Shown one piece after another: positions 1 to 64,000 of a DNA stretch of 64,000 bases. The notes beneath the pieces are model-generated. The model was not told the DNA's origin, made no database searches, and saw only the letters and a list, made by a program, of their open reading frames with translations. The stretch is taken from NCBI GenBank assembly GCA_963971425.1, contig OZ020514.1:23533406-23597405 (forward strand), in the 5' to 3' direction. Made by a program: the position numbers and the translations under genes. The stretch is from Bryoerythrophyllum caledonicum. Taxonomy: Eukaryota; Streptophyta; Bryopsida; Pottiales; Pottiaceae. Position 1 is the stretch's first letter. Each line of letters opens with the position of its first letter.

Positions 1-124
1 CCAATCTGCCTGAGTCCACGCGCTCAGAGGTTTAGGTCCTTGGTCCTCCTTCTCTGGTGCTGCTTAACCTGTCTTGAGACGTTGAGCTCAAGTCAAGTTG
101 GCTATTGCAACTGAATCTTCTTCC
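1..124. other. unassigned flank left of the first LTR
   Basis: No ORF, repeat or RNA gene is recognisable here. It is the DNA directly left of the first copia LTR; its last bases (CTTCC) do not reappear as a target-site duplication on the far side of the following debris. Confidence 0.5.
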
Positions 125-359
125 TGTTGAGTATTGAGTACTTAACTAGTGTAGAAAGGTAGGACCAACCCTACCTTAGAAGATAAGAAGTAGAAAATGG
201 TAGCTTGGTGTCATTGTCCCATAAGGATTACAATCAAGGGCCGATGTATTCCATTGATAAGAAGAGCATGGGAAGTGGGAGAATTCAGCTCTCTCATTGC
301 AAGCATTACCACCAACTTGTTTATTCATCTTTGTCTTCCTTTCATTTCATTCTTCAATA
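125..359 (+). repeat. family A copia LTR, older subtype (A')
   Basis: A 235-bp LTR starting TGTTGAGTATTGAG and ending CTTCAATA, directly followed by the primer-binding site, so it is a 5' LTR. It differs from the main A type by shared variants, including GCATTACC for GCTTTACC and TTTATTCATCTTTG for TTCATTCTTCATTG. The same variants recur in the LTR at 55153-55382, which suggests a separate, older subfamily. Confidence 0.9.
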
Positions 360-516
360 GGTTATGGGCCCACGGGCGTGACTTGCGAAGGAGAGGAGGG
401 CTGATGTACTTGGAGCAAGCTTGGAGCACCTTGAGAGAGCCGGATTGCTCAACATTGTCCATTGGTGAGTGTTTGCTTGTTGTTGTATTATTGAGAGGTC
501 ATTTGGGCTGATTTAA
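360..516 (+). mobile_element. PBS and truncated leader of an A' element
   Basis: The segment begins with the primer-binding site GGTTATGGGCCCACG and continues as copia leader sequence homologous to that after the LTRs at 25041, 40354 and 48239. It stops after about 155 bases at an oppositely oriented LTR, so no gag is left. Confidence 0.8.
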
Positions 517-749
517 TTGAAGAATGAAATGAAAGGAAGACAATGAAGAATGAACAAGTTGGTGGTAAAGCTTGCAATGAGAGAGGTGAACTCTCCCACT
601 TCCCATGCTCTTCTTATCAATGGACTACATCAGCCCTTGATTGTAATCCTTATGGGACAATGACACCAAGCTACCCTTTTCTACTTCTAATCTTCTAAGG
701 AAGGGCTGGTCCTACCTTTGTATACTAGTTAAGCACTCTATACTCAACA
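517..749 (-). repeat. family A LTR, minus orientation
   Basis: Reverse complement of the family A LTR, ending in TCAACA at 749 and followed by the polypurine tract and pol 3' end on the minus strand, so it is a 3' LTR. Its outer end reads AATTGAAG rather than TATTGAAG, a small change at the junction with the leader fragment. Confidence 0.85.
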
Positions 750-913
750 CTTCCACTTAGCGAGGTGTCCTTGGACTCTAAGCGCATTGCCTTCCTTAAC
801 ATCACATGTCGCTCTCTTCCAAGTGCCTTTGTGAGCACATCAGCCACCATGTGCTCCGTGGGGCAATACCGCAACTCAATTACCTCATCTTCAATCTTCT
901 CTCGAATGAAATG
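750..913 (-). pseudogene. copia pol 3' fragment (RNase H end)
   Basis: On the minus strand this encodes the last residues of the family A polyprotein, with the segments [20 protein letters not shown] and [15 protein letters not shown], and reads into the adjoining LTR as in intact copies. It is cut at 913, where a family B LTR begins. The expected pol sequence does not resume beyond that LTR, so this is not a simple insertion. Confidence 0.85.
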
Positions 914-1335
914 TGTTGGAATATAGTGTTGCTCGTAGTTATTACGGCATTGTAAATAGTTGTATTGAGGTAGAATGAAAGGGCGGGAGTAAAATGGGAG
1001 AAAATGGAGAGAGGTGTACTGGCACATGTTGCACATGGGCAAGGCAAAGTCAAAAGAGAAGGACCAGCCCACTTGTGTTGACTTAGCCAAGTCCAAGAAG
1101 GGGCATGAAAGTCAAGTGGGTGGTGGCAAAAGTCTTTCGGCGGCCATGACGCCCATGTCGGTTGTAAAGACATGGAAGTTGCATGAGAAGGCACTAGGAA
1201 TGTGTCTTGTGCAATGGTATAAGTAAAGGCCTTCGAAAGAAGGCAAACATCTCATTCCAAACATTGTTTGTACTACCTTGAGTGTATCTTTGCTAGTGCA
1301 ACCATCTCTCTTCTTCTATTTACTTCAATACAACA
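914..1335 (+). repeat. family B copia LTR (solo)
   Basis: It begins TGTTGGAATATAGTG and about its first 184 bases match, inverted, the LTR next to the family B gag-pol at 43226-43410. The right end is placed at TACAACA near 1335 by its likeness to a TG...CA terminus. A full LTR of about 420 bp would be nearly twice the family A length. No flanking 5-bp duplication was found and no internal sequence follows. Confidence 0.65.
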
Positions 1336-2680
1336 CTCATTTACTCCGAGCATTTACTCAGTCAACCGATACAATTTAGCTCTATCCAACCTAAAGTATA
1401 CTAGAGATCTAAGCGTACTATCACTAATTAAATGGTCTAGGGAGTTCCTCCATAAGCCTCTATACGCGTCTTCAAAAGAGCCCTCTGGTGTTGCCTAGTC
1501 CATGTTGCGCCATTCTCTTGCATCAATGGACTCTCTAGAAGACGCTGCAAACCCCGCCTACGCACCTTGTTAGGGTTTGATTTGGGCAGCGAGTGTCGGC
1601 GGGTGGGAGCGGAAGCAGAGCATTGGTTTCCAGCAACATTTCCTGAGAGAATACGGGGGCGGAGACATTTACTAGATGGTTCCTGCAAAATAGGCGCCAC
1701 ATACAATCCAAACAAATACACTGTAGATCAAATACTCCTACAAAGCACACATGAAAACTGTATCATTAACATCCATCCTAGTGCACTTTAGGTCGAATGG
1801 AGCTAAAATGCTAAACGGTAAATTCACAGACCACATTTAACATCCAACGAATAAAAACAAGCTCAAATGAAGCAAAACTAGATCAGTGCAATGTTGCTCA
1901 ACCACAAACCAAGATTGCCTAGGCAAGAACGACTATATAGTGCAATAACTTGGAGGTCATCATAACACGCAAGGCGAGCGAGCGTTGGGAAGTAGCATCC
2001 CTTATACCGTCATAGAGGATACGCTTTGCCGGAGTATAATTATCCGGATTTAGACGCGGAGACCCTGGAACTGAACGAGGCCACTAAGGCGAAGAGGAGT
2101 TGATTCTATCATGAATTGGCTCCCGCGCAATGGGGCTTTCATCAACTCCGTTGTCCACTGCCATGGTCGAATAATCCATAGTTGACTGCGCGGTTGCGAC
2201 AGAGTGCAACAAAAGCCCTTTACTGCGAAGGCAAAGAGCGAACTCCTCTGGACCCAGCAAGGAATCCACGGACGCTCGACAATCACAATCCTATAGAAAT
2301 TTTCAACCGAAGCGACGCTCACATACCTCAGAACAATAGATGAAAACTCCAATCATTCAAAAAAGCCGACATTCCATCACCAGAAGGTTTCTATTCCGCA
2401 CAACAAACAAAGCGGTGAAACATCTCGGTTTCATTTTTAAAAATATATGTATACACAAAAAATGATCCAAAAAAATTTACAAAAAGGAGCTTCAGTCAAT
2501 CGATACAGTTTAGCTCTATTCGACCTAAAGTATAATAAGGATCTACGCGATTCCAACGGCATTAAGAGCGGAGATTCTGATAGGCTTGGATTGAGTTCCA
2601 GATACTTGCAGACTGACCACACGTCTTCGGATCATTATAGAACATCTCCCGGCCCGAGGGATGTTCGGCCCGGTACTGCG
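1336..2680. other. no clear gene; one duplicated segment
   Basis: Short ORFs here have no recognisable domains. A segment of about 70 bp at about 1358-1425 recurs at about 2490-2560 in the same orientation; both contain a degenerate form of the TTTAGCTC palindrome followed by AAAGTATA. Another degenerate palindrome lies near 1785-1810. The FCP1-like sequence beginning at 2681 may have had more 3' exons here, but I cannot define them. Confidence 0.45.
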
Positions 2681-3310
2681 CTAGGCCTCCCGGAACAGAT
2701 GAAGGTCAGAGAGATATGGAAGCAATTCCTCCAGCAATACAGAATCGTTTCTCGCGCCATCATGTTTGTGCAACCATGATGGAAGAAGAAGGACGTTCTC
2801 CGGCAAATTGAGCATATGCTTAATCGAGCTGTCGTCAATGACAAGCGTATTCGCCGGAGTATACTCACAACTCCAGCTATTGAAGAGATGGTTTGATAAG
2901 GTCTTCAAGAAGATGTCCTTCTGAGTGCCATATTCTTTCATGAGGATTGTCATGTTACCAACTCTACGCTCGGGAATCCTATCGCAACTCTCCTGACCAA
3001 AGATCCTGAGAGGGTACGAAGAACTATGCTGAAATAGATATTAACAAATCTGACACGTTGTAGATTCCATCATCGAACTCCAGATCGTGATAGTGGCAAT
3101 CTTAGACGACTTTGTGAGGAATTCAGCACAACTAGAGTGCACTCGGAGTAGTTTAGGGCCTACTTTGGCCGGCTGCAAAGCCGAGTAAATGGACAAGATA
3201 GAGTTCCTCGATCCCCTCGCCTGCCATGTAGGCTCACACGTGCATAGAATCCCATTGAGGTCCAACACAACATTCAACCACTTGCCCTCAAAATCTGATA
3301 GGACTCTAGG
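2681..3310 (-). pseudogene. FCP1-like (HAD-type) phosphatase domain
   Basis: On the minus strand the segment carries VVLDLNGILC, resembling the DxDG/DLNG first motif of FCP1/SCP-type CTD phosphatases, then ATITIWSSMM, FGQESCDRI, and later NTLVIDDSSIKHMLN and LLEELLPYLSDLH, the usual FCP1-homology order. A TAA at 3041-3043 lies in frame between the first and second halves, which otherwise continue in one frame to a stop at 2681. The classic DxDxT loop has Leu-Asn where the second Asp would lie, so catalysis is doubtful even without the stop. Members of this family dephosphorylate the RNA polymerase II tail; no such role can be claimed here. Confidence 0.6.
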
Positions 3311-3389
3311 TATTTTTCTAGATTACTGGCACCACTTATTGATGCCTCGCAGACCTGGTTCGGAAACGCCAGCAGAATGAACAATATTT

Positions 3390-3772
3390 CTAAAGATTCA
3401 TTAACAATGACGGGGTCAACAAAATGTAGAATGAAAGATGCAAACAGGGGAGAGGCTTCATGGGGGGAAGAGTGGAGTGTGAAAAGTGATAGAAGATTAT
3501 CTCAAGAACTTCATCATCTTGTTGCATTTCAACCCGGACCCCCATCGATCCCAACCAACCCTGCATGTTGTCAAGGGGTTCCGAGTGCTCCACAACCATT
3601 TGGGGGGCCGATTCCAAGACAAGAAGAGGGGGCTCCGGGACAGCAGAATCATAATTGATCTCGACTACAAGCACAGCCGAACTTTGGACAAATTCTTCTA
3701 CGACTGGGACTATAGTTTGGACAACCTCATCTACGACAAGGTGTGCGATCGCGTCATCACCAAAATTTAGAT
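3390..3772 (-). pseudogene. exon 6 of the large gene: acidic linker before the phosphatase-like domain
   Basis: The splice acceptor TTGAATTTTTCAG precedes this segment, and its phase matches the donor CAG|GTTAGT at 3979. The encoded stretch starts DLNFGDDAIAHLVVDEVV and is rich in Asp, Glu and Val, with no recognisable domain. The frame closes at 3390. The FCP1-like frame begins about 80 bases further on in another frame, so a frameshift or an undetected intron lies between. Confidence 0.45.
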
Positions 3773-3978
3773 CTGAAAAATTCAACAACTTCAACCCATC
3801 AGGTGATACACACACATGACAGTGATGCAAGTCAGAGTCGTCAGATGTGAAGCAGTTTAGCTCGAGTCGGGCTGAAGTGCTTGCTGAGCATTGTAATATT
3901 CACAAAAAAACTGGAGTACAAAATTGGACATTTACAAAATGTTCTGCCTCTATACACTCGCAACTACGTTACACTAAC
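3773..3978 (-). other. intron 5 of the large gene, with a degenerate palindrome
   Basis: Donor GTTAGT at 3978 and acceptor TTTTTCAG ending at 3773, 206 bp. It contains one degenerate copy of the 21-bp palindrome near 3855-3877, the only copy in this part of the locus. Confidence 0.5.
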
Positions 3979-4936
3979 CTGACAATGAGCTAGGGACATG
4001 AACGATAGATACGTCCTGAGCGGGCGACTCCGGAGGGGAAGAGGCACGGGTCGACGGGGATGGAGGAACTGGAAGCAATTGAGCCCCCATGAAGACGGGC
4101 GAGGAACCCGTCGGAGTTGGCAGTAGCGAATCGTGGGACAAACTCTCAATCCCTTCTTCCGCTGAAAGGGGAGGCTGGGGGATTGCAGCATTAACTGCGG
4201 GTGGTGTCGTGGCGGCAGCAGGCAAATTAGCCGTCATGAATCTCTCCATCATGAGCATCATGTCGGCATGCCTTTGGTCTTGGTCCCTCTTCATCTCTTC
4301 ATCACGCCTGCGCTGCAGATCCCTGAGCTCTACGTCACGCTCCGCGAGCCGCTGCTCCATCAACCTCATCCGAGTGGCCTCCTCTTCAAGCTTCTTCTTG
4401 AAGGAGATCAACCTGTTGTCATCCTGTGCACTGCTCGCCGTAGCCAACAGAGAGCGGCCGCTCGCGTTGGCGACCTTCCTCTTCTTGGCCGCAGGACGAG
4501 TGGATGACCCGTCCAAGGTGGGAGCTGAATGAGGCCGGTCGGAAATCTCCAACGAATCCAACTCCGGAAAGTCGAGTCGTTGCCGCGAGGAACCGATTGT
4601 GTCTCCTGCTTCAGATTGAGAGGCACTCTAAAACTCCGGCGGAGTGGCGTCAACGAAGTCGTCATGGGATTCATCATCCGGAGTGGTGGTGCTCGAGCTC
4701 GGGCACGTAATCAGGGAGCTCGGTTCCACATCTTCCTCCTCATCGCCAAAGTCAACAATTGCTTTCCCCTTCCCCTTGGCAACGGCCTCTCCAAGCTCGG
4801 GGAATATCTCCGCGTTGACGTGATATACAACAACACCGAAATCGGCCCGATCCAACGTCAACGCGACCTCCATGGCGTCGTCGAGTTCCTGCTCATCGGT
4901 GTCGTGGGAGATGCAGAACGCCTCGAGATCCAACAT
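3979..4936 (-). pseudogene. exon 5 of the large gene: acidic/Ser-rich region and coiled coil
   Basis: The exon opens after the acceptor TTCGTGTGTAG with an ATG-led stretch (MLDLEAFCISHD), continues through an acidic low-complexity segment, meets one in-frame TAG at 4628-4630, and then runs in the same frame to a donor at 3979. The later part has a basic patch (AAKKRKVANASG), which could be a nuclear localisation signal, followed by a charged helix (KKKLEEEATRMRLMEQRLAE onward) with coiled-coil spacing, and a Pro/Ser-rich tail. A single nonsense change is the only visible lesion. Confidence 0.55.
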
Positions 4937-5221
4937 CTACACACGAATGGATAGAACAAGTTACAGTTTAGGTCGAATTGAGCTAAAGTGAATACATACA
5001 ATTACTGGTACGAAAACTCAACTATTACAACTTGAAAGGTTACGACGCTATTGATGACTGCTAGAAAATCATATTTGTATAAGCCAGCACTTTAGCTCGA
5101 GTCAAGCTAAAGTGCCACGCTACAGAATCATAAGAGACTACCTCTCTGAAATAATCCATGCACAGTCAGAGAGGGTATCAACAGTTTAGCTCGACTCGAG
5201 CTAAACTGCAGGAAAACTTAC
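4937..5221 (-). other. intron 4 of the large gene, with three palindromes
   Basis: A strong donor (GTG|GTAAGT at 5221) and acceptor (GTGTGTAG ending 4937) define 285 bp in phase 0. It contains an exact palindrome at 5185-5205, a one-mismatch copy near 5091-5111, and a degenerate copy near 4957-4977. Confidence 0.7.
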
Positions 5222-6602
5222 CACACTCCCAATCAGTAATTTCGTCCCGCCAAACAGCTGGACAACTACCTCCCCCTTCTTGCAGAACAGTGCCAAGACC
5301 TTGATGAAGAACTCCATCCTCACCTCGTTCATGTTCATGGAGTACGCCAGCTCGTTGTACTTGCGCAGCTTAGTGTGCAACACATGCTCTAGAGCTACAT
5401 AGGTCTTCTTCACGGCCGGGATCTCCGTGAGCTCTTTCTTGAAGAGAAAGAGAAGGCGAACAAGGTCGAGAGCGTTGTTGTTGTTGGGCACATAGCCTTC
5501 CAAGCGCTCGTTCTCAGAGGGAAGATACTTCGACTGCAGCACATCGTACGCATGGCACAACAACGGGCCCTCAACAAACGCGGTCACTTGAAGGTGTAAC
5601 TCCTCGTCGCCGCAAATGAAGAGCCATGCTGGAAGATCGGTGAGGGAAGGCTGCCCTTTCGATGCAAACATCGTCATGAACTCGCCAAAGAATGGCCTCT
5701 CAAACAACAACGTTGCCTTCCCAGAGAAACTAGGGATATTCCGGAAGTCGATGATGCCGAGCTTCACGTTGCAGCCCAAGTTGCGCTATGAATCCGAAGG
5801 CTACGTCCCGAGCGAATTCGTCACCGCCTTGTACGAACAAAAGTGCAAAGCCCCCTGAGGTGCAACGAAGTGCGACCGCACATCGATGAAGGCTCTGAAG
5901 AACTCTTTAGCATACGGAGAGAGATCTTTCACATTTGCAGTTGCGAAGCTGCGTCTGCCTCGAATCCTTGTAGTAAAAATCCGGTGGACCCCAATCCAAG
6001 AGGGCTCGCTTTGAGGCCTTGCTGACGTTGTAGTTCTTCTTAAACTTCCGCCAGTTGGAACGACTGTACGCTCCAGTGCTGTTGAAGAAGGCCAGCTCCG
6101 GCATGATCAACTGAAGCTCCATCCGAGCGACCTCCTTCCTCTTCCTTCGATCGACTCAGTCCCTGGCGTTGTAGCAATCCTCCAGCACAAATTGTAGCTG
6201 CTTCACAACCACCTTAGGGTAAGGCTGTTTCCGCAATAGCCCTGACCAATTGAGAATGTGCTTACACGTTTTCGCGTGATTGGCTTCGGTCATGTTGCCA
6301 AAAACCTTGAAGAACTCGCGCGTCAGAACCCGATCCTTCTCAGGCATCCAAGACTTGGCGTCCTTGAACTTGGCCAAGGGCGTCGAAGTCCAATCGACGT
6401 TGATGAGGTCGCCATGTGCCGCCGAAGAGATGACATCGGACCAGAGCTTGAAGGTCTCATTGGTCGAGGTGTTGATCTTCACCTCGTTTGTAATCGAGAG
6501 CTCCTTCGCCTTTCCGGCTTTCTTGAGCGCTGCGTGGCTCTTTACCACGTCGATCATAGCAAATCGCTCATGAACCGCGTTCAGAAATGGGTGCGTTGAA
6601 CA
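5222..6602 (-). pseudogene. exon 4 of the large gene: unknown conserved-looking region
   Basis: The minus-strand reading starts around LNAVHERFAMIDVV and carries long open stretches at 6557-6156, 6122-5907 and 5779-5222 with one in-frame TGA at 6156-6158 and frame changes between 5910 and 5780. No domain is recognised. The 3' end meets a strong donor at 5221. The expected acceptor at 6603 reads CAA where CAG would sit, exactly at a phase-0 codon boundary; that could be a mutated splice site. Confidence 0.5.
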
Positions 6603-6817
6603 TTGGCAGGGATAAATTAGTTAACAATCTTAGTAGAACTTAAACGTGTCCAGCAGGATCCGGAAACTGCAAATTAGCTCGAGTCGAGCTAACTTGCAAC
6701 CTGAGAGTTTACACTAAAAGCGATTGAATCTACATTCAATACTATACAGAAAGTGAGTAAGCATGCAAGTTAGCTCGAGTCGAGCTAACGTGCAAGACCA
6801 TGGTTAAGTAATTTTAC
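6603..6817 (-). other. intron 3 of the large gene, with two palindromes
   Basis: Donor GAG|GTAAAA at 6817 in phase 0; the acceptor is probably degraded (CAA at 6603-6605). Two palindromes with 9-bp arms (TTAGCTCGA and TCGAGCTAA around G) lie at 6674-6692 and 6770-6788. Confidence 0.55.
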
Positions 6818-8263
6818 CTCAAACCTCTTGTCATTGGCAATCTCCAACGCCGTTCTCCGTCCTGACTTGTGAGACGTGCAAATGCCTGCGGCGGAGTGCT
6901 TCGGCATCGGTCTCCCAGCTTGGATCCACAACGCCTGAGAGCCGAGAATATTGGTTGCCCACGTTGGCTTGAATTGTACCAAGTGATTTACGCGATTATA
7001 ATACAAAGAAATCTTCCTCAGCTTCTCCGGGTCCTCCGCCCAGACAATGTAACACTGCCATGTTCGAAAGTGCCTTCTCATAACCTCCGGGACGTTGTTG
7101 TTTATCATCGACTTTGATGCTGCAACGCTGTGCTGGCCGTTGATGATATAAAAGTCGCAATCGCTGAGCTCCTCAACTGTCATTGGCTATGATCGAGCTT
7201 GGGCATGACGCAGAGAGTCTGCTTCTGCGTCTTATCCGGCATTTCGAGGTAATAATGCTTTAACTCCTCCATACCCTGAGGCTCGAATGCACGGATCGTC
7301 CACTCCGGCGGTGCATTATGTAACCTCATCACTTCAAGCTCGATCTTCATCTCTCTGTCTCTTTGGAAGAAGCAGCTTTGACACTCCGTCCAGAATTTTT
7401 GGTAAATTTATTGGACGTTGTTGTAGTCGATTGTCTCTCCGAACCCAAGCGCCTGAGGAAGCTCAGAGAGTGCAAAGGCCATCGAATTGGCTAACCCCTC
7501 CTGTGATACGAGCTTTGTCTTCTATCTGGAAGAGATCTCCGGCTTCTTGGCAGCTGAACGCTTCTTGACGAGAGAAGCGGATAGCGTGTTGCGTAGGGTG
7601 CTTCGACTTGTTCTAGCACCTAGTGTTCTAACCAGTACCAACGCTTGACTCATATCCTGGCTACCGGTCACGGCCCCTGAAACTATCGATATTTCTATCG
7701 GGCGTCTCGCCGCGATATTTTTTGCCTTCTCTAAAGCGGCAAAGGTAATCATTCTCGATAGAATGACGCGGAGTTTATTCGCTACAGCCTTAGCTTTCAG
7801 CCGCTGACCACTACTAGTCTCCCATTTTTTAAGCAAAATTTCGTGGTCGATCTGAGCCACTATTTCATCAAACTTAGACCTCCTCAGAGAATTGACTAAA
7901 TCTTTTATACAAAATGGAGATGAATTATTGTTCACTACAATAGTGAACAAATAAGGGTCTACGGACTCAGTGGTTGTCTCATACGACAACTTAACGTGAT
8001 CGTTATCTTCGTGGACAACATTAGTAATCCTGGTCGTGAAATCGATGTGCTGAGGTTCGACGATATCACCAGCGAAGGTCTGACCGAACACTAGATTATT
8101 CGTGTAGGTGGCCCACAAAAGCGTGCACTTTAGTGTCATTAATGGGTCCTTGAGCTCCCAACAATCCAAGTGGTTGTTGTCGTCTCCATCGTCATCATCA
8201 AGGTCGACGGGCTTTGGCTAGAAGAAGTGCTGCAGCTGATTCACCATCCGGTCTCTCTCAGAT
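6818..8263 (-). pseudogene. exon 3 of the large gene: conserved N-terminal region and NGQH motif
   Basis: The exon starts after acceptor TGTACAG and parallels the inverted copy at 22067-23335 almost residue for residue: an HFF-PKPVD start, an Asp-rich run, HLDCWELKD, VFGQTF, VHEDNDHVKL, then a Lys/Ser-rich basic stretch. The 3' part has FYIINGQHSVAAS followed by RHFRTWQCYIVW. NGQH resembles the [D/N]GxH signature of ParB-like and DGQHR proteins, a weak link. Lesions are TAG at 8218-8220 and 7522-7524, further stops in the 7.2-7.5 kb part, and a one-base shift near 7190. Confidence 0.65.
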
Positions 8264-9445
8264 CTGTACAGACACGAAACCAAGCACAAGTATTAGGTTG
8301 CATAAGTTATCATCCAACTAGGTTAGATAGTTTACCCTTTAGCTCGACTCGAGCTAAAGTGTAACCACACACAAAGTATGTCAATAATACTCTTCAATAA
8401 AATATAGTCTATAGGGGAAAAATTCCTAGACCCTTTCAATCAATTCATGCCTACTTCTCGTTCAACTCCATAAACCGTGGAAAAGCTTCCAAACCGATCC
8501 AATCACTCACGATCCTCAGGCTTCGAGGTTCTCAAGTGTTTGGAACGAGACTGAAGCTCATTCGCGATTCAGGAAGCTGAATGAGAAGTAGACATGATTT
8601 GTGATACTAGTCTGCATTTACACGACTGTAACATTGTTTTAATCAAGCTTTAGCATTATCTTTAGCTCGACTCGAGCTAAAATGCTTTAACTTAGAATGT
8701 AAATCTGAACAGCTTTGACACTTTCAATATTTCTACGGAAGACTTGCGGAGATATTTTTTTCAATTCATGTCTACTTCTTGTTCAACTTTTGAAACTGTG
8801 AAATAGCTTACAAACCGATTCAATCACTCACGAAGCTCCCTCTTTGAGGTTCTCAAGTGGTTGGAGCAGGACTTAAGCTCATGCACAATTTCTGAGAGGT
8901 GAACCTGAAGTAGACATGAGTTGAGTCATCGATAACATTGGTAAAATACTTCTAAAATGTTTTCTGTCTAAAGGTACTGGTGCTTGAGTTGTGGATATGG
9001 TCATTTGTTTTACACTTTAGCTTGATTCGAGGTAAAGTGCTTCGAGTTTTATGAAAAAAATGGGATTTTTTTGAGACCTAGAGTTTTAGAGTAGATATAT
9101 CGATCACTTTAGCTGGAGCTGGGCTTTAGCGCGACTACAGACGCATTCAGTGATACATTTTAGCTCAAGTCGAGCTAAAGTGCAAACAAAGATGCACTGG
9201 TCCTGTACATTTTTGGACTATTTGAGCGGAAATGTACTGGTCTAATGCATTTTCGTCTGCACTTTAGCTCGACTCAAGCTAAAGTGGAGCCAACAGTGTG
9301 CACTGTAGGCTACACTTTAGCTCGACTCGAGCTAAAGTGTGTTTAGTGAATGCTGACTTTATTACAGTTTGTGCATGATTGTCCTCCGTCTTATGATATT
9401 TAAGGCGTAGGATTGAGGGCTTCTGGGTGAGGATATATATTTTAC
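8264..9445 (-). other. intron 2 of the large gene, palindrome-rich
   Basis: Donor AAAG|GTAAAA at 9445 and acceptor TGTACAG at 8264. It holds exact 21-bp palindromes at 8338-8358, 8661-8681 and 9316-9336, single-mismatch copies at 9158-9178 and 9263-9283, and degraded copies near 9012 and 9107. It is homologous, inverted, to intron 2 of the right copy (20792-22066), including a segment resembling TCAATCACTCACGA and TGAGAAGTAGACATGA. Confidence 0.75.
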
Positions 9446-9503
9446 CTTTCAGCCATAGATAATGAAATGTAATTCAAGTACTTTTCTGCTGGAACTAGTC
9501 CTC
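9446..9503 (-). pseudogene. exon 2 of the large gene, carrying the start codon
   Basis: A 58-bp exon after acceptor TTATTGCAG with the ATG at 9456-9454. Only ATGGCTGAAAG is coding before the donor, and it joins exon 3 as MAERSERDR. The right copy at 20734-20791 has the same exon length and the same ATGGCTGAAAG|GTAAAA junction, which supports both the start and the splice site. Confidence 0.75.
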
Positions 9504-10216
9504 CTGCAATAACAATAACAAACCCTCACACAATCAAACAACCAATAACTCTATCCCAAAACCAAAAAACAATGACATGCACACGTAAACTACAACCACA
9601 CAGAAGCAATCAGAATGCAGAACCTCAAAAATACCTAAACATAAAGCAGTACATTGAACATTCAACACATTGAACGTTTCAACACATTCAACGATTCAAC
9701 ACATTCAACATTCAACACATAGAAATCATCACATTGAACCCAAAGCGGCACATTCAAAGCAGCACATTGAAACCAAATTTTCAACAAAAAAACCGAACTA
9801 GCATCAAAACAAAAAAAACAACATGCACACAGAATGTTGCGCAACATAAACACAATAATTCAACACACCTAAACACAAAGCAGCACATTCAACATTGAAA
9901 TCAACACACACACTCACAACATATTCTAATACAAACGAAAACCAAATTAATGGCTACTCTGCCTCTTTCACCAGAAAAAAAACACAACTGACATCAACAC
10001 TAACATAGAAAATACCACCAATTCCACAAGACAACACATATATCAAAAGCAATGCAGACACAAAAAATACCACCAAACAGAAAATACCACCAAACAGAAA
10101 ATACCACTACACAAAAAATACCACCACAATAAACACTACCACAAAAAGAACCACCAAACAACACATACATAAAAAGTAATGCAAGACATTGCATTAAAAC
10201 ATGCATGTGTGCACTT
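9504..10216. repeat. low-complexity AC-rich sequence in intron 1 of the large gene
   Basis: The plus strand is dominated by runs such as ACATTCAACACATTGAAC (about 9650-9760) and repeated AAATACCACCA (about 10010-10160). The inverted counterpart at 20312-20733 has GTGGTTTG and AATGTGCTG runs. Intron 1 lies between donor AAG|GTAAGT (10217-10218 on the minus strand) and acceptor at 9504. No coding potential is seen. Confidence 0.65.
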
Positions 10217-11000
10217 ACCTTCGACTCCGTTGCTGCACGTCTTGCTCCTTGTTCACGTTGGTCTTCCGCGCACAGCCGTTTCTGACTCTATGTGCTTAAA
10301 AACTCACACAACAATAATCCTTACTTCCTACAAACCCTTTCCGCAGATTAGCAAAGCGCTACACAAAAAAATTGCGCAACAAACCGTAACTCTAACGCTA
10401 GAAGAAGAATAAGAAGAATAACGCCGACATCCAGAGGGGCCGGCGTGAATAAAGTGTCTACTCTAACGCTACAATATACACAAACTCAGCAAACCCTACT
10501 GAAAACAACACGAACACAAGCGGCAACTCTAACAACACCATATTCGTTATTTTGGTAGATTTAACGACTCCCAAATTAACACATGTAGATTATAAGAGCT
10601 AAAGTGCACATCTAAACTCTACAATATGGAGGGATATGAGTTTCCATTAAATTGGGAGGTAATGTTTTCTACAGAAACCCCTAGAAAAATAAGTACTATG
10701 GATAACATTACATTACGAATCTAACTATAATATTGAAAAGAAGAACACATTAGTTGACACTTCTTTCATACCACATGTGTTCATTGAATATGAATAGCTA
10801 AATATTCACACTCGATCCTACTAACCCGGATTAATACCATGCTCCAATTTAGCTAAAAGTGAGCTAAATGACGGACAAATATCCACTTGTAAGAGAATTA
10901 GCTAAACACATTTTGATGACCCTTTATTTATTTAAAAGAATTTCAATTCTCCTTGTGGAATACACATTGGCAAAAAATATGTATAACGAGTTTCAAATGA
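10217..11000. other. presumed 5' UTR and promoter side of the left gene copy
   Basis: From about 10219 to 10440 the sequence is inverted-homologous to 19.94-20.31 kb, for example AGCCGTTTCTGACTCTATG against the inverted match near 20225-20245. This would be exon 1 and the upstream region of the minus-strand gene. Homology fades beyond about 10.5 kb; from there to 11.0 kb the DNA is AT-rich with no recognised gene. Confidence 0.5.
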
Positions 11001-11009
11001 TGGTGCTCA

Positions 11010-11215
11010 GAAGTGGAAAAAAAATTGCACACACTACCTCTCTTCGAACTAAAGTGTCCCCATCACTTAGAGGTGCAATGAACTCAAAAAATCAATTCCA
11101 CACACTTTACCTCCACTTGACCTAAAGTGCGCACCATTACCAAGTACACTGAACTAAATAAGAAGATTTGCTCACACTTTAGCTCCACTAGAGCTAAAGT
11201 GCAACCCAACATTTA
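11010..11215. repeat. degenerate tandem repeat of about 70-75 bp with TTTAGCTCCACTAGAG palindromes
   Basis: Roughly three units share the order CACACTTTAGCTCCACT...CTAAAGTG, CACCATCACTAAGTGCA, GAACTAAA. The best palindrome (arms TTTAGCTC and GAGCTAAA) is near 11180-11200. The same unit recurs at 17100-17340 and 18895-19015, so this is a dispersed relative of the main palindrome with a different centre. Confidence 0.65.
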
Positions 11216-11612
11216 CTTTCTATCATTCACCATGAAGGCAATTACTGGTATTATTGGTTTCAAGACTAGAAGCAATTTACCACATTATTATTTTAAAAAG
11301 AAAATAAAACATGCTGCAAATTATCATCGATACGCAAAAACAATGAAGAGAATATTTCATAGCAATCATTGGCATCACATATTATAGTCATACAGAGTGT
11401 AAATTAATCAAATACAAATATCTATAATCTCAGCACCAATGGATCTAACCATACTACATGAAGTATTACGCATCAGAATCTAAAATCTAGGAAAAGGAAA
11501 CTCCATTTATCTAAGTCTATTACGATTCGGACCTGGCAAGTGCTTCCAAGGAGGCCTTGATAATTGCTACTTGTCCCTTCGGAATTTTTGTAGTTGAATC
11601 TTGCACATGACC
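11216..11612. other. AT-rich spacer, no gene seen
   Basis: AT-rich sequence with no convincing ORF between the repeat block and the 3' end of the transposase-like gene. It presumably includes that gene's 3' UTR. Confidence 0.5.
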
Positions 11613-14352
11613 TCAATCCCTCTTTGAAGACCTAGGTTTCCATGCAGTCAAGATTGAATCGGTACTCTCCCACGTTATGGCTATCCCCTTTTCAATTGTC
11701 CAGCAAAGGTTGCAATCTGTATCCCAATCTTTATAGAACTTCAGAACATCCCAGTCGCGCGATATACGGCGGAAGAATTGGATACGCACAGTGTTTGGCA
11801 TATCCGGGTTAGAATTAGGATCTGAAACTGCTTGAGCAATCCAAAATGGGCGCTCGTCCCCATCACAAGGCCGCAATGCAACAAAATAGCCAGCAAAAAA
11901 ATCACGATCAACTCTAAAAGAAGCAGGTGGACGATTGCGTCTCTGGCCAACAAAATGCTCATCTTCACGGTACTCCTCGCGAACCTCACCCTCCGCTGAG
12001 AACTCATCTTCAATGGCATGGGCAATTCGCGTCGTTGGCCAAAAGCCGTCTTCCAATGATATTGGCATATCCATTGGAATTATCAAAGCATCTCTAACAT
12101 CGCGCCAATAATACGATAGCGGCTCAAAACGTGATCTGGCTTCAACAGACTCCCGCGATGATTGCTCCCAGTGATCGATGAATCCTGAAAGTCCCTTCAC
12201 CACCTCATGGAGATGTCGCATCATAGAAGGCTTCAATGCATCAGGTTCTCCGCGAGGCCATAAAGATCTTCCTTCAGAATCTTCCTTCCACAATTTGATG
12301 CCACTACCTTCTCCTCCCTTAGGAAGCCAATCCTCATCATGACAAAGGATTTTATACTTCATTACCGGACAACCACTACAGTCCACATAAAACTTGAACT
12401 GATGAGCCTTCGTATGACCCTGCAAAGCTTCATCACCGTCCGCAATCATATCCCCAATGAACTTCTTAAAGTCGGGAACCTCTTGGATGAGATGTCGGAT
12501 TGTGGGAACACTCTCATTTTTCATAAACGACCTCATGAGCAAAGGAATGGTTGGAAAACTCTCGTTCCTCACTGTCATGCTCCAACGTCCAAATAATGCA
12601 TCTATATCATCATGTGTATGACCAACTAGCATGAAATTAACATATACCTCGCGGATGATGCATTTTGCAACAAGGAGAGACCAAAAACTGAAAACAAATC
12701 TATTTTTGTTATCACCAACTGCATTGTCTATTTGCACGTTCAATATTGGTGGCAAAGACCTCCCTCAAACTGGGATATCTGGAATCGGCCCTAATGGATC
12801 CAAACACATCTCCGCACCCCGTAATACCGCCGCATACAATGGATGAGAATCAGATTCTGGAAAGAGTTGTCGGGACGATGACTTCGGAGGCGCCTCCAGA
12901 TCACGCAATAGTTTTGCGAACGACCCGACCGTGTAATTGGCATCATGGGAGTATTAATCAAGGCCGTAATGGGCGAAACGTTGGTCCACATGACCATGGG
13001 CAAGCATGCCTGTGATTGCAAGAGGCAACTTCATAAGCCCATCTAGGTGCTTTGTTTTATGTGAAAAAACCGGGGAGGCGGTCTTTGAGTGATCGATCTT
13101 ATCATGCATGATGGTAAGAACCTCCTCGGGCGATGACTTTGATCGGAATCGGTTCAGGTAGTACAAGTCCCGATGTGAGAAAGCAGAATCAATGTGAACC
13201 TGCATCTTCTTTTGCCATAGCAGTGATGCTTGTGTTCTAGGTTGAGTAAGCTTCTTCTGATCCTGGTATTTGTCACAAGTAGAACAACGGGCAAAGTTGT
13301 CTCCACCTTTCTTCGCATAGTACTCAGGGAAGCTCACTCGCCGAATCTTACTCAAGCTTGAGGTTGAGATTGGCGGCAATCCACAATCAGCGAGATGATC
13401 ATCAAGAAGCGGTATCTGATCCTTCCACTTAAAACTTGCAGGTAAGACCTTTGCCACAGCCTTCTCGCCAGATGGGAGAACACGAGACTTGTGAGGCATG
13501 TGGTCCGCATGTCTGTTGAGAATGGCTCCTAGAGCGGCAGTAGCCACAACCGTATGACCTCTAGGCTTGCGTAAACCGGTATTCCCGTGGTGTTGAGCGG
13601 CATGACCAGCGGCAGCGTCCTTCGCATTCCGATAGAAAGTACTCGAACTTACACCCATGATTTTCATCCAGGCATGGGCACAAACGTCCAAACCCTCCAG
13701 GGTCACAACCTTCCTACCCGCAGCGTTTCTATGAAACTGTCTGTGAACGTCGAGTTTGATATGATTTCTGAACTGCACAATGGTCTCAGTGTACAAGCGA
13801 GTCTGAAGGACACTGTATTTTATCTCTAGGGTAGTGTTGAACACAGTTTTTACTGCAACAACTATTGCTCGCAACAGCGTTAATGGAAACAGGGGTCATG
13901 AGGAATTCAGCATTCCTGGACACTGTTGGACGTGTATTCCTTGAGGAATTGTCGTACGAACGGGAGCTCCTACCTAGAGGTCTCTTACGCTCAACCAAGC
14001 AGACATTGTAAACGTCTCTAAGGCAATGATGGAAGAGACTCACACCGTTTAAGAAGACTTGTTGAATAGGCCAGGACTTAAACAAGTACCTCCACTCATC
14101 AGGAGCTTCCTCCAGAACAAAAGTACTGGACACCTGTATTACAACATTCAAATCTCCAAGAGGACGAGAGGAACCTAGAAGTGCACTGGACCGGGCATTG
14201 CGAACCAACCCCTCTGCAACGCGAACACCCGAACCATTGTGAAGCGAAACTGTCATCCGGACCTAGAGACGGCGAGGAATAACATCAAACTCAGGAAGGT
14301 CTGCGTTCACGGGAGCGTCAACATGAACATCGTCGCCCTCCGAAGACGACAT
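11613..14352 (-). pseudogene. DUF7869-type transposase-like protein, broken
   Basis: Minus-strand coding sequence with the family's landmarks in order: a Cys-rich start of the core (NSCCSKNCVQHY, near 13850), VSSSTFYRNA, HHGNTG, a CSTCDKY zinc-type pair, HDKIDHSKTASP (near 13100), HGHVDQRFAHYG, QIDNAVGDNKNRFVF and LVGHTHDDIDALFGRWS (near 12600). Conserved Asp residues in HDKxDH, QxDN and GHTHxDxD suggest an RNase H-like nuclease fold; that is inference. The start is placed at the ATG at 14352 (MSSSEGDDVHVD), just after a possible acceptor AATGCAG. Lesions are an in-frame TAG just upstream of 14256, a frameshift near 13830, and stops and shifts at 12750-12960. The last 380 codons are uninterrupted. 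Confidence 0.75.
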
Positions 14353-14532
14353 CCTGCATTCCAATGAGATTAATATTAAATAACCCTGACAAATAAGATT
14401 GGGAAAATATCTTGTAGGAATAGACATCAATGCAGAAGCATAGGAAGAGGGTAATTAATCTCAAATCGAGGTAAGGTCTGGCGCTTAAAAATAACTATGA
14501 TTCAAGTGAGTTGACACTGTAAACCAGGCAAA
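14353..14532. other. region 5' of the transposase-like gene
   Basis: No ORF. A possible splice acceptor (minus strand, AATGCAG before 14352) and a possible donor GAG|GTATGT near 15572 would place the palindrome array inside a 5' UTR intron of the transposase-like gene. Both sites are read by eye only. Confidence 0.3.
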
Positions 14533-14553
14533 TTTAGCTCGACTCGAGGTAAA
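14533..14553. repeat. single palindrome, one mismatch
   Basis: A copy of the 21-bp palindrome with one changed base in the right arm (GAGGTAAA), about 108 bp left of the regular array. Confidence 0.8.
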
Positions 14554-14640
14554 CTCATGCGGTATTTTATGACAAGTATAAAATTTCATGCGATTAGTTA
14601 TATTCCGAATATGAAATTATCTCACCCTAGTCAGTGACAA

Positions 14641-14994
14641 TTAAGCCCGACCCAACCTAAATTAATGACTATCAGACTCATTGTCATTTTATCTCGAGTC
14701 GAGATAAACAGAAATAGAAAATAAGGTATGACAGTTTAGCTCGACTCGAGCTAAACTGTCTTACCTTCTTTCTTGGGACAGTTTAGCTCGAGTCGAGCTA
14801 AACTCTCATTGGAAAGAAGGTAAGACAGTTTAGCTCGAGTCGAGCTAAACTGTAGATACATTATAGTATCACAGTTTCTCTCGACTCGAGCTAAATTGTC
14901 TTACCTTCTTTCCAATGACAGTTTAGCTCGACTCGAGCTAAACTGTCCTTGGAAAGAAGGTAAGATAGTTTAGCTCGAGTCGAGCTAAACTGTT
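14641..14994. repeat. 47-bp-period palindrome array forming a large inverted repeat
   Basis: Palindromes begin at 14641 (degenerate), 14688, 14735, 14782, 14829, 14875, 14922 and 14969: intervals 47, 47, 47, 47, 46, 47, 47. Five are exact. Spacers alternate between TTACCTTCTTTC and GAAAGAAGGTAA, so 14730-14994 is itself an inverted repeat centred near 14862, where the central spacer reads GATAC-ATTATA-GTATC. It could form a cruciform in DNA or a long multi-branched hairpin in RNA. It lies upstream of the transposase-like gene. Nothing identifies what it binds. Confidence 0.9.
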
Positions 14995-15607
14995 CTTCCG
15001 TGATTCTCGGCGTCTTTTTAGGGATTCATATGGTAAAACTCTTCAGCCTGTGAATCTGACTCTCTGTGTACTACAACCCAAATCTTTCTGTCAGTCGTCA
15101 AGAAACTCGTAGTGATGCTTCAAAATCAGAGTAGCAACTGGAACCACCGCAATAACCCTACACACTGTCACATCCTAATTGCTAGAGACTGTGCACGGAG
15201 AATGCAAGAAGTATACATTATATACCTTTTGAAGAAGACAACTGGTGCGTTGTTGCCTCGCGCAATCGCCCTGCTCAACCGTGCGCAACCTATAGATGTT
15301 ACCCTCCTCAACCTCCCACAATTGTACCACCTCCAAGCCTCTCTACACCAACCTTGCACAGCAACCAAACTGAGAAGGAAGAAAATGAAGGAAGTTTTTG
15401 AGGTACGGCGAGGTCACCCACGGACACACGACCGTCTCAGAATTGGCCGAAGGAAACTTCAGAATTGGCGGGGGGACTTTTCCACAGCCCCTAAAAAAAT
15501 GCAAATTCAAAATCTTAGCGGGAAACTGAATCAACTATTTCTTGGCTGACTAAAATAAGGAAGAGTACATACCTCGAATCTACTCGCACATGCGAGTTAT
15601 ATACAAG
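14995..15607. other. spacer upstream of the transposase-like gene
   Basis: It holds a 145-codon plus-strand ORF (15112-15549) without domain or codon evidence and a possible minus-strand donor (GAG|GTATGT, about 15572). I see no supported gene. It may be the 5' UTR/promoter side of the transposase-like gene. Confidence 0.4.
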
Positions 15608-15748
15608 GTTTTAGGGTAACGCTCAGGGTTTGGGTTAGGTTTAGGTTTAGGATTAAGGATTAGGGTTTTTCGGGTTTGGTTTTAGGGTTTAGGGTTTGGT
15701 ATTTAGGGTCAGGTTTAGGGTTCAGGGTTTAGGGTCCTTCGTTTAGGT
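15608..15748 (+). repeat. interstitial degenerate telomere-like tract (TTTAGGG type)
   Basis: About 140 bp contain many TTTAGGG and near variants (GTTTAGGG, TTAGGGTTT, GGTTTAGG), the Arabidopsis-type telomere unit. Irregular spacing and many variant units point to an old interstitial tract or a telo-box-rich promoter rather than a chromosome end, since unique sequence continues on both sides. Confidence 0.8.
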
Positions 15749-17095
15749 GTTATCTTCTGATGTCATTTCATTTCAACATAATATTACTTTGAAGATTCAA
15801 GATATTTGCCAATTCAACTAAGGTATAGGGAAATGTAGAGAAGATACTGAGATGATTAGAAATAAATTGTATTACAATCCAAATAGGACTTATCTATTAT
15901 GTTGAAATCAAAGACCTTAAGAAACGAGTAGCATTCACCAAACAAAGAAAACATGTTATATGTGCACGTGTATTTTTAGCAAAAAAGTATGTATTCAAAC
16001 ATGCTTTGGACATCATTTCTTTGGGGTTTTAAAAATGTGCATCATGTTACTATTTTGTCATCAATTTAGAATGTGCATTCTTTGGCAAGAATCCCAAGTG
16101 TCTCCATGGTCTGAATTTCAAATTGAAATTGCTTACTATCCACTTAGAGGTACTCAAAGACTTGAAATATGTGCAAACTAATATTTGGATTGAAATATCT
16201 TATATTTGAGTTCACATTGTATTATCATGAGTTTAGGGTGTGGCAATCTAAGCATGACATGAAAGATGGAAGAATTCTTGACCATATATAATTTATTTCA
16301 TGTTTTGACGTGAAATTAAAGACTTTGTCATTTGTAAAACATAGAGAGTGGAACAATATTAAAAGATTTAAACAAAATACAGAGAGACCTCCTCATGAGA
16401 AGAAAAGGATAATCAAAATATAAAATATAACTAATACAAAGTGTATCACTTAGTGCATCAGGCATAATTTAATGTTCGTAATGTAAGTAATTTTGAATTT
16501 ATTTATACATGCAAAAAAGGAATAATTAGTTTTTGAGCACATTCTAGTGGTCGCAAATTATATTTGAAATTCTCAAAATTTTGTAGAAGGATGATAAAAG
16601 TCATGAGGCATAATTATTAGTAATTTATTTTCCCAATGAACGTCTTCAATTAAAGTTATGCGAGCCAAAAGAGAAACTTCTCGATTGCGGGCACGTCGAG
16701 CAACCTAAAAAACGTTTTGCTATGACACAGTATGGAATGAGATATTTTCAATACATAGAAGTAATATTAGAACGAATGATATTGTGGAAAAACATGTTAT
16801 TTTTCTAGTGAAAAACAAGACTACATCCCAATTCATACATTTTCACACATTGTCACATATTATTGATTTAGGGTACCAAGAATACTTAGACTTCATATCC
16901 ACTGAAGACTAGGGGATTATTATATTTTTTTGCTTTTTAATTTTACTATTGGAGATTTAGGTCCACATATTTTGAAAATCCTTTTAAAATTCAAAAGATT
17001 ACTATTTCACTTGTGAAATACTTAACCATAAAGAGAAGTACGGAGTTCAAAATGATTGTTTGAAGAAGTGGAAATACACATTGCACATACATCAG
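15749..17095. other. AT-rich region without genes
   Basis: No ORF of note, no retroelement homology and no palindromes. A short telomere-like remnant (GTTTAGGTG) marks the left edge. Confidence 0.5.
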
Positions 17096-17340
17096 CTCAG
17101 TTTTTAGGAGAGGTGTGCACCATCACTACGTGCAATGAACTAAAAGGAAGGTGTGCACAAACTTTAGCTCCACTGGTGCTAACATGTGCCTCATCACTAG
17201 GTGCAGTGAACTAAGAAGAAAATATGAACAGTTTAGCTCTACTAGCTCTAAATTGTGCACCATCACTAAATGGAGTAGATTAGAAAGCAAAAATGCACTA
17301 TGTAGCTCCAGTATACAGAAGATAGCTTCTAGAGAAGTGG
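17096..17340. repeat. degenerate tandem repeat, second block
   Basis: About three units of the 70-75-bp repeat (ACTTTAGCTCCACT, GTGCACCATCACTA, GTGAACTAAAA...). The palindromic cores are partly decayed, for example TTTAGCTCTACTAGCTC. Confidence 0.65.
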
Positions 17341-17344
17341 ACAC

Positions 17345-18440
17345 TAAGTAGGAATCCATACAATAATTGTAAAATGTACAATAAGTGTAGTGACAAAACT
17401 ATACATCACCCAATGTCAACTACCACTCTAAATGTCAATCCTAGTAAATAGTGGAACATAAAGTTTTTTACTTGTGGACAATTAGTTTAGGAAACCTTAA
17501 TCATGGTTTGATTACATCTTGAGCATCATAGTAAAGAAGGGTTGAGTGCATGTAGAAAAGCAAGAATTTGCAAGAAAGAGCTTGGGAATAATCGGACGTA
17601 GGTATGGAGCAAACCAAAAATATCAAAAATTGGACAAAGTAGAATGTAAAATATGGAGGGAAAATGAAACAACAAGTAGAAAATTGGAAATATAAGAACA
17701 TTCTTCTGGAAACAAAAATGAGTAAAGAAATGAATATTCGAAAAGGAAAAAACTTAAACATACAATAAATATAGAAATACAAGTAAAATACTCATTAGAT
17801 ATCCATCACATATTATGCATTCAATGTGCATTACATATTCAGTAAATATTCATTAAATACTAATTGAATATTCAAATACACATTAATTTTACATTAGAAA
17901 TTTATGCACTATTCATTAACTAATCATTAAGAGTGCATTAAATACTCTATAAATAATCATTAAATATACAAATATTAATTAAACTATCATAAAATATACT
18001 TTTAAAACTTCAAACATTCATTAAGTAAAATTTAAATATTCTTTAATTGTGCATAAAAGTTACAGATATACAAATATACATGAATTATCCTATAAAAAAT
18101 CATTACAAAGTCATTAGTTATTGGCTAATTATATGATTACACATTAAATATTCATTAGATAATATTAAAATATATTTTAAAAATGCAAGAGATGGGAATG
18201 AGAATAGTTGTGAATAAGACGATAAGAAATTGAGGTTGAAGATGAGACGAAGAATAAATGCATGGCGACCGGTAGTCAAAACATATTGAGCTTACTCAAT
18301 TTATCAAGTATCAAAATTGTGTGCTAGGGAAGAGTTTTGATAGAGGGCTATTACAAAATGAATTATAGTAGGTGAACAAATGAGGGATAATATTCATGAC
18401 AATGGTGGCTAAAACTAGTTTTCAACTTGTTGACGAATAG
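17345..18440. repeat. AT-rich low-complexity tract (ATTCATTAAATA-like)
   Basis: About 17780-18180 consists of irregular repeats of CATTAAATA, ATTCATTA and related 8-12-mers. The rest is AT-rich and gene-free. Confidence 0.6.
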
Positions 18441-18452
18441 TGTACTAGAAAA

Positions 18453-18850
18453 AGAGAATCTCCACCGGGGCCGAGGGACCGGGATGCAAGAATAAACACG
18501 GTAAAGCCCACTCCGTGAGGCCTAGGCCGGTGTCTCGGCCCACTGGAGTGGCGGCGACGGTTCTTCTAAACAATAAATTTACAAATAGTACAGGGAGACC
18601 AAAATTCCCCGGGAGCATGTGTTCAATCATGTAATTACACGAGGGAATTAAAGAAAATCAATAAACACCCTAAAAAAAATTAGCCTACTATGGCGTTAGT
18701 GTTGGGCGCTGGCGTTCCCTCACAGTGGCCAATTCGGGGACGGTGCGGGGGGAAAAGGGTAACCCCCCTCCCTTCATCTCAAACTTGGGCACCTTCCCGC
18801 AGGCGTGGAAAATTCTCCGTCAGGGGTGGAGATGCTGTAACTACTGGATT
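18453..18850. other. GC-rich island in AT-rich DNA
   Basis: Two GC-rich stretches (about 18460-18560 and 18700-18830, with CGGGGCCGAGGGACCGGG and GGTGCGGGGGGAAAAGG) contrast sharply with AT-rich flanks. No ORF or RNA gene is recognised. An inserted foreign or organellar fragment is one explanation. Confidence 0.4.
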
Positions 18851-18894
18851 TGTACCGTTAGAGTAAAAGCAAAATGAAGTGAAAAGTAAAGAAA

Positions 18895-19015
18895 AAATTC
18901 ACACTTTAGCTCTATTAGAGCTAATGTGTGCACCATCACTAAGTGTAGGGAACTAAAAAGGAAGTATGCACACTTTAGCTCCAATAGAGCTAAAGTGTGC
19001 ACCGACGTTTATTTT
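18895..19015. repeat. degenerate tandem repeat, third block
   Basis: Two units with CACTTTAGCTCTATTAGAG and CACTTTAGCTCCAATAGAG palindromes separated by GTGCACCATCACTAAGTG and GGGAACTAAAAAGGAAG. Confidence 0.7.
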
Positions 19016-19935
19016 ATAATTATACAATTGCAAGATGTGGTCTTAACATACTTATTGTCTGTTTGATTTTCATAGTAAATAATATCAAACTCATAAAAAA
19101 TCAAAACGTGAATTGAACGTAATAGAATTTTAAAATCGTAGCTTTAGAACTCTCTTAAGTGTGCTTCACCTAATAATTGGTGTAGGAGGAACTTATATAC
19201 ATTGATGGTAATGAATTTACTCCTTGTGTAATGCAGAAATTGAAATCGAGTCAAGTGAAAGCAAGCTGATCCATAAAACCATGAAAGAAAACTAAACACT
19301 AAAATCCTGTTTCTAACACTAATATATAATCGTTCACATCCGTCCAATCCAAGTTTGTGTATTATTGAGAAAATGCTAATTTAGAAGTTTTAATTAAGAT
19401 CATACGAATGAAATTGGAAATAATCACTTTTCTTTTGCTATCTGTTCGTTGCCCCAGAATATGCAAAATTGTAGTGTTAATGGCCTAGAAAAAATGTGTA
19501 GGAAATTTACGAGTACAGAAATACTACACGCGCGTAATATCTTAAACTTGTTCTAGAAAGATTAAATTGGCTTCTTGAAACTCCGGGTATCAATAATAAA
19601 GGTGAATGAATTGTGGTGCAACCATACGTAATACCCGAGGGTCTCACCCGAATATCACGAAGGGTATCCCGAGGGTATCTCGGGAGCACCACACGGCCAC
19701 AGGGTTTCGACCTTCACGGCGTTAGGTGCCCCCGAGAGTACCCCACGAAAACGTGGCATTCGGCTTTTCTCCTCCCTTTTCGTTGCTGTCCAGGTTTTGT
19801 GTGTGTGTTGAGTTGTTGTTTTGTGAGTCTTGTGCGTTTATGCGCTGGTTCGTCGTTGCGAGTTTGCAGTTCGTATTGCTTTCGTTATCTATAGGGTTTG
19901 TTAAGTTTGTGTATTCTGTAGCATTGCGTTTAGGC
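19016..19935. other. no gene seen
   Basis: AT-rich to about 19600, then a short segment with repeated CGAGGGTATC and CGAAGGGTATCCC words (19630-19700). The right edge approaches the inverted-homology arm of the right gene copy. Confidence 0.45.
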
Positions 19936-20311
19936 TTTCGTGCGCAGTTTATTGGAGGTTAGGGTTTCCTACGGATAGGGTTTGTAGGACGTGCGATTTT
20001 TTGTTGTGTGAGTTCGCGTATACTGTAACGCTAGAGTTTAGGGCTGTTTGTGAGAGATTGTTTGAGTTTCTGTGAGTTTGTGAGAGTTTGTGAGAGTTAA
20101 TGTGAGTTCGTGTGAATTTCTGTGAGTTTCTGAGAGTTTCTGTGAGTGTGAGTTTCTGAGAGTTTCTAAGAGTTTCTGTGAGTTTTTGTGAGTTCCTGTG
20201 AGTGTGAGTTTGTATGAGCACGTAGAGTCTGAAACGGCCCTACGTGGAGGATTGACGTGAACATGGAACAAGACTTGCAGCTATTTCAGTCGAATTTCTC
20301 AGTTTCCTAAG
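19936..20311 (+). other. promoter side and exon 1 of the right gene copy
   Basis: Inverted-homologous to about 10219-10440. Exon 1 (5' UTR) would end at 20311 with donor AAG|GTGAGT, at the position equivalent to 10219 in the left copy. The transcription start is not visible. Confidence 0.55.
20048..20218 (+). repeat. GTGAGTTTCT-type minisatellite
   Basis: About 15 irregular copies of 10-12-bp words such as GAGTTTCTGT and GAGTTTGTGA. The left copy of this promoter region lacks the expansion, so it grew after the copies separated. Confidence 0.75.
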
Positions 20312-20733
20312 GTGAGTGCACATATTCAGTCTTGCATTTCTTTCGATATTTGTGTAGTTTTGCTTTAGATATGATGTATTGAAACATTATGATAGCATTG
20401 CTTTTGATGTATGTGTGAGAAAATAGATGAGATTGTGTATTCAATATGCTGGTTTGAATGTGGTCGTTTGAATGTGGTGGTTTGTGGTGGTTTGTGGTTA
20501 TTCGTCGTGGTTTGTGCTAGTTTAAATGTGCTGGTTTGTGCTAGTTTAGATGTGCACATTGAGGTCAATGGTCTAGTTTCAATTGCTAAATTCAATGTGC
20601 TGAATTCAATGTGTTAATTTCATTGTGCTCATTTGAAAGTGCTGATTTCATTGTGAATGATTTCAATGTGTTGGTTTCCATGTGCTACTGTGATTGATTT
20701 TGTGTGTGTGTGGGTTTGTTATTGTTGTTGCAG

Positions 20734-20791
20734 GACGTCTAGTTTCAGCAGAATTTGTCTGGGATTAAGGTTCATAATCAATGGCTGAAAG
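20734..20791 (+). pseudogene. exon 2 of the right gene copy, with the start codon
   Basis: A 58-bp exon after acceptor GTTGTTGCAG with ATG at 20781; ATGGCTGAAAG is followed by donor GTAAAA. Same length, start and donor as 9446-9503 on the other strand. Confidence 0.75.
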
Positions 20792-22066
20792 GTAAAATCC
20801 ATGCTCTCATCCAGGAGCCCTAAACCCTACGCCTTTAATATCATAGATCGAAAGAAGAATCTGCACAACCTGCAATAAATAAGCTCTTCAATGAACACAG
20901 TTTAGCTCGAGTCGAGCTAAAGTGGAACATCGATATTGCTCTAATGTCCACACTTTAGCTCGACTCGAGCTAAAGTGGGCCTCCACTGTGCACTATTGTC
21001 GAAACTATAGCTCGAGTCAAGCTAAAGTAGGCCTCCACTGTGCACATTTGGCCACACTTTAGCTCGAGTCGAGCTAAAGTGCGCTCTCCAGCATGCTCCT
21101 TTGGCTACACTTTAACTCAACTCGAGGTAAAGTGTGGACAATAGTGCACAGTGGAGGCCCACTTACGCTCGAGTCGAGCTTAAATGTACGACTAAATACG
21201 TCTTTGGTTGCGCTAAAGCCGGCTCTAGCGAAAGAAATTAAAAAAAATTGGACGTCACTATCGGTCAAAAATGTCATGACCTTCAAGTAAAGCCATCACA
21301 CTTTACCTCGAATCGAACTAAAGTGTAGGACAATAAACATAAACAACAACTCAAACACAACAACATTCGGACTCTAAACATTCCAGAAATATAGTATACC
21401 AATGATAATTATGACTTAACTCATGTAAACTTCTCGTTCACCTTTCACAAGTAGGCAAGAGCTTCAGACCCGCTCCAACCACTTGAGAAACTCGATGAGT
21501 GAGGTGCGTGAGTGATTAGAGCGGAACTGAAGCTCTTCCACAGTTCTGAAAATTGGACGAGAAGTAGCCATGAATTAAATCAAATAGTCTAGTAAAGTCG
21601 TTTGAATGATCAATGTTAGTGTCAGAACCACTCAGCTATGCATTCTATGTATAAGCACTTTAGCTCGAGTCGAGCTAAAGATGCAGCTAACGCTTGATTA
21701 CAACATTGTTACAGTCGTGTAATTGTAGTCTAGTATCTCAACTCATGTCTACTTTTCGTTCACCTGTCACAAATCGTGCATGAGCTTCAGTCCCGCTCCA
21801 ACCACTTGAGAACCTCTAAGAGTGAGGTTCGTGAGTGATTGGATTGGTTCGTAAGCTTTTCCACGGTTTTGGGAGTTGAACGAGAAGTAGGCATGAGTTG
21901 ATTGAAAGGGTCTAAGAGAATGTTCTAATTGACTAAATTTTGTTGCAGAGTATTATTCACATACTTGTATAACGTTACACTTTAGCTCCAGTCGAGCTTA
22001 TGTGTGACCTCGCCATCCTAATCGGATGATCATCTAATATCTTTGCTCTGTTTCGTGTTTTTATAG
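20792..22066 (+). other. intron 2 of the right gene copy, palindrome-rich
   Basis: Donor GTAAAA at 20792, acceptor TTTTTATAG ending 22066. Exact palindromes lie at 20901-20921, 20954-20974, 21058-21078 and 21659-21679, with degraded copies near 21006, 21110, 21160, 21300 and 21975. Spacing of the first six is about 50-53 bp. The copies at 21659 and 21975 correspond in distance from exon 2 to those at 8661 and 8338 in the left copy. Confidence 0.75.
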
Positions 22067-23335
22067 ATCTGAGAGGAACATGATGGTGTCTCAGCTACAG
22101 CACTTCTTCCAGCCAAAGCCTGTCGACGTTGACGATGACGATGGAGACGACAACAACCACTTGGATTGCTGGGAGCTGAAGGACCCATCGACGACACTGA
22201 AGTGGACGCTTCTGTGGGCGTCCTATACGGATCATTTAGTGTTTGGTCAGACCTTCACTAGTTCTATCGTCGATCCCCAGCACATCGACTTCAAGACCAA
22301 AATTACTGATGTAGTCCACGAAGATAACGATCACGTTAAGTTGCGTGTGAGACGACCACTGAGTCCTTAGATCCGTATTTCTTTACTATTGTAGTGAACA
22401 ATAGTTCATCTCCCTTCTGTATCCAGGATTTAGTCAATTCTCTTAGGTCTTCCAAATTTGAGGAAATAGTGACTCAGGTCGAGCATGAGATCTTTCTTAA
22501 GAAATGGGAGACTAGTAGCGGACAACCGCTGAAAGCAAAGGCTGTAGCTAATAAACTGCGCGTCATTCTATCTAGAATGAGTTCCTTTGCCGCTCTAGAT
22601 AAGGCCAAAAATATCGCAGCAAGACGCCCGATAGAACTTTCAACGGTCTCGGGGGCCGTGACCGGTAGCTTGGACATGAGTCAAGCGTCGGTACCGATTA
22701 GAACTCCAGGTGCGAGAACAAGCCGAAGCACCCTGCGCAACATGCTATCCGCTTCCCCCGTCAAGAAGCGCTCAGCTGCCAAGAAGCCAGAGACCTCTTC
22801 AAGAAAGAAGTCGAAGCTCGTATCAGAGGAGGAGTTAGCCAATTTGATGGGCTCTGCACTCTCGGAGCTCCCTAAGGCTCTTGGATATGGAGAGACAATC
22901 GACTACAACAACGTCCAACAAATTTATCAAAAATTCTGGATGGAGTGTCAGAGCTGCTTCTTCAAAGGCGAGAGAGAGATGAAGATCGAGCTTGACATGA
23001 TGAGGTTGCATAATGCACCGCCGGAGTGGACGATCCGTGCGTTCGAATCTTGGGGCATGGAGGAGTTGAAGCATTACCACCTCCAAATGCCCGACAAGAC
23101 GCAGAAGCAGACTCTCTGTGTCATGCCGAAGCTCGACGCTATGTCGACGACTATTGAGGAGCTCAGCGACTCCGACTTCTACATCATCAACGGCCAGCAC
23201 AGCGTTGCTGCCTCAAAGGAGATGATTAACGGCAACGTCCCGGAGGTGATGAGTAGGCACTTCCGAACATGGCAATGTTACATTATCAGGACGTAGGATC
23301 CAGAGAAGCTGAGGAAGATATCTGCATACTATAAT
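22067..23335 (+). pseudogene. exon 3 of the right gene copy, truncated by an LTR
   Basis: It opens SERNMMVSQLQHFFQPKPVD, then an Asp-rich run and HLDCWELKD, and follows the left copy through VFGQTF, VHEDNDHVKL, the basic Ser/Lys segment, LPKALGYGETIDYNNVQ, CVMPKLDAM and FYIINGQHSVAASKEM. A one-base deletion near 22347 shifts the frame and a TAG follows CYIIRT at 23294-23296. A minus-strand copia LTR begins at 23336 in the middle of the conserved segment, so the rest of the gene is missing. It lacks the early stop seen in the left copy, so the two decayed independently. Confidence 0.7.
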
Positions 23336-23570
23336 TATTGAAGAATGAAATGAAAGAAAGACAAAGATGAATAAACAAGTTGGTGGAAATGCTTGCAATG
23401 AGAGAGGTGAATTCTCCCACTTCCCATGCTCTTCTTATCAATGGAATACATCAGCCCTTGATTGTAATCCTTATGGGACAATGACACCAAGCTACCCTTT
23501 TATACTTCTTATCTTCTAAGGTAGGGTTGGTCCTACCTTTCTACACTAGTTAAGCACTCAATACTCAACA
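23336..23570 (-). repeat. family A LTR, minus orientation
   Basis: 235 bp, from TATTGAAG to TCAACA, followed by the polypurine tract and pol 3' end on the minus strand (3' LTR). Preceded by ATAAT inside exon 3 of the right gene copy, the likely target site; no matching duplicate is found because the element's other end is lost. Confidence 0.9.
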
Positions 23571-24806
23571 ATCCCACTTAGCAAGGTGTCCTTGGACTCT
23601 AAGCGCATCGCCTTGCTCAACATCACATGTCGCTCTCTTCAGAGTGCCTTCGTGAGCACATCAGCCACCATGTGCTCCGTGGGGCAATACCGCAACTCAA
23701 TTACCTCATCTTTAATCTTCTCTCGAATAAAATGGTATTGCACATCTATGTGCTTCGTTCGTGAGTGGTGCTTGGGTTCTTGGAGAGGGTAATGCAACCT
23801 TGGTTGTCGCACGTGATGGTGGTTGCTCCCCATGGCACACACCCTACATCAGCCATCAATTGCCTTAGCCAAATGGCCTCCTTGGCGGATTGGCTAGCCG
23901 CCATGTACTCCGCTTCCGTGGTTGATAGAGCCACCGTTGGTTGGCGCTTGCTATTCCACGATATGGCGCCCACTCCAAGGAAGAAGACGTAGCCCGTCGT
24001 GGACTTCCTTGTGCTCGCATCGCCTCCCCAATCCGCATCGCAATATCCTTGAAAGTTGATGTCTTTGCCTCCAAGAGTCAACTTCATTTTCTTCGACAAA
24101 GCTCTCCGAAGGGCCACAAAGGGCTGGTTGTACCACCAAAGGCTTTGGCTCTTCTTCAAACTCTTCATCATCATCGGATTTGAAAGAACCGTCCACCTCA
24201 GGGGCTGGTCCTTCATCAACACTCCCACTTGGACGCTCCTTCAAAGATTCCTTGTCTTCGAAGAACTCGACGTCCAGACTCTTGATTATCTTCTTCGTTG
24301 CCATGCAAATCAGCCTATACGCCTTCGTGCCCTCACAATATCCAAGGAACAAGCACTTGATGGCCTTTGCATCAAGCTTGGTCCTCCTCTCATCGGGCAC
24401 CTTTGCATAAGCCACACAACCAAAGACACGCATGTGGGAGATGGTGGGACGCTTACTGCTCCATGCTTCTTCGGGCGTCACACCTTGGAGAGCCCTACTA
24501 GGGCACCGGTTGCGTGTGTACACCGCGGTACACACCGCCTCAGCCCAAAACTCACGCCCAAGCTCTTGGGCATACAACATGGACCGCGCCATCTCCACAA
24601 TGGTGCGGTTTGCACGCTCCGCAACACCATTTTGTTGTGGAGTGTAGGGGGCTGATGTGTTCCTTGCAATGCCATGCTTGCGCAAGAACTCATCGAATGC
24701 CTTGCCCGTGTACTCGCCGCCATTGTCGGAGCGCAATATCTTCACCTTGTGCTCCGATTGCTTCTCAACCAAGCTCTTCCACTCCTTGAAGCGTGGTAGC
24801 ACCTCA
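23571..24806 (-). pseudogene. copia pol fragment with RT deleted
   Basis: The minus strand encodes the integrase C-terminal half (LPRFKEWKSLVEKQ, RSDNGGEYTG, ERANRTIVEM, GKF-like AKVPDERR) and the RNase H end ([18 protein letters not shown]). The reverse transcriptase between PSESF and MKLTLGGKD has been removed. The fragment stops inside integrase, where a plus-strand LTR starts. Confidence 0.85.
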
Positions 24807-25041
24807 TGTTTCGTATAGAGGACTTAACTAGTATAGAAAGGTAGGACCAGCCCTACCTTAGAAGATAAGAAGTAGAAATGGGTAGCTTGGTGTCATTGTC
24901 CCATAAGGATTACAATCAAGGCCTGATGTATTCCATTGATAAGAAAAGCATGGGAAGTGGGAGAATTCACCTCTCTCATTGCCAGCTTTACCACCAACTT
25001 GTTCATTCTTCATTGTGTTCCTTTCATTTCATTCTTCAATA
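24807..25041 (+). repeat. family A 5' LTR of the tandem array (variant start)
   Basis: 235 bp ending CTTCAATA and followed by the PBS. The first 20 bases differ from consensus (TGTTTCGTATAGAGGACTT), perhaps from recombination at the junction. Confidence 0.85.
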
Positions 25042-25626
25042 GGTTATGGGCCCACGAACGTGAGTTGCGAAGGAGGGGAGGGCTGATCTACTTGGAGCAA
25101 GCTTGGAGCACCTTGGGAGAGCCGGATTGCTCAACATTGTGCCTTGGGGAGTGTTTGTTTGTTGTTGTGTTGTTGAGAGGTTGTTGGGGTGGATTTGAGG
25201 CTCATTGGAGCAACTAGGGTTTCATGTGTCTAAATTTAGGGTTAGGTCAACACATTTGACCTTGGGATTGTGCTCTTGATGTTTGGAGTGCCCATTTGAG
25301 TGCATTAGAGTGCATGGTGTTGTACTAGTGTCTAAACTAGTGAGTTTAGTGGATGTGCACTTGAAGAGGGGCTGATGTGGATAGAGGTGCCAAAGTGAGT
25401 GCCTAGGGTTGTGTGTAGCATTAGAGGTGCTGATTTCAGTGCTTAGAGTGGTCATTTACCCTAGAGGTGCTAAAGAGAGAGCTAAGGGTTGCAAGTGACA
25501 CTAGTAGGGTTGATTTGCACTTGCAAGTGCATTTCATGTAGTGTTTTGGGTACATTGGACTGTTGTGGATCTTGAGAAGAGGGCTGAAGTGCTTGAAGTG
25601 AGTGGGAGCTACTCCACACCAAGCTA
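25042..25626 (+). mobile_element. PBS (25042-25056) and leader of array copy 0
   Basis: GGTTATGGGCCCACG follows the LTR immediately and is the reverse complement of an initiator tRNA-Met anticodon arm (CAT anticodon in GGGCCCATAACC). The rest is a non-coding leader of about 570 bp with repeated GAGGTGC and GATTTGAGTG words, up to the gag ATG. Confidence 0.8.
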
Positions 25627-28600
25627 TGGCTTCAAGTGAAGGAGAGGGGCTGCGGCTCGTGGACAAGTTCAATGGAGACAATCTGGTCTATGGAAGTTCA
25701 AGATGGAGATGATCCTCTCCGCCAAGGACCTATGCGACATCGTGGATCAAACGGAGCTGCCCCCACAACCCATGGCCGATGAGAAGGACAAGAAAGATTA
25801 TGAGCGGCGTTGCAAGCGTGCCTTTGCGGTGATTGCCACCAACTTGGTGGACAAGGAGATGGCGCACATCAAGGCTTGCAAAGGATCAGCGGAAGCGTGG
25901 ACCACGTTGTGCAACATACACGAGACCAAGAGCCTCTCCAACATCTTGTTTTTGAGAAGGAAGTTCTTCACGGTGAAGATGGAGGAAGGCGGCGACATGT
26001 TGGATCACATCAACAAGGTAAAGTCCCTTGCGGACCAGCTCACTTGTTTAGATGTGCCCGTGAAAGACGAAGATGTTGTTATGACTTTGTTTGAAAGCCT
26101 TCCACCATCGTACGAGCACTTGATCACGGCCTTGGAGACGCGGCCCGTGAAGGAGCTCACCGTGGAGTTCATTACCGCACGACTTATGCATGAAGTGTCC
26201 AAGAGGAAGGAGAGGGAACCTCAAGGTGAAGATGCGGCAATGATCTCACGTCAAGACAAGAAGGGCAGCTCTAGCACAAGGCAAGAGGCCCGTACGTGCT
26301 ACAAGTGTGGCAAACCGGGCCGCATTGCTCGCAATTGATGGAGCAACAAGGAAGTGGCCAACAATGCAAGAGATGAGGTAAGCCACAATGACTTTGTGTT
26401 TGTGGCCAATGGCGGGGCAGCCAACACCTCCATGAACAATTGGATTGTTGATTCGGGGGCCACACAACAAATGACACCCCACAAGCATGCCTTTGACACA
26501 TATGAGTCCATTTTGGGGCGCAACGTGTTTATGGGAGACAACGGCGTGGTGGAGGTGGTGGGCAAGGGTTCCATCGTGGTGGAGAGCAACGTGGACGTCC
26601 AGCAGAGGCGCATCGTGGTGGAGAGCAACGTGGAGGGCCAGCAGAGGCGCATCGTGGTGCACGATGTGCTCCATGTACCCAAGTTGCATGCCAACTTACT
26701 ATCGGTGAGCAAGCTCGTATCAAGAGGGTTGGTGGTGCAATTCAACACCAAAGGATGTGCGGTGCGCTCTTGTGAAAGTAATTTGATTGCCACATCTTCA
26801 ATGGAGGCCAACTTGTATGGATTGGAGCTCAAGGTGGTGAGTGGGGCTGATGTGGGTTGCCTAGCACACACATCGACCAACGGGTCACTCATGGAGCTTT
26901 GGTGTACACACGCAACCGGTGCCCTAGTAGGGCTCTCCAAGGTGTGACGCCCGAAGAAGCATGGAGCGGTAAGCGTCCCACCATCTCCCACATGCGTGTC
27001 TTTGGTTGTGTGGCTTATGCAAAGGTGCCCGATGAGAGGAGGACCAAGCTTGATGCAAAGGCCATCAAGTGCTTGTTCCTTGGATATTGTGAGGGCACGA
27101 AGGCGTATAGGCTGATTTGCATGGCAACGAAGAAGATAATCAAGAGCTCGGACGTGGAGTTCTTCGAAGACAAGGAGTCTTTGAAGGAGCATCCAAGTGG
27201 GAGTGTTGATGAAGGACCAGCCCTTGAGGTGGACGGCTCCTTCAAATCCGATGATGATGAAGAGTTTGAAGAAGAGCCAAAGCCTTTGGTGGTGCAACCA
27301 ACCCTTTGTGGCCCTTCGGAGAGCTTTGTGGAAGGGGAGGAAGGCACCATTGATGAAGAGGTGGAGGGCCAGCCCAAGCATGGAGGGCAATCGGCTCCTA
27401 TTCTTCGTGCGAGGACAAGGAGGATTGCAAGGAAGGCTCCACCGCAGCCACCACCAAGGAAAGATGACAACGACACCACGGAGGCGTCTCGGTACTCGAG
27501 GAAGGTGCGCAAGCCACTTGGAGAGTGGTGGAAGAACCACATCTTGCCCCCACGTGATGTGGAGCGTGCAAACGTGGTTGCCATTGCGGAGCCTCACACC
27601 ATGAGTGAGGCCATACACTCGCAAGATGCGAGCAAGTGGGAGCTAGCCATGCAAGAAGAGTATGAGTCCTTGATGGCCAATGGAACGTGGGAGTTGGCAC
27701 CATTGCCTTCAAACCGCAAGCGTGTAGGGTGCAAGTGGGTCTTTCGAACGAAGAGGGATGCCAATGGTGACATCGTGAGGTACAAGGCAAGGCTCGTCGC
27801 AAAGGGCTTCTCACAAGTTGAAGGTGTGGACTTCAATGAGACCTTTGCTCCCGTTGCGAAGTTTAGCACCATTCGGTGCATGTTAGCGCTCGGGGCAGCC
27901 ATAGACTTGGGGATCCATCAAATGGATGTGAAGACGGCCTTCTTGAATGGAGAGTTGGAGGAGGATGTGTACATGGACCAGCCACCGGGGTTTGTGCAAG
28001 AAGGCCAAGCCCACCTTGTGTGCAAGTTGAAGAAGAGCCTTTGCTCAAGCAATCTCCACGTGCTTGGTATGAGAGCTTCCATGCATTCTTCACAAGGGAG
28101 GGCTTCACAAGGAGCATGGCGGACCATTCATTGTACATTAAACAAACAACGGACTACTTCATGGCTGGGGTCATCTACGTGGACGACGTGATCTTGTTGG
28201 TAAGTGGCATGTTGATGATGAGGAAGTTGAAGGGCCCCCTTGAACAGGAGTATGACATGAGTGATCTTGGTGAGTTGCATTTCTTCTTGGGAGTTCACAT
28301 TGAGAGGGATAGGGCAGCCCTCACCATCACCATGCACCAACGGAGGTACATCGAGGGTGTGCTCCAACGCTTTGGCATGGAGGATTGCAAGCCCATTGGC
28401 ACACCTTTGGATGCAAAGGGGCCATTGGTAAAGCTTGGCGATGAAGAGTTTCAAGAGCATGAGGAAGGTATGTTGGATATCCCCTACAAGGAGAGTGTGG
28501 GTTGTCTAATGTATGCAATGGTAGCCACAAGGGCTGACCTTGCATTTGCGGTAAGCGTGGTGTCTCAATTCATGTCCAAGCCCGGTCCTATGCTTTGGGC

Positions 28601-29186
28601 AGCCGTGCAGAGGATCATGAGGTACTTGAAGGGCACCATGGAGATGAAGTTGACTCTTGGAGGCAAAGACATCAGCCTTCAAGGATATTGCGATGCGGAT
28701 TGGGGAGGCGATGCAAGCACAAGGAAGTCCACGACAGGCTTTGTCTTCTTCCTTGGAGTGGGCGCCATATCGTGGAATAGCAAGCGCCAACCAACGGTGG
28801 CTCTATCAACCACGGAAGCGGAGTACATGGCGGCGAGCCAATCCGCCAAGGAGGCCATTTGGCTAAGGCAATTGATGGCTGATGTAGGGTATGTGCAATG
28901 GGAGGCAACCACCATCATGTGCGACAACCAAGGTTGCATTGCACTCGCGAAGAACCCCAAGCACCACTCACGAACGAAGCACATAGATGTGCAACACCAT
29001 TTCATTCGAGAGAAGATTGAAGATGAGGTAATTGAGTTGCGGTATTGCCCCAGAGAGCACATGGTGGCTGATGTGCTCACAAAGGCACTTGGAAGAGAGC
29101 GACATGTGATGTTGAGCAAGGCAATGCGCTTAGAGTCCAAGGACACCTCGCTAAGTGGGAGTGTTGAGTATAGGGTGCTAAACTAG
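25627..29186 (+). pseudogene. family A gag-pol, array copy 0, integrase core deleted
   Basis: The gag start MASSEGEGLRLVDKF at 25627 is followed by a one-base loss near 25683. The Gag frame then runs 25703-26338 to a TGA that replaces the last zinc-knuckle Cys; the knuckle His is also changed to Arg. Protease (DSGAT) follows in 26354-26947. The integrase HHCC and DDE core are deleted between MELW and CTHATGA, about 0.6 kb. RT begins in the next frame and a 4-base loss in the KSLYGLKQSP-coding region shifts it again; YVDD and RNase H motifs follow. The frame ends in the LTR at 29186. It cannot make a working polyprotein. Confidence 0.9.
26573..26650 (+). repeat. in-frame 39-bp duplication in the protease region
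   Basis: Two consecutive 39-bp units (13 codons each, reading IVVESNV...QQRR) with a few differences. Other family A copies have one unit, so it is private to array copy 0. Confidence 0.85.
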
Positions 29187-29393
29187 TATAGAAACGTAGG
29201 ACCAGCCCTACCTTAGAAGATAAGAAGTAGAAAGGGTAGCTTGGTGCCATTGTCCCATAAGGATTACAATCAAGGGCTGATGTATTCCATTGATAAGAAG
29301 AGCATGGGAAGTGGGAGAATTCACCTCTCATTGCAAGCTTTACCACCAACTTGTTCATTCTTCATTGTCTTCCTTTCATTTCATTCTTCAATA
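29162..29393 (+). repeat. family A LTR, array position 1
   Basis: 232 bp, TGTTGAGTATAGGG to CTTCAATA. Serves as 3' LTR of copy 0 and 5' LTR of unit 1. It is followed by gag-internal sequence (AAGACAAGAAGGGCAGC), not by a PBS. Confidence 0.92.
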
Positions 29394-32145
29394 AAGACAA
29401 GAAGGGCAGCTCAAGCACAAGGCAAGAGGCGCGTACGTGCTACAAGTGTGGCAAACCGGGCCACATTGCTCGCAATTGTTGGAGCAACAAGGAAGTGGCC
29501 AACAATGCAAGAGATGAGGTAAGCCACAATGACTTTGTGTTTGTGGCCAATGGGGAGGAGCGAACACCTCCATCAACAATTGGATTGTTGATTCCAAGGC
29601 CACACAACACATGACACTCCACAAGCATGAGGCGCATCTTGGTGCACGACGTGCTCCATGTGCCCAAGTTGCATGCCAACTTACTATCGGTGAGCAAGCT
29701 CGTATCAAGAGGGTTGGTGGTGCAATTCAACACCAAAGGATGTGCGGTGCGCTCTTGTGAAAGTAATTTGATTGCCACATCTTCAATGGAGGCCAACTTG
29801 TATGGATTGGAGCTCAAGGTGGTGAGTGGGGCTGATGTGGGTTGCCTAGCACACACATCGACCAACGGGTCACTCATGGAGCTTTGGTGTACACACGCAA
29901 CCGGTGCCCTAGTAGGGCTCTCCAAGGTGTGACGCCCGAAGAAGCATGGAGCGGTAAGCACCCACCATCTCCCACATGCGTGTCTTTGGTTGTGTGGCTT
30001 ATGCAAAGGTGCCCGATGAGAGGAGGACCAAGCTTGATGCAAAGGCCATCAAGTGCTTGTTCCTTGGATATTGTGAGGGCACGAAGGCGTATAGGCTGAT
30101 TTGCATGGCAACGAAGAAGATAATCAAGAGCTCGGACGTGGAGTTCTTCGAAGACAAGGAGTCTTTGAAGGAGCATCCAAGTGGGAGTGTTGATGAAGGA
30201 CCAGCCCTTGAGGTGGACGGCTCCTTCAAATCCGATGATGATGAAGAGTTTGAAGAAGAGCCAAAGCCTTTGGTGGTGCAACCAACCCTTTGTGGCCCTT
30301 CGGAGAGCTTTGTGGAAGGGGAGGAAGGCACCATTGATGAAGAGGTGGAGGGCCAGCCCAAGCATGGAGGGCAATCGGCTCCTATTCTTCGTGCGAGGAC
30401 AAGGAGGATTGCAAGGAAGGCTCCACCGCAGCCACCACCAAGGAAAGATGACAACGACACCACGGAGGCGTCTCGGTACTCGAGGAAGGTGCGCAAGCCA
30501 CTTGGAGAGTGGTGGAAGAACCACATCTTGCCCCCACGTGATGTGGAGCGTGCAAACGTGGTTGCCATTGCGGAGCCTCACACCATGAGTGAGGCCATAC
30601 ACTCGCAAGATGCGAGCAAGTGGGAGCTAGCCATGCAAGAAGAGTATGAGTCCTTGATGGCCAATGGAACGTGGGAGTTGGCACCATTGCCTTCAAACCG
30701 CAAGCGTGTAGGGTGCAAGTGGGTCTTTCGAACGAAGAGGGATGCCAATGGTGACATCGTGAGGTACAAGGCAAGGCTCGTCGCAAAGGGCTTCTCACAA
30801 GTTGAAGGTGTGGACTTCAATGAGACCTTTGCTCCCGTTGCGAAGTTTAGCACCATTCGGTGCATGTTAGCGCTCGGGGCAGCCATGGACTTGGGGATCC
30901 ATCAAATGGATGTGAAGACGGCCTTCTTGAATGGAGAGTTGGAGGAGGATGTGTACATGGACCAGCCACCGGGGTTTGTGCAAGAAGGCCAAGCCCACCT
31001 TGTGTGCAAGTTGAAGAAGAGCCTTTGCTCAAGCAATCTCCACGTGCTTGGTATGAGAGCTTCCATGCATTCTTCACAAGGGAGGGCTTCACAAGGAGCA
31101 TGGCGGACCATTCATTGTACATTAAACAAACAACGGACTACTTCATGGCTGGGGTCATCTACGTGGACGACGTGATCTTGTTGGTAAGTGGCATGTTGAT
31201 GATGAGGAAGTTGAAGGGCCCCCTTGAACAGGAGTATGACATGAGTGATCTTGGTGAGTTGCATTTCTTCTTGGGAGTTCACATTGAGAGGGATAGGGCA
31301 GCCCTCACCATCACCATGCACCAACGGAGGTACATCGAGGGTGTGCTCCAACGCTTTGGCATGGAGGATTGCAAGCCCATTGGCACACCTTTGGATGCAA
31401 AGGGGCCATTGGTAAAGCTTGGCGATGAAGAGTTTCAAGAGCATGAGGAAGGTATGTTGGATATCCCCTACAAGGAGAGTGTGGGTTGTCTAATGTATGC
31501 AATGGTAGCCACAAGGGCTGACCTTGCATTTGCGGTAAGCGTGGTGTCTCAATTCATGTCCAAGCCCGGTCCTATGCTTTGGGCAGCCGTGCAGAGGATC
31601 ATGAGGTACTTGAAGGGCACCATGGAGATGAAGTTGACTCTTGGAGGCAAAGACATCAGCCTTCAAGGATATTGCGATGCGGATTGGGGAGGCGATGCAA
31701 GCACAAGGAAGTCCACGACAGGCTTTGTCTTCTTCCTTGGAGTGGGCGCCATATCGTGGAATAGCAAGCGCCAACCAACGGTGGCTCTATCAACCACGGA
31801 AGCGGAGTACATGGCGGCGAGCCAATCCGCCAAGGAGGCCATTTGGCTAAGGCAATTGATGGCTGATGTAGGGTATGTGCAATGGGAGGCAACCACCATC
31901 ATGTGCGACAACCAAGGTTGCATTGCACTCGCGAAGAACCCCAAGCACCACTCACGAACGAAGCACATAGATGTGCAACACCATTTCATTCGAGAGAAGA
32001 TTGAAGATGAGGTAATTGAGTTGCGGTATTGCCCCAGAGAGCACATGGTGGCTGATGTGCTCACAAAGGCACTTGGAAGAGAGCGACATGTGATGTTGAG
32101 CAAGGCAATGCGCTTAGAGTCCAAGGACACCTCGCTAAGTGGGAG
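29162..32145 (+). mobile_element. tandem LTR-internal unit 1 (2984 bp)
   Basis: One LTR plus 2752 bp of deleted gag-pol. It lacks the PBS, leader, N-terminal Gag, part of the protease region and the integrase core. Units 1-3 looked identical wherever I compared them, including all translated frames. Confidence 0.92.
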
Positions 32146-32170
32146 TGTTGAGTATAGGGTGCTAAACTAG
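29394..32170 (+). pseudogene. deleted gag-pol of unit 1
   Basis: It starts inside Gag just before the zinc knuckle (CYKCGKPGHIARNC, intact here). Further deletions fall in the protease region (the DSGAT segment reads DSKAT-like in a broken frame) and across the integrase core (MELW joined to CTHATGA). A one-base loss before MRVFGCVAYAK and the 4-base loss before the RT active site break the frame. RT (YVDDVILLV) and RNase H ([20 protein letters not shown]) remain open in 30860-32170. Confidence 0.9.
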
Positions 32171-35129
32171 TATAGAAACGTAGGACCAGCCCTACCTTAG
32201 AAGATAAGAAGTAGAAAGGGTAGCTTGGTGCCATTGTCCCATAAGGATTACAATCAAGGGCTGATGTATTCCATTGATAAGAAGAGCATGGGAAGTGGGA
32301 GAATTCACCTCTCATTGCAAGCTTTACCACCAACTTGTTCATTCTTCATTGTCTTCCTTTCATTTCATTCTTCAATAAAGACAAGAAGGGCAGCTCAAGC
32401 ACAAGGCAAGAGGCGCGTACGTGCTACAAGTGTGGCAAACCGGGCCACATTGCTCGCAATTGTTGGAGCAACAAGGAAGTGGCCAACAATGCAAGAGATG
32501 AGGTAAGCCACAATGACTTTGTGTTTGTGGCCAATGGGGAGGAGCGAACACCTCCATCAACAATTGGATTGTTGATTCCAAGGCCACACAACACATGACA
32601 CTCCACAAGCATGAGGCGCATCTTGGTGCACGACGTGCTCCATGTGCCCAAGTTGCATGCCAACTTACTATCGGTGAGCAAGCTCGTATCAAGAGGGTTG
32701 GTGGTGCAATTCAACACCAAAGGATGTGCGGTGCGCTCTTGTGAAAGTAATTTGATTGCCACATCTTCAATGGAGGCCAACTTGTATGGATTGGAGCTCA
32801 AGGTGGTGAGTGGGGCTGATGTGGGTTGCCTAGCACACACATCGACCAACGGGTCACTCATGGAGCTTTGGTGTACACACGCAACCGGTGCCCTAGTAGG
32901 GCTCTCCAAGGTGTGACGCCCGAAGAAGCATGGAGCGGTAAGCACCCACCATCTCCCACATGCGTGTCTTTGGTTGTGTGGCTTATGCAAAGGTGCCCGA
33001 TGAGAGGAGGACCAAGCTTGATGCAAAGGCCATCAAGTGCTTGTTCCTTGGATATTGTGAGGGCACGAAGGCGTATAGGCTGATTTGCATGGCAACGAAG
33101 AAGATAATCAAGAGCTCGGACGTGGAGTTCTTCGAAGACAAGGAGTCTTTGAAGGAGCATCCAAGTGGGAGTGTTGATGAAGGACCAGCCCTTGAGGTGG
33201 ACGGCTCCTTCAAATCCGATGATGATGAAGAGTTTGAAGAAGAGCCAAAGCCTTTGGTGGTGCAACCAACCCTTTGTGGCCCTTCGGAGAGCTTTGTGGA
33301 AGGGGAGGAAGGCACCATTGATGAAGAGGTGGAGGGCCAGCCCAAGCATGGAGGGCAATCGGCTCCTATTCTTCGTGCGAGGACAAGGAGGATTGCAAGG
33401 AAGGCTCCACCGCAGCCACCACCAAGGAAAGATGACAACGACACCACGGAGGCGTCTCGGTACTCGAGGAAGGTGCGCAAGCCACTTGGAGAGTGGTGGA
33501 AGAACCACATCTTGCCCCCACGTGATGTGGAGCGTGCAAACGTGGTTGCCATTGCGGAGCCTCACACCATGAGTGAGGCCATACACTCGCAAGATGCGAG
33601 CAAGTGGGAGCTAGCCATGCAAGAAGAGTATGAGTCCTTGATGGCCAATGGAACGTGGGAGTTGGCACCATTGCCTTCAAACCGCAAGCGTGTAGGGTGC
33701 AAGTGGGTCTTTCGAACGAAGAGGGATGCCAATGGTGACATCGTGAGGTACAAGGCAAGGCTCGTCGCAAAGGGCTTCTCACAAGTTGAAGGTGTGGACT
33801 TCAATGAGACCTTTGCTCCCGTTGCGAAGTTTAGCACCATTCGGTGCATGTTAGCGCTCGGGGCAGCCATGGACTTGGGGATCCATCAAATGGATGTGAA
33901 GACGGCCTTCTTGAATGGAGAGTTGGAGGAGGATGTGTACATGGACCAGCCACCGGGGTTTGTGCAAGAAGGCCAAGCCCACCTTGTGTGCAAGTTGAAG
34001 AAGAGCCTTTGCTCAAGCAATCTCCACGTGCTTGGTATGAGAGCTTCCATGCATTCTTCACAAGGGAGGGCTTCACAAGGAGCATGGCGGACCATTCATT
34101 GTACATTAAACAAACAACGGACTACTTCATGGCTGGGGTCATCTACGTGGACGACGTGATCTTGTTGGTAAGTGGCATGTTGATGATGAGGAAGTTGAAG
34201 GGCCCCCTTGAACAGGAGTATGACATGAGTGATCTTGGTGAGTTGCATTTCTTCTTGGGAGTTCACATTGAGAGGGATAGGGCAGCCCTCACCATCACCA
34301 TGCACCAACGGAGGTACATCGAGGGTGTGCTCCAACGCTTTGGCATGGAGGATTGCAAGCCCATTGGCACACCTTTGGATGCAAAGGGGCCATTGGTAAA
34401 GCTTGGCGATGAAGAGTTTCAAGAGCATGAGGAAGGTATGTTGGATATCCCCTACAAGGAGAGTGTGGGTTGTCTAATGTATGCAATGGTAGCCACAAGG
34501 GCTGACCTTGCATTTGCGGTAAGCGTGGTGTCTCAATTCATGTCCAAGCCCGGTCCTATGCTTTGGGCAGCCGTGCAGAGGATCATGAGGTACTTGAAGG
34601 GCACCATGGAGATGAAGTTGACTCTTGGAGGCAAAGACATCAGCCTTCAAGGATATTGCGATGCGGATTGGGGAGGCGATGCAAGCACAAGGAAGTCCAC
34701 GACAGGCTTTGTCTTCTTCCTTGGAGTGGGCGCCATATCGTGGAATAGCAAGCGCCAACCAACGGTGGCTCTATCAACCACGGAAGCGGAGTACATGGCG
34801 GCGAGCCAATCCGCCAAGGAGGCCATTTGGCTAAGGCAATTGATGGCTGATGTAGGGTATGTGCAATGGGAGGCAACCACCATCATGTGCGACAACCAAG
34901 GTTGCATTGCACTCGCGAAGAACCCCAAGCACCACTCACGAACGAAGCACATAGATGTGCAACACCATTTCATTCGAGAGAAGATTGAAGATGAGGTAAT
35001 TGAGTTGCGGTATTGCCCCAGAGAGCACATGGTGGCTGATGTGCTCACAAAGGCACTTGGAAGAGAGCGACATGTGATGTTGAGCAAGGCAATGCGCTTA
35101 GAGTCCAAGGACACCTCGCTAAGTGGGAG
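32146..35129 (+). mobile_element. tandem LTR-internal unit 2 (2984 bp)
   Basis: A second unit, LTR 32146-32377 and internal part 32378-35129, with the same deletions and frame breaks as unit 1 and no difference that I could see. Confidence 0.92.
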
Positions 35130-35154
35130 TGTTGAGTATAGGGTGCTAAACTAG
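32378..35154 (+). pseudogene. deleted gag-pol of unit 2
   Basis: Same content as unit 1: zinc knuckle, broken protease region, integrase core missing, RT/RNase H frame open at 33844-35154. Confidence 0.9.
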
Positions 35155-38113
35155 TATAGAAACGTAGGACCAGCCCTACCTTAGAAGATAAGAAGTAGAA
35201 AGGGTAGCTTGGTGCCATTGTCCCATAAGGATTACAATCAAGGGCTGATGTATTCCATTGATAAGAAGAGCATGGGAAGTGGGAGAATTCACCTCTCATT
35301 GCAAGCTTTACCACCAACTTGTTCATTCTTCATTGTCTTCCTTTCATTTCATTCTTCAATAAAGACAAGAAGGGCAGCTCAAGCACAAGGCAAGAGGCGC
35401 GTACGTGCTACAAGTGTGGCAAACCGGGCCACATTGCTCGCAATTGTTGGAGCAACAAGGAAGTGGCCAACAATGCAAGAGATGAGGTAAGCCACAATGA
35501 CTTTGTGTTTGTGGCCAATGGGGAGGAGCGAACACCTCCATCAACAATTGGATTGTTGATTCCAAGGCCACACAACACATGACACTCCACAAGCATGAGG
35601 CGCATCTTGGTGCACGACGTGCTCCATGTGCCCAAGTTGCATGCCAACTTACTATCGGTGAGCAAGCTCGTATCAAGAGGGTTGGTGGTGCAATTCAACA
35701 CCAAAGGATGTGCGGTGCGCTCTTGTGAAAGTAATTTGATTGCCACATCTTCAATGGAGGCCAACTTGTATGGATTGGAGCTCAAGGTGGTGAGTGGGGC
35801 TGATGTGGGTTGCCTAGCACACACATCGACCAACGGGTCACTCATGGAGCTTTGGTGTACACACGCAACCGGTGCCCTAGTAGGGCTCTCCAAGGTGTGA
35901 CGCCCGAAGAAGCATGGAGCGGTAAGCACCCACCATCTCCCACATGCGTGTCTTTGGTTGTGTGGCTTATGCAAAGGTGCCCGATGAGAGGAGGACCAAG
36001 CTTGATGCAAAGGCCATCAAGTGCTTGTTCCTTGGATATTGTGAGGGCACGAAGGCGTATAGGCTGATTTGCATGGCAACGAAGAAGATAATCAAGAGCT
36101 CGGACGTGGAGTTCTTCGAAGACAAGGAGTCTTTGAAGGAGCATCCAAGTGGGAGTGTTGATGAAGGACCAGCCCTTGAGGTGGACGGCTCCTTCAAATC
36201 CGATGATGATGAAGAGTTTGAAGAAGAGCCAAAGCCTTTGGTGGTGCAACCAACCCTTTGTGGCCCTTCGGAGAGCTTTGTGGAAGGGGAGGAAGGCACC
36301 ATTGATGAAGAGGTGGAGGGCCAGCCCAAGCATGGAGGGCAATCGGCTCCTATTCTTCGTGCGAGGACAAGGAGGATTGCAAGGAAGGCTCCACCGCAGC
36401 CACCACCAAGGAAAGATGACAACGACACCACGGAGGCGTCTCGGTACTCGAGGAAGGTGCGCAAGCCACTTGGAGAGTGGTGGAAGAACCACATCTTGCC
36501 CCCACGTGATGTGGAGCGTGCAAACGTGGTTGCCATTGCGGAGCCTCACACCATGAGTGAGGCCATACACTCGCAAGATGCGAGCAAGTGGGAGCTAGCC
36601 ATGCAAGAAGAGTATGAGTCCTTGATGGCCAATGGAACGTGGGAGTTGGCACCATTGCCTTCAAACCGCAAGCGTGTAGGGTGCAAGTGGGTCTTTCGAA
36701 CGAAGAGGGATGCCAATGGTGACATCGTGAGGTACAAGGCAAGGCTCGTCGCAAAGGGCTTCTCACAAGTTGAAGGTGTGGACTTCAATGAGACCTTTGC
36801 TCCCGTTGCGAAGTTTAGCACCATTCGGTGCATGTTAGCGCTCGGGGCAGCCATGGACTTGGGGATCCATCAAATGGATGTGAAGACGGCCTTCTTGAAT
36901 GGAGAGTTGGAGGAGGATGTGTACATGGACCAGCCACCGGGGTTTGTGCAAGAAGGCCAAGCCCACCTTGTGTGCAAGTTGAAGAAGAGCCTTTGCTCAA
37001 GCAATCTCCACGTGCTTGGTATGAGAGCTTCCATGCATTCTTCACAAGGGAGGGCTTCACAAGGAGCATGGCGGACCATTCATTGTACATTAAACAAACA
37101 ACGGACTACTTCATGGCTGGGGTCATCTACGTGGACGACGTGATCTTGTTGGTAAGTGGCATGTTGATGATGAGGAAGTTGAAGGGCCCCCTTGAACAGG
37201 AGTATGACATGAGTGATCTTGGTGAGTTGCATTTCTTCTTGGGAGTTCACATTGAGAGGGATAGGGCAGCCCTCACCATCACCATGCACCAACGGAGGTA
37301 CATCGAGGGTGTGCTCCAACGCTTTGGCATGGAGGATTGCAAGCCCATTGGCACACCTTTGGATGCAAAGGGGCCATTGGTAAAGCTTGGCGATGAAGAG
37401 TTTCAAGAGCATGAGGAAGGTATGTTGGATATCCCCTACAAGGAGAGTGTGGGTTGTCTAATGTATGCAATGGTAGCCACAAGGGCTGACCTTGCATTTG
37501 CGGTAAGCGTGGTGTCTCAATTCATGTCCAAGCCCGGTCCTATGCTTTGGGCAGCCGTGCAGAGGATCATGAGGTACTTGAAGGGCACCATGGAGATGAA
37601 GTTGACTCTTGGAGGCAAAGACATCAGCCTTCAAGGATATTGCGATGCGGATTGGGGAGGCGATGCAAGCACAAGGAAGTCCACGACAGGCTTTGTCTTC
37701 TTCCTTGGAGTGGGCGCCATATCGTGGAATAGCAAGCGCCAACCAACGGTGGCTCTATCAACCACGGAAGCGGAGTACATGGCGGCGAGCCAATCCGCCA
37801 AGGAGGCCATTTGGCTAAGGCAATTGATGGCTGATGTAGGGTATGTGCAATGGGAGGCAACCACCATCATGTGCGACAACCAAGGTTGCATTGCACTCGC
37901 GAAGAACCCCAAGCACCACTCACGAACGAAGCACATAGATGTGCAACACCATTTCATTCGAGAGAAGATTGAAGATGAGGTAATTGAGTTGCGGTATTGC
38001 CCCAGAGAGCACATGGTGGCTGATGTGCTCACAAAGGCACTTGGAAGAGAGCGACATGTGATGTTGAGCAAGGCAATGCGCTTAGAGTCCAAGGACACCT
38101 CGCTAAGTGGGAG
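35130..38113 (+). mobile_element. tandem LTR-internal unit 3 (2984 bp)
   Basis: A third unit, LTR 35130-35361 and internal part 35362-38113, again with the same deletions. Confidence 0.92.
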
Positions 38114-38138
38114 TGTTGAGTATAGGGTGCTAAACTAG
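35362..38138 (+). pseudogene. deleted gag-pol of unit 3
   Basis: Same content as units 1 and 2, with the RT/RNase H frame open at 36828-38138. Confidence 0.9.
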
Positions 38139-38345
38139 TATAGAAACGTAGGACCAGCCCTACCTTAGAAGATAAGAAGTAGAAAGGGTAGCTTGGTGCC
38201 ATTGTCCCATAAGGATTACAATCAAGGGCTGATGTATTCCATTGATAAGAAGAGCATGGGAAGTGGGAGAATTCACCTCTCATTGCAAGCTTTACCACCA
38301 ACTTGTTCATTCTTCATTGTCTTCCTTTCATTTCATTCTTCAATA
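38114..38345 (+). repeat. family A LTR, last of the array
   Basis: 232 bp; 3' LTR of unit 3. It carries the same LTR-to-gag junction as the units on its right side. Confidence 0.92.
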
Positions 38346-39310
38346 AAGACAAGAAGGGCAGCTCAAGCACAAGGCAAGAGGCGCGTACGTGCTACAAGTG
38401 TGGCAAACCGGGCCACATTGCTCGCAATTGTTGGAGCAACAAGGAAGTGGCCAACAATGCAAGAGATGAGGTAAGCCACAATGACTTTGTGTTTGTGGCC
38501 AATGGGGAGGAGCGAACACCTCCATCAACAATTGGATTGTTGATTCCAAGGCCACACAACACATGACACTCCACAAGCATGAGGCGCATCTTGGTGCACG
38601 ACGTGCTCCATGTGCCCAAGTTGCATGCCAACTTACTATCGGTGAGCAAGCTCGTATCAAGAGGGTTGGTGGTGCAATTCAACACCAAAGGATGTGCGGT
38701 GCGCTCTTGTGAAGGTAATTTGATTCCCACATCTTCAATGGAGGCCAACTTGTATGGATTGGAGCTCAAGGTGGTGAGTGGGGCTGATGTGGGTTGCCTA
38801 GCACAGACATCGACCAACGGGTCACTCATGGAGCTTTGGCATAGAAGGATGGGCCATCTCAATGCGAAGGGAGTCAAGGCGTTGCAATGCATGGCAAACG
38901 GCATGGACCTAGGCAAGGCTCCATCCAATGTGGTGCCATTTGCTTGTGAAGGGTGCATTGAAGGCAAGCTTGCAAGGCAGTTCTTCCCTACCGATGGTGC
39001 GCAGCCTGCCACCAAGGTGTTAGAGCTCGTCCATTCCGACGTGTGCGGGCCGATGAAGACGACGTCTTTTGGAGGAGCAAGGTACTTCCTCACCTTCATC
39101 GATGACTTTTCATCGAAGACAAGGAGTCTTTGAAGGAGCGTCCAAGTGGACTGCTGACGAAGGACCCGCCCTTAAGGTGGACGGCTCCTTCAAATCCGAT
39201 GATGATGAAGAGTTTGAAGAAGAGCCAAAGCCTTTGGTGGTGCAACCAGCCCATTGTGGCCCTTCGGAGAGCTTTGTGGAAGGGGGGGAAGGCACCATTG
39301 ATGAGAGGTG
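38346..39310 (+). pseudogene. gag-pol fragment, array copy 4, integrase partly retained
   Basis: It begins with the same gag junction as the units but keeps the integrase zinc segment (WHRRMGHLNAKG, CEGCIEGK) and the first catalytic Asp (VHSDVCGPM) that units 1-3 lack. At about 39108 integrase (IDDFS) is joined directly to the later EDKESLKE segment. It ends at 39310, where a minus-strand LTR starts. It therefore combines a unit-type 5' part with a different 3' part. Confidence 0.85.
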
Positions 39311-39545
39311 TATTGAAGAATGAAATGAAAGGAAGAGAATGAAGATTGAACAAGTTGGTGGTAAAGCTTGCAATGAGAGAGGTGAATTCTCCCACTTCCC
39401 ATGCTCTTCTTATCAATGGAATACATCAGCCCTTGATTGTAATCCTTATGGGACAATGACACCAAGCTACCCTTTTCTACTTCTTATCTTCTAAGGTAGG
39501 GCTGGTCCTACCTTTCTATACTAGTTTAGCACTCTATACTCAACA
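39311..39545 (-). repeat. family A LTR, minus orientation
   Basis: 235 bp, TATTGAAG to TCAACA, followed on the minus strand side by the pol 3' end, so it is a 3' LTR inserted in or joined to copy 4 of the array. Confidence 0.9.
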
Positions 39546-39688
39546 CTCCCACTCAGCGAGGTGTCCTTGGAGTCTAAGCGCATTGCCTTGCTCAACATCA
39601 CATGTCGCTCTCTTCCAAGTGCCTTTGTGAGCACATCAGCCACCATGTGCTCCGTTGGGCAATACCGCAACTCAATTACCTCATCTTC
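39546..39688 (-). pseudogene. copia pol 3' end, running into the gap
   Basis: Encodes the RNase H C-terminus of family A on the minus strand and stops at the N run. The rest of this pol is either in the gap or missing. Confidence 0.8.
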
Positions 39689-39888
39689 NNNNNNNNNNNN
39701 NNNNNNNNNNNNNNNNNNNNNNNNNNNNNNNNNNNNNNNNNNNNNNNNNNNNNNNNNNNNNNNNNNNNNNNNNNNNNNNNNNNNNNNNNNNNNNNNNNNN
39801 NNNNNNNNNNNNNNNNNNNNNNNNNNNNNNNNNNNNNNNNNNNNNNNNNNNNNNNNNNNNNNNNNNNNNNNNNNNNNNNNNNNNNNNN
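39689..39888. other. assembly gap, 200 N
   Basis: Exactly 200 N, a round size that may be a placeholder rather than a measured length. In an intact element the sequences either side are more than 2.4 kb apart. Confidence 0.99.
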
Positions 39889-40119
39889 CTTGCCTAGGTC
39901 CATGCCGTTTGCCATGCCTTGCAACGCCTTGACTCCCTTCGCATTGAGATGGCCCATCCTTCTATGCCAAAGCTCCATGAGTGGCCCGTTGGTCGATGTG
40001 TGTGCTAGGCAACCCACATCAGCCCCACTCACCACCTTGAGCTCCAATCGATACAAGTTGGCCTCCATTGAAGATGTGGCAATCAAATTACCTTCACAAG
40101 CCTTGATGTGCGCCATCTC
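39889..40119 (-). pseudogene. copia gag/integrase-start fragment
   Basis: The minus strand encodes a Gag piece (MAHIKAC) fused to the post-protease region (GNLIATSSMEANLYRLELK) and the integrase zinc start (WHRRMGHLNAKG). About 0.9 kb of Gag and protease between them is deleted. It abuts a plus-strand LTR at 40120. Confidence 0.8.
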
Positions 40120-40354
40120 TGTTGAGTATAGAGTGCTAAACTAGTATAGAAAGGTAGGACCAGCCCTACCTTAGAAGATAAGAAGTAGAAAAGGGTAGCT
40201 TGGTGCCATTGTCCCATAAGGATTACAATCAAGGGCTGATGTATTCCATTGATATGAAGAGCATGGGAAGTGGGAGAATTCACCTCTCTCATTGCAAGCT
40301 TTACCACCAACTTGTTCATTCTTCATTGTCTTCCTTTCATTTCATTCTTCAATA
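40120..40354 (+). repeat. family A 5' LTR
   Basis: 235 bp, followed by the PBS GGTTATGGGCCCACG at 40355-40369, a leader of about 570 bp and gag. Its 3' partner is missing. Confidence 0.92.
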
Positions 40355-40939
40355 GGTTATGGGCCCACGAACGTGAGTTGCGAAGGAGGGGAGGGCTGAT
40401 CTACTTGGAGCAAGCTTGGAGCACCTTGGGAGAGCCGGATTGCTCAACATTGTGCCTTGGTGAGTGTTTGCTTGTTGTTGTGTTGTTGAGAGGTTGTTTA
40501 GGTGGATTTGAGGCTCATTGGAGCACCTAGGGTTTCATGTGTCTTGATTTAGGGTTAGGTCAGCACATTTGACCTTGGGATTGTGCTCTTGATGTTTGGA
40601 GTGCCCATTTGAGTGCATTAGAGTGCATGGTGTTGCACTAGTGTCTAAACTAGTGAGTTTAGTGGATGTGCACTTGAAAAGGGGCTGATGTGGGCTAGAG
40701 GTGCCAAGGTGAGTGCCTAGGGTCGTGTGTAGCACTAGAGGTGCTGATTTGAGTGTTTAGAGTGGTCATCTACCCTAGAGGTGCTAAAGGGAGAGCTTAG
40801 GGTTGCAAGTGACACTAGTAGGGCTGATTTGCACTTGCATGTGCACTTGGTATAGTGTTTTGAGTGCATAGGTGTTGCGAGGGTCTTGTGAAGAGGGCTG
40901 AAGTGCTTGGAGTGAGTGGGAGCTACTCCACACCAAGCT
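40355..40939 (+). mobile_element. PBS and leader of the third A copy
   Basis: Initiator tRNA-Met anticodon-arm type PBS, then a non-coding leader with repeated GAGGTGC and CTGATTTG words, up to the ATG at 40940. Confidence 0.8.
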
Positions 40940-43146
40940 ATGGCTTCAAGTGAAGGAGAGGGGCTACGGCTCGTGGACAAGTTCAATGGAGACAACTTCA
41001 GCCTATGGAAGTTTAAGATGGAGATGATCCTCTCCGCCAAGGACCTATGGGACATCGTGGATCAAACGGAGCTGCCCCCACCACCCACGGCCGATGAGAA
41101 GGACAAGAAAGATTATGAGCGGCGTTGCAAGCGTGCCTTTGCGGTGATTGCCACCAACTTGGTGGACAAGGAGATGGCGCACATCAAGGCTTGCAAAGGA
41201 CCAGCGGAAGCGTGGACCACGTTGTGCAACATACACGAGACCAAGAGCCTCTTACTTGTTTTTGAGAAGGAAGTTCTTCACGGTGAAGATGGAGGAAGGC
41301 GGCGACATGTTGGATCACATCAACAAGGTAAAGTCCCTTGCGGACCAGCTCACTTGTTTAGATGTGCCCGTGAAAGACGAAGATGTTGTTATGACTTTGT
41401 TTGAAAGCCTTCCACCATCGTACGAGCACTTGATCACGGCCTTGGAGACGCGGCCCGTGAAGGAGCTCACCGTGGAGTTCATTACCGCACGACTTATGCA
41501 TGAAGTGTCCAAGAGGAAGGAGAGGGAACCTCAAGGTGAAGATGCGGCAATGATCTCACGTCAAGACAAGAAGGGCAGCTCTAGCACAAGGCAAGAGGCG
41601 CGTACGTGCTACAAGTGTGGCAAACCGGGCCACATTGCTCGCAATTGTTGGAGCAACAAGGAAGTGGCCAACAAAGCAAGAGATGAGGTAACCCACAATG
41701 ACTTTGTGTTTGTGGCCAATGGCGGGGCAGCCAACACCTCTATGAACAATTGGATTGTTGATTCGGGGGCCACACAACACATGACACCCCACAAGCATGC
41801 TTTTGACACGTATGAGCCCATTTCGGGGCGCAACGTGTTTATGGGAGACAACGGCGTGGTGGAGGTGGTGGGCAAGGGTTCCATCGTGGTGGAGAGCAAC
41901 GTGGTGGGCCAACGGAGGCGCATCGTGGTACACGACGTGCTCCATGTACCCAAGTTGCATGCCAACTTACTATCGGTGAGCAAGCTCGTATCTAGAGGGT
42001 TGGTGGTGCAATTCAACACCAAAGGATGTGCGGTGCGCTCTTGTGAAGGTAATTTGATTGCCACATCTTCAATGGAAGTCAACTTGTATCGATTGGAGCT
42101 AAAGGTGGTGAGTGGGGCTGATGTGGGTTGCCTAGCACACACATCAGCCAATGGGCCACTCATGGAGCTATGGCATAGAAGGATGGGCCATCTCAATGCG
42201 AAGGGAGTCAAGGCATTGCAAGGCATGGCAAACGGCATGGACCTAGGCAAGGCTCCATCCAATGTGGTGCCATTTGCTTGTGAAGGGTGCATTGAAGGCA
42301 AGCTTGCAAGGCAGCCCTTCCCTACCGATGGTGCGGAGCATGCCACCAAGGTGTTAGAGCTGGTCCATTCGGACGTGTGCGGGCCGATGAAGACGACGTC
42401 TTTTGGAGGAGCAAGGTACTTCCTCACCTTCATTGATGACTTCTCAAGGAAGGTGTGGGTGTATGTGCTCAAGTGCAAGAGTGAGGTGCTACCACGCTTC
42501 AAGGAGTGGAAGAGCTTGGTTGAGAAGCAATCGGAGCACAAGGTGAAGGTGTTGCGCTCCGACAATGGCGGCGAGTACACGGGCAAGGCATTCGATGAGT
42601 TCTTGCGCAAGCATGGCATTGCAAGGAACACATCAGCCCCCTACACTCCACAACAAAATGGTGTTGCGGAGCGTGCAAACCGCACCATTGTGGAGATGGC
42701 ACGGTCCATGTTGTATGCCCAAGAGCTTGGACGTGAGTTTTGGGCTGAGGCGGTGTGTACCGCGGTGTACACACGCAATCGGTGCCCTAGTAGGGCTCTC
42801 CAAGGTGTGACGCCCGAAGAAGCATGGAGCGGTAAACGTCCCACCATCTCTCACATGCGTGTCTTTGGTTGTGTGGCTTATGCAAAGGTGCCCGATGAGA
42901 GGAGGACCAAGCTTGATGCAAAGGCCATCAAGTGCTTGTTCCTTGGATATTGTGAGGGCACGAAGGCGTATAGGCTGATTTGCATGGCAACGAAGAAGAT
43001 AATCAAGAGCCCGGACGTGGAGTTCTTCGAAGACAAGGAGTCTTTGAAGGAGCGTCCAAGTGGGAGTGTTGATGAAGGACCAGCCCTTGAGGTGGACGGC
43101 TCCTTCAAATCCGATGATGATGAAGACTTTGAAGAAGAGCCAAAGC
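40940..43146 (+). pseudogene. family A gag-pol, 3' truncated at a foldback
   Basis: The ATG at 40940 opens MASSEGEG. A 5-base loss in the codons for SLSNILFLRR (near 41252) shifts the frame; from there it is open to 43187 through the zinc knuckle, DSGAT protease, and a full integrase with HHCC, VHSDVCGPM, RSDNGGEYTG and ERANRT. At 43146 the sequence turns back on itself, so RT and RNase H are absent and the last codons are read from the inverted arm. Confidence 0.9.
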
Positions 43147-43225
43147 CTTTGGCTCTTCTTCAAAGTCTTCATCATCATCGGATTTGAAGGAGCCGTCCAC
43201 CTCAAGGGCTGGTCCTTCATCAACA
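43067..43225. repeat. 159-bp perfect foldback palindrome
   Basis: Two 79-bp arms with one C between them (43146) match perfectly base for base in my reading. The left arm is normal pol sequence (the acidic linker after integrase); the right arm is its inverted copy. It lies exactly between the family A fragment and the family B LTR. Confidence 0.93.
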
Positions 43226-43410
43226 ACTTTGACTTGGCTAAGTCAACACAAGTGGGCTGGTCCTTCTCTTTTGACTTTGCCTTGCCCATGTGCAACATGT
43301 GCCAATACACCTCTCTCCATTTTCTCCCATTTTACTCCCGCCCTTTCATTCTACCTCAATTCAACTATTTATAATGCCGTTATAACTAGGAGCAACACTA
43401 TACTCCAACA
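43226..43410 (-). repeat. family B 3' LTR, truncated
   Basis: On the minus strand it starts TGTTGGAGTATAGTG next to the polypurine tract and matches the first 184 bases of the LTR at 914-1335. The remaining part of about 240 bp is missing where the foldback begins. Confidence 0.85.
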
Positions 43411-46400
43411 CTCCCACTTTGCGAGTCGTTACCTTCTTGCAATCCCATCGCCTTTACTAATCGTTGATGCCGCTCCTTCGCAAGTGCCTTTGTCAACACA
43501 TCCGCCACCATGTCTTCCGTTGGACAATACTTCAAACAAATCTCACCACTCTCTAACTTCTCACGAATGAAGTGGTGTTGCACATCAATGTGCTTCGTAC
43601 GTGAGTGGTGTGTGGGATTCTTTGCAAGAGCAATGCACCCTTGATTGTCGCACATGATCGTCGTTGCTCCTTCTTGAACAAACCCTACATCACCCAATAG
43701 CTTGCGAAGCCAAATGGCCTCCTTTGTGCTTTGGCTAGTGGCCATGTACTCCGCCTCCGTTGTGGACAAGGCAATGGTGGGTTGCCTCTTGCAATTCCAT
43801 GAGATTGCACCAACTCCAACAAAGAACACATACCCTGTTGACGATCGCCGTTCATTCACATCTCCCGCCCAATCCGCATCGCAATACCCACTCAAGGTGA
43901 TGTTGTCACCGCCAAGGCACAACTTGAAGTCCAAAGTACCTTGCAAGTACCGCATGATGCGCTTCACCGCACTCCAGTGTGCCGGACCGGCCCTTGACAT
44001 GAATTGGCTCACCAAACTCACCGCAAATGCAAGGTCCGCCCTTGTGCCTACCATCGCATACATCAAAGACCCAACTCCGCCCTTATATGGTACGCCTTCC
44101 ATCTCACCTTGAATGGCCTCAAACTCTTCTTCCGAGAGCGTTAACAACTTGACATTTACGTCAAGTGGGGTACCAATGGGCTTGCATTCTTCCATGTTGA
44201 ATCGCTTGAGTACCTCTTCAATGTACTTCCGTTGGCTCATAGTGATGGTGCGTGTCTTGCGATCCCTCTCGAATTCCACTCCAATACAGTACCTCAACTC
44301 TCCAAGGTCGCTCATCTCAAACTCCTTCTTGAGTTTGGCCTTGAGCCACGCCAACATTGCCATAAGGCTAGCCAAGATGATCAAATCATCCACATAGATG
44401 AGTACTATCAACAAATACTCACTTGTTTGCTTGATATACAACGAGTGATCCGCTTGGCTTCTTGTGAAGCCTTCTTTGGTGAAGAAGGAGTCGATTCGTT
44501 GATACCATGCCCTTGGTGATTGCTTGAGTCCGTACAACGACTTCTTGAGCTTGCACACAAGATGCTCAAAGCCTTCTTGTGCGAAACCATGGGGTTGCTC
44601 CATGTAGATCTCCTCCTCCAACTCGCCATTCAAGAACGCCGTCTTCACATCCATTTGATGGATCTCCATGTCCAAAGCCGCTCCAAGTGCAAGAATGCAC
44701 CGAATTGTGGTGAATTTGGCAACGGGCGCAAAGGTCTCAAGGAAGTCAACACCTTCCACTTGAGAGTATCCTTTCGCCACCAATCTTGCCTTGTGGCGCA
44801 CAACTTCGCCGGAAGCATCCTTCTTCGTGCGAAACACCCACTTGCACCCAATTCGCTTGCGATCCTTTGGAAGGGGAGCCAATTCCCATGTGCCATTTGC
44901 TATGAGTGAGTCATACTCCTCGTGCATTGCTTTCTCCCACTTGCTCGCATCCTCCGATTGCATAGCTTCGCACATGTTCAATGGATCATCGAGATGTGCC
45001 ACGTTGGCTCGCTCCACTTCATGTTGTGGCAAGATGTGGTTCATCCACCACTCTCCAAGCGCCCGCCGCTCCCTTCGTGGATACCGAGGCTCTTCAACAC
45101 TTCCTTCCCCTTCGTTAACACTTGGTGTTGGCGTTGACGAAGGTGCCTCCGTTACACCTTCTTCTTGGGCATGCGCTTGCTCCTCCTTCTTTGCATCACC
45201 GCCTTCACAATCTTTTGTGGAAGCTTGGTTTGGAGATTCGTCCACCAACACCAACGGCGGTGTATCACTCCCACTTGGACTCATCGCCAAACCATGACCA
45301 ACGCTAGTGCTATCTTCAACAAAGACTACATCACGACTTCGAATGATCTTCCCCGTCTCTACACACATGAGGCGATATGCCTTCGTACCCTCACAATAGC
45401 CAAGAAACAAACACTTGGTGCCCTTTGCATCGAGCTTACCCCTCTTGGCTTGTGGCACCATTGCATATGCGATACAACCAAAGACTCGCATGTGTGCAAT
45501 GCATGGCCTGCGACCGCTCCAAGCCTCTTGTGGTGTGATGGTGACAAGAGCCCTTGTTGGACACCGATTGCGAATGTACACCGCATTCGTCACCGCTTCC
45601 GCCCAAAACTCAAGCTTGAGGTGTTGAGCATGAATCATGCTCCTTGCCATCACCACAATGGTGTGGTTGGCACGCTCCGCAACTCCATTTTGCTTGGGCG
45701 TGAATGGAGTTGATGATTGCCTCTCGATGCCATGCTTCTTCAAGAAACGTTGAAAGGCCTTAGAAATGAACTCCCCACCATTGTCCGATCGAAACGCCTT
45801 GATCTTGTGCTCCGATTGCGTCTCTACAAGCGCCTTGAACTCCTTGAACTTCTCAAGGCACTCCCCCTTCGTCTTCAACGTATACAACCACACCTTCCTT
45901 GAAAAATCATCAATGAAGGTGACGAAGTACCTTGATCCACCAATCGACATGGTCGTCATTGGACCACACACGTCCGAGTGCACAATCTCCAAAGGCTTGG
46001 ATGCACGAGTTCCTCCATCCTTTGGAAATGGTGCCCTATGATGTTTGCCATATACACATCCTTCGCAAAAGGACATAGAAGCTTCCTCCTTGTCAAGGGT
46101 CAAACCACTTACCATACTTTGAAGAAACCGCACACTTCTCACATTCAAATGTCCAAGTCGACGATGCCAAAGCTCCATTGAATCACGCTTCGTTGATGGT
46201 TGTGCCAAGTTGGCCGCATCCGCCTCAAACACCTTGTTGAAGGTCACTTGGTACAAGTTGTCTTCCCGGGGTGCCACCGCAAGTACATCTCCGTTTGGTG
46301 CTCTCAAAGTGCACCGGTCGACATTGAATTGCACTTTCATTCCACTTGTGACAAGCTTGCTCACCGAGAGCAAGTTGGCTTGCAATTTTGGCACATGGAG

Positions 46401-47435
46401 GACATCCTTGAGGGTAATCCTCTTCGCACATCCCCTCACATGCACTTCCACAACAATGGAACCTACTGCAATGGCATCCACAACACTATCGTCACCCAAA
46501 TGCACGTTGCGCGAGGTAATTACCTCATATGTGTCAAATGCCGCCCTATGTGGTGTCATGTGTTTTGTGGCGCCCGAATCCATGATCCACTTGCACAACG
46601 ACATGGAATGAGGTCCATCTTGAGTTGCAAATGCATAGTCATCATCCTCCTTCGCATGGTTGGCATTTTCCTTCTCCTTTGCTTGATTCGCATTGTCGCG
46701 CTCCCACTTCTTGGGCTTGAAACAATTTCGTGCAATGTGGCTCGGTTTGCCGCAATTGTAACACACCTTTGGCTCGCCACGAGAAGATGAGCCGCCCGAC
46801 TTGCTTTGCTTTGATACCAAAGCCGTGTCGTCACCATGGGGCTCTTTCTCCTTGCGCTTCGATACTTCGTGCATCATTCGCGCCACTACAAACTCCATGG
46901 TGAGATCCTTCATGCGTAAGGTCTCCAACGCGGTGATCAAGTTCTCAAATGAAGGTGGCAAGCTTTCAAGCAAGGTCATGACCACATCTTCATCTCTCAC
47001 GGGGACCTCCAAGCATGTGAGTTGATCCGCGAGGGCCTTCACTTGATTGATGTGGGTCAACAAGTCATCACCTTCTTGCATCTTGATGGTGAATAATTTG
47101 CGGCGAATGAAGAGGATGTTCGACAAACTCTTCGTCTCGTGGATGTTGCACAATGTCTTCCATGCTTCCGCTGGTCCTTTGCAATTCTTGATGTGGGCAA
47201 GTTGGTTATCCACCAAATTGAGCCCAATCACCGACATGGCCTTCTTCACACGCCGATTGTAGTCCTTTATCACCTTTGGCTCATCATCGAATGATGGAGG
47301 CTCCTCGGTCTCCTCAACGATCTCCCAAAGGTCCATGGACTCCAACACCATCTCCATCTTGAACTTCCAAAGGTTGAAGTTGTCCCCTTTGAACTTGTCA
47401 ATGACCCTCCCACTCTCGTTCTCAAATGTGGCCAT
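43398..47435 (-). CDS. family B Ty1/copia Gag-Pol polyprotein, uninterrupted
   Basis: 1345 codons from ATG at 47435 (MATFENESGRVIDKFKGDN). Order: UBN2-type Gag; zinc knuckle CYNCGKPSHIARNC at about 226-239; protease DSGAT at about 286; integrase HHCC (WHRRLGHLN, CEGCVYGKH) and catalytic D488, D551, E587 with 62 and 35 residues between; RT with YVDD at about 1014-1017; RNase H ([28 protein letters not shown]). Reading ends in SVGV inside the 3' LTR. It directs copy-and-paste transposition through virus-like particles. It shares Gag-Pol architecture and moderate identity with family A. With no 5' LTR or PBS this copy cannot move on its own, though its protein could act in trans if expressed. 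Confidence 0.93.
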   Translation of the reverse strand: MATFENESGRVIDKFKGDNFNLWKFKMEMVLESMDLWEIVEETEEPPSFDDEPKVIKDYNRRVKKAMSVIGLNLVDNQLAHIKNCKGPAEAWKTLCNIHETKSLSNILFIRRKLFTIKMQEGDDLLTHINQVKALADQLTCLEVPVRDEDVVMTLLESLPPSFENLITALETLRMKDLTMEFVVARMMHEVSKRKEKEPHGDDTALVSKQSKSGGSSSRGEPKVCYNCGKPSHIARNCFKPKKWERDNANQAKEKENANHAKEDDDYAFATQDGPHSMSLCKWIMDSGATKHMTPHRAAFDTYEVITSRNVHLGDDSVVDAIAVGSIVVEVHVRGCAKRITLKDVLHVPKLQANLLSVSKLVTSGMKVQFNVDRCTLRAPNGDVLAVAPREDNLYQVTFNKVFEADAANLAQPSTKRDSMELWHRRLGHLNVRSVRFLQSMVSGLTLDKEEASMSFCEGCVYGKHHRAPFPKDGGTRASKPLEIVHSDVCGPMTTMSIGGSRYFVTFIDDFSRKVWLYTLKTKGECLEKFKEFKALVETQSEHKIKAFRSDNGGEFISKAFQRFLKKHGIERQSSTPFTPKQNGVAERANHTIVVMARSMIHAQHLKLEFWAEAVTNAVYIRNRCPTRALVTITPQEAWSGRRPCIAHMRVFGCIAYAMVPQAKRGKLDAKGTKCLFLGYCEGTKAYRLMCVETGKIIRSRDVVFVEDSTSVGHGLAMSPSGSDTPPLVLVDESPNQASTKDCEGGDAKKEEQAHAQEEGVTEAPSSTPTPSVNEGEGSVEEPRYPRRERRALGEWWMNHILPQHEVERANVAHLDDPLNMCEAMQSEDASKWEKAMHEEYDSLIANGTWELAPLPKDRKRIGCKWVFRTKKDASGEVVRHKARLVAKGYSQVEGVDFLETFAPVAKFTTIRCILALGAALDMEIHQMDVKTAFLNGELEEEIYMEQPHGFAQEGFEHLVCKLKKSLYGLKQSPRAWYQRIDSFFTKEGFTRSQADHSLYIKQTSEYLLIVLIYVDDLIILASLMAMLAWLKAKLKKEFEMSDLGELRYCIGVEFERDRKTRTITMSQRKYIEEVLKRFNMEECKPIGTPLDVNVKLLTLSEEEFEAIQGEMEGVPYKGGVGSLMYAMVGTRADLAFAVSLVSQFMSRAGPAHWSAVKRIMRYLQGTLDFKLCLGGDNITLSGYCDADWAGDVNERRSSTGYVFFVGVGAISWNCKRQPTIALSTTEAEYMATSQSTKEAIWLRKLLGDVGFVQEGATTIMCDNQGCIALAKNPTHHSRTKHIDVQHHFIREKLESGEICLKYCPTEDMVADVLTKALAKERHQRLVKAMGLQEGNDSQSGSVGV

Positions 47436-48004
47436 GTTTACACTCTTACACTCAAATCAGCCCCTTCTAGTTTAAATGTGCACAAATGCACCACAATCAC
47501 TCAAATGAGCCCCTTCTAGGCTCCAATGTGCATGCAAGCACCTCAAAAACTCACATTAGCCCCTTTAGAGCTCTAATACACACCTAGGCAACTCACACAC
47601 TCCAATCAACCCCTTCAAGGCTCTAATGTGCAAGTTTGCACTCAAATCAATCAAACAAGTCTCTTCTAAGCTCAAACGTGCAAGGTGCAACTCAAACACT
47701 CAAATCCAATCGTTTAAGACTCAAATGGACACCTTTGCAACTCATCTAATCAAATCAGCCCCTCATTTGCTCATACATGCAAATAGGGACTTCAATAACC
47801 TCAATGAGCTTCACATAGACTCTAATGTGCATCTAAGCACCTCCTTCACTCAAATCAGCACTTTTAGAGAGTAAACAAGCACATGCACTATGGTTGAACA
47901 CTTACAAGGTTCAAACTCTTGAATGTGTACCACCGCCGCTCCTCCCAACTTCTTGTGCCTTCCCAATCACCTACAATGCTCCAAATTCGCTCTTGTGCAC
48001 TCCA
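47436..48004 (-). mobile_element. family B leader, 5' truncated
   Basis: Non-coding leader upstream of the family B gag, made of irregular units of about 60 bp with ACTCAAATCAGCCCCTTC and CTCTAATGTGCA. Similar words occur in the family A leader. No PBS or 5' LTR follows; a family A LTR begins at 48005. Confidence 0.75.
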
Positions 48005-48239
48005 TGTTGAGTATAGAGTGCTAAACTAGTATAGAAAGGTAGGACCAGCCCTACCTTAGAAGATAAGAAGTAGAAATGGGTAGCTTGGTGTCATTGTCCC
48101 ATAAGGATTACAATCAAGGGCTGATGTATTCCATTGATATGAAGAGCATGGGAAGTGGGAGAATTCACCTCTCTCATTGCAAGCTTTACCACCAACTTGT
48201 TCATTCTTCATTGTCTTCCTTTCATTTCATTCTTCAATA
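48005..48239 (+). repeat. family A 5' LTR of the 48-52.7 kb element
   Basis: 235 bp, TGTTGAGTATAGAG to CTTCAATA, about four differences from its 3' partner at 52511-52745. Flank CTCCA on the left is not repeated on the right (ATCGC). Confidence 0.93.
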
Positions 48240-48814
48240 GGTTATGGGCCCACGAACGTGAGTTGCGAAGGAGGGGAGGGCTGATCTACTTGGAGCAAGC
48301 TTGGAGCACCTTGGGAGAGCCGGATTGCTCAACATTGTGCCTTGGTGAGTGTTTGCTTGTTGTTGTGTTGTTGAGAGGTCGTTTGGGTGGATTTGAGGCT
48401 CATTGGAGCAACTAGGGTTTCATGTGTCTTGATTTAGGGTTAGGTCAGCACATTTGACCTTGGGATTGTGCTCTTGATGTTTGGAGTGCCCATTTGAGTG
48501 CATTAGAGTGCATGTGTTGCACTAGTGTCTAAACTAGTGAGTTTAGTGGATGTGCACTTGAAGAGGGGCTGATGTGGACTAGAGGTGCCAAGGTGAGTGC
48601 CTAGGGTCGTGTGTAGCACTAGAGGTGCTGATTTGAGTGGTCATTTACCCTAGAGGTGCTAAAGTAAGTGCATAGGGTTGCAAGTGACACTAGTAGGGCT
48701 GATTTGCACTTGCATGTGCACTTGGTATTGTGTTTTGAGTGCATAGGAGTTGCGAGGGTCTTGTGAAGAGGGCTGAAGTGCTTGGAGTGAGTGGGAGCTA
48801 CTCCACACCAAGCT
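48240..48814 (+). mobile_element. PBS (48240-48254) and leader
   Basis: GGTTATGGGCCCACG directly after the LTR, then about 560 bp of non-coding leader to the gag ATG at 48815. Confidence 0.8.
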
Positions 48815-51800
48815 ATGGCTTCAAGTGAAGGAGAGGGGCTACGGCTCGTGGACAAGTTCAATGGAGACAACTTCAGCCTATGGAAGTTCAAGATGGAGAT
48901 GATCCTCTCCGCCAAGGACCTATGGGACATCGTGGATCAAACGGAGCTGCCCCCACCACCCACGGCCGATGAGAAGGACAAGAAAGACTATGAGCGGCGT
49001 TGCAAGCGTGCCTTTGCGGTGATTGCCACCAACTTGGTGGACAAGGAGATGGCGCACATCAAGGCTTGCAAGGGACCAGCGGAAGCGTGGACCACGTTGT
49101 TCAACATACACGAGACCAAGAGCCTCTCCAACATCTTGTTTTTGAGAAGGAAGTTCTTCACGGTGAAGATGGAGGACGGCGGCGACATGTTGGATCACAT
49201 CAACAAGGTAAAGTCCCTTGCGGACCAGCTCACTTGTTTAGATGTGCCCGTGAGAGACGAAGATGTTGTTATGACCTTGCTTGAATGCCTTCCACCATCG
49301 TACGAGCACTTGATCACGGCCTTGGAGACGCGGCCCGTGAAGGAGCTCACCGTGGAGTTCATTACCGCAAGACTTATGCATGAAGTGTCCAAGAGGAAGG
49401 AGAGGGAACCTCAAGGTGAAGATGCGGCAATGATCTCACGTCAAGACAAGAAGGGCAGCTCTAGCACAAGGCAAGAGGCGCGTACGTGCTACAAGTGTGG
49501 CAAACCGGGCCACATTGCTCGCAATTGTTGGAGCAACAAGGAAGTGGCCAACAATGCAAGAGATGAGGTAACCCACAATGACTTTGTGTTTGTGGCCAAT
49601 GGCGGGGCAGCCAACACCTCCATGAACAATTGGATTGTTGATTCGGGGGCCACACAACACATGACACCCCACAAGCATGCCTTTGACACGTATGAGCCCA
49701 TTTCGGGGCGTCACGTGTTTATGGGAGACAACGGCGTGGTGGAGGTGGTGGGCAAGGGTTCCATCGTGGTGGAGAGCAACGTGGAGGGCCAGCGGAGGCG
49801 CATCGTGGTGCACGACGTGCTCCATGTACCCAAGTTGCATGCCAACTTACTATCGGTGAGCAAGCTCGTATCAAGAGGGTTGGTGGTGCAATTCAACACC
49901 AAAGGATGTGCGGTGCGCTCTTGTGAAGGTAATTTGATTGCCACATCTTCAATGGAGGCCAACTTGTATCGATTGGAGCTCAAGTTGGTGAGTAGGGCTG
50001 ATGTGGGTTGCCAAGCACACACATCGACCAACGGGCCACTCATGGAGCTTTGGCATAGAAGGATGGGCCATCTCAATGCGAAGGGAGTCAAGGCGTTGCA
50101 AGGCATGGCAAACGGCATGGACCTAGGCAAGGCTCCATCCAATGTGGTGCCATTTGCTTGTAAAGGGTGCATTGAAGGCAAGTTTGCAAGGCAGCCCTTC
50201 CCTACCGATGGTGCGGAGCGTGCCACCAAGGTGTTAGAGTTGGTCCATTCGGACATGTGCGGGCCGATGAAGACGACATCTTTTGGAGGAGCAAGGTACT
50301 TCCTCACCTTCATTGATGACTTTTCAAGGAAGGTGTGGGTGTATGTGCTCAAGTGCAAGAGTGAGGTGCTACCACGCTTTAAGGAGTGGAAGAGCTTGGT
50401 TGAGAAGCAATCGGAGCACAAGGTGAAGATATTGCGCTCCGACAATGGCGGCGAGTACACGGGCAAGGCATTCGATGAGTTCTTGCGCAAGCATGGCATT
50501 GCGAGGAACACATCAGTCCCCTACACTCCACAACAAAATGGTGTTGCGGAGCGTGCAAACCGCACCATTGTGGAGATGGCGCGGTCCATGTTGTATGCCC
50601 AAGAGCTTGGGCGTGAGCTTGGGCATGTTGTGGTGCAAACAGCCCTTTGTGGCCCTTCCGAGAGCCTTGTGGAGGGAGGGGAAGGCACCATTGATGAAGA
50701 AGTGGAGGGCCAGCCCAAGCATGGAGGGCAATCGGCTCCTATTCTTCGTGCGAGGACAAGGAGGATTGCAAGGGAGGCTCCACCGCAGCCACCACCAAGG
50801 AATGATGACAACGACACCACGGAGGCGTCTCGGTACTCGAGGAGGGTGCGCAAGCCACTTGTAGAGTCGTGGAAGAACCACATCTTGCCCCCACGTGATG
50901 TGGAGCGTGCAAACGTGGCTGCCATTGCGGAGCCTCACACCATGAGTGAGGCCATACACTCGCAAGATGCGATCAAGTGGGAGCTAGCCATGCAAGAAGA
51001 GTATGAGTCCTTGATGGCCAATGGAACGTGGGAGTTGGCACCATTGCCTTCAAACCGCAAGCGTGTAGGGTGCAAGTGGGTCTTTCGAACGAAGAGGGAT
51101 GCCAATGGTGACATCGTGAGGTACAAGGCAAGGCTCGTCGCAAAGGGCTTCTCACAAGTTGAAGGTGTGGACTTCAATGAGACCTTTGCTCCCGTTGCGA
51201 AGTTTAGCACCATTCGGTGCATGTTAGCGCTCGGGGCAGCCATGGACTTGGAGATCCATCAAATGGATGTGAAGACGGTCTTCTTGAATGGAGAGTTGGA
51301 GGAGGATGTGTACATGGACCAGCCACCAGGGTTTGTGCAAGAAGGCCAAGCCCACCTTGTGTGCAAGTTGAAGAAGACCCTTTATGGGCTCAAGCAATCT
51401 CCAGGTGCTTGGTATGAGAGCTTCCATGCATTCTTCACAAGGGAGGGCTTCACAAGGAGCATGGCGGACCATTCATTGTACATCAAGCAAACAACGGACT
51501 ACTTCATGGCGGTGGTCATCTACGTGGACGACGTGATCTTGTTGGTGAGTGGCATGTTGATGATGAGGAAGTTGAAGGGCAGCCTTGAAGAGAAGTATGA
51601 CATGAGTGATCTTGGTGAGTTGCATTTCTTCTTGGGAGTTCACATTGAGAGGGATAAGGCAGCCCTCACCATCACCATGCACCAAGGGAGCTACATCGAG
51701 GGTGTGCTCCAACGGTTTGGTATGGAGGATTGCAAGCCCATTAGCACACCTTTGGATGCAAAGGCGCCATTGGTGAAGCTTGGCGATGAAGAGTTTCAAG

Positions 51801-52535
51801 AGCATGAGGAAGGTATGTTGGATATCCCATACAAGGAGAGTGTGGGTTGTCTAATGTATGCAATGGTAGCCACAAGGGCTGACCTTGCATTTGCGGTAAG
51901 CGTGGTGTCTCAATTCATGTCCAAGCCTGGTCCTATGCATTGGACAGCGGTGAAGAGGATCATGAGGTACTTGAAGGGCACCATGGAGATGAAGTTGACT
52001 CTTGGAGGCAAAGACATCAGCCTTCAAGGATATTGCGATGCGGATTGGGGAGGCGGATTGGGCAAGCACAAGGAAGTCCACGACGGGCTATGTCTTCTTC
52101 CTTGGAGTGGGCGCCATATCGTGGAATAGCAAGCGTCAACCAACCGTGGCTCTATCAACCACGGAGGCGGAGTACATGGCGGCGAGCCAATCCGCCAAGG
52201 AGGCCATTTGGCTAAGGCAATTGATGGCTGATGTAGGGTATGTGCAATGGGAGGCAACCACCATCATGTGCGACAACCAAGGTTGCATTGCACTCGCGAA
52301 GAACCCCAAGCACCCCTCACGAACGAAGCACATAGATGTGCAACACCATTTCATTCGAGAGAAGATTGAAGATGAGGTAATTGAGTTGCGGTATTGCCCC
52401 ACGGAGCACATGGTGGCTTATGTGCTCACAAAGGCACTTGGAAGAGAGCGACATGTGATGTTGAGCAAGGCAATGCGCTTAGAGTCCAAGGACACCTCGC
52501 TAAGTTGGAGTGTTGAGTATAGAGTGCTAAACTAG
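48815..52535 (+). pseudogene. family A gag-pol, near full length, integrase tail deleted
   Basis: ATG at 48815. One frame runs to 52129 through Gag, zinc knuckle, DSGAT protease, integrase HHCC and DDE residues, and RT (YVDDVILLV). An in-frame deletion after AQELGRE removes the C-terminal part of integrase (the EAWSGKRP to KESLKE region). A four-base gain at the codons for DADWGGD (near 52055) shifts the frame, and RNase H continues in 52002-52535 into the 3' LTR. It is likely inactive, but close to intact. Confidence 0.9.
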
Positions 52536-52745
52536 TATAGAAAGGTAGGACCAGCCCTACGTTAGAAGATAAGAAGTAGAAAAGGGTAGCTTGGTGTCAT
52601 TGTCCCATAAGGATTACAATCAAGGACTGATGTATTCCATTGATAAGAAGAGCATGGGAAGTGGGAGAATTCACCTCTCTCATTGCAAGCTTTACCACCA
52701 ACTTGTTCATTCTTCATTGTCTTCCTTTCATTTCATTCTTCAATA
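52511..52745 (+). repeat. family A 3' LTR
   Basis: 235 bp after polypurine-like AAGTTGGAG (GGGAG in other copies). It is followed directly by minus-strand pol sequence. Confidence 0.93.
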
Positions 52746-53953
52746 ATCGCCTCCCTAATCCGCATCGCAATACCCTTGAAGGCTGATGTCTTTGCCTCCA
52801 AGAGTCAACTTCATCTCCATGGTGCCCTTCAAGTACTTTATGATCCTCTTCACCGCTGCCCAATGCATAGGGCCGCGCTTATACAAGAATTGAGATACCA
52901 CGCTTATCGCAAATGCAAGGTCAGCCCTTGTGGCTACCATTGCATACATTAGACAACCCACACTCTCCTTGTAGGGGATATCCAACATACCTTCCTCATG
53001 CTCTTGAAACTCTTCATCGCCAAGCTTCACCAATGGCGCCTTTGCATCCAAAGGTGTGCCAATGGGCTTGCAATCCTCCATGCCAAAGCGTTGGAGCACA
53101 CCCTCGATGTAGCTCCGTTGGTGCATGGTGATGTTGAGGGCTGCCTTATCCCTCTCAATGTAAACTGCCAAGAAGAAATGCAACTCACCAAGATCACTCA
53201 TGTCATACTCCTCTTCAAGGCTGCCCTTCAACTTCCTCATCATCAACATGCCACTCACCAACAAGATCACGTCGTCCACGTAGATGACCACCGCCATGAA
53301 GTAGTCCGTTGTTTGCTTGATGTACAATGAATGGTCCGCCATGCTCCTTGTGAAGCCCTCCCTTGTGAAGAATGCATGGAAGCTCTCATACCAAGCACGT
53401 GGAGATTGCTTTAGCCCATAAAGGCTCTTCTTCAACTTGCACACAAGGTGGGCTTGGCCTTCTTGCACAAACCCTGGTGGCTGGTCCATGTACACATCCT
53501 CCTCCAACTCTCCATTCAAGAAGGCCGTCTTCACATCCATTTGATGGATCTCCAAGTCCATGGCTGCCCCGAGCGCTAACATGCACCGAATGGTGCTAAA
53601 CTTCGCAACGGGAGCAAAGGTCTCATTGAAGTCCACACCTTCAACTTGTGAGAAGCCCTTTACGACGAGCCTTGCCTTGTACCTCACGATGTCACCATTG
53701 GCATCCCTCTTCGTTCGAAAGACCCACTTGCACCCTACACGCTTGCGGTTTGAAGGCAATGGTGCCAACTCCCACGTTCCATTGGCCATCAAGGACTCAT
53801 ACTCTTCTTGCATGGCTAGCTCCCACTTGCTCGCATCTTGCGAGTGTATGGCCTCACTCATGGTGTGAGGCTCCGCAATGGCAGCCACGTTTGCACGCTC
53901 CACATCACATGGGGGCAAGATGTGGTTCTTCCACGACTCTCCAAGTGGCTTGA
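52746..53953 (-). pseudogene. copia RT/RNase H fragment, minus orientation
   Basis: Open on the minus strand for about 400 codons: KPLGESWKNHILPP, the RT core (KTAFLNGELEEDVYMD, YVDDVILLV) and RNase H to GYCDAD. It is cut at both ends: at 52746 by the LTR and at 53953 by a plus-strand pol fragment. Confidence 0.9.
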
Positions 53954-54183
53954 CCCCAAGCACCACTCACGAACGAAGCACATAGATGTGCAACATCATT
54001 TCAATCGAGAGAAGATTGAAGATGATGTAATTGAGTTGCGGTATTGCCCCCGGAGCACATGGTGGCTGATGTGCTCACGAAGGCACTTGGAAGAGAGCGA
54101 CATGTAATGTTGAGCAAGGCAATGCGCTTAGAGTCTAAGGACACCTCGCTAAGTGGGAGTGTTGAGTATAGAATGCATAAGTA
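53954..54183 (+). pseudogene. copia RNase H end fragment
   Basis: Encodes the pol C-terminus ([15 protein letters not shown] onward) on the plus strand, running into the LTR at 54160, with a one-base frame break near CPRSTWW. The strand switch at 53954 is abrupt. Confidence 0.8.
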
Positions 54184-54393
54184 GTATAGAAAGGTAGGAC
54201 CAGCCCTACCTTAGAAGATATGAAGTAGAAAAGGGTAGCTCGGTGTCATTGTCCCATAAGGATTACAATCAAAGGCTGATGTATTCCATTGATAAGAAGA
54301 GCATGGGAAGTGGGAGAATTCACCTCTCTCATTGCAAGCTTTACCACCAACTTATTTATTCTTCATGGCTTCCTTTCCTTTCATTCTTCAATA
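54160..54393 (+). repeat. family A LTR between two pol fragments
   Basis: 234 bp; starts TGTTGAGTATAGAATGC and ends CTTCAATA. Preceded by a pol end and followed by RT-RNase H sequence with no PBS, the same LTR-to-internal arrangement as in the tandem array but with a different junction. Confidence 0.88.
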
Positions 54394-55173
54394 ATCTTTA
54401 AATGGAAAGGCGCCATTGGTGAAGCTTGGCGATGAATAGTTTCAAGAGCATGAGGAAGGTATGTTGGATATACCCTACAAGGAGAGTGTGGGTTGTCTAA
54501 TATATGCAATGGTTGCCACAAGGGCTGACCTTGCATTTGCGGTAAGTGTGGTGTCTCAATTCATGTCCAAGCTCGGTCTTATGCATTGGGCAGCCGTGAA
54601 GAGGATCATGAAGTACTTGAAGGGCACCATGGAGATGAAGTTGACTCTTGGAGGCAAAGACATCAGCCTTCAAGGATATTGCGATGCGGATTGGGGAGGC
54701 GATGCAAGCACAAGGAAGTCCACGACGGGCTATGTCTTCTTCCTTGGAGTGGGCGTCATATCGTGGAATAGCAAGCGCCAACGAACGGTGGCTCTATCAA
54801 CCACGGAAGCGGAGTACATGGCGGCGAGCCAATCCGCCCAGGAGGCCATATGGCTAAGGCAATTGATGGCTGATGTAGGGTGTGTGCAAGGGGAGGCAAC
54901 CACCATCATGTGCGACAACCAAGGTTTCATTGCACTCGCGAAGAACCCCAAGCACCACTCACGAATGAAGCACATAGATGTGCATCATCATTTCATTCGA
55001 GAGAAGATTGAAGATGAGGTAATTGAATTGCGGTATTGCCCCACGGAGCACATGGTGACTGATGTGCTCACGAAGGCATTCGGAAGAGAGCGACATGTGA
55101 TGTTGAGCAAGGCGATGCGCTTAGAGTCCAAGGACACCTCGCTAAGTGGGAGTGTTGAATATTGAGTGCTTAA
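54394..55173 (+). pseudogene. copia RT end and RNase H fragment
   Basis: It begins in the codons for LDAKAPLVKLGDEEF with a stop (GAATAG) early on. From 54461 it is open to 55165: [45 protein letters not shown]. It ends in the LTR. Confidence 0.85.
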
Positions 55174-55382
55174 CTAGTGTAGAAAGGTAGGACTAGCCCT
55201 ACCTTAGAAGATAAGAACTAGAAAATGGTAGCTTGGTGTCATTGTCCCATAAGGATTACAATCAAGGGCTGATGTATTCCATTGATAAGAAGAGCATGGG
55301 AAGTGGGAGAATTCACCTCTCATTGCAAGCATTACCACCAACTTGTTTATTCATCTTTGTCTTCCTTTCTTTTCATTCCTCA
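55153..55382 (+). repeat. family A' LTR
   Basis: Subtype A' like the LTR at 125-359 (TTGAGTGCTTAACTAGTG, GCATTACC, TTTATTCATCTTTG). It ends TTCATTCCTCA, lacking the terminal ATA. Confidence 0.88.
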
Positions 55383-56986
55383 GTGACTTCTCGCACCTCG
55401 TGTTCTAGTTCTGCCACCTATGAAGAGTCAGAAGTGACTACGGATGGCGTTTCTCTAATCGTATGTAGTTCCATCTTGTGTTGCGCAATGGTTGTTACCA
55501 ACTTTAGAAAAACTCTTTAGCCAGATTCTTCTCAGTCTTACACTGCTCTATTATTACTTATTGATGTTGAGTCTTCAGACTCTCGATCTCTAGCAGGTAT
55601 TCTTCAACTTATTGCTCTCTCAGTGTAGAGATGCTTCTAATGAATGGTACTTTCGGAAGCTCGTTGGAGCTCTTCTTGCAACGTATACCAATCTCTTTCT
55701 TGCGCTTCCTTATTCTGAGCCGCATCCAAACATTCCTTCTCCGATTGTGCCATTAAGTCCATGATATTTTTTCTCCATGTGGCTCAGCTCCTTAAGTAGG
55801 TTGTCACATTGTTGTGCCTTTGACGCCTGCTCGTTGCACAAGGTCTGCTGTTGCAGTTCGGAGAGTCAGTATTCCTCTGGAATAAACCTAATCGTTACTG
55901 AATGCTTTCAAAGTAACAGCTCCGGTTTTGTTCCCACACACAACTAATGTTCTTTTCTAAATACTTCTAATTACTAAACTACCACAGCGGTCGTTCAGAA
56001 ATTAGCTACTCTCTTTACTTAGGTATTATAGAGCCGGATCCTGTCGGAGTCCGGATTTTGTACAACGACTTCCGGAAGTAGTTTCCGGAAGTCCAAAGGA
56101 TAGTTTGATTTGTCTCTGTTCTTCCTCAGAGAGTCTTCTGGAGTTTTTAAGCGAGTAGCTGAAGTCCACTGATCATGTTTTGTGTAAGTGGCTGGATTTC
56201 CCACTGCCTTGTGACTTTAAGTGGCTAGACACCCACTGCCCGGAACTTATAGTGGCCGGACACCACTCTCCCTACTCTGCTAACCGGTGATTTGATGGCT
56301 GCTACCGGACTTAGACTCTCACGACATCCAGATGGCCTTCCAAACGCGGTCACGCAGAGACAAGTCCGGACTACAATGACATTCCGGTAAGTGTGTTTGT
56401 GACTCTCCGGAGTAGATGTTACCACACGCTAGAAGTATTCTGTCTAGACTTACGCATCAGGCTTTTACCTACCATGGGAGAGAATTCCGGTTTTGACGGG
56501 AAGCTCGGTTAATACGAATTCTTCTATGTCCTAGAGATTACCAGGAACACCTTTGCGGTTCGTCTCTTCCCCTCTTGCCTACTTCGGGACCCTGGAGACT
56601 ACCACGCTCACCTCTGCAATAGTCCTCTAGCTCTCCCAGGCGATTTCCTGACACGGATCTGGACCGGTTTCTCTCTTAGCGAACTAGTTATCATGCCACT
56701 CGCGGAGGATACTTACACAAACAGACACACAAGAATGGATCTGTCATTCACAAAGTCTATACTCCACATCAAGAACACAAGGTAGCAAGTCTAGTGTAAA
56801 GGAGCGATGTATATTTCAAAGTGAGAAGGGCAAGATAAAAGGGTTTCCCCCAAAACCCTACTACTAAGTATTAACTAAATCCCTTCTAAACTTAGCCTTC
56901 CACCTAGCTGCATCTATTAGAAATCCGCTAGATCTTATCTACAAGATCCAAGAAATCCGGAAAAGTCCCTGATCGGATCTCAGATC
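55383..56986. other. non-copia region, no complete gene
   Basis: Sequence rich in TCCGGA, like the coding halves flanking the intact copia element, so probably part of the same host unit or mobile element. It may be its 3' non-coding part. I see no LTR boundaries. A broken coiled-coil remnant lies at 55620-55880. Confidence 0.45.
55620..55880 (-). pseudogene. broken coiled-coil coding remnant
   Basis: Minus-strand reading gives ELQQQTLCNEQASKAQQ and, after a frame change, AQNKEAQERDWYTLQEELQR, both strongly helical and charged. No family can be named. Confidence 0.4.
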
Positions 56987-57914
56987 CTATAATCTCATAA
57001 AAGTTTCCGGCTCCGGAATTCCTATTCTAATTACAAATTCCGGCAGTCCACTCCACCAGCAGCCGAGTGCACTTGGAGCCCCATTGTTAATCGATGTTGA
57101 CCCGGAATCTAAACCCAAAAATGCTACACCTAAAATAACTGAAGTCGGAGCACCTGGTGCCCGGTTTCTCCTACTTCTGCGTGAGGGGGAGATCTCCACC
57201 AGAGCCCGCTGCTTGCCCTTGGCCTTCTTCACTGTTGTCGGCAAAATTTTGGTCTTCCGGGTTGATAATCCAGCCGCTAGAGAAATCTTAGCCACTGGAG
57301 TTCTGGAATCCGGAGGTCGAGGTGGTTGTTCCGATGAACCTTCCGGAACTGGAGGTGATGGTGGTTACGGCTCGGAAGCTGACCTGGTCTACTGGACCAA
57401 CTCCCTGTAGCTTCCGGAGGGACTCTCAGTTCTGGACGCCACTCTTCGAGACACGGATTTTGGTGGTGCCTCGGAGTCGACTACTGCTGGAGGATCTAGC
57501 AGGCACATGGTCGATGGCGTCAGCAGATCCTGGAGATTCTTCAATATCTCACCCGTACTAGGGTTGGGAGATACGATGCCCTCCGCCAGTGTCCGAGGTG
57601 ATAGAGTATCGAGGGACTCCGGATTCGCTGAGGTACCTGGAGCTCGAGTTGACTTGGGATGTGGTGGTTCCGGAGGGGCCGTGGTCTGTTCCGGGGTCGT
57701 AATGTCCTCTGGTAATGGTGCTGCTGGATCTTCCGGAACCACCTGGGTAATGTTGTCGACGAAGAGCCGCATCTGCTCCCAGGTAAGGCCCATCTTCTCC
57801 GCTTGATCCAGGAGAAACCGGATGATGTTGGCCCTGGTCACCTTCTTCTCCTTCTCCACCAGTTCGGTAAAGACTTGGCTCTGGTTGACCACGTCTACCG
57901 GAAACTCCAAGGCC
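56987..57914 (-). pseudogene. unknown protein, 3' half, split by the copia insertion
   Basis: The minus strand runs from KALEFPVDVVNQSQVF through KVTRANIIRFLLDQ and a long Pro/Ser/Thr-rich region to a basic patch (SRRSRRNRAPGAPTS). In-frame stops at 57389-57391 and a little further on interrupt it. The 5' half is at 63072-64000, and without the inserted element and one TSD copy the two join in frame. Composition (helical N-terminal part, disordered Pro-rich tail) recalls gag-like ORFs of plant mobile elements, but no domain is recognised. Confidence 0.6.
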
Positions 57915-57919
57915 TTCCG
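57915..57919. repeat. target-site duplication TTCCG, left
   Basis: TTCCG directly left of the element; the same five bases follow its right end at 63067-63071. Confidence 0.95.
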
Positions 57920-58152
57920 TATTGAAGAATGAAATGAAAGGAAGACAATGAAGAATGAACAAGTTGGTGGTAAAGCTTGCAATGAGAGGTGAATTCTCCC
58001 ACTTCCCATGCTCTTCTTATCAATGGAATACATCAGCCCTTGATTGTAATCCTTATGGGACAATGACACCAAGCTACCCTTTTCTACTTCTTATCTTCTA
58101 ACGTAGGGCTGGTCCTACCTTTCTATACTAGTTTAGCACTCTATACTCAACA
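57920..58152 (-). repeat. 3' LTR of the intact element
   Basis: 233 bp; lacks two bases in the GAGAGAGG run compared with the 5' LTR. The last eight codons of pol lie within it. Confidence 0.95.
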
Positions 58153-61100
58153 CTCCCACTTAGCGAGGTGTCCTTGGACTCTAAGCGCATTGCCTTGCTC
58201 AACATCACATATCGCTCTCTTCCAAGTGCCTTTGTGAGCACATCAGCCACCATGTGCTCCGTGGGGCAATACCGCAACTCAATTACCTCATCTTCAATCT
58301 TCTCTCGAATGAAATGGTGTTGCACATCTATGTGCTTCGTTCGTGAGTGGTGCTTGGGGTTCTTCGCGAGTGCAATGCAACCTTGGTTGTCGCACATGAT
58401 GGTGGTTGCCTCCCATTGCACATACCCTACATCAGCCATCAATTGCCTTAGCCAAATGGCCTCCTTGGCGGATTGGCTCGCCGCCATGTACTCCGCTTCC
58501 GTGGTTGATAGAGCCACCGTTGGTTGGCGCTTGCTATTCCACGATATGGCGCCCACTCCAAGGAAGAAGACGTAGCCCGTCGTGGACTTCCTTGTGCTTG
58601 CATCGCCTCCCCAATCCGCATCGCAATATCCTTGAAGGCTGATGTCTTTGCCTCCAAGAGTCAACTTCATCTCCATGGTGCCCTTCAAGTACCTCATGAT
58701 CCTCTTCACCGCTGCCCAATGCATAGGACCGGGCTTGGACATGAATTGAGACACCACGCTTACCGCAAATGCAAGGTCAGCCCTTGTGGCTACCATTGCA
58801 TACATTAGACAACCCACACTCTCCTTGTAGGGTATATCCAACATACCTTCCTCATGCTCTTGAAACTCTTCATTGCCAAGCTTCACCAATGGCGCCTTTG
58901 CATCCAAAGGTGTGCCAATGGGCTTGCAATCCTCCATGCCAAACCGTTGGAGCACACCCTCGATGTACCTCCGTTGGTGCATGGTGATGGTGAGGGCTGC
59001 CCTATCCCTCTCAATGTGAACTCCCAAGAAGAAATGCAACTCACCAAGATCACTCATGTCATACTCCTCTTCAAGGCTGCCCTTCAACTTCCTCATCATC
59101 AACATGCCACTCACCAACAAGATCACGTCGTCCACGTAGATGACCACCGCCATGAAGTAGTCCGTTGTTTGCTTGATGTACAATGAATGGTCAGCCATGC
59201 TTCTTGTGAAGCCCTCCCTTGTGAAGAATGCATGGAAGCTCTCATACCAAGCACGTGGAGATTGCTTGAGCCCATAAAGGCTCTTCTTCAACTTGCACAC
59301 AAGGTGGGCTTGGCCTTCTTGCACAAACCCCGGTGGCTGGTCCATGTACACATCCTCCTCCAACTCTCCATTCAAGAAGGCCGTCTTCACATCCATTTGA
59401 TGGATCCCCAAGTCCATGGCTGCCCCGAGCGCTAACATGCACCGAATGGTGCTAAACTTCGCAACGGGAGCAAAGGTCTCATTGAAGTCCACACCTTCAA
59501 CTTGTGAGAAGCCCTTTGCGACGAGCCTTGCCTTGTACCTCACGATGTCACCATTGGCATCCCTCTTCGTTCGAAAGACCCACTTGCACCCTACACGCTT
59601 GCGGTTTGAAGGCAATGGTGCCAACTCCCACGTTCCATTGGCCATCAAGGACTCATACTCTTCTTGCATGGCTAGCTCCCACTTGCTCGCATCTAGCGAG
59701 TGTATGGCCTCACTCATGGTGTGAGGCTCCGCAATGGCAGCCACGTTTGCACGCTCCACATCACGAGGGGGCAAGATGTGGTTCTTCCACCACTCTACAA
59801 GTGGCTTGCGCACCGTCCTCGAGTACCGAGACGCCTCCGTGGTGTCGTTGTCATCTTTCCTTGGTGGTGGATGCGGTGGAGCCTCCCTTGCAATCCTCCT
59901 TGTCCTCGCACGAAGAATAGGAGCCGATTGCCCTCCATGCTTGGGCTGGCCCTCCACCTCTTCATCAATGGTGCCTTCCCCTCCCTCCACAAAGCTCTCC
60001 GAAGGGCCACAAAGGGCTGGTTGCACCACCAAAGGCTGTGGCTCTTCTTCAAAGTCTTCATCATCATCGGATTTGAAGGAGCCGTCCACCTCAAGGGCTG
60101 GTCCTTCATCAACACTCTCACTTGGATGCTCCTTCAAAGACTCCTTGTCTTCGAAGAACTCCACGTCCGGGCTCTTGATTATCTTCTTCGTTGCCATGCA
60201 AATCAGCCTATACGCCTTCGTGCCCTCACAATATCCAAGGAACAAGCACTTGATGGCCTTTGCATCAAGCTTGGTCCTCCTCTCATCGGGCACCTTTGCA
60301 TAAGCCACACAACCAAAGACACGCATGTGGGAGATGGTGGGACGCTTACCGCTCCATGCTTCTTTGGGCGTCACACCTTGGAGAGCCCTACTAGGGCACC
60401 GGTTGCGTGTGTACACCGCGGTACACACCGCCTCAGCCCAAAACTCACGCCCAAGCTCTTGGGCATACAACATGGACCGCGCCATCTCCACAATGGTGCG
60501 GTTTGCACGCTCCGCAACACCATTTTGTTGTGGAGTGTAGGGGGCTGATGTGTTCCTCGCAATGCCATGCTTGCGCAAGAACTCATCGAATGCCTTGCCC
60601 GTGTACTCGCCGCCATTGTCGGAGCGCAATATCTTCACCTTGTGCTCCGATTGCTTCTCAACCAAGCTCTTCCACTCCTTGAAGCGTGGTAGCACCTCAC
60701 TCTTGCACTTGAGCACATACACCCACACCTTCCTTGAAAAGTCATCAATGAAGGTGAAGAAGTACCTTGCTCCTCCAAAAGATGTCGTCTTCATTGGCCC
60801 GCACACGTCCGAATGGACCAACTCTAACACCTTGGTGGCACGCTCCGCACCATCGGTAGGGTAGGGCTGCCTTGCAAACTTGCCTTCAATGCACCCTTCA
60901 CAAACAAATGGCACCACATTGGATGGAGCCTTGCCTAGGTCCATGCCGTTTGCCATGCCTTGCAACGCCTTGACTCCCTTCGCATTGAGATGGCCCATCC
61001 TTCTATGCCAAAGCTCCATGAGTGGCCCGTTGGTCGATGTGTGTGCTAGGCAACCCACATCAGCCCCACTCACCACCTTGAGCTCCAATCCATACAAGTT

Positions 61101-62246
61101 GGCCTCCATTGAAGATGTGGCAATCAAATTACCTTCACAAGAGCGCACCGCACATCCTTTGGTGTTGAATTGCACCACCAACCCTCTTGATACGAGCTTG
61201 CTCACCGATAGTAAGTTGGCATGCAACTTGGGTACATGGAGCACGTCGTGCACCACGATGCGCCTCCGCTGGCCCTCCACGTTGCTCTCCACCACGATGG
61301 AACCCTTGCCCACCACCTCCACCACGCCGTTGTCTCCCATAAACACGTGACGCCCCGAAATGGGCTCATACGTGTCAAAGGCATGCTTGTGGGGTGTCAT
61401 GTGTTGTGTGGCCCCCGAATCAACAATCCAATTGTTCATGGAGGTGTTGGCTGCCCCGCCATTGGCCACAAACACAAAGTCATTGTGGCTTACCTCATCT
61501 CTTGCATTGTTGGCCACTTCCTTGTTGCTCCAACAATTGCGAGCAATGTGGCCCGGTTTGCCACACTTGTAGCACGTACGCGCCTCTTGCCTTGTGCTAG
61601 AGCTGCCCTTCTTGTCTTGACGTGAGATCATTGCCGCATCTTCACCTTGAGGTTCCCTCTCCTTCCTCTTGGACAGTTCATGCATAAGTCGTGCGGTAAT
61701 GAACTCCACGGTGAGCTCCTTCACGGGCCGCGTCTCCAAGGCCGTGATCAAGTGCTCGTACGATGGTGGAAGGCTTTCAAGCAAAGTCATAACAACATCT
61801 TCGTCTTTCACGGGCACATCTAAACAAGTGAGCTGGTCCGCAAGGGACTTTACCTTGTTGATGTGATCCAACATGTCGCCGCCGTCCTCCATCTTCACCG
61901 TGAAGAACTTCCTTCTCAAAAACAAGATGTTGGAGAGGCTCTTGGTCTCGTGTATGTTGCACAACGTGGTCCACGCTTCCGCTGGTCCTTTGCAAGCCTT
62001 GATGTGCGCCATCTCCTTGTCCACCAAGTTGGTGGCAATCACCGCAAAGGCACGCTTGCAACGCCGCTCATAGTCTTTCTTGTCCTTCTCATCGGCCGTG
62101 GGTGGTGGGGGCAGCTCTGTTTGATCCACGATGTCCCATAGGTCCTTGGCGGAGAGGATCATCTCCATCTTGAACTTCCATAGGCTGAAGTTGTCTCCAT
62201 TGAACTTGTCCACGAGCCGTAGCCCCTCTCCTTCACTTGAAGCCAT
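58128..62246 (-). CDS. family A Ty1/copia Gag-Pol polyprotein, intact
   Basis: 1372 codons from ATG at 62246 (MASSEGEGLRLVDKF); an upstream in-frame GTG is not used as start. Gag occupies about the first 220 residues; zinc knuckle CYKCGKPGHIARNC at about 224-237; protease DSGAT at about 276; integrase HHCC (WHRRMGHLN, CEGCIEGK) and DDE residues D480, D543, E579 (62 and 35 between); RT with YVDD at about 1037-1040; RNase H with [10 protein letters not shown] near 1208, TTEAEYM near 1250 and [10 protein letters not shown] near 1287. No stop or frameshift. The frame ends inside the 3' LTR (VEYRVLN). Gag and Pol share one frame, so a ratio control such as differential splicing or processing would be needed, as in Drosophila copia. 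This is the likely source of trans-acting proteins for the defective A copies. Confidence 0.96.
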   Translation of the reverse strand: MASSEGEGLRLVDKFNGDNFSLWKFKMEMILSAKDLWDIVDQTELPPPPTADEKDKKDYERRCKRAFAVIATNLVDKEMAHIKACKGPAEAWTTLCNIHETKSLSNILFLRRKFFTVKMEDGGDMLDHINKVKSLADQLTCLDVPVKDEDVVMTLLESLPPSYEHLITALETRPVKELTVEFITARLMHELSKRKEREPQGEDAAMISRQDKKGSSSTRQEARTCYKCGKPGHIARNCWSNKEVANNARDEVSHNDFVFVANGGAANTSMNNWIVDSGATQHMTPHKHAFDTYEPISGRHVFMGDNGVVEVVGKGSIVVESNVEGQRRRIVVHDVLHVPKLHANLLSVSKLVSRGLVVQFNTKGCAVRSCEGNLIATSSMEANLYGLELKVVSGADVGCLAHTSTNGPLMELWHRRMGHLNAKGVKALQGMANGMDLGKAPSNVVPFVCEGCIEGKFARQPYPTDGAERATKVLELVHSDVCGPMKTTSFGGARYFFTFIDDFSRKVWVYVLKCKSEVLPRFKEWKSLVEKQSEHKVKILRSDNGGEYTGKAFDEFLRKHGIARNTSAPYTPQQNGVAERANRTIVEMARSMLYAQELGREFWAEAVCTAVYTRNRCPSRALQGVTPKEAWSGKRPTISHMRVFGCVAYAKVPDERRTKLDAKAIKCLFLGYCEGTKAYRLICMATKKIIKSPDVEFFEDKESLKEHPSESVDEGPALEVDGSFKSDDDEDFEEEPQPLVVQPALCGPSESFVEGGEGTIDEEVEGQPKHGGQSAPILRARTRRIAREAPPHPPPRKDDNDTTEASRYSRTVRKPLVEWWKNHILPPRDVERANVAAIAEPHTMSEAIHSLDASKWELAMQEEYESLMANGTWELAPLPSNRKRVGCKWVFRTKRDANGDIVRYKARLVAKGFSQVEGVDFNETFAPVAKFSTIRCMLALGAAMDLGIHQMDVKTAFLNGELEEDVYMDQPPGFVQEGQAHLVCKLKKSLYGLKQSPRAWYESFHAFFTREGFTRSMADHSLYIKQTTDYFMAVVIYVDDVILLVSGMLMMRKLKGSLEEEYDMSDLGELHFFLGVHIERDRAALTITMHQRRYIEGVLQRFGMEDCKPIGTPLDAKAPLVKLGNEEFQEHEEGMLDIPYKESVGCLMYAMVATRADLAFAVSVVSQFMSKPGPMHWAAVKRIMRYLKGTMEMKLTLGGKDISLQGYCDADWGGDASTRKSTTGYVFFLGVGAISWNSKRQPTVALSTTEAEYMAASQSAKEAIWLRQLMADVGYVQWEATTIMCDNQGCIALAKNPKHHSRTKHIDVQHHFIREKIEDEVIELRYCPTEHMVADVLTKALGRERYVMLSKAMRLESKDTSLSGSVEYRVLN

Positions 62247-62816
62247 AGCTTGGTGTGGAGTAGCTCCCACTCACTCCAAGCACTTCAGCCCTCTTCACAA
62301 GACCCTCGCAACTCCTATGCACTCAAAACACTATACCAAGTGCACATGCAAGTGCAAATCAGCCCTACTAGTGTCACTTGCAACCCTAAGCTCTCCCTTT
62401 AGCACCTCTAGGGTAGATGACCACTCTAAACACTCAAATCAGCACCTCTAGTGCTACACACGACCCTAGGCACTCACCTTGGCACCTCTAGTCCACATCA
62501 GCCCCTCTTCAAGTGCACATCCACTAAACTCACTAGTTTAGACACTAGTGCAACACCATGCACTCTAATGCACTCAAATGGGCACTCCAAACATCAAGAG
62601 CACAATCCCAAGGTCAAATGTGCTGACCTAACCCTAAATCAAGACACATGAAACCCTAGTTGCTCCAATGAGCCTCAAATCCACCCAAACGACCTCTCAA
62701 CAACACAACAACAAGCAAACACTCACCAAGGCACAATGTTGAGCAATCCGGCTCTCCCAAGGTGCTCCAAGCTTGCTCCAAGTAGATCAGCCCTCCCCTC
62801 CTTCGCAACTCACGTT
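62247..62816 (-). mobile_element. leader of the intact element
   Basis: About 570 bp between PBS and gag, without ORF, with repeated words such as AGAGGTGCTGATTTGAG and GGGCTGATGTG in sense orientation. Packaging or translation signals would lie here but are not identifiable. Confidence 0.75.
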
Positions 62817-62831
62817 CGTGGGCCCATAACC
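62817..62831 (-). promoter_or_regulatory. primer-binding site, initiator tRNA-Met anticodon-arm type
   Basis: Sense GGTTATGGGCCCACG begins right after the 5' LTR. Its complement CGTGGGCCCATAACC matches an initiator tRNA-Met anticodon stem-loop with CAT in the centre, not the tRNA 3' end (no TGG at the start). Drosophila copia uses a cleaved tRNA half this way. Confidence 0.75.
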
Positions 62832-63066
62832 TATTGAAGAATGAAATGAAAGGAAGACAATGAAGAATGAACAAGTTGGTGGTAAAGCTTGCAATGAGAG
62901 AGGTGAATTCTCCCACTTCCCATGCTCTTCTTATCAATGGAATACATCAGCCCTTGATTGTAATCCTTATGGGACAATGGCACCAAGCTACCCTTTTCTA
63001 CTTCTTATCTTCTAAGGTAGGGCTGGTCCTACCTTTCTATACTAGTTTAGCACTCTATACTCAACA
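62832..63066 (-). repeat. 5' LTR of the intact element
   Basis: 235 bp, from TATTGAAG to TCAACA on the plus strand, and directly followed by the TSD. Confidence 0.95.
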
Positions 63067-63071
63067 TTCCG
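63067..63071. repeat. target-site duplication TTCCG, right
   Basis: Second copy of the duplicated insertion target. Confidence 0.95.
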
Positions 63072-64000
63072 AACCTCCGTCAGGGCAGCCGCGGATGCAT
63101 TGGCCTTTGCCTCTGCTTGTTTCCGGGCCACCACCGCAAGCTCTGCTTCGTGGCGAGCGTGCCCTATTTCTTCTCCATCTCCGTGTTGGCCTTGTATATG
63201 GTGGAGATTTGAAGGTGCAACGCATTTGTGTCATCCTCCCTTCTCCGGAGATCCTCCAGCCGGTTGATAGCATCTTCCAGCCGGCTGACCCCCAGACTCC
63301 GGAAGACTTGCGCGACACCGGTTGTGACGATGAAGTTGGTCTCCTTGAAGGCGGCCACTTTCCAGCCGACCTCGCGCAGGAGATCATCCATCTCCTTCAG
63401 CTGAGCCTTGGCATCTTTCGGATCAACCTTCCTCCTCTTCCGCTGGCTTCCACTGAAGGCCTAGACTCGTCTTCTCCGGACGATGCGGATGAGCTGCGGA
63501 TGTTTGGACTCTCCGGCACTCGCTCCTTGCCTTGAGGCTTCTTTAGAGCCCTCCGGTCTCCTTCCGGAGTATCCACGGTTGTTGCTTCCGGCACGGCCTC
63601 CGCTACCCCTCCGGATTCTTCCTCTGACTCTTCACCTCTGTACTTCTAGAGGCTGAGTACTTCGTCATACAATCTCACCTCCGCCGGAGTGAGTTGTTGG
63701 TGGTGACAGTAGAGGTGCACCACATAGGAGGCCAGTGGGGTTGGTGATTTCTTCACCTTCCGGAGGTTGGCCACGAGACGGTTGATCATCTCGCTCATGA
63801 GCGTCCCCCAATCCACGACGATCTTCCGCCGGAGTGCTCCTAGAAAAGTACAAGCCCACTTCGCCACCACCCGCCTCGGCTTTTCCGAATGGAAAATAGG
63901 GTTTAAAAACCCTAGCACTAGTTGGGCATCCCGGTGAAGTAGGTCTTGCAGACTGTAGCCTTCCATCGGATCGACTTTCACACCGAATTTCTCCGTCACG
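63072..64000 (-). pseudogene. unknown protein, 5' half, split by the copia insertion; runs off the window
   Basis: Minus-strand segments, in order: MTEKFGVKVDPMEGYSLQD to TPAEVRLYDEVLSL (63999-63646), a Ser/Glu-rich linker with PEGDRRALKKPQGKERVPES (63594-63397), then MDDLLREVGWKVAAFKETNF with a helical heptad-like stretch (63391-63164). A stop after EMEKK at 63164 is avoided by a one-base shift, giving an Ala/Glu-rich helix that reaches the insertion site. The first segment (SEKPRRVVAKWACTFLGALR, LASYVVHLYCHHQQLTP) looks like the helical core of plant mobile-element ORFs with a fixed fold, but I cannot name the family. The true start may lie beyond 64000. Confidence 0.6.

Follow-up and report, generated by a model that had tools for sequence, protein, structure and literature searches.

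The locus described here raises the question why eight copies of a short palindrome are strung together at almost constant intervals. It lies in a 64,000-nucleotide stretch of the genome of the moss Bryoerythrophyllum caledonicum (contig OZ020514.1), which is referred to below as the window. The preliminary description of the array had proposed that it could be a multimeric binding site for a dimeric protein, a replication or recombination structure, or a hairpin precursor of small RNAs, and had taken its regularity as a sign of selection or recent amplification.

Structure of the array and of its repeat unit

The eight copies start at positions 14641, 14688, 14735, 14782, 14829, 14875, 14922 and 14969, and the spacings between them (47, 47, 47, 47, 46, 47 and 47 bp) confirm the intervals of 46-47 bp noted before, with the qualification that the first copy is the weakest (15/20 core letters). 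Five copies match the consensus core fully, in agreement with the five sets of perfect arms reported earlier, and the copy at 14688 carries a change made symmetrically on both sides. The limits 14641-14994 assigned to the array were too narrow: the cluster also contains copies at 14455-14475 (15/20) and 14533-14553 (19/20), and the motif recurs across 1375-22001. The array is a local amplification of a wider palindrome family.

An inverted repeat had been described at 14730-14994, centred near 14862. This repeat is real; its arms (14731-14853 and 14871-14993, 123 nt each) are 93% complementary, with 17 nt between them and the centre at ~14862. The same DNA consists of two 128-bp units placed in tandem with a period of 140 (Table 1), each made up of a palindrome (P), a spacer (s), a second palindrome, a spacer in the opposite orientation (s') and a third palindrome. 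Since the units have palindromic ends, recombination between them could turn a spacer round just as readily as it could remove or double it, and in this way spacers of alternating orientation would arise without special design. The super-palindrome can be resolved into a ~140-bp tandem duplication combined with spacer inversion and is best read as a by-product of these, a designed object finding no support; the 47-bp period is likewise read as a by-product of tandem duplication and of spacer inversion between palindromic units. With regard to the array as a mobile unit of its own, of the MITE or foldback type, repeat comparison detected the long super-palindrome once in the window, where only the 27-bp unit recurs. 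The proposed phasing close to 4.5 helical turns had to be given up, because other clusters in the window use other spacings (52-53, 69, 72 and 94-104 bp). Helical phasing is also ruled out as an organising rule by the spacings in a related contig, L001 (see below), where a spacing of 80 bp is followed by one of ~46 bp, measured by eye to a copy that is truncated where the contig stops.

The unit is an odd palindrome, as described, but the length of 21 bp given for it was too short: the conserved dyad clearly spans 27 bp (CASTTTAGCTCGANTCGAGCTAAASTG, with the half-site CASTTTAGCTCGA), and pair 14 is weak. With at most 3 mismatches allowed, 33 matches were found in the window, all of them between 1787 and 22001 and none in the Copia-rich DNA beyond; when the window was shuffled 100 times with its dinucleotides preserved, no match was obtained. 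At least 15 of the 20 core letters were matched by 42 copies, 41 of which lie in 1340-23335, while the remaining one (15/20) is at 42083, within a Copia reading frame; at 14/20, three copies appeared in the Copia DNA of 24-64 kb. None of the 41 copies overlaps an exon (7886 of 21996 bp, with exon limits that were judged by eye on the basis of reading frames and of splice signals). When 11 clusters were placed at random with their internal spacing kept, zero exon overlap was obtained in 0.3% of the trials (p 0.003).

The symmetry of the dyad was analysed in 48 copies (41 from the window and seven from L001). Pairing is high over pairs 1-13 (29 to 46 of 48) and drops from pair 14 on (25, 19, 14). 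Pair 11 varies symmetrically (C:G 16, G:C 8, A:T 5). Over pairs 1-13 there were 23 symmetric double changes, a number reached in none of 2000 shuffles (mean 8.2), and 11 pair types beyond the first were counted against 5.1 in the shuffled sets (p 0.001). With the two arrays excluded (34 copies), the corresponding values were 15 against 6.1 (p 0.0005) and 9 against 4.8 (p 0.014); as the copies are related by descent and the arrays by duplication, all these shuffles overstate independence. The conservation of letters goes beyond mere pairing, which favours sequence-specific recognition. The symmetry looks selected, judging from the conserved dyad, the symmetric substitutions and the recurrence at corresponding noncoding places next to the same genes elsewhere.

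The element around the array

The array occupies a few hundred bases upstream of the start of a broken gene that belongs to the DUF7869 family (PF25273; Pfam match of the window piece, E 1.2e-32). This family has no assigned function, and a literature search found no paper using the name. The gene lies between two inverted arms, each of which contains one copy of a second, uncharacterised gene, called here the INGQHS gene after the motif of its protein; both copies read outward and both are degraded. Palindromes are also present upstream of both INGQHS copies. Taken together, these parts make up a degraded repeated element, apparently of moss origin.

In the main arm alignment (6995-9338 with 21004-23335) identity was 80% over 2365 columns, and inner pieces could be aligned in addition. 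Palindrome letters are identical between the arms in 148 of 162 cases and spacer letters in 776 of 1075, a comparison in which the marking of palindromes requires a core match and favours high identity; columns marked as palindrome in one arm only (24 of 44 identical) reflect differences in array size. Long inverted repeats flank the coding region, as in class II DNA transposons with long TIRs. A left element end, target-site duplications or an empty site were not found in the window, where the right arm is cut at 23336. Probably this is a repeated moss element with DUF7869 and INGQHS genes, and we regard it as putatively mobile.

Table 1. Features of the window that carry or surround the palindromes
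Feature	Position	Strand	Remarks
Four outer palindromes	1375..3876 (1375, 1787, 2509, 3856)	.	motif scan
INGQHS gene, left copy, degraded	3977..8238	-	exons ~8238-6800, 6606-5219, 4936-3977 (by eye)
Three palindromes, next INGQHS intron	4967..5205	.	first ~13 nt after 5' splice site (by eye)
Two palindromes, INGQHS intron 1	6673..6789	.	first ~25 nt after 5' splice site (by eye)
Left inverted arm	6995..9538	.	palindromes at 8338, 8661, 9016, 9159, 9263, 9316
Three palindromes downstream of DUF7869 gene	10848..11198 (10848, 11106, 11178)	.	16-18/20
DUF7869 gene, broken	11514..14356	-	interrupted by three stop codons and a change of frame; start codon near 14352 (by eye)
Palindrome array	14641..14989	.	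8 copies, 46-47 bp period, upstream of DUF7869 gene
First 128-bp unit, P-s-P-s'-P, itself palindromic	14726..14853	.	direct- and inverted-repeat comparison
Second 128-bp unit, P-s-P-s'-P	14866..14993	.	91% identical to first unit
Four palindromes, AT-rich noncoding DNA	17163..18994	.	16-18/20; motif scan
Right inverted arm	20699..23335	.	Copia LTR sequence takes over at 23336
Right-arm palindrome array	20901-21183		six copies, 52-53 bp period; further copies 21302, 21659, 21981
INGQHS gene, right copy, 5' part only, frame-disrupted	22080..23335	+	reading frames, homologues

Some further repeats were seen in the element. Upstream of the INGQHS genes each arm has two near-perfect foldbacks of 160-170 nt (8440-8601, 8761-8923, 21416-21577 and 21738-21900), which look like microRNA precursors or MITE-like hairpins; 8436-8605 folds on the minus strand to -80.6 kcal/mol (z -8.8) and 21734-21905 on the plus strand to -91.8 kcal/mol (z -12.6). 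Simple tandem repeats occupy roughly mirrored places (9651-10161, 17 bp units; 20046-20687, 10-36 bp units), and an interstitial telomere-like AGGGTTT run is found at 15625-15736, near the centre of the inverted-repeat element.

Relatives of the palindrome and of the two genes

A search for the exact 21-mer in 257 Gb of prokaryote assemblies (contigs of at least 3,000 bases) returned a single contig, L001 (CADCWO010000071.1), filed under a cyanobacterial bin. It contains an intact DUF7869 gene of 947 aa (Pfam E 1.6e-42) with 74% nucleotide identity to the window gene over 2845 bp, and outside this gene it matches the window in palindrome-bearing stretches only. Strong palindromes at 3819, 4194 (a perfect 27-mer) and 4274 are situated upstream of the start near 3724, and four weaker ones (15-17/20) downstream of the gene. 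As far as the contig reaches, the super-palindrome is absent from it. Among 89 DUF7869 homologues, drawn from the best 7999 candidates by shared words, seven had an organism name, and all seven were from mosses (two from Ceratodon purpureus, five from Physcomitrium patens); for this reason L001 is taken to be moss DNA misbinned in a metagenome. A cyanobacterial bin name like that of L001 is also borne by one INGQHS homologue, P0109.

As regards a transposase that the element might encode, D, N, K and H residues are invariant across 43 DUF7869 sequences. Comparison with solved structures yielded no match in one search and one chance-level match (E 0.11) in another. Two pairs of homologues are on contigs of equal size, P0062 and P0131 (313938) and P0092 and P0163 (87828), as noticed by eye; this suggests, judged from sizes rather than sequence, that the two genes lie together elsewhere too.

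Gene predictions for INGQHS homologues often run past exon 1 into the intron, and the palindrome therefore appears as a peptide (QFSSTRAKL, SLARLELNC or LDSS-stop). It is encoded past exon 1, near the C-terminus, in 18 of the 67 homologues. The peptide patterns were drawn up once 29 of the 67 had been viewed; carriers were 10 of these 29 and 8 of the remaining 38, some of these being close relatives of homologues already viewed. The shuffled expectation is ~0.1 in all for the 156 proteins (67 INGQHS and 89 DUF7869 homologues). One of the 89 DUF7869 homologues (P0021) encodes the palindrome, in an N-terminal extension. With widened patterns, which are post hoc and descriptive only, 36 of the 67 INGQHS homologues extend 12 or more residues beyond exon 1, and their tails contain the palindrome in 21 cases, a variant in 11 and neither in four; the other 31 either stop before the exon end (22) or have tails that are too short (9). 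The palindrome is 8-10 codons after the end of exon 1 in 18 of the 21 carrying tails, which end at the first stop codon and for that reason make the near copies alone visible. For the second intron a new query gave 10 homologues, seven of which run past the exon; two of the seven match the original pattern, and in the other five one or two residues deviate from it. Many INGQHS homologues are near relatives of each other, and these cases are thus not independent events.

To the authors of the preliminary description no element of this design was known. Two repeats with the same 15-bp core were, however, already in print: Pp01_31 and Pp08_44 of P. patens, reported as low-abundance tandem repeats with periods of 31 and 44 bp (Kirov et al. 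2018, PMC6302065). Their core, AGCTCGAGTCGAGCT, lies within a dyad that is perfect over 23 and 21 bp, respectively. They differ from the window in the outer arms, where TTT is replaced by ATC on either side, in their unrelated spacers and in their periods (46-47 bp in the window). Neither has the monomer and period of the window array; the 15-bp core alone is common. The period of Pp08_44, with the same palindromic core and an unrelated spacer, is nearly that of the array. In the main text of that paper 'palindrom' and 'inverted repeat' have 0 occurrences, and its passages on the two repeats make no link to DUF7869 or to transposon genes. The ATC version was also recognised as a peptide, ISS[ST]RA[DN], in four INGQHS homologues whose exon sequence resembles the P. 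patens homologue. A literature search for the 21-mer in either central form found no paper containing it.

A virus or phage origin was considered and rejected, as no relative of the palindrome, the array DNA, DUF7869 or INGQHS was confirmed in viral and phage collections: the palindrome had no exact match in viral_contigs and the array DNA no match in the phage collection, and in viral sequences a search limited to close relatives gave none for the DUF7869 protein, and pattern searches gave 12 matches for this protein and 38 for the INGQHS protein, 0 of either being confirmed.

Possible roles of the dyad

Of the functions proposed at the outset, the binding site for a dimeric protein is retained as the best reading, for which the conserved dyad, its symmetric substitutions and its recurrence elsewhere argue. 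Taking into account that letters are kept, that half-sites change together, that copies are placed in promoters, introns and arms and that they persist amid diverged spacers, we infer a site recognised by a dimer. It is in our judgement somewhat probable that the array is a cluster of dyad sites of a probably mobile moss element, bound by a homodimeric protein that the element itself probably encodes. Such a protein would bind the 27-bp dyads; through the sites upstream of DUF7869 and upstream of the two INGQHS copies it would regulate genes of the element itself, and the sites located in the arms, in introns or in spacers would serve to mark or synapse element DNA. Some observations fit this reading less well: single weak copies are also met in Copia DNA at looser cut-offs, spacing varies between clusters, the element copy in the window is degraded, and palindrome copies and homologues are related by descent.

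One conserved dyad links two orphan moss protein families with two published, unexplained P. patens repeats, and its 27 bp provide a ready binding-site probe for finding the protein. If the dimer-site reading is true, there would be a mobile-element regulatory code in introns and promoters, conserved across mosses, and a function for DUF7869 would be pointed to.

The closest analogue that we can name is found in the CACTA (En/Spm) elements, whose subterminal repeats consist of a short motif present in many copies near the ends and the promoter and bound by TnpA, an element-encoded protein that serves transposition as well as autoregulation. The likeness would consist in a short multi-copy motif and an element-encoded binder, which is putative in the present case; unlike in CACTA, the site is a 27-bp dyad and is also located in introns. 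No TnpA/TnpD-type family was among the Pfam matches of the scanned proteins.

In ParB/parS, too, palindromic sites form arrays next to a gene, and the INGQHS product has a motif (FYIINGQHSVAASK) that by eye presumably resembles box II of ParB; to this extent the two systems are alike. When compared with nine plasmid ParB-family proteins, the INGQHS profile aligned on box II with a score of 13.7, which is within the range of the column-shuffled and unrelated controls (9.8-16.0); a ParB domain in the INGQHS protein is not supported by this comparison and is retained as a lead only. Single-sequence comparisons of INGQHS with ParB gave no match, the ParB family is absent from the Pfam matches of 30 INGQHS members, and no ParA-type family was among those of the scanned proteins.

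A wider version of the dimer-site reading, which we put forward tentatively and consider doubtful, is a moss-wide mobile-element system with one dyad code, which would read TTTAGCTCGA in certain mosses and ATCAGCTCGA in P. patens and have half-sites that evolve in step. It would be placed at the promoters of the element's own genes, shortly within their introns and in the arms. A single element-encoded dimer, possibly ParB/parS-like, would then couple transcription or splicing to transposition or segregation.

A role of the palindromes in RNA appears unlikely. Hairpins in 5' leaders and introns would control splicing or yield small RNAs, and the array, if transcribed, would form a long hairpin feeding siRNA silencing of the element. 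The hairpin idea of the preliminary description is kept as a rival on account of the stable fold of the minus strand of 14600-15020 (-251 kcal/mol, z ~-25). Consistent with it are palindromes ~13-30 nt after the 5' splice sites of two different introns, the 170-nt near-perfect foldbacks that the arms also carry, and the position past exon 1 shared by 18 of 21 tails (near copies alone being visible), a fixed intron-1 position that would fit an RNA-level role as well as the dimer site. Sense-strand mismatches in 1300-15000 of the window and L001 are more often G.U than A.C (16 against 8), but 28 further mismatches there are neither, and the right arm shows the opposite tendency (G.U 0, A.C 3, other 7). 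Against an RNA role it also speaks that nearly all pairs keep their letters instead of swapping freely, that copies are present in intergenic AT-rich DNA, and that L001 has no super-palindrome within its length. A known RNA family was ruled out, since Rfam gave 0 matches at gathering score in the window.

We think it similarly improbable that the palindrome is a selfish or passive satellite-like sequence which has no binding function and was spread by tandem duplication, gene conversion and hairpin-mediated repair that keeps the arms symmetric. Tandem duplication is plain in the array, the P. patens tandem repeats of 31 and 44 bp share the core, and gene conversion could produce symmetric changes; yet next to two specific genes the palindrome is met again with its letters unchanged amid diverged spacers, isolated single copies persist in introns, and the neighbouring Copia DNA has 0 copies at up to 3 mismatches.

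It is very improbable that the array is a replication or recombination structure (cruciform, origin or terminal-type repeat) in the middle of an inverted-repeat element: it lies near the symmetry centre of the arms (~15.1 kb) and folds as DNA to -149 kcal/mol, but the two centres are ~250-300 bp apart, isolated copies in introns and promoters do not fit, and the copies in L001 are scattered.

Beyond the right arm, at ~26.9-39.1 kb, reading frames of the same size recur about four times at a step of 2984 bp. The first set holds pieces of a Copia reverse transcriptase, and either Copia pieces are arrayed in tandem here or the recurrence was produced by the assembly.
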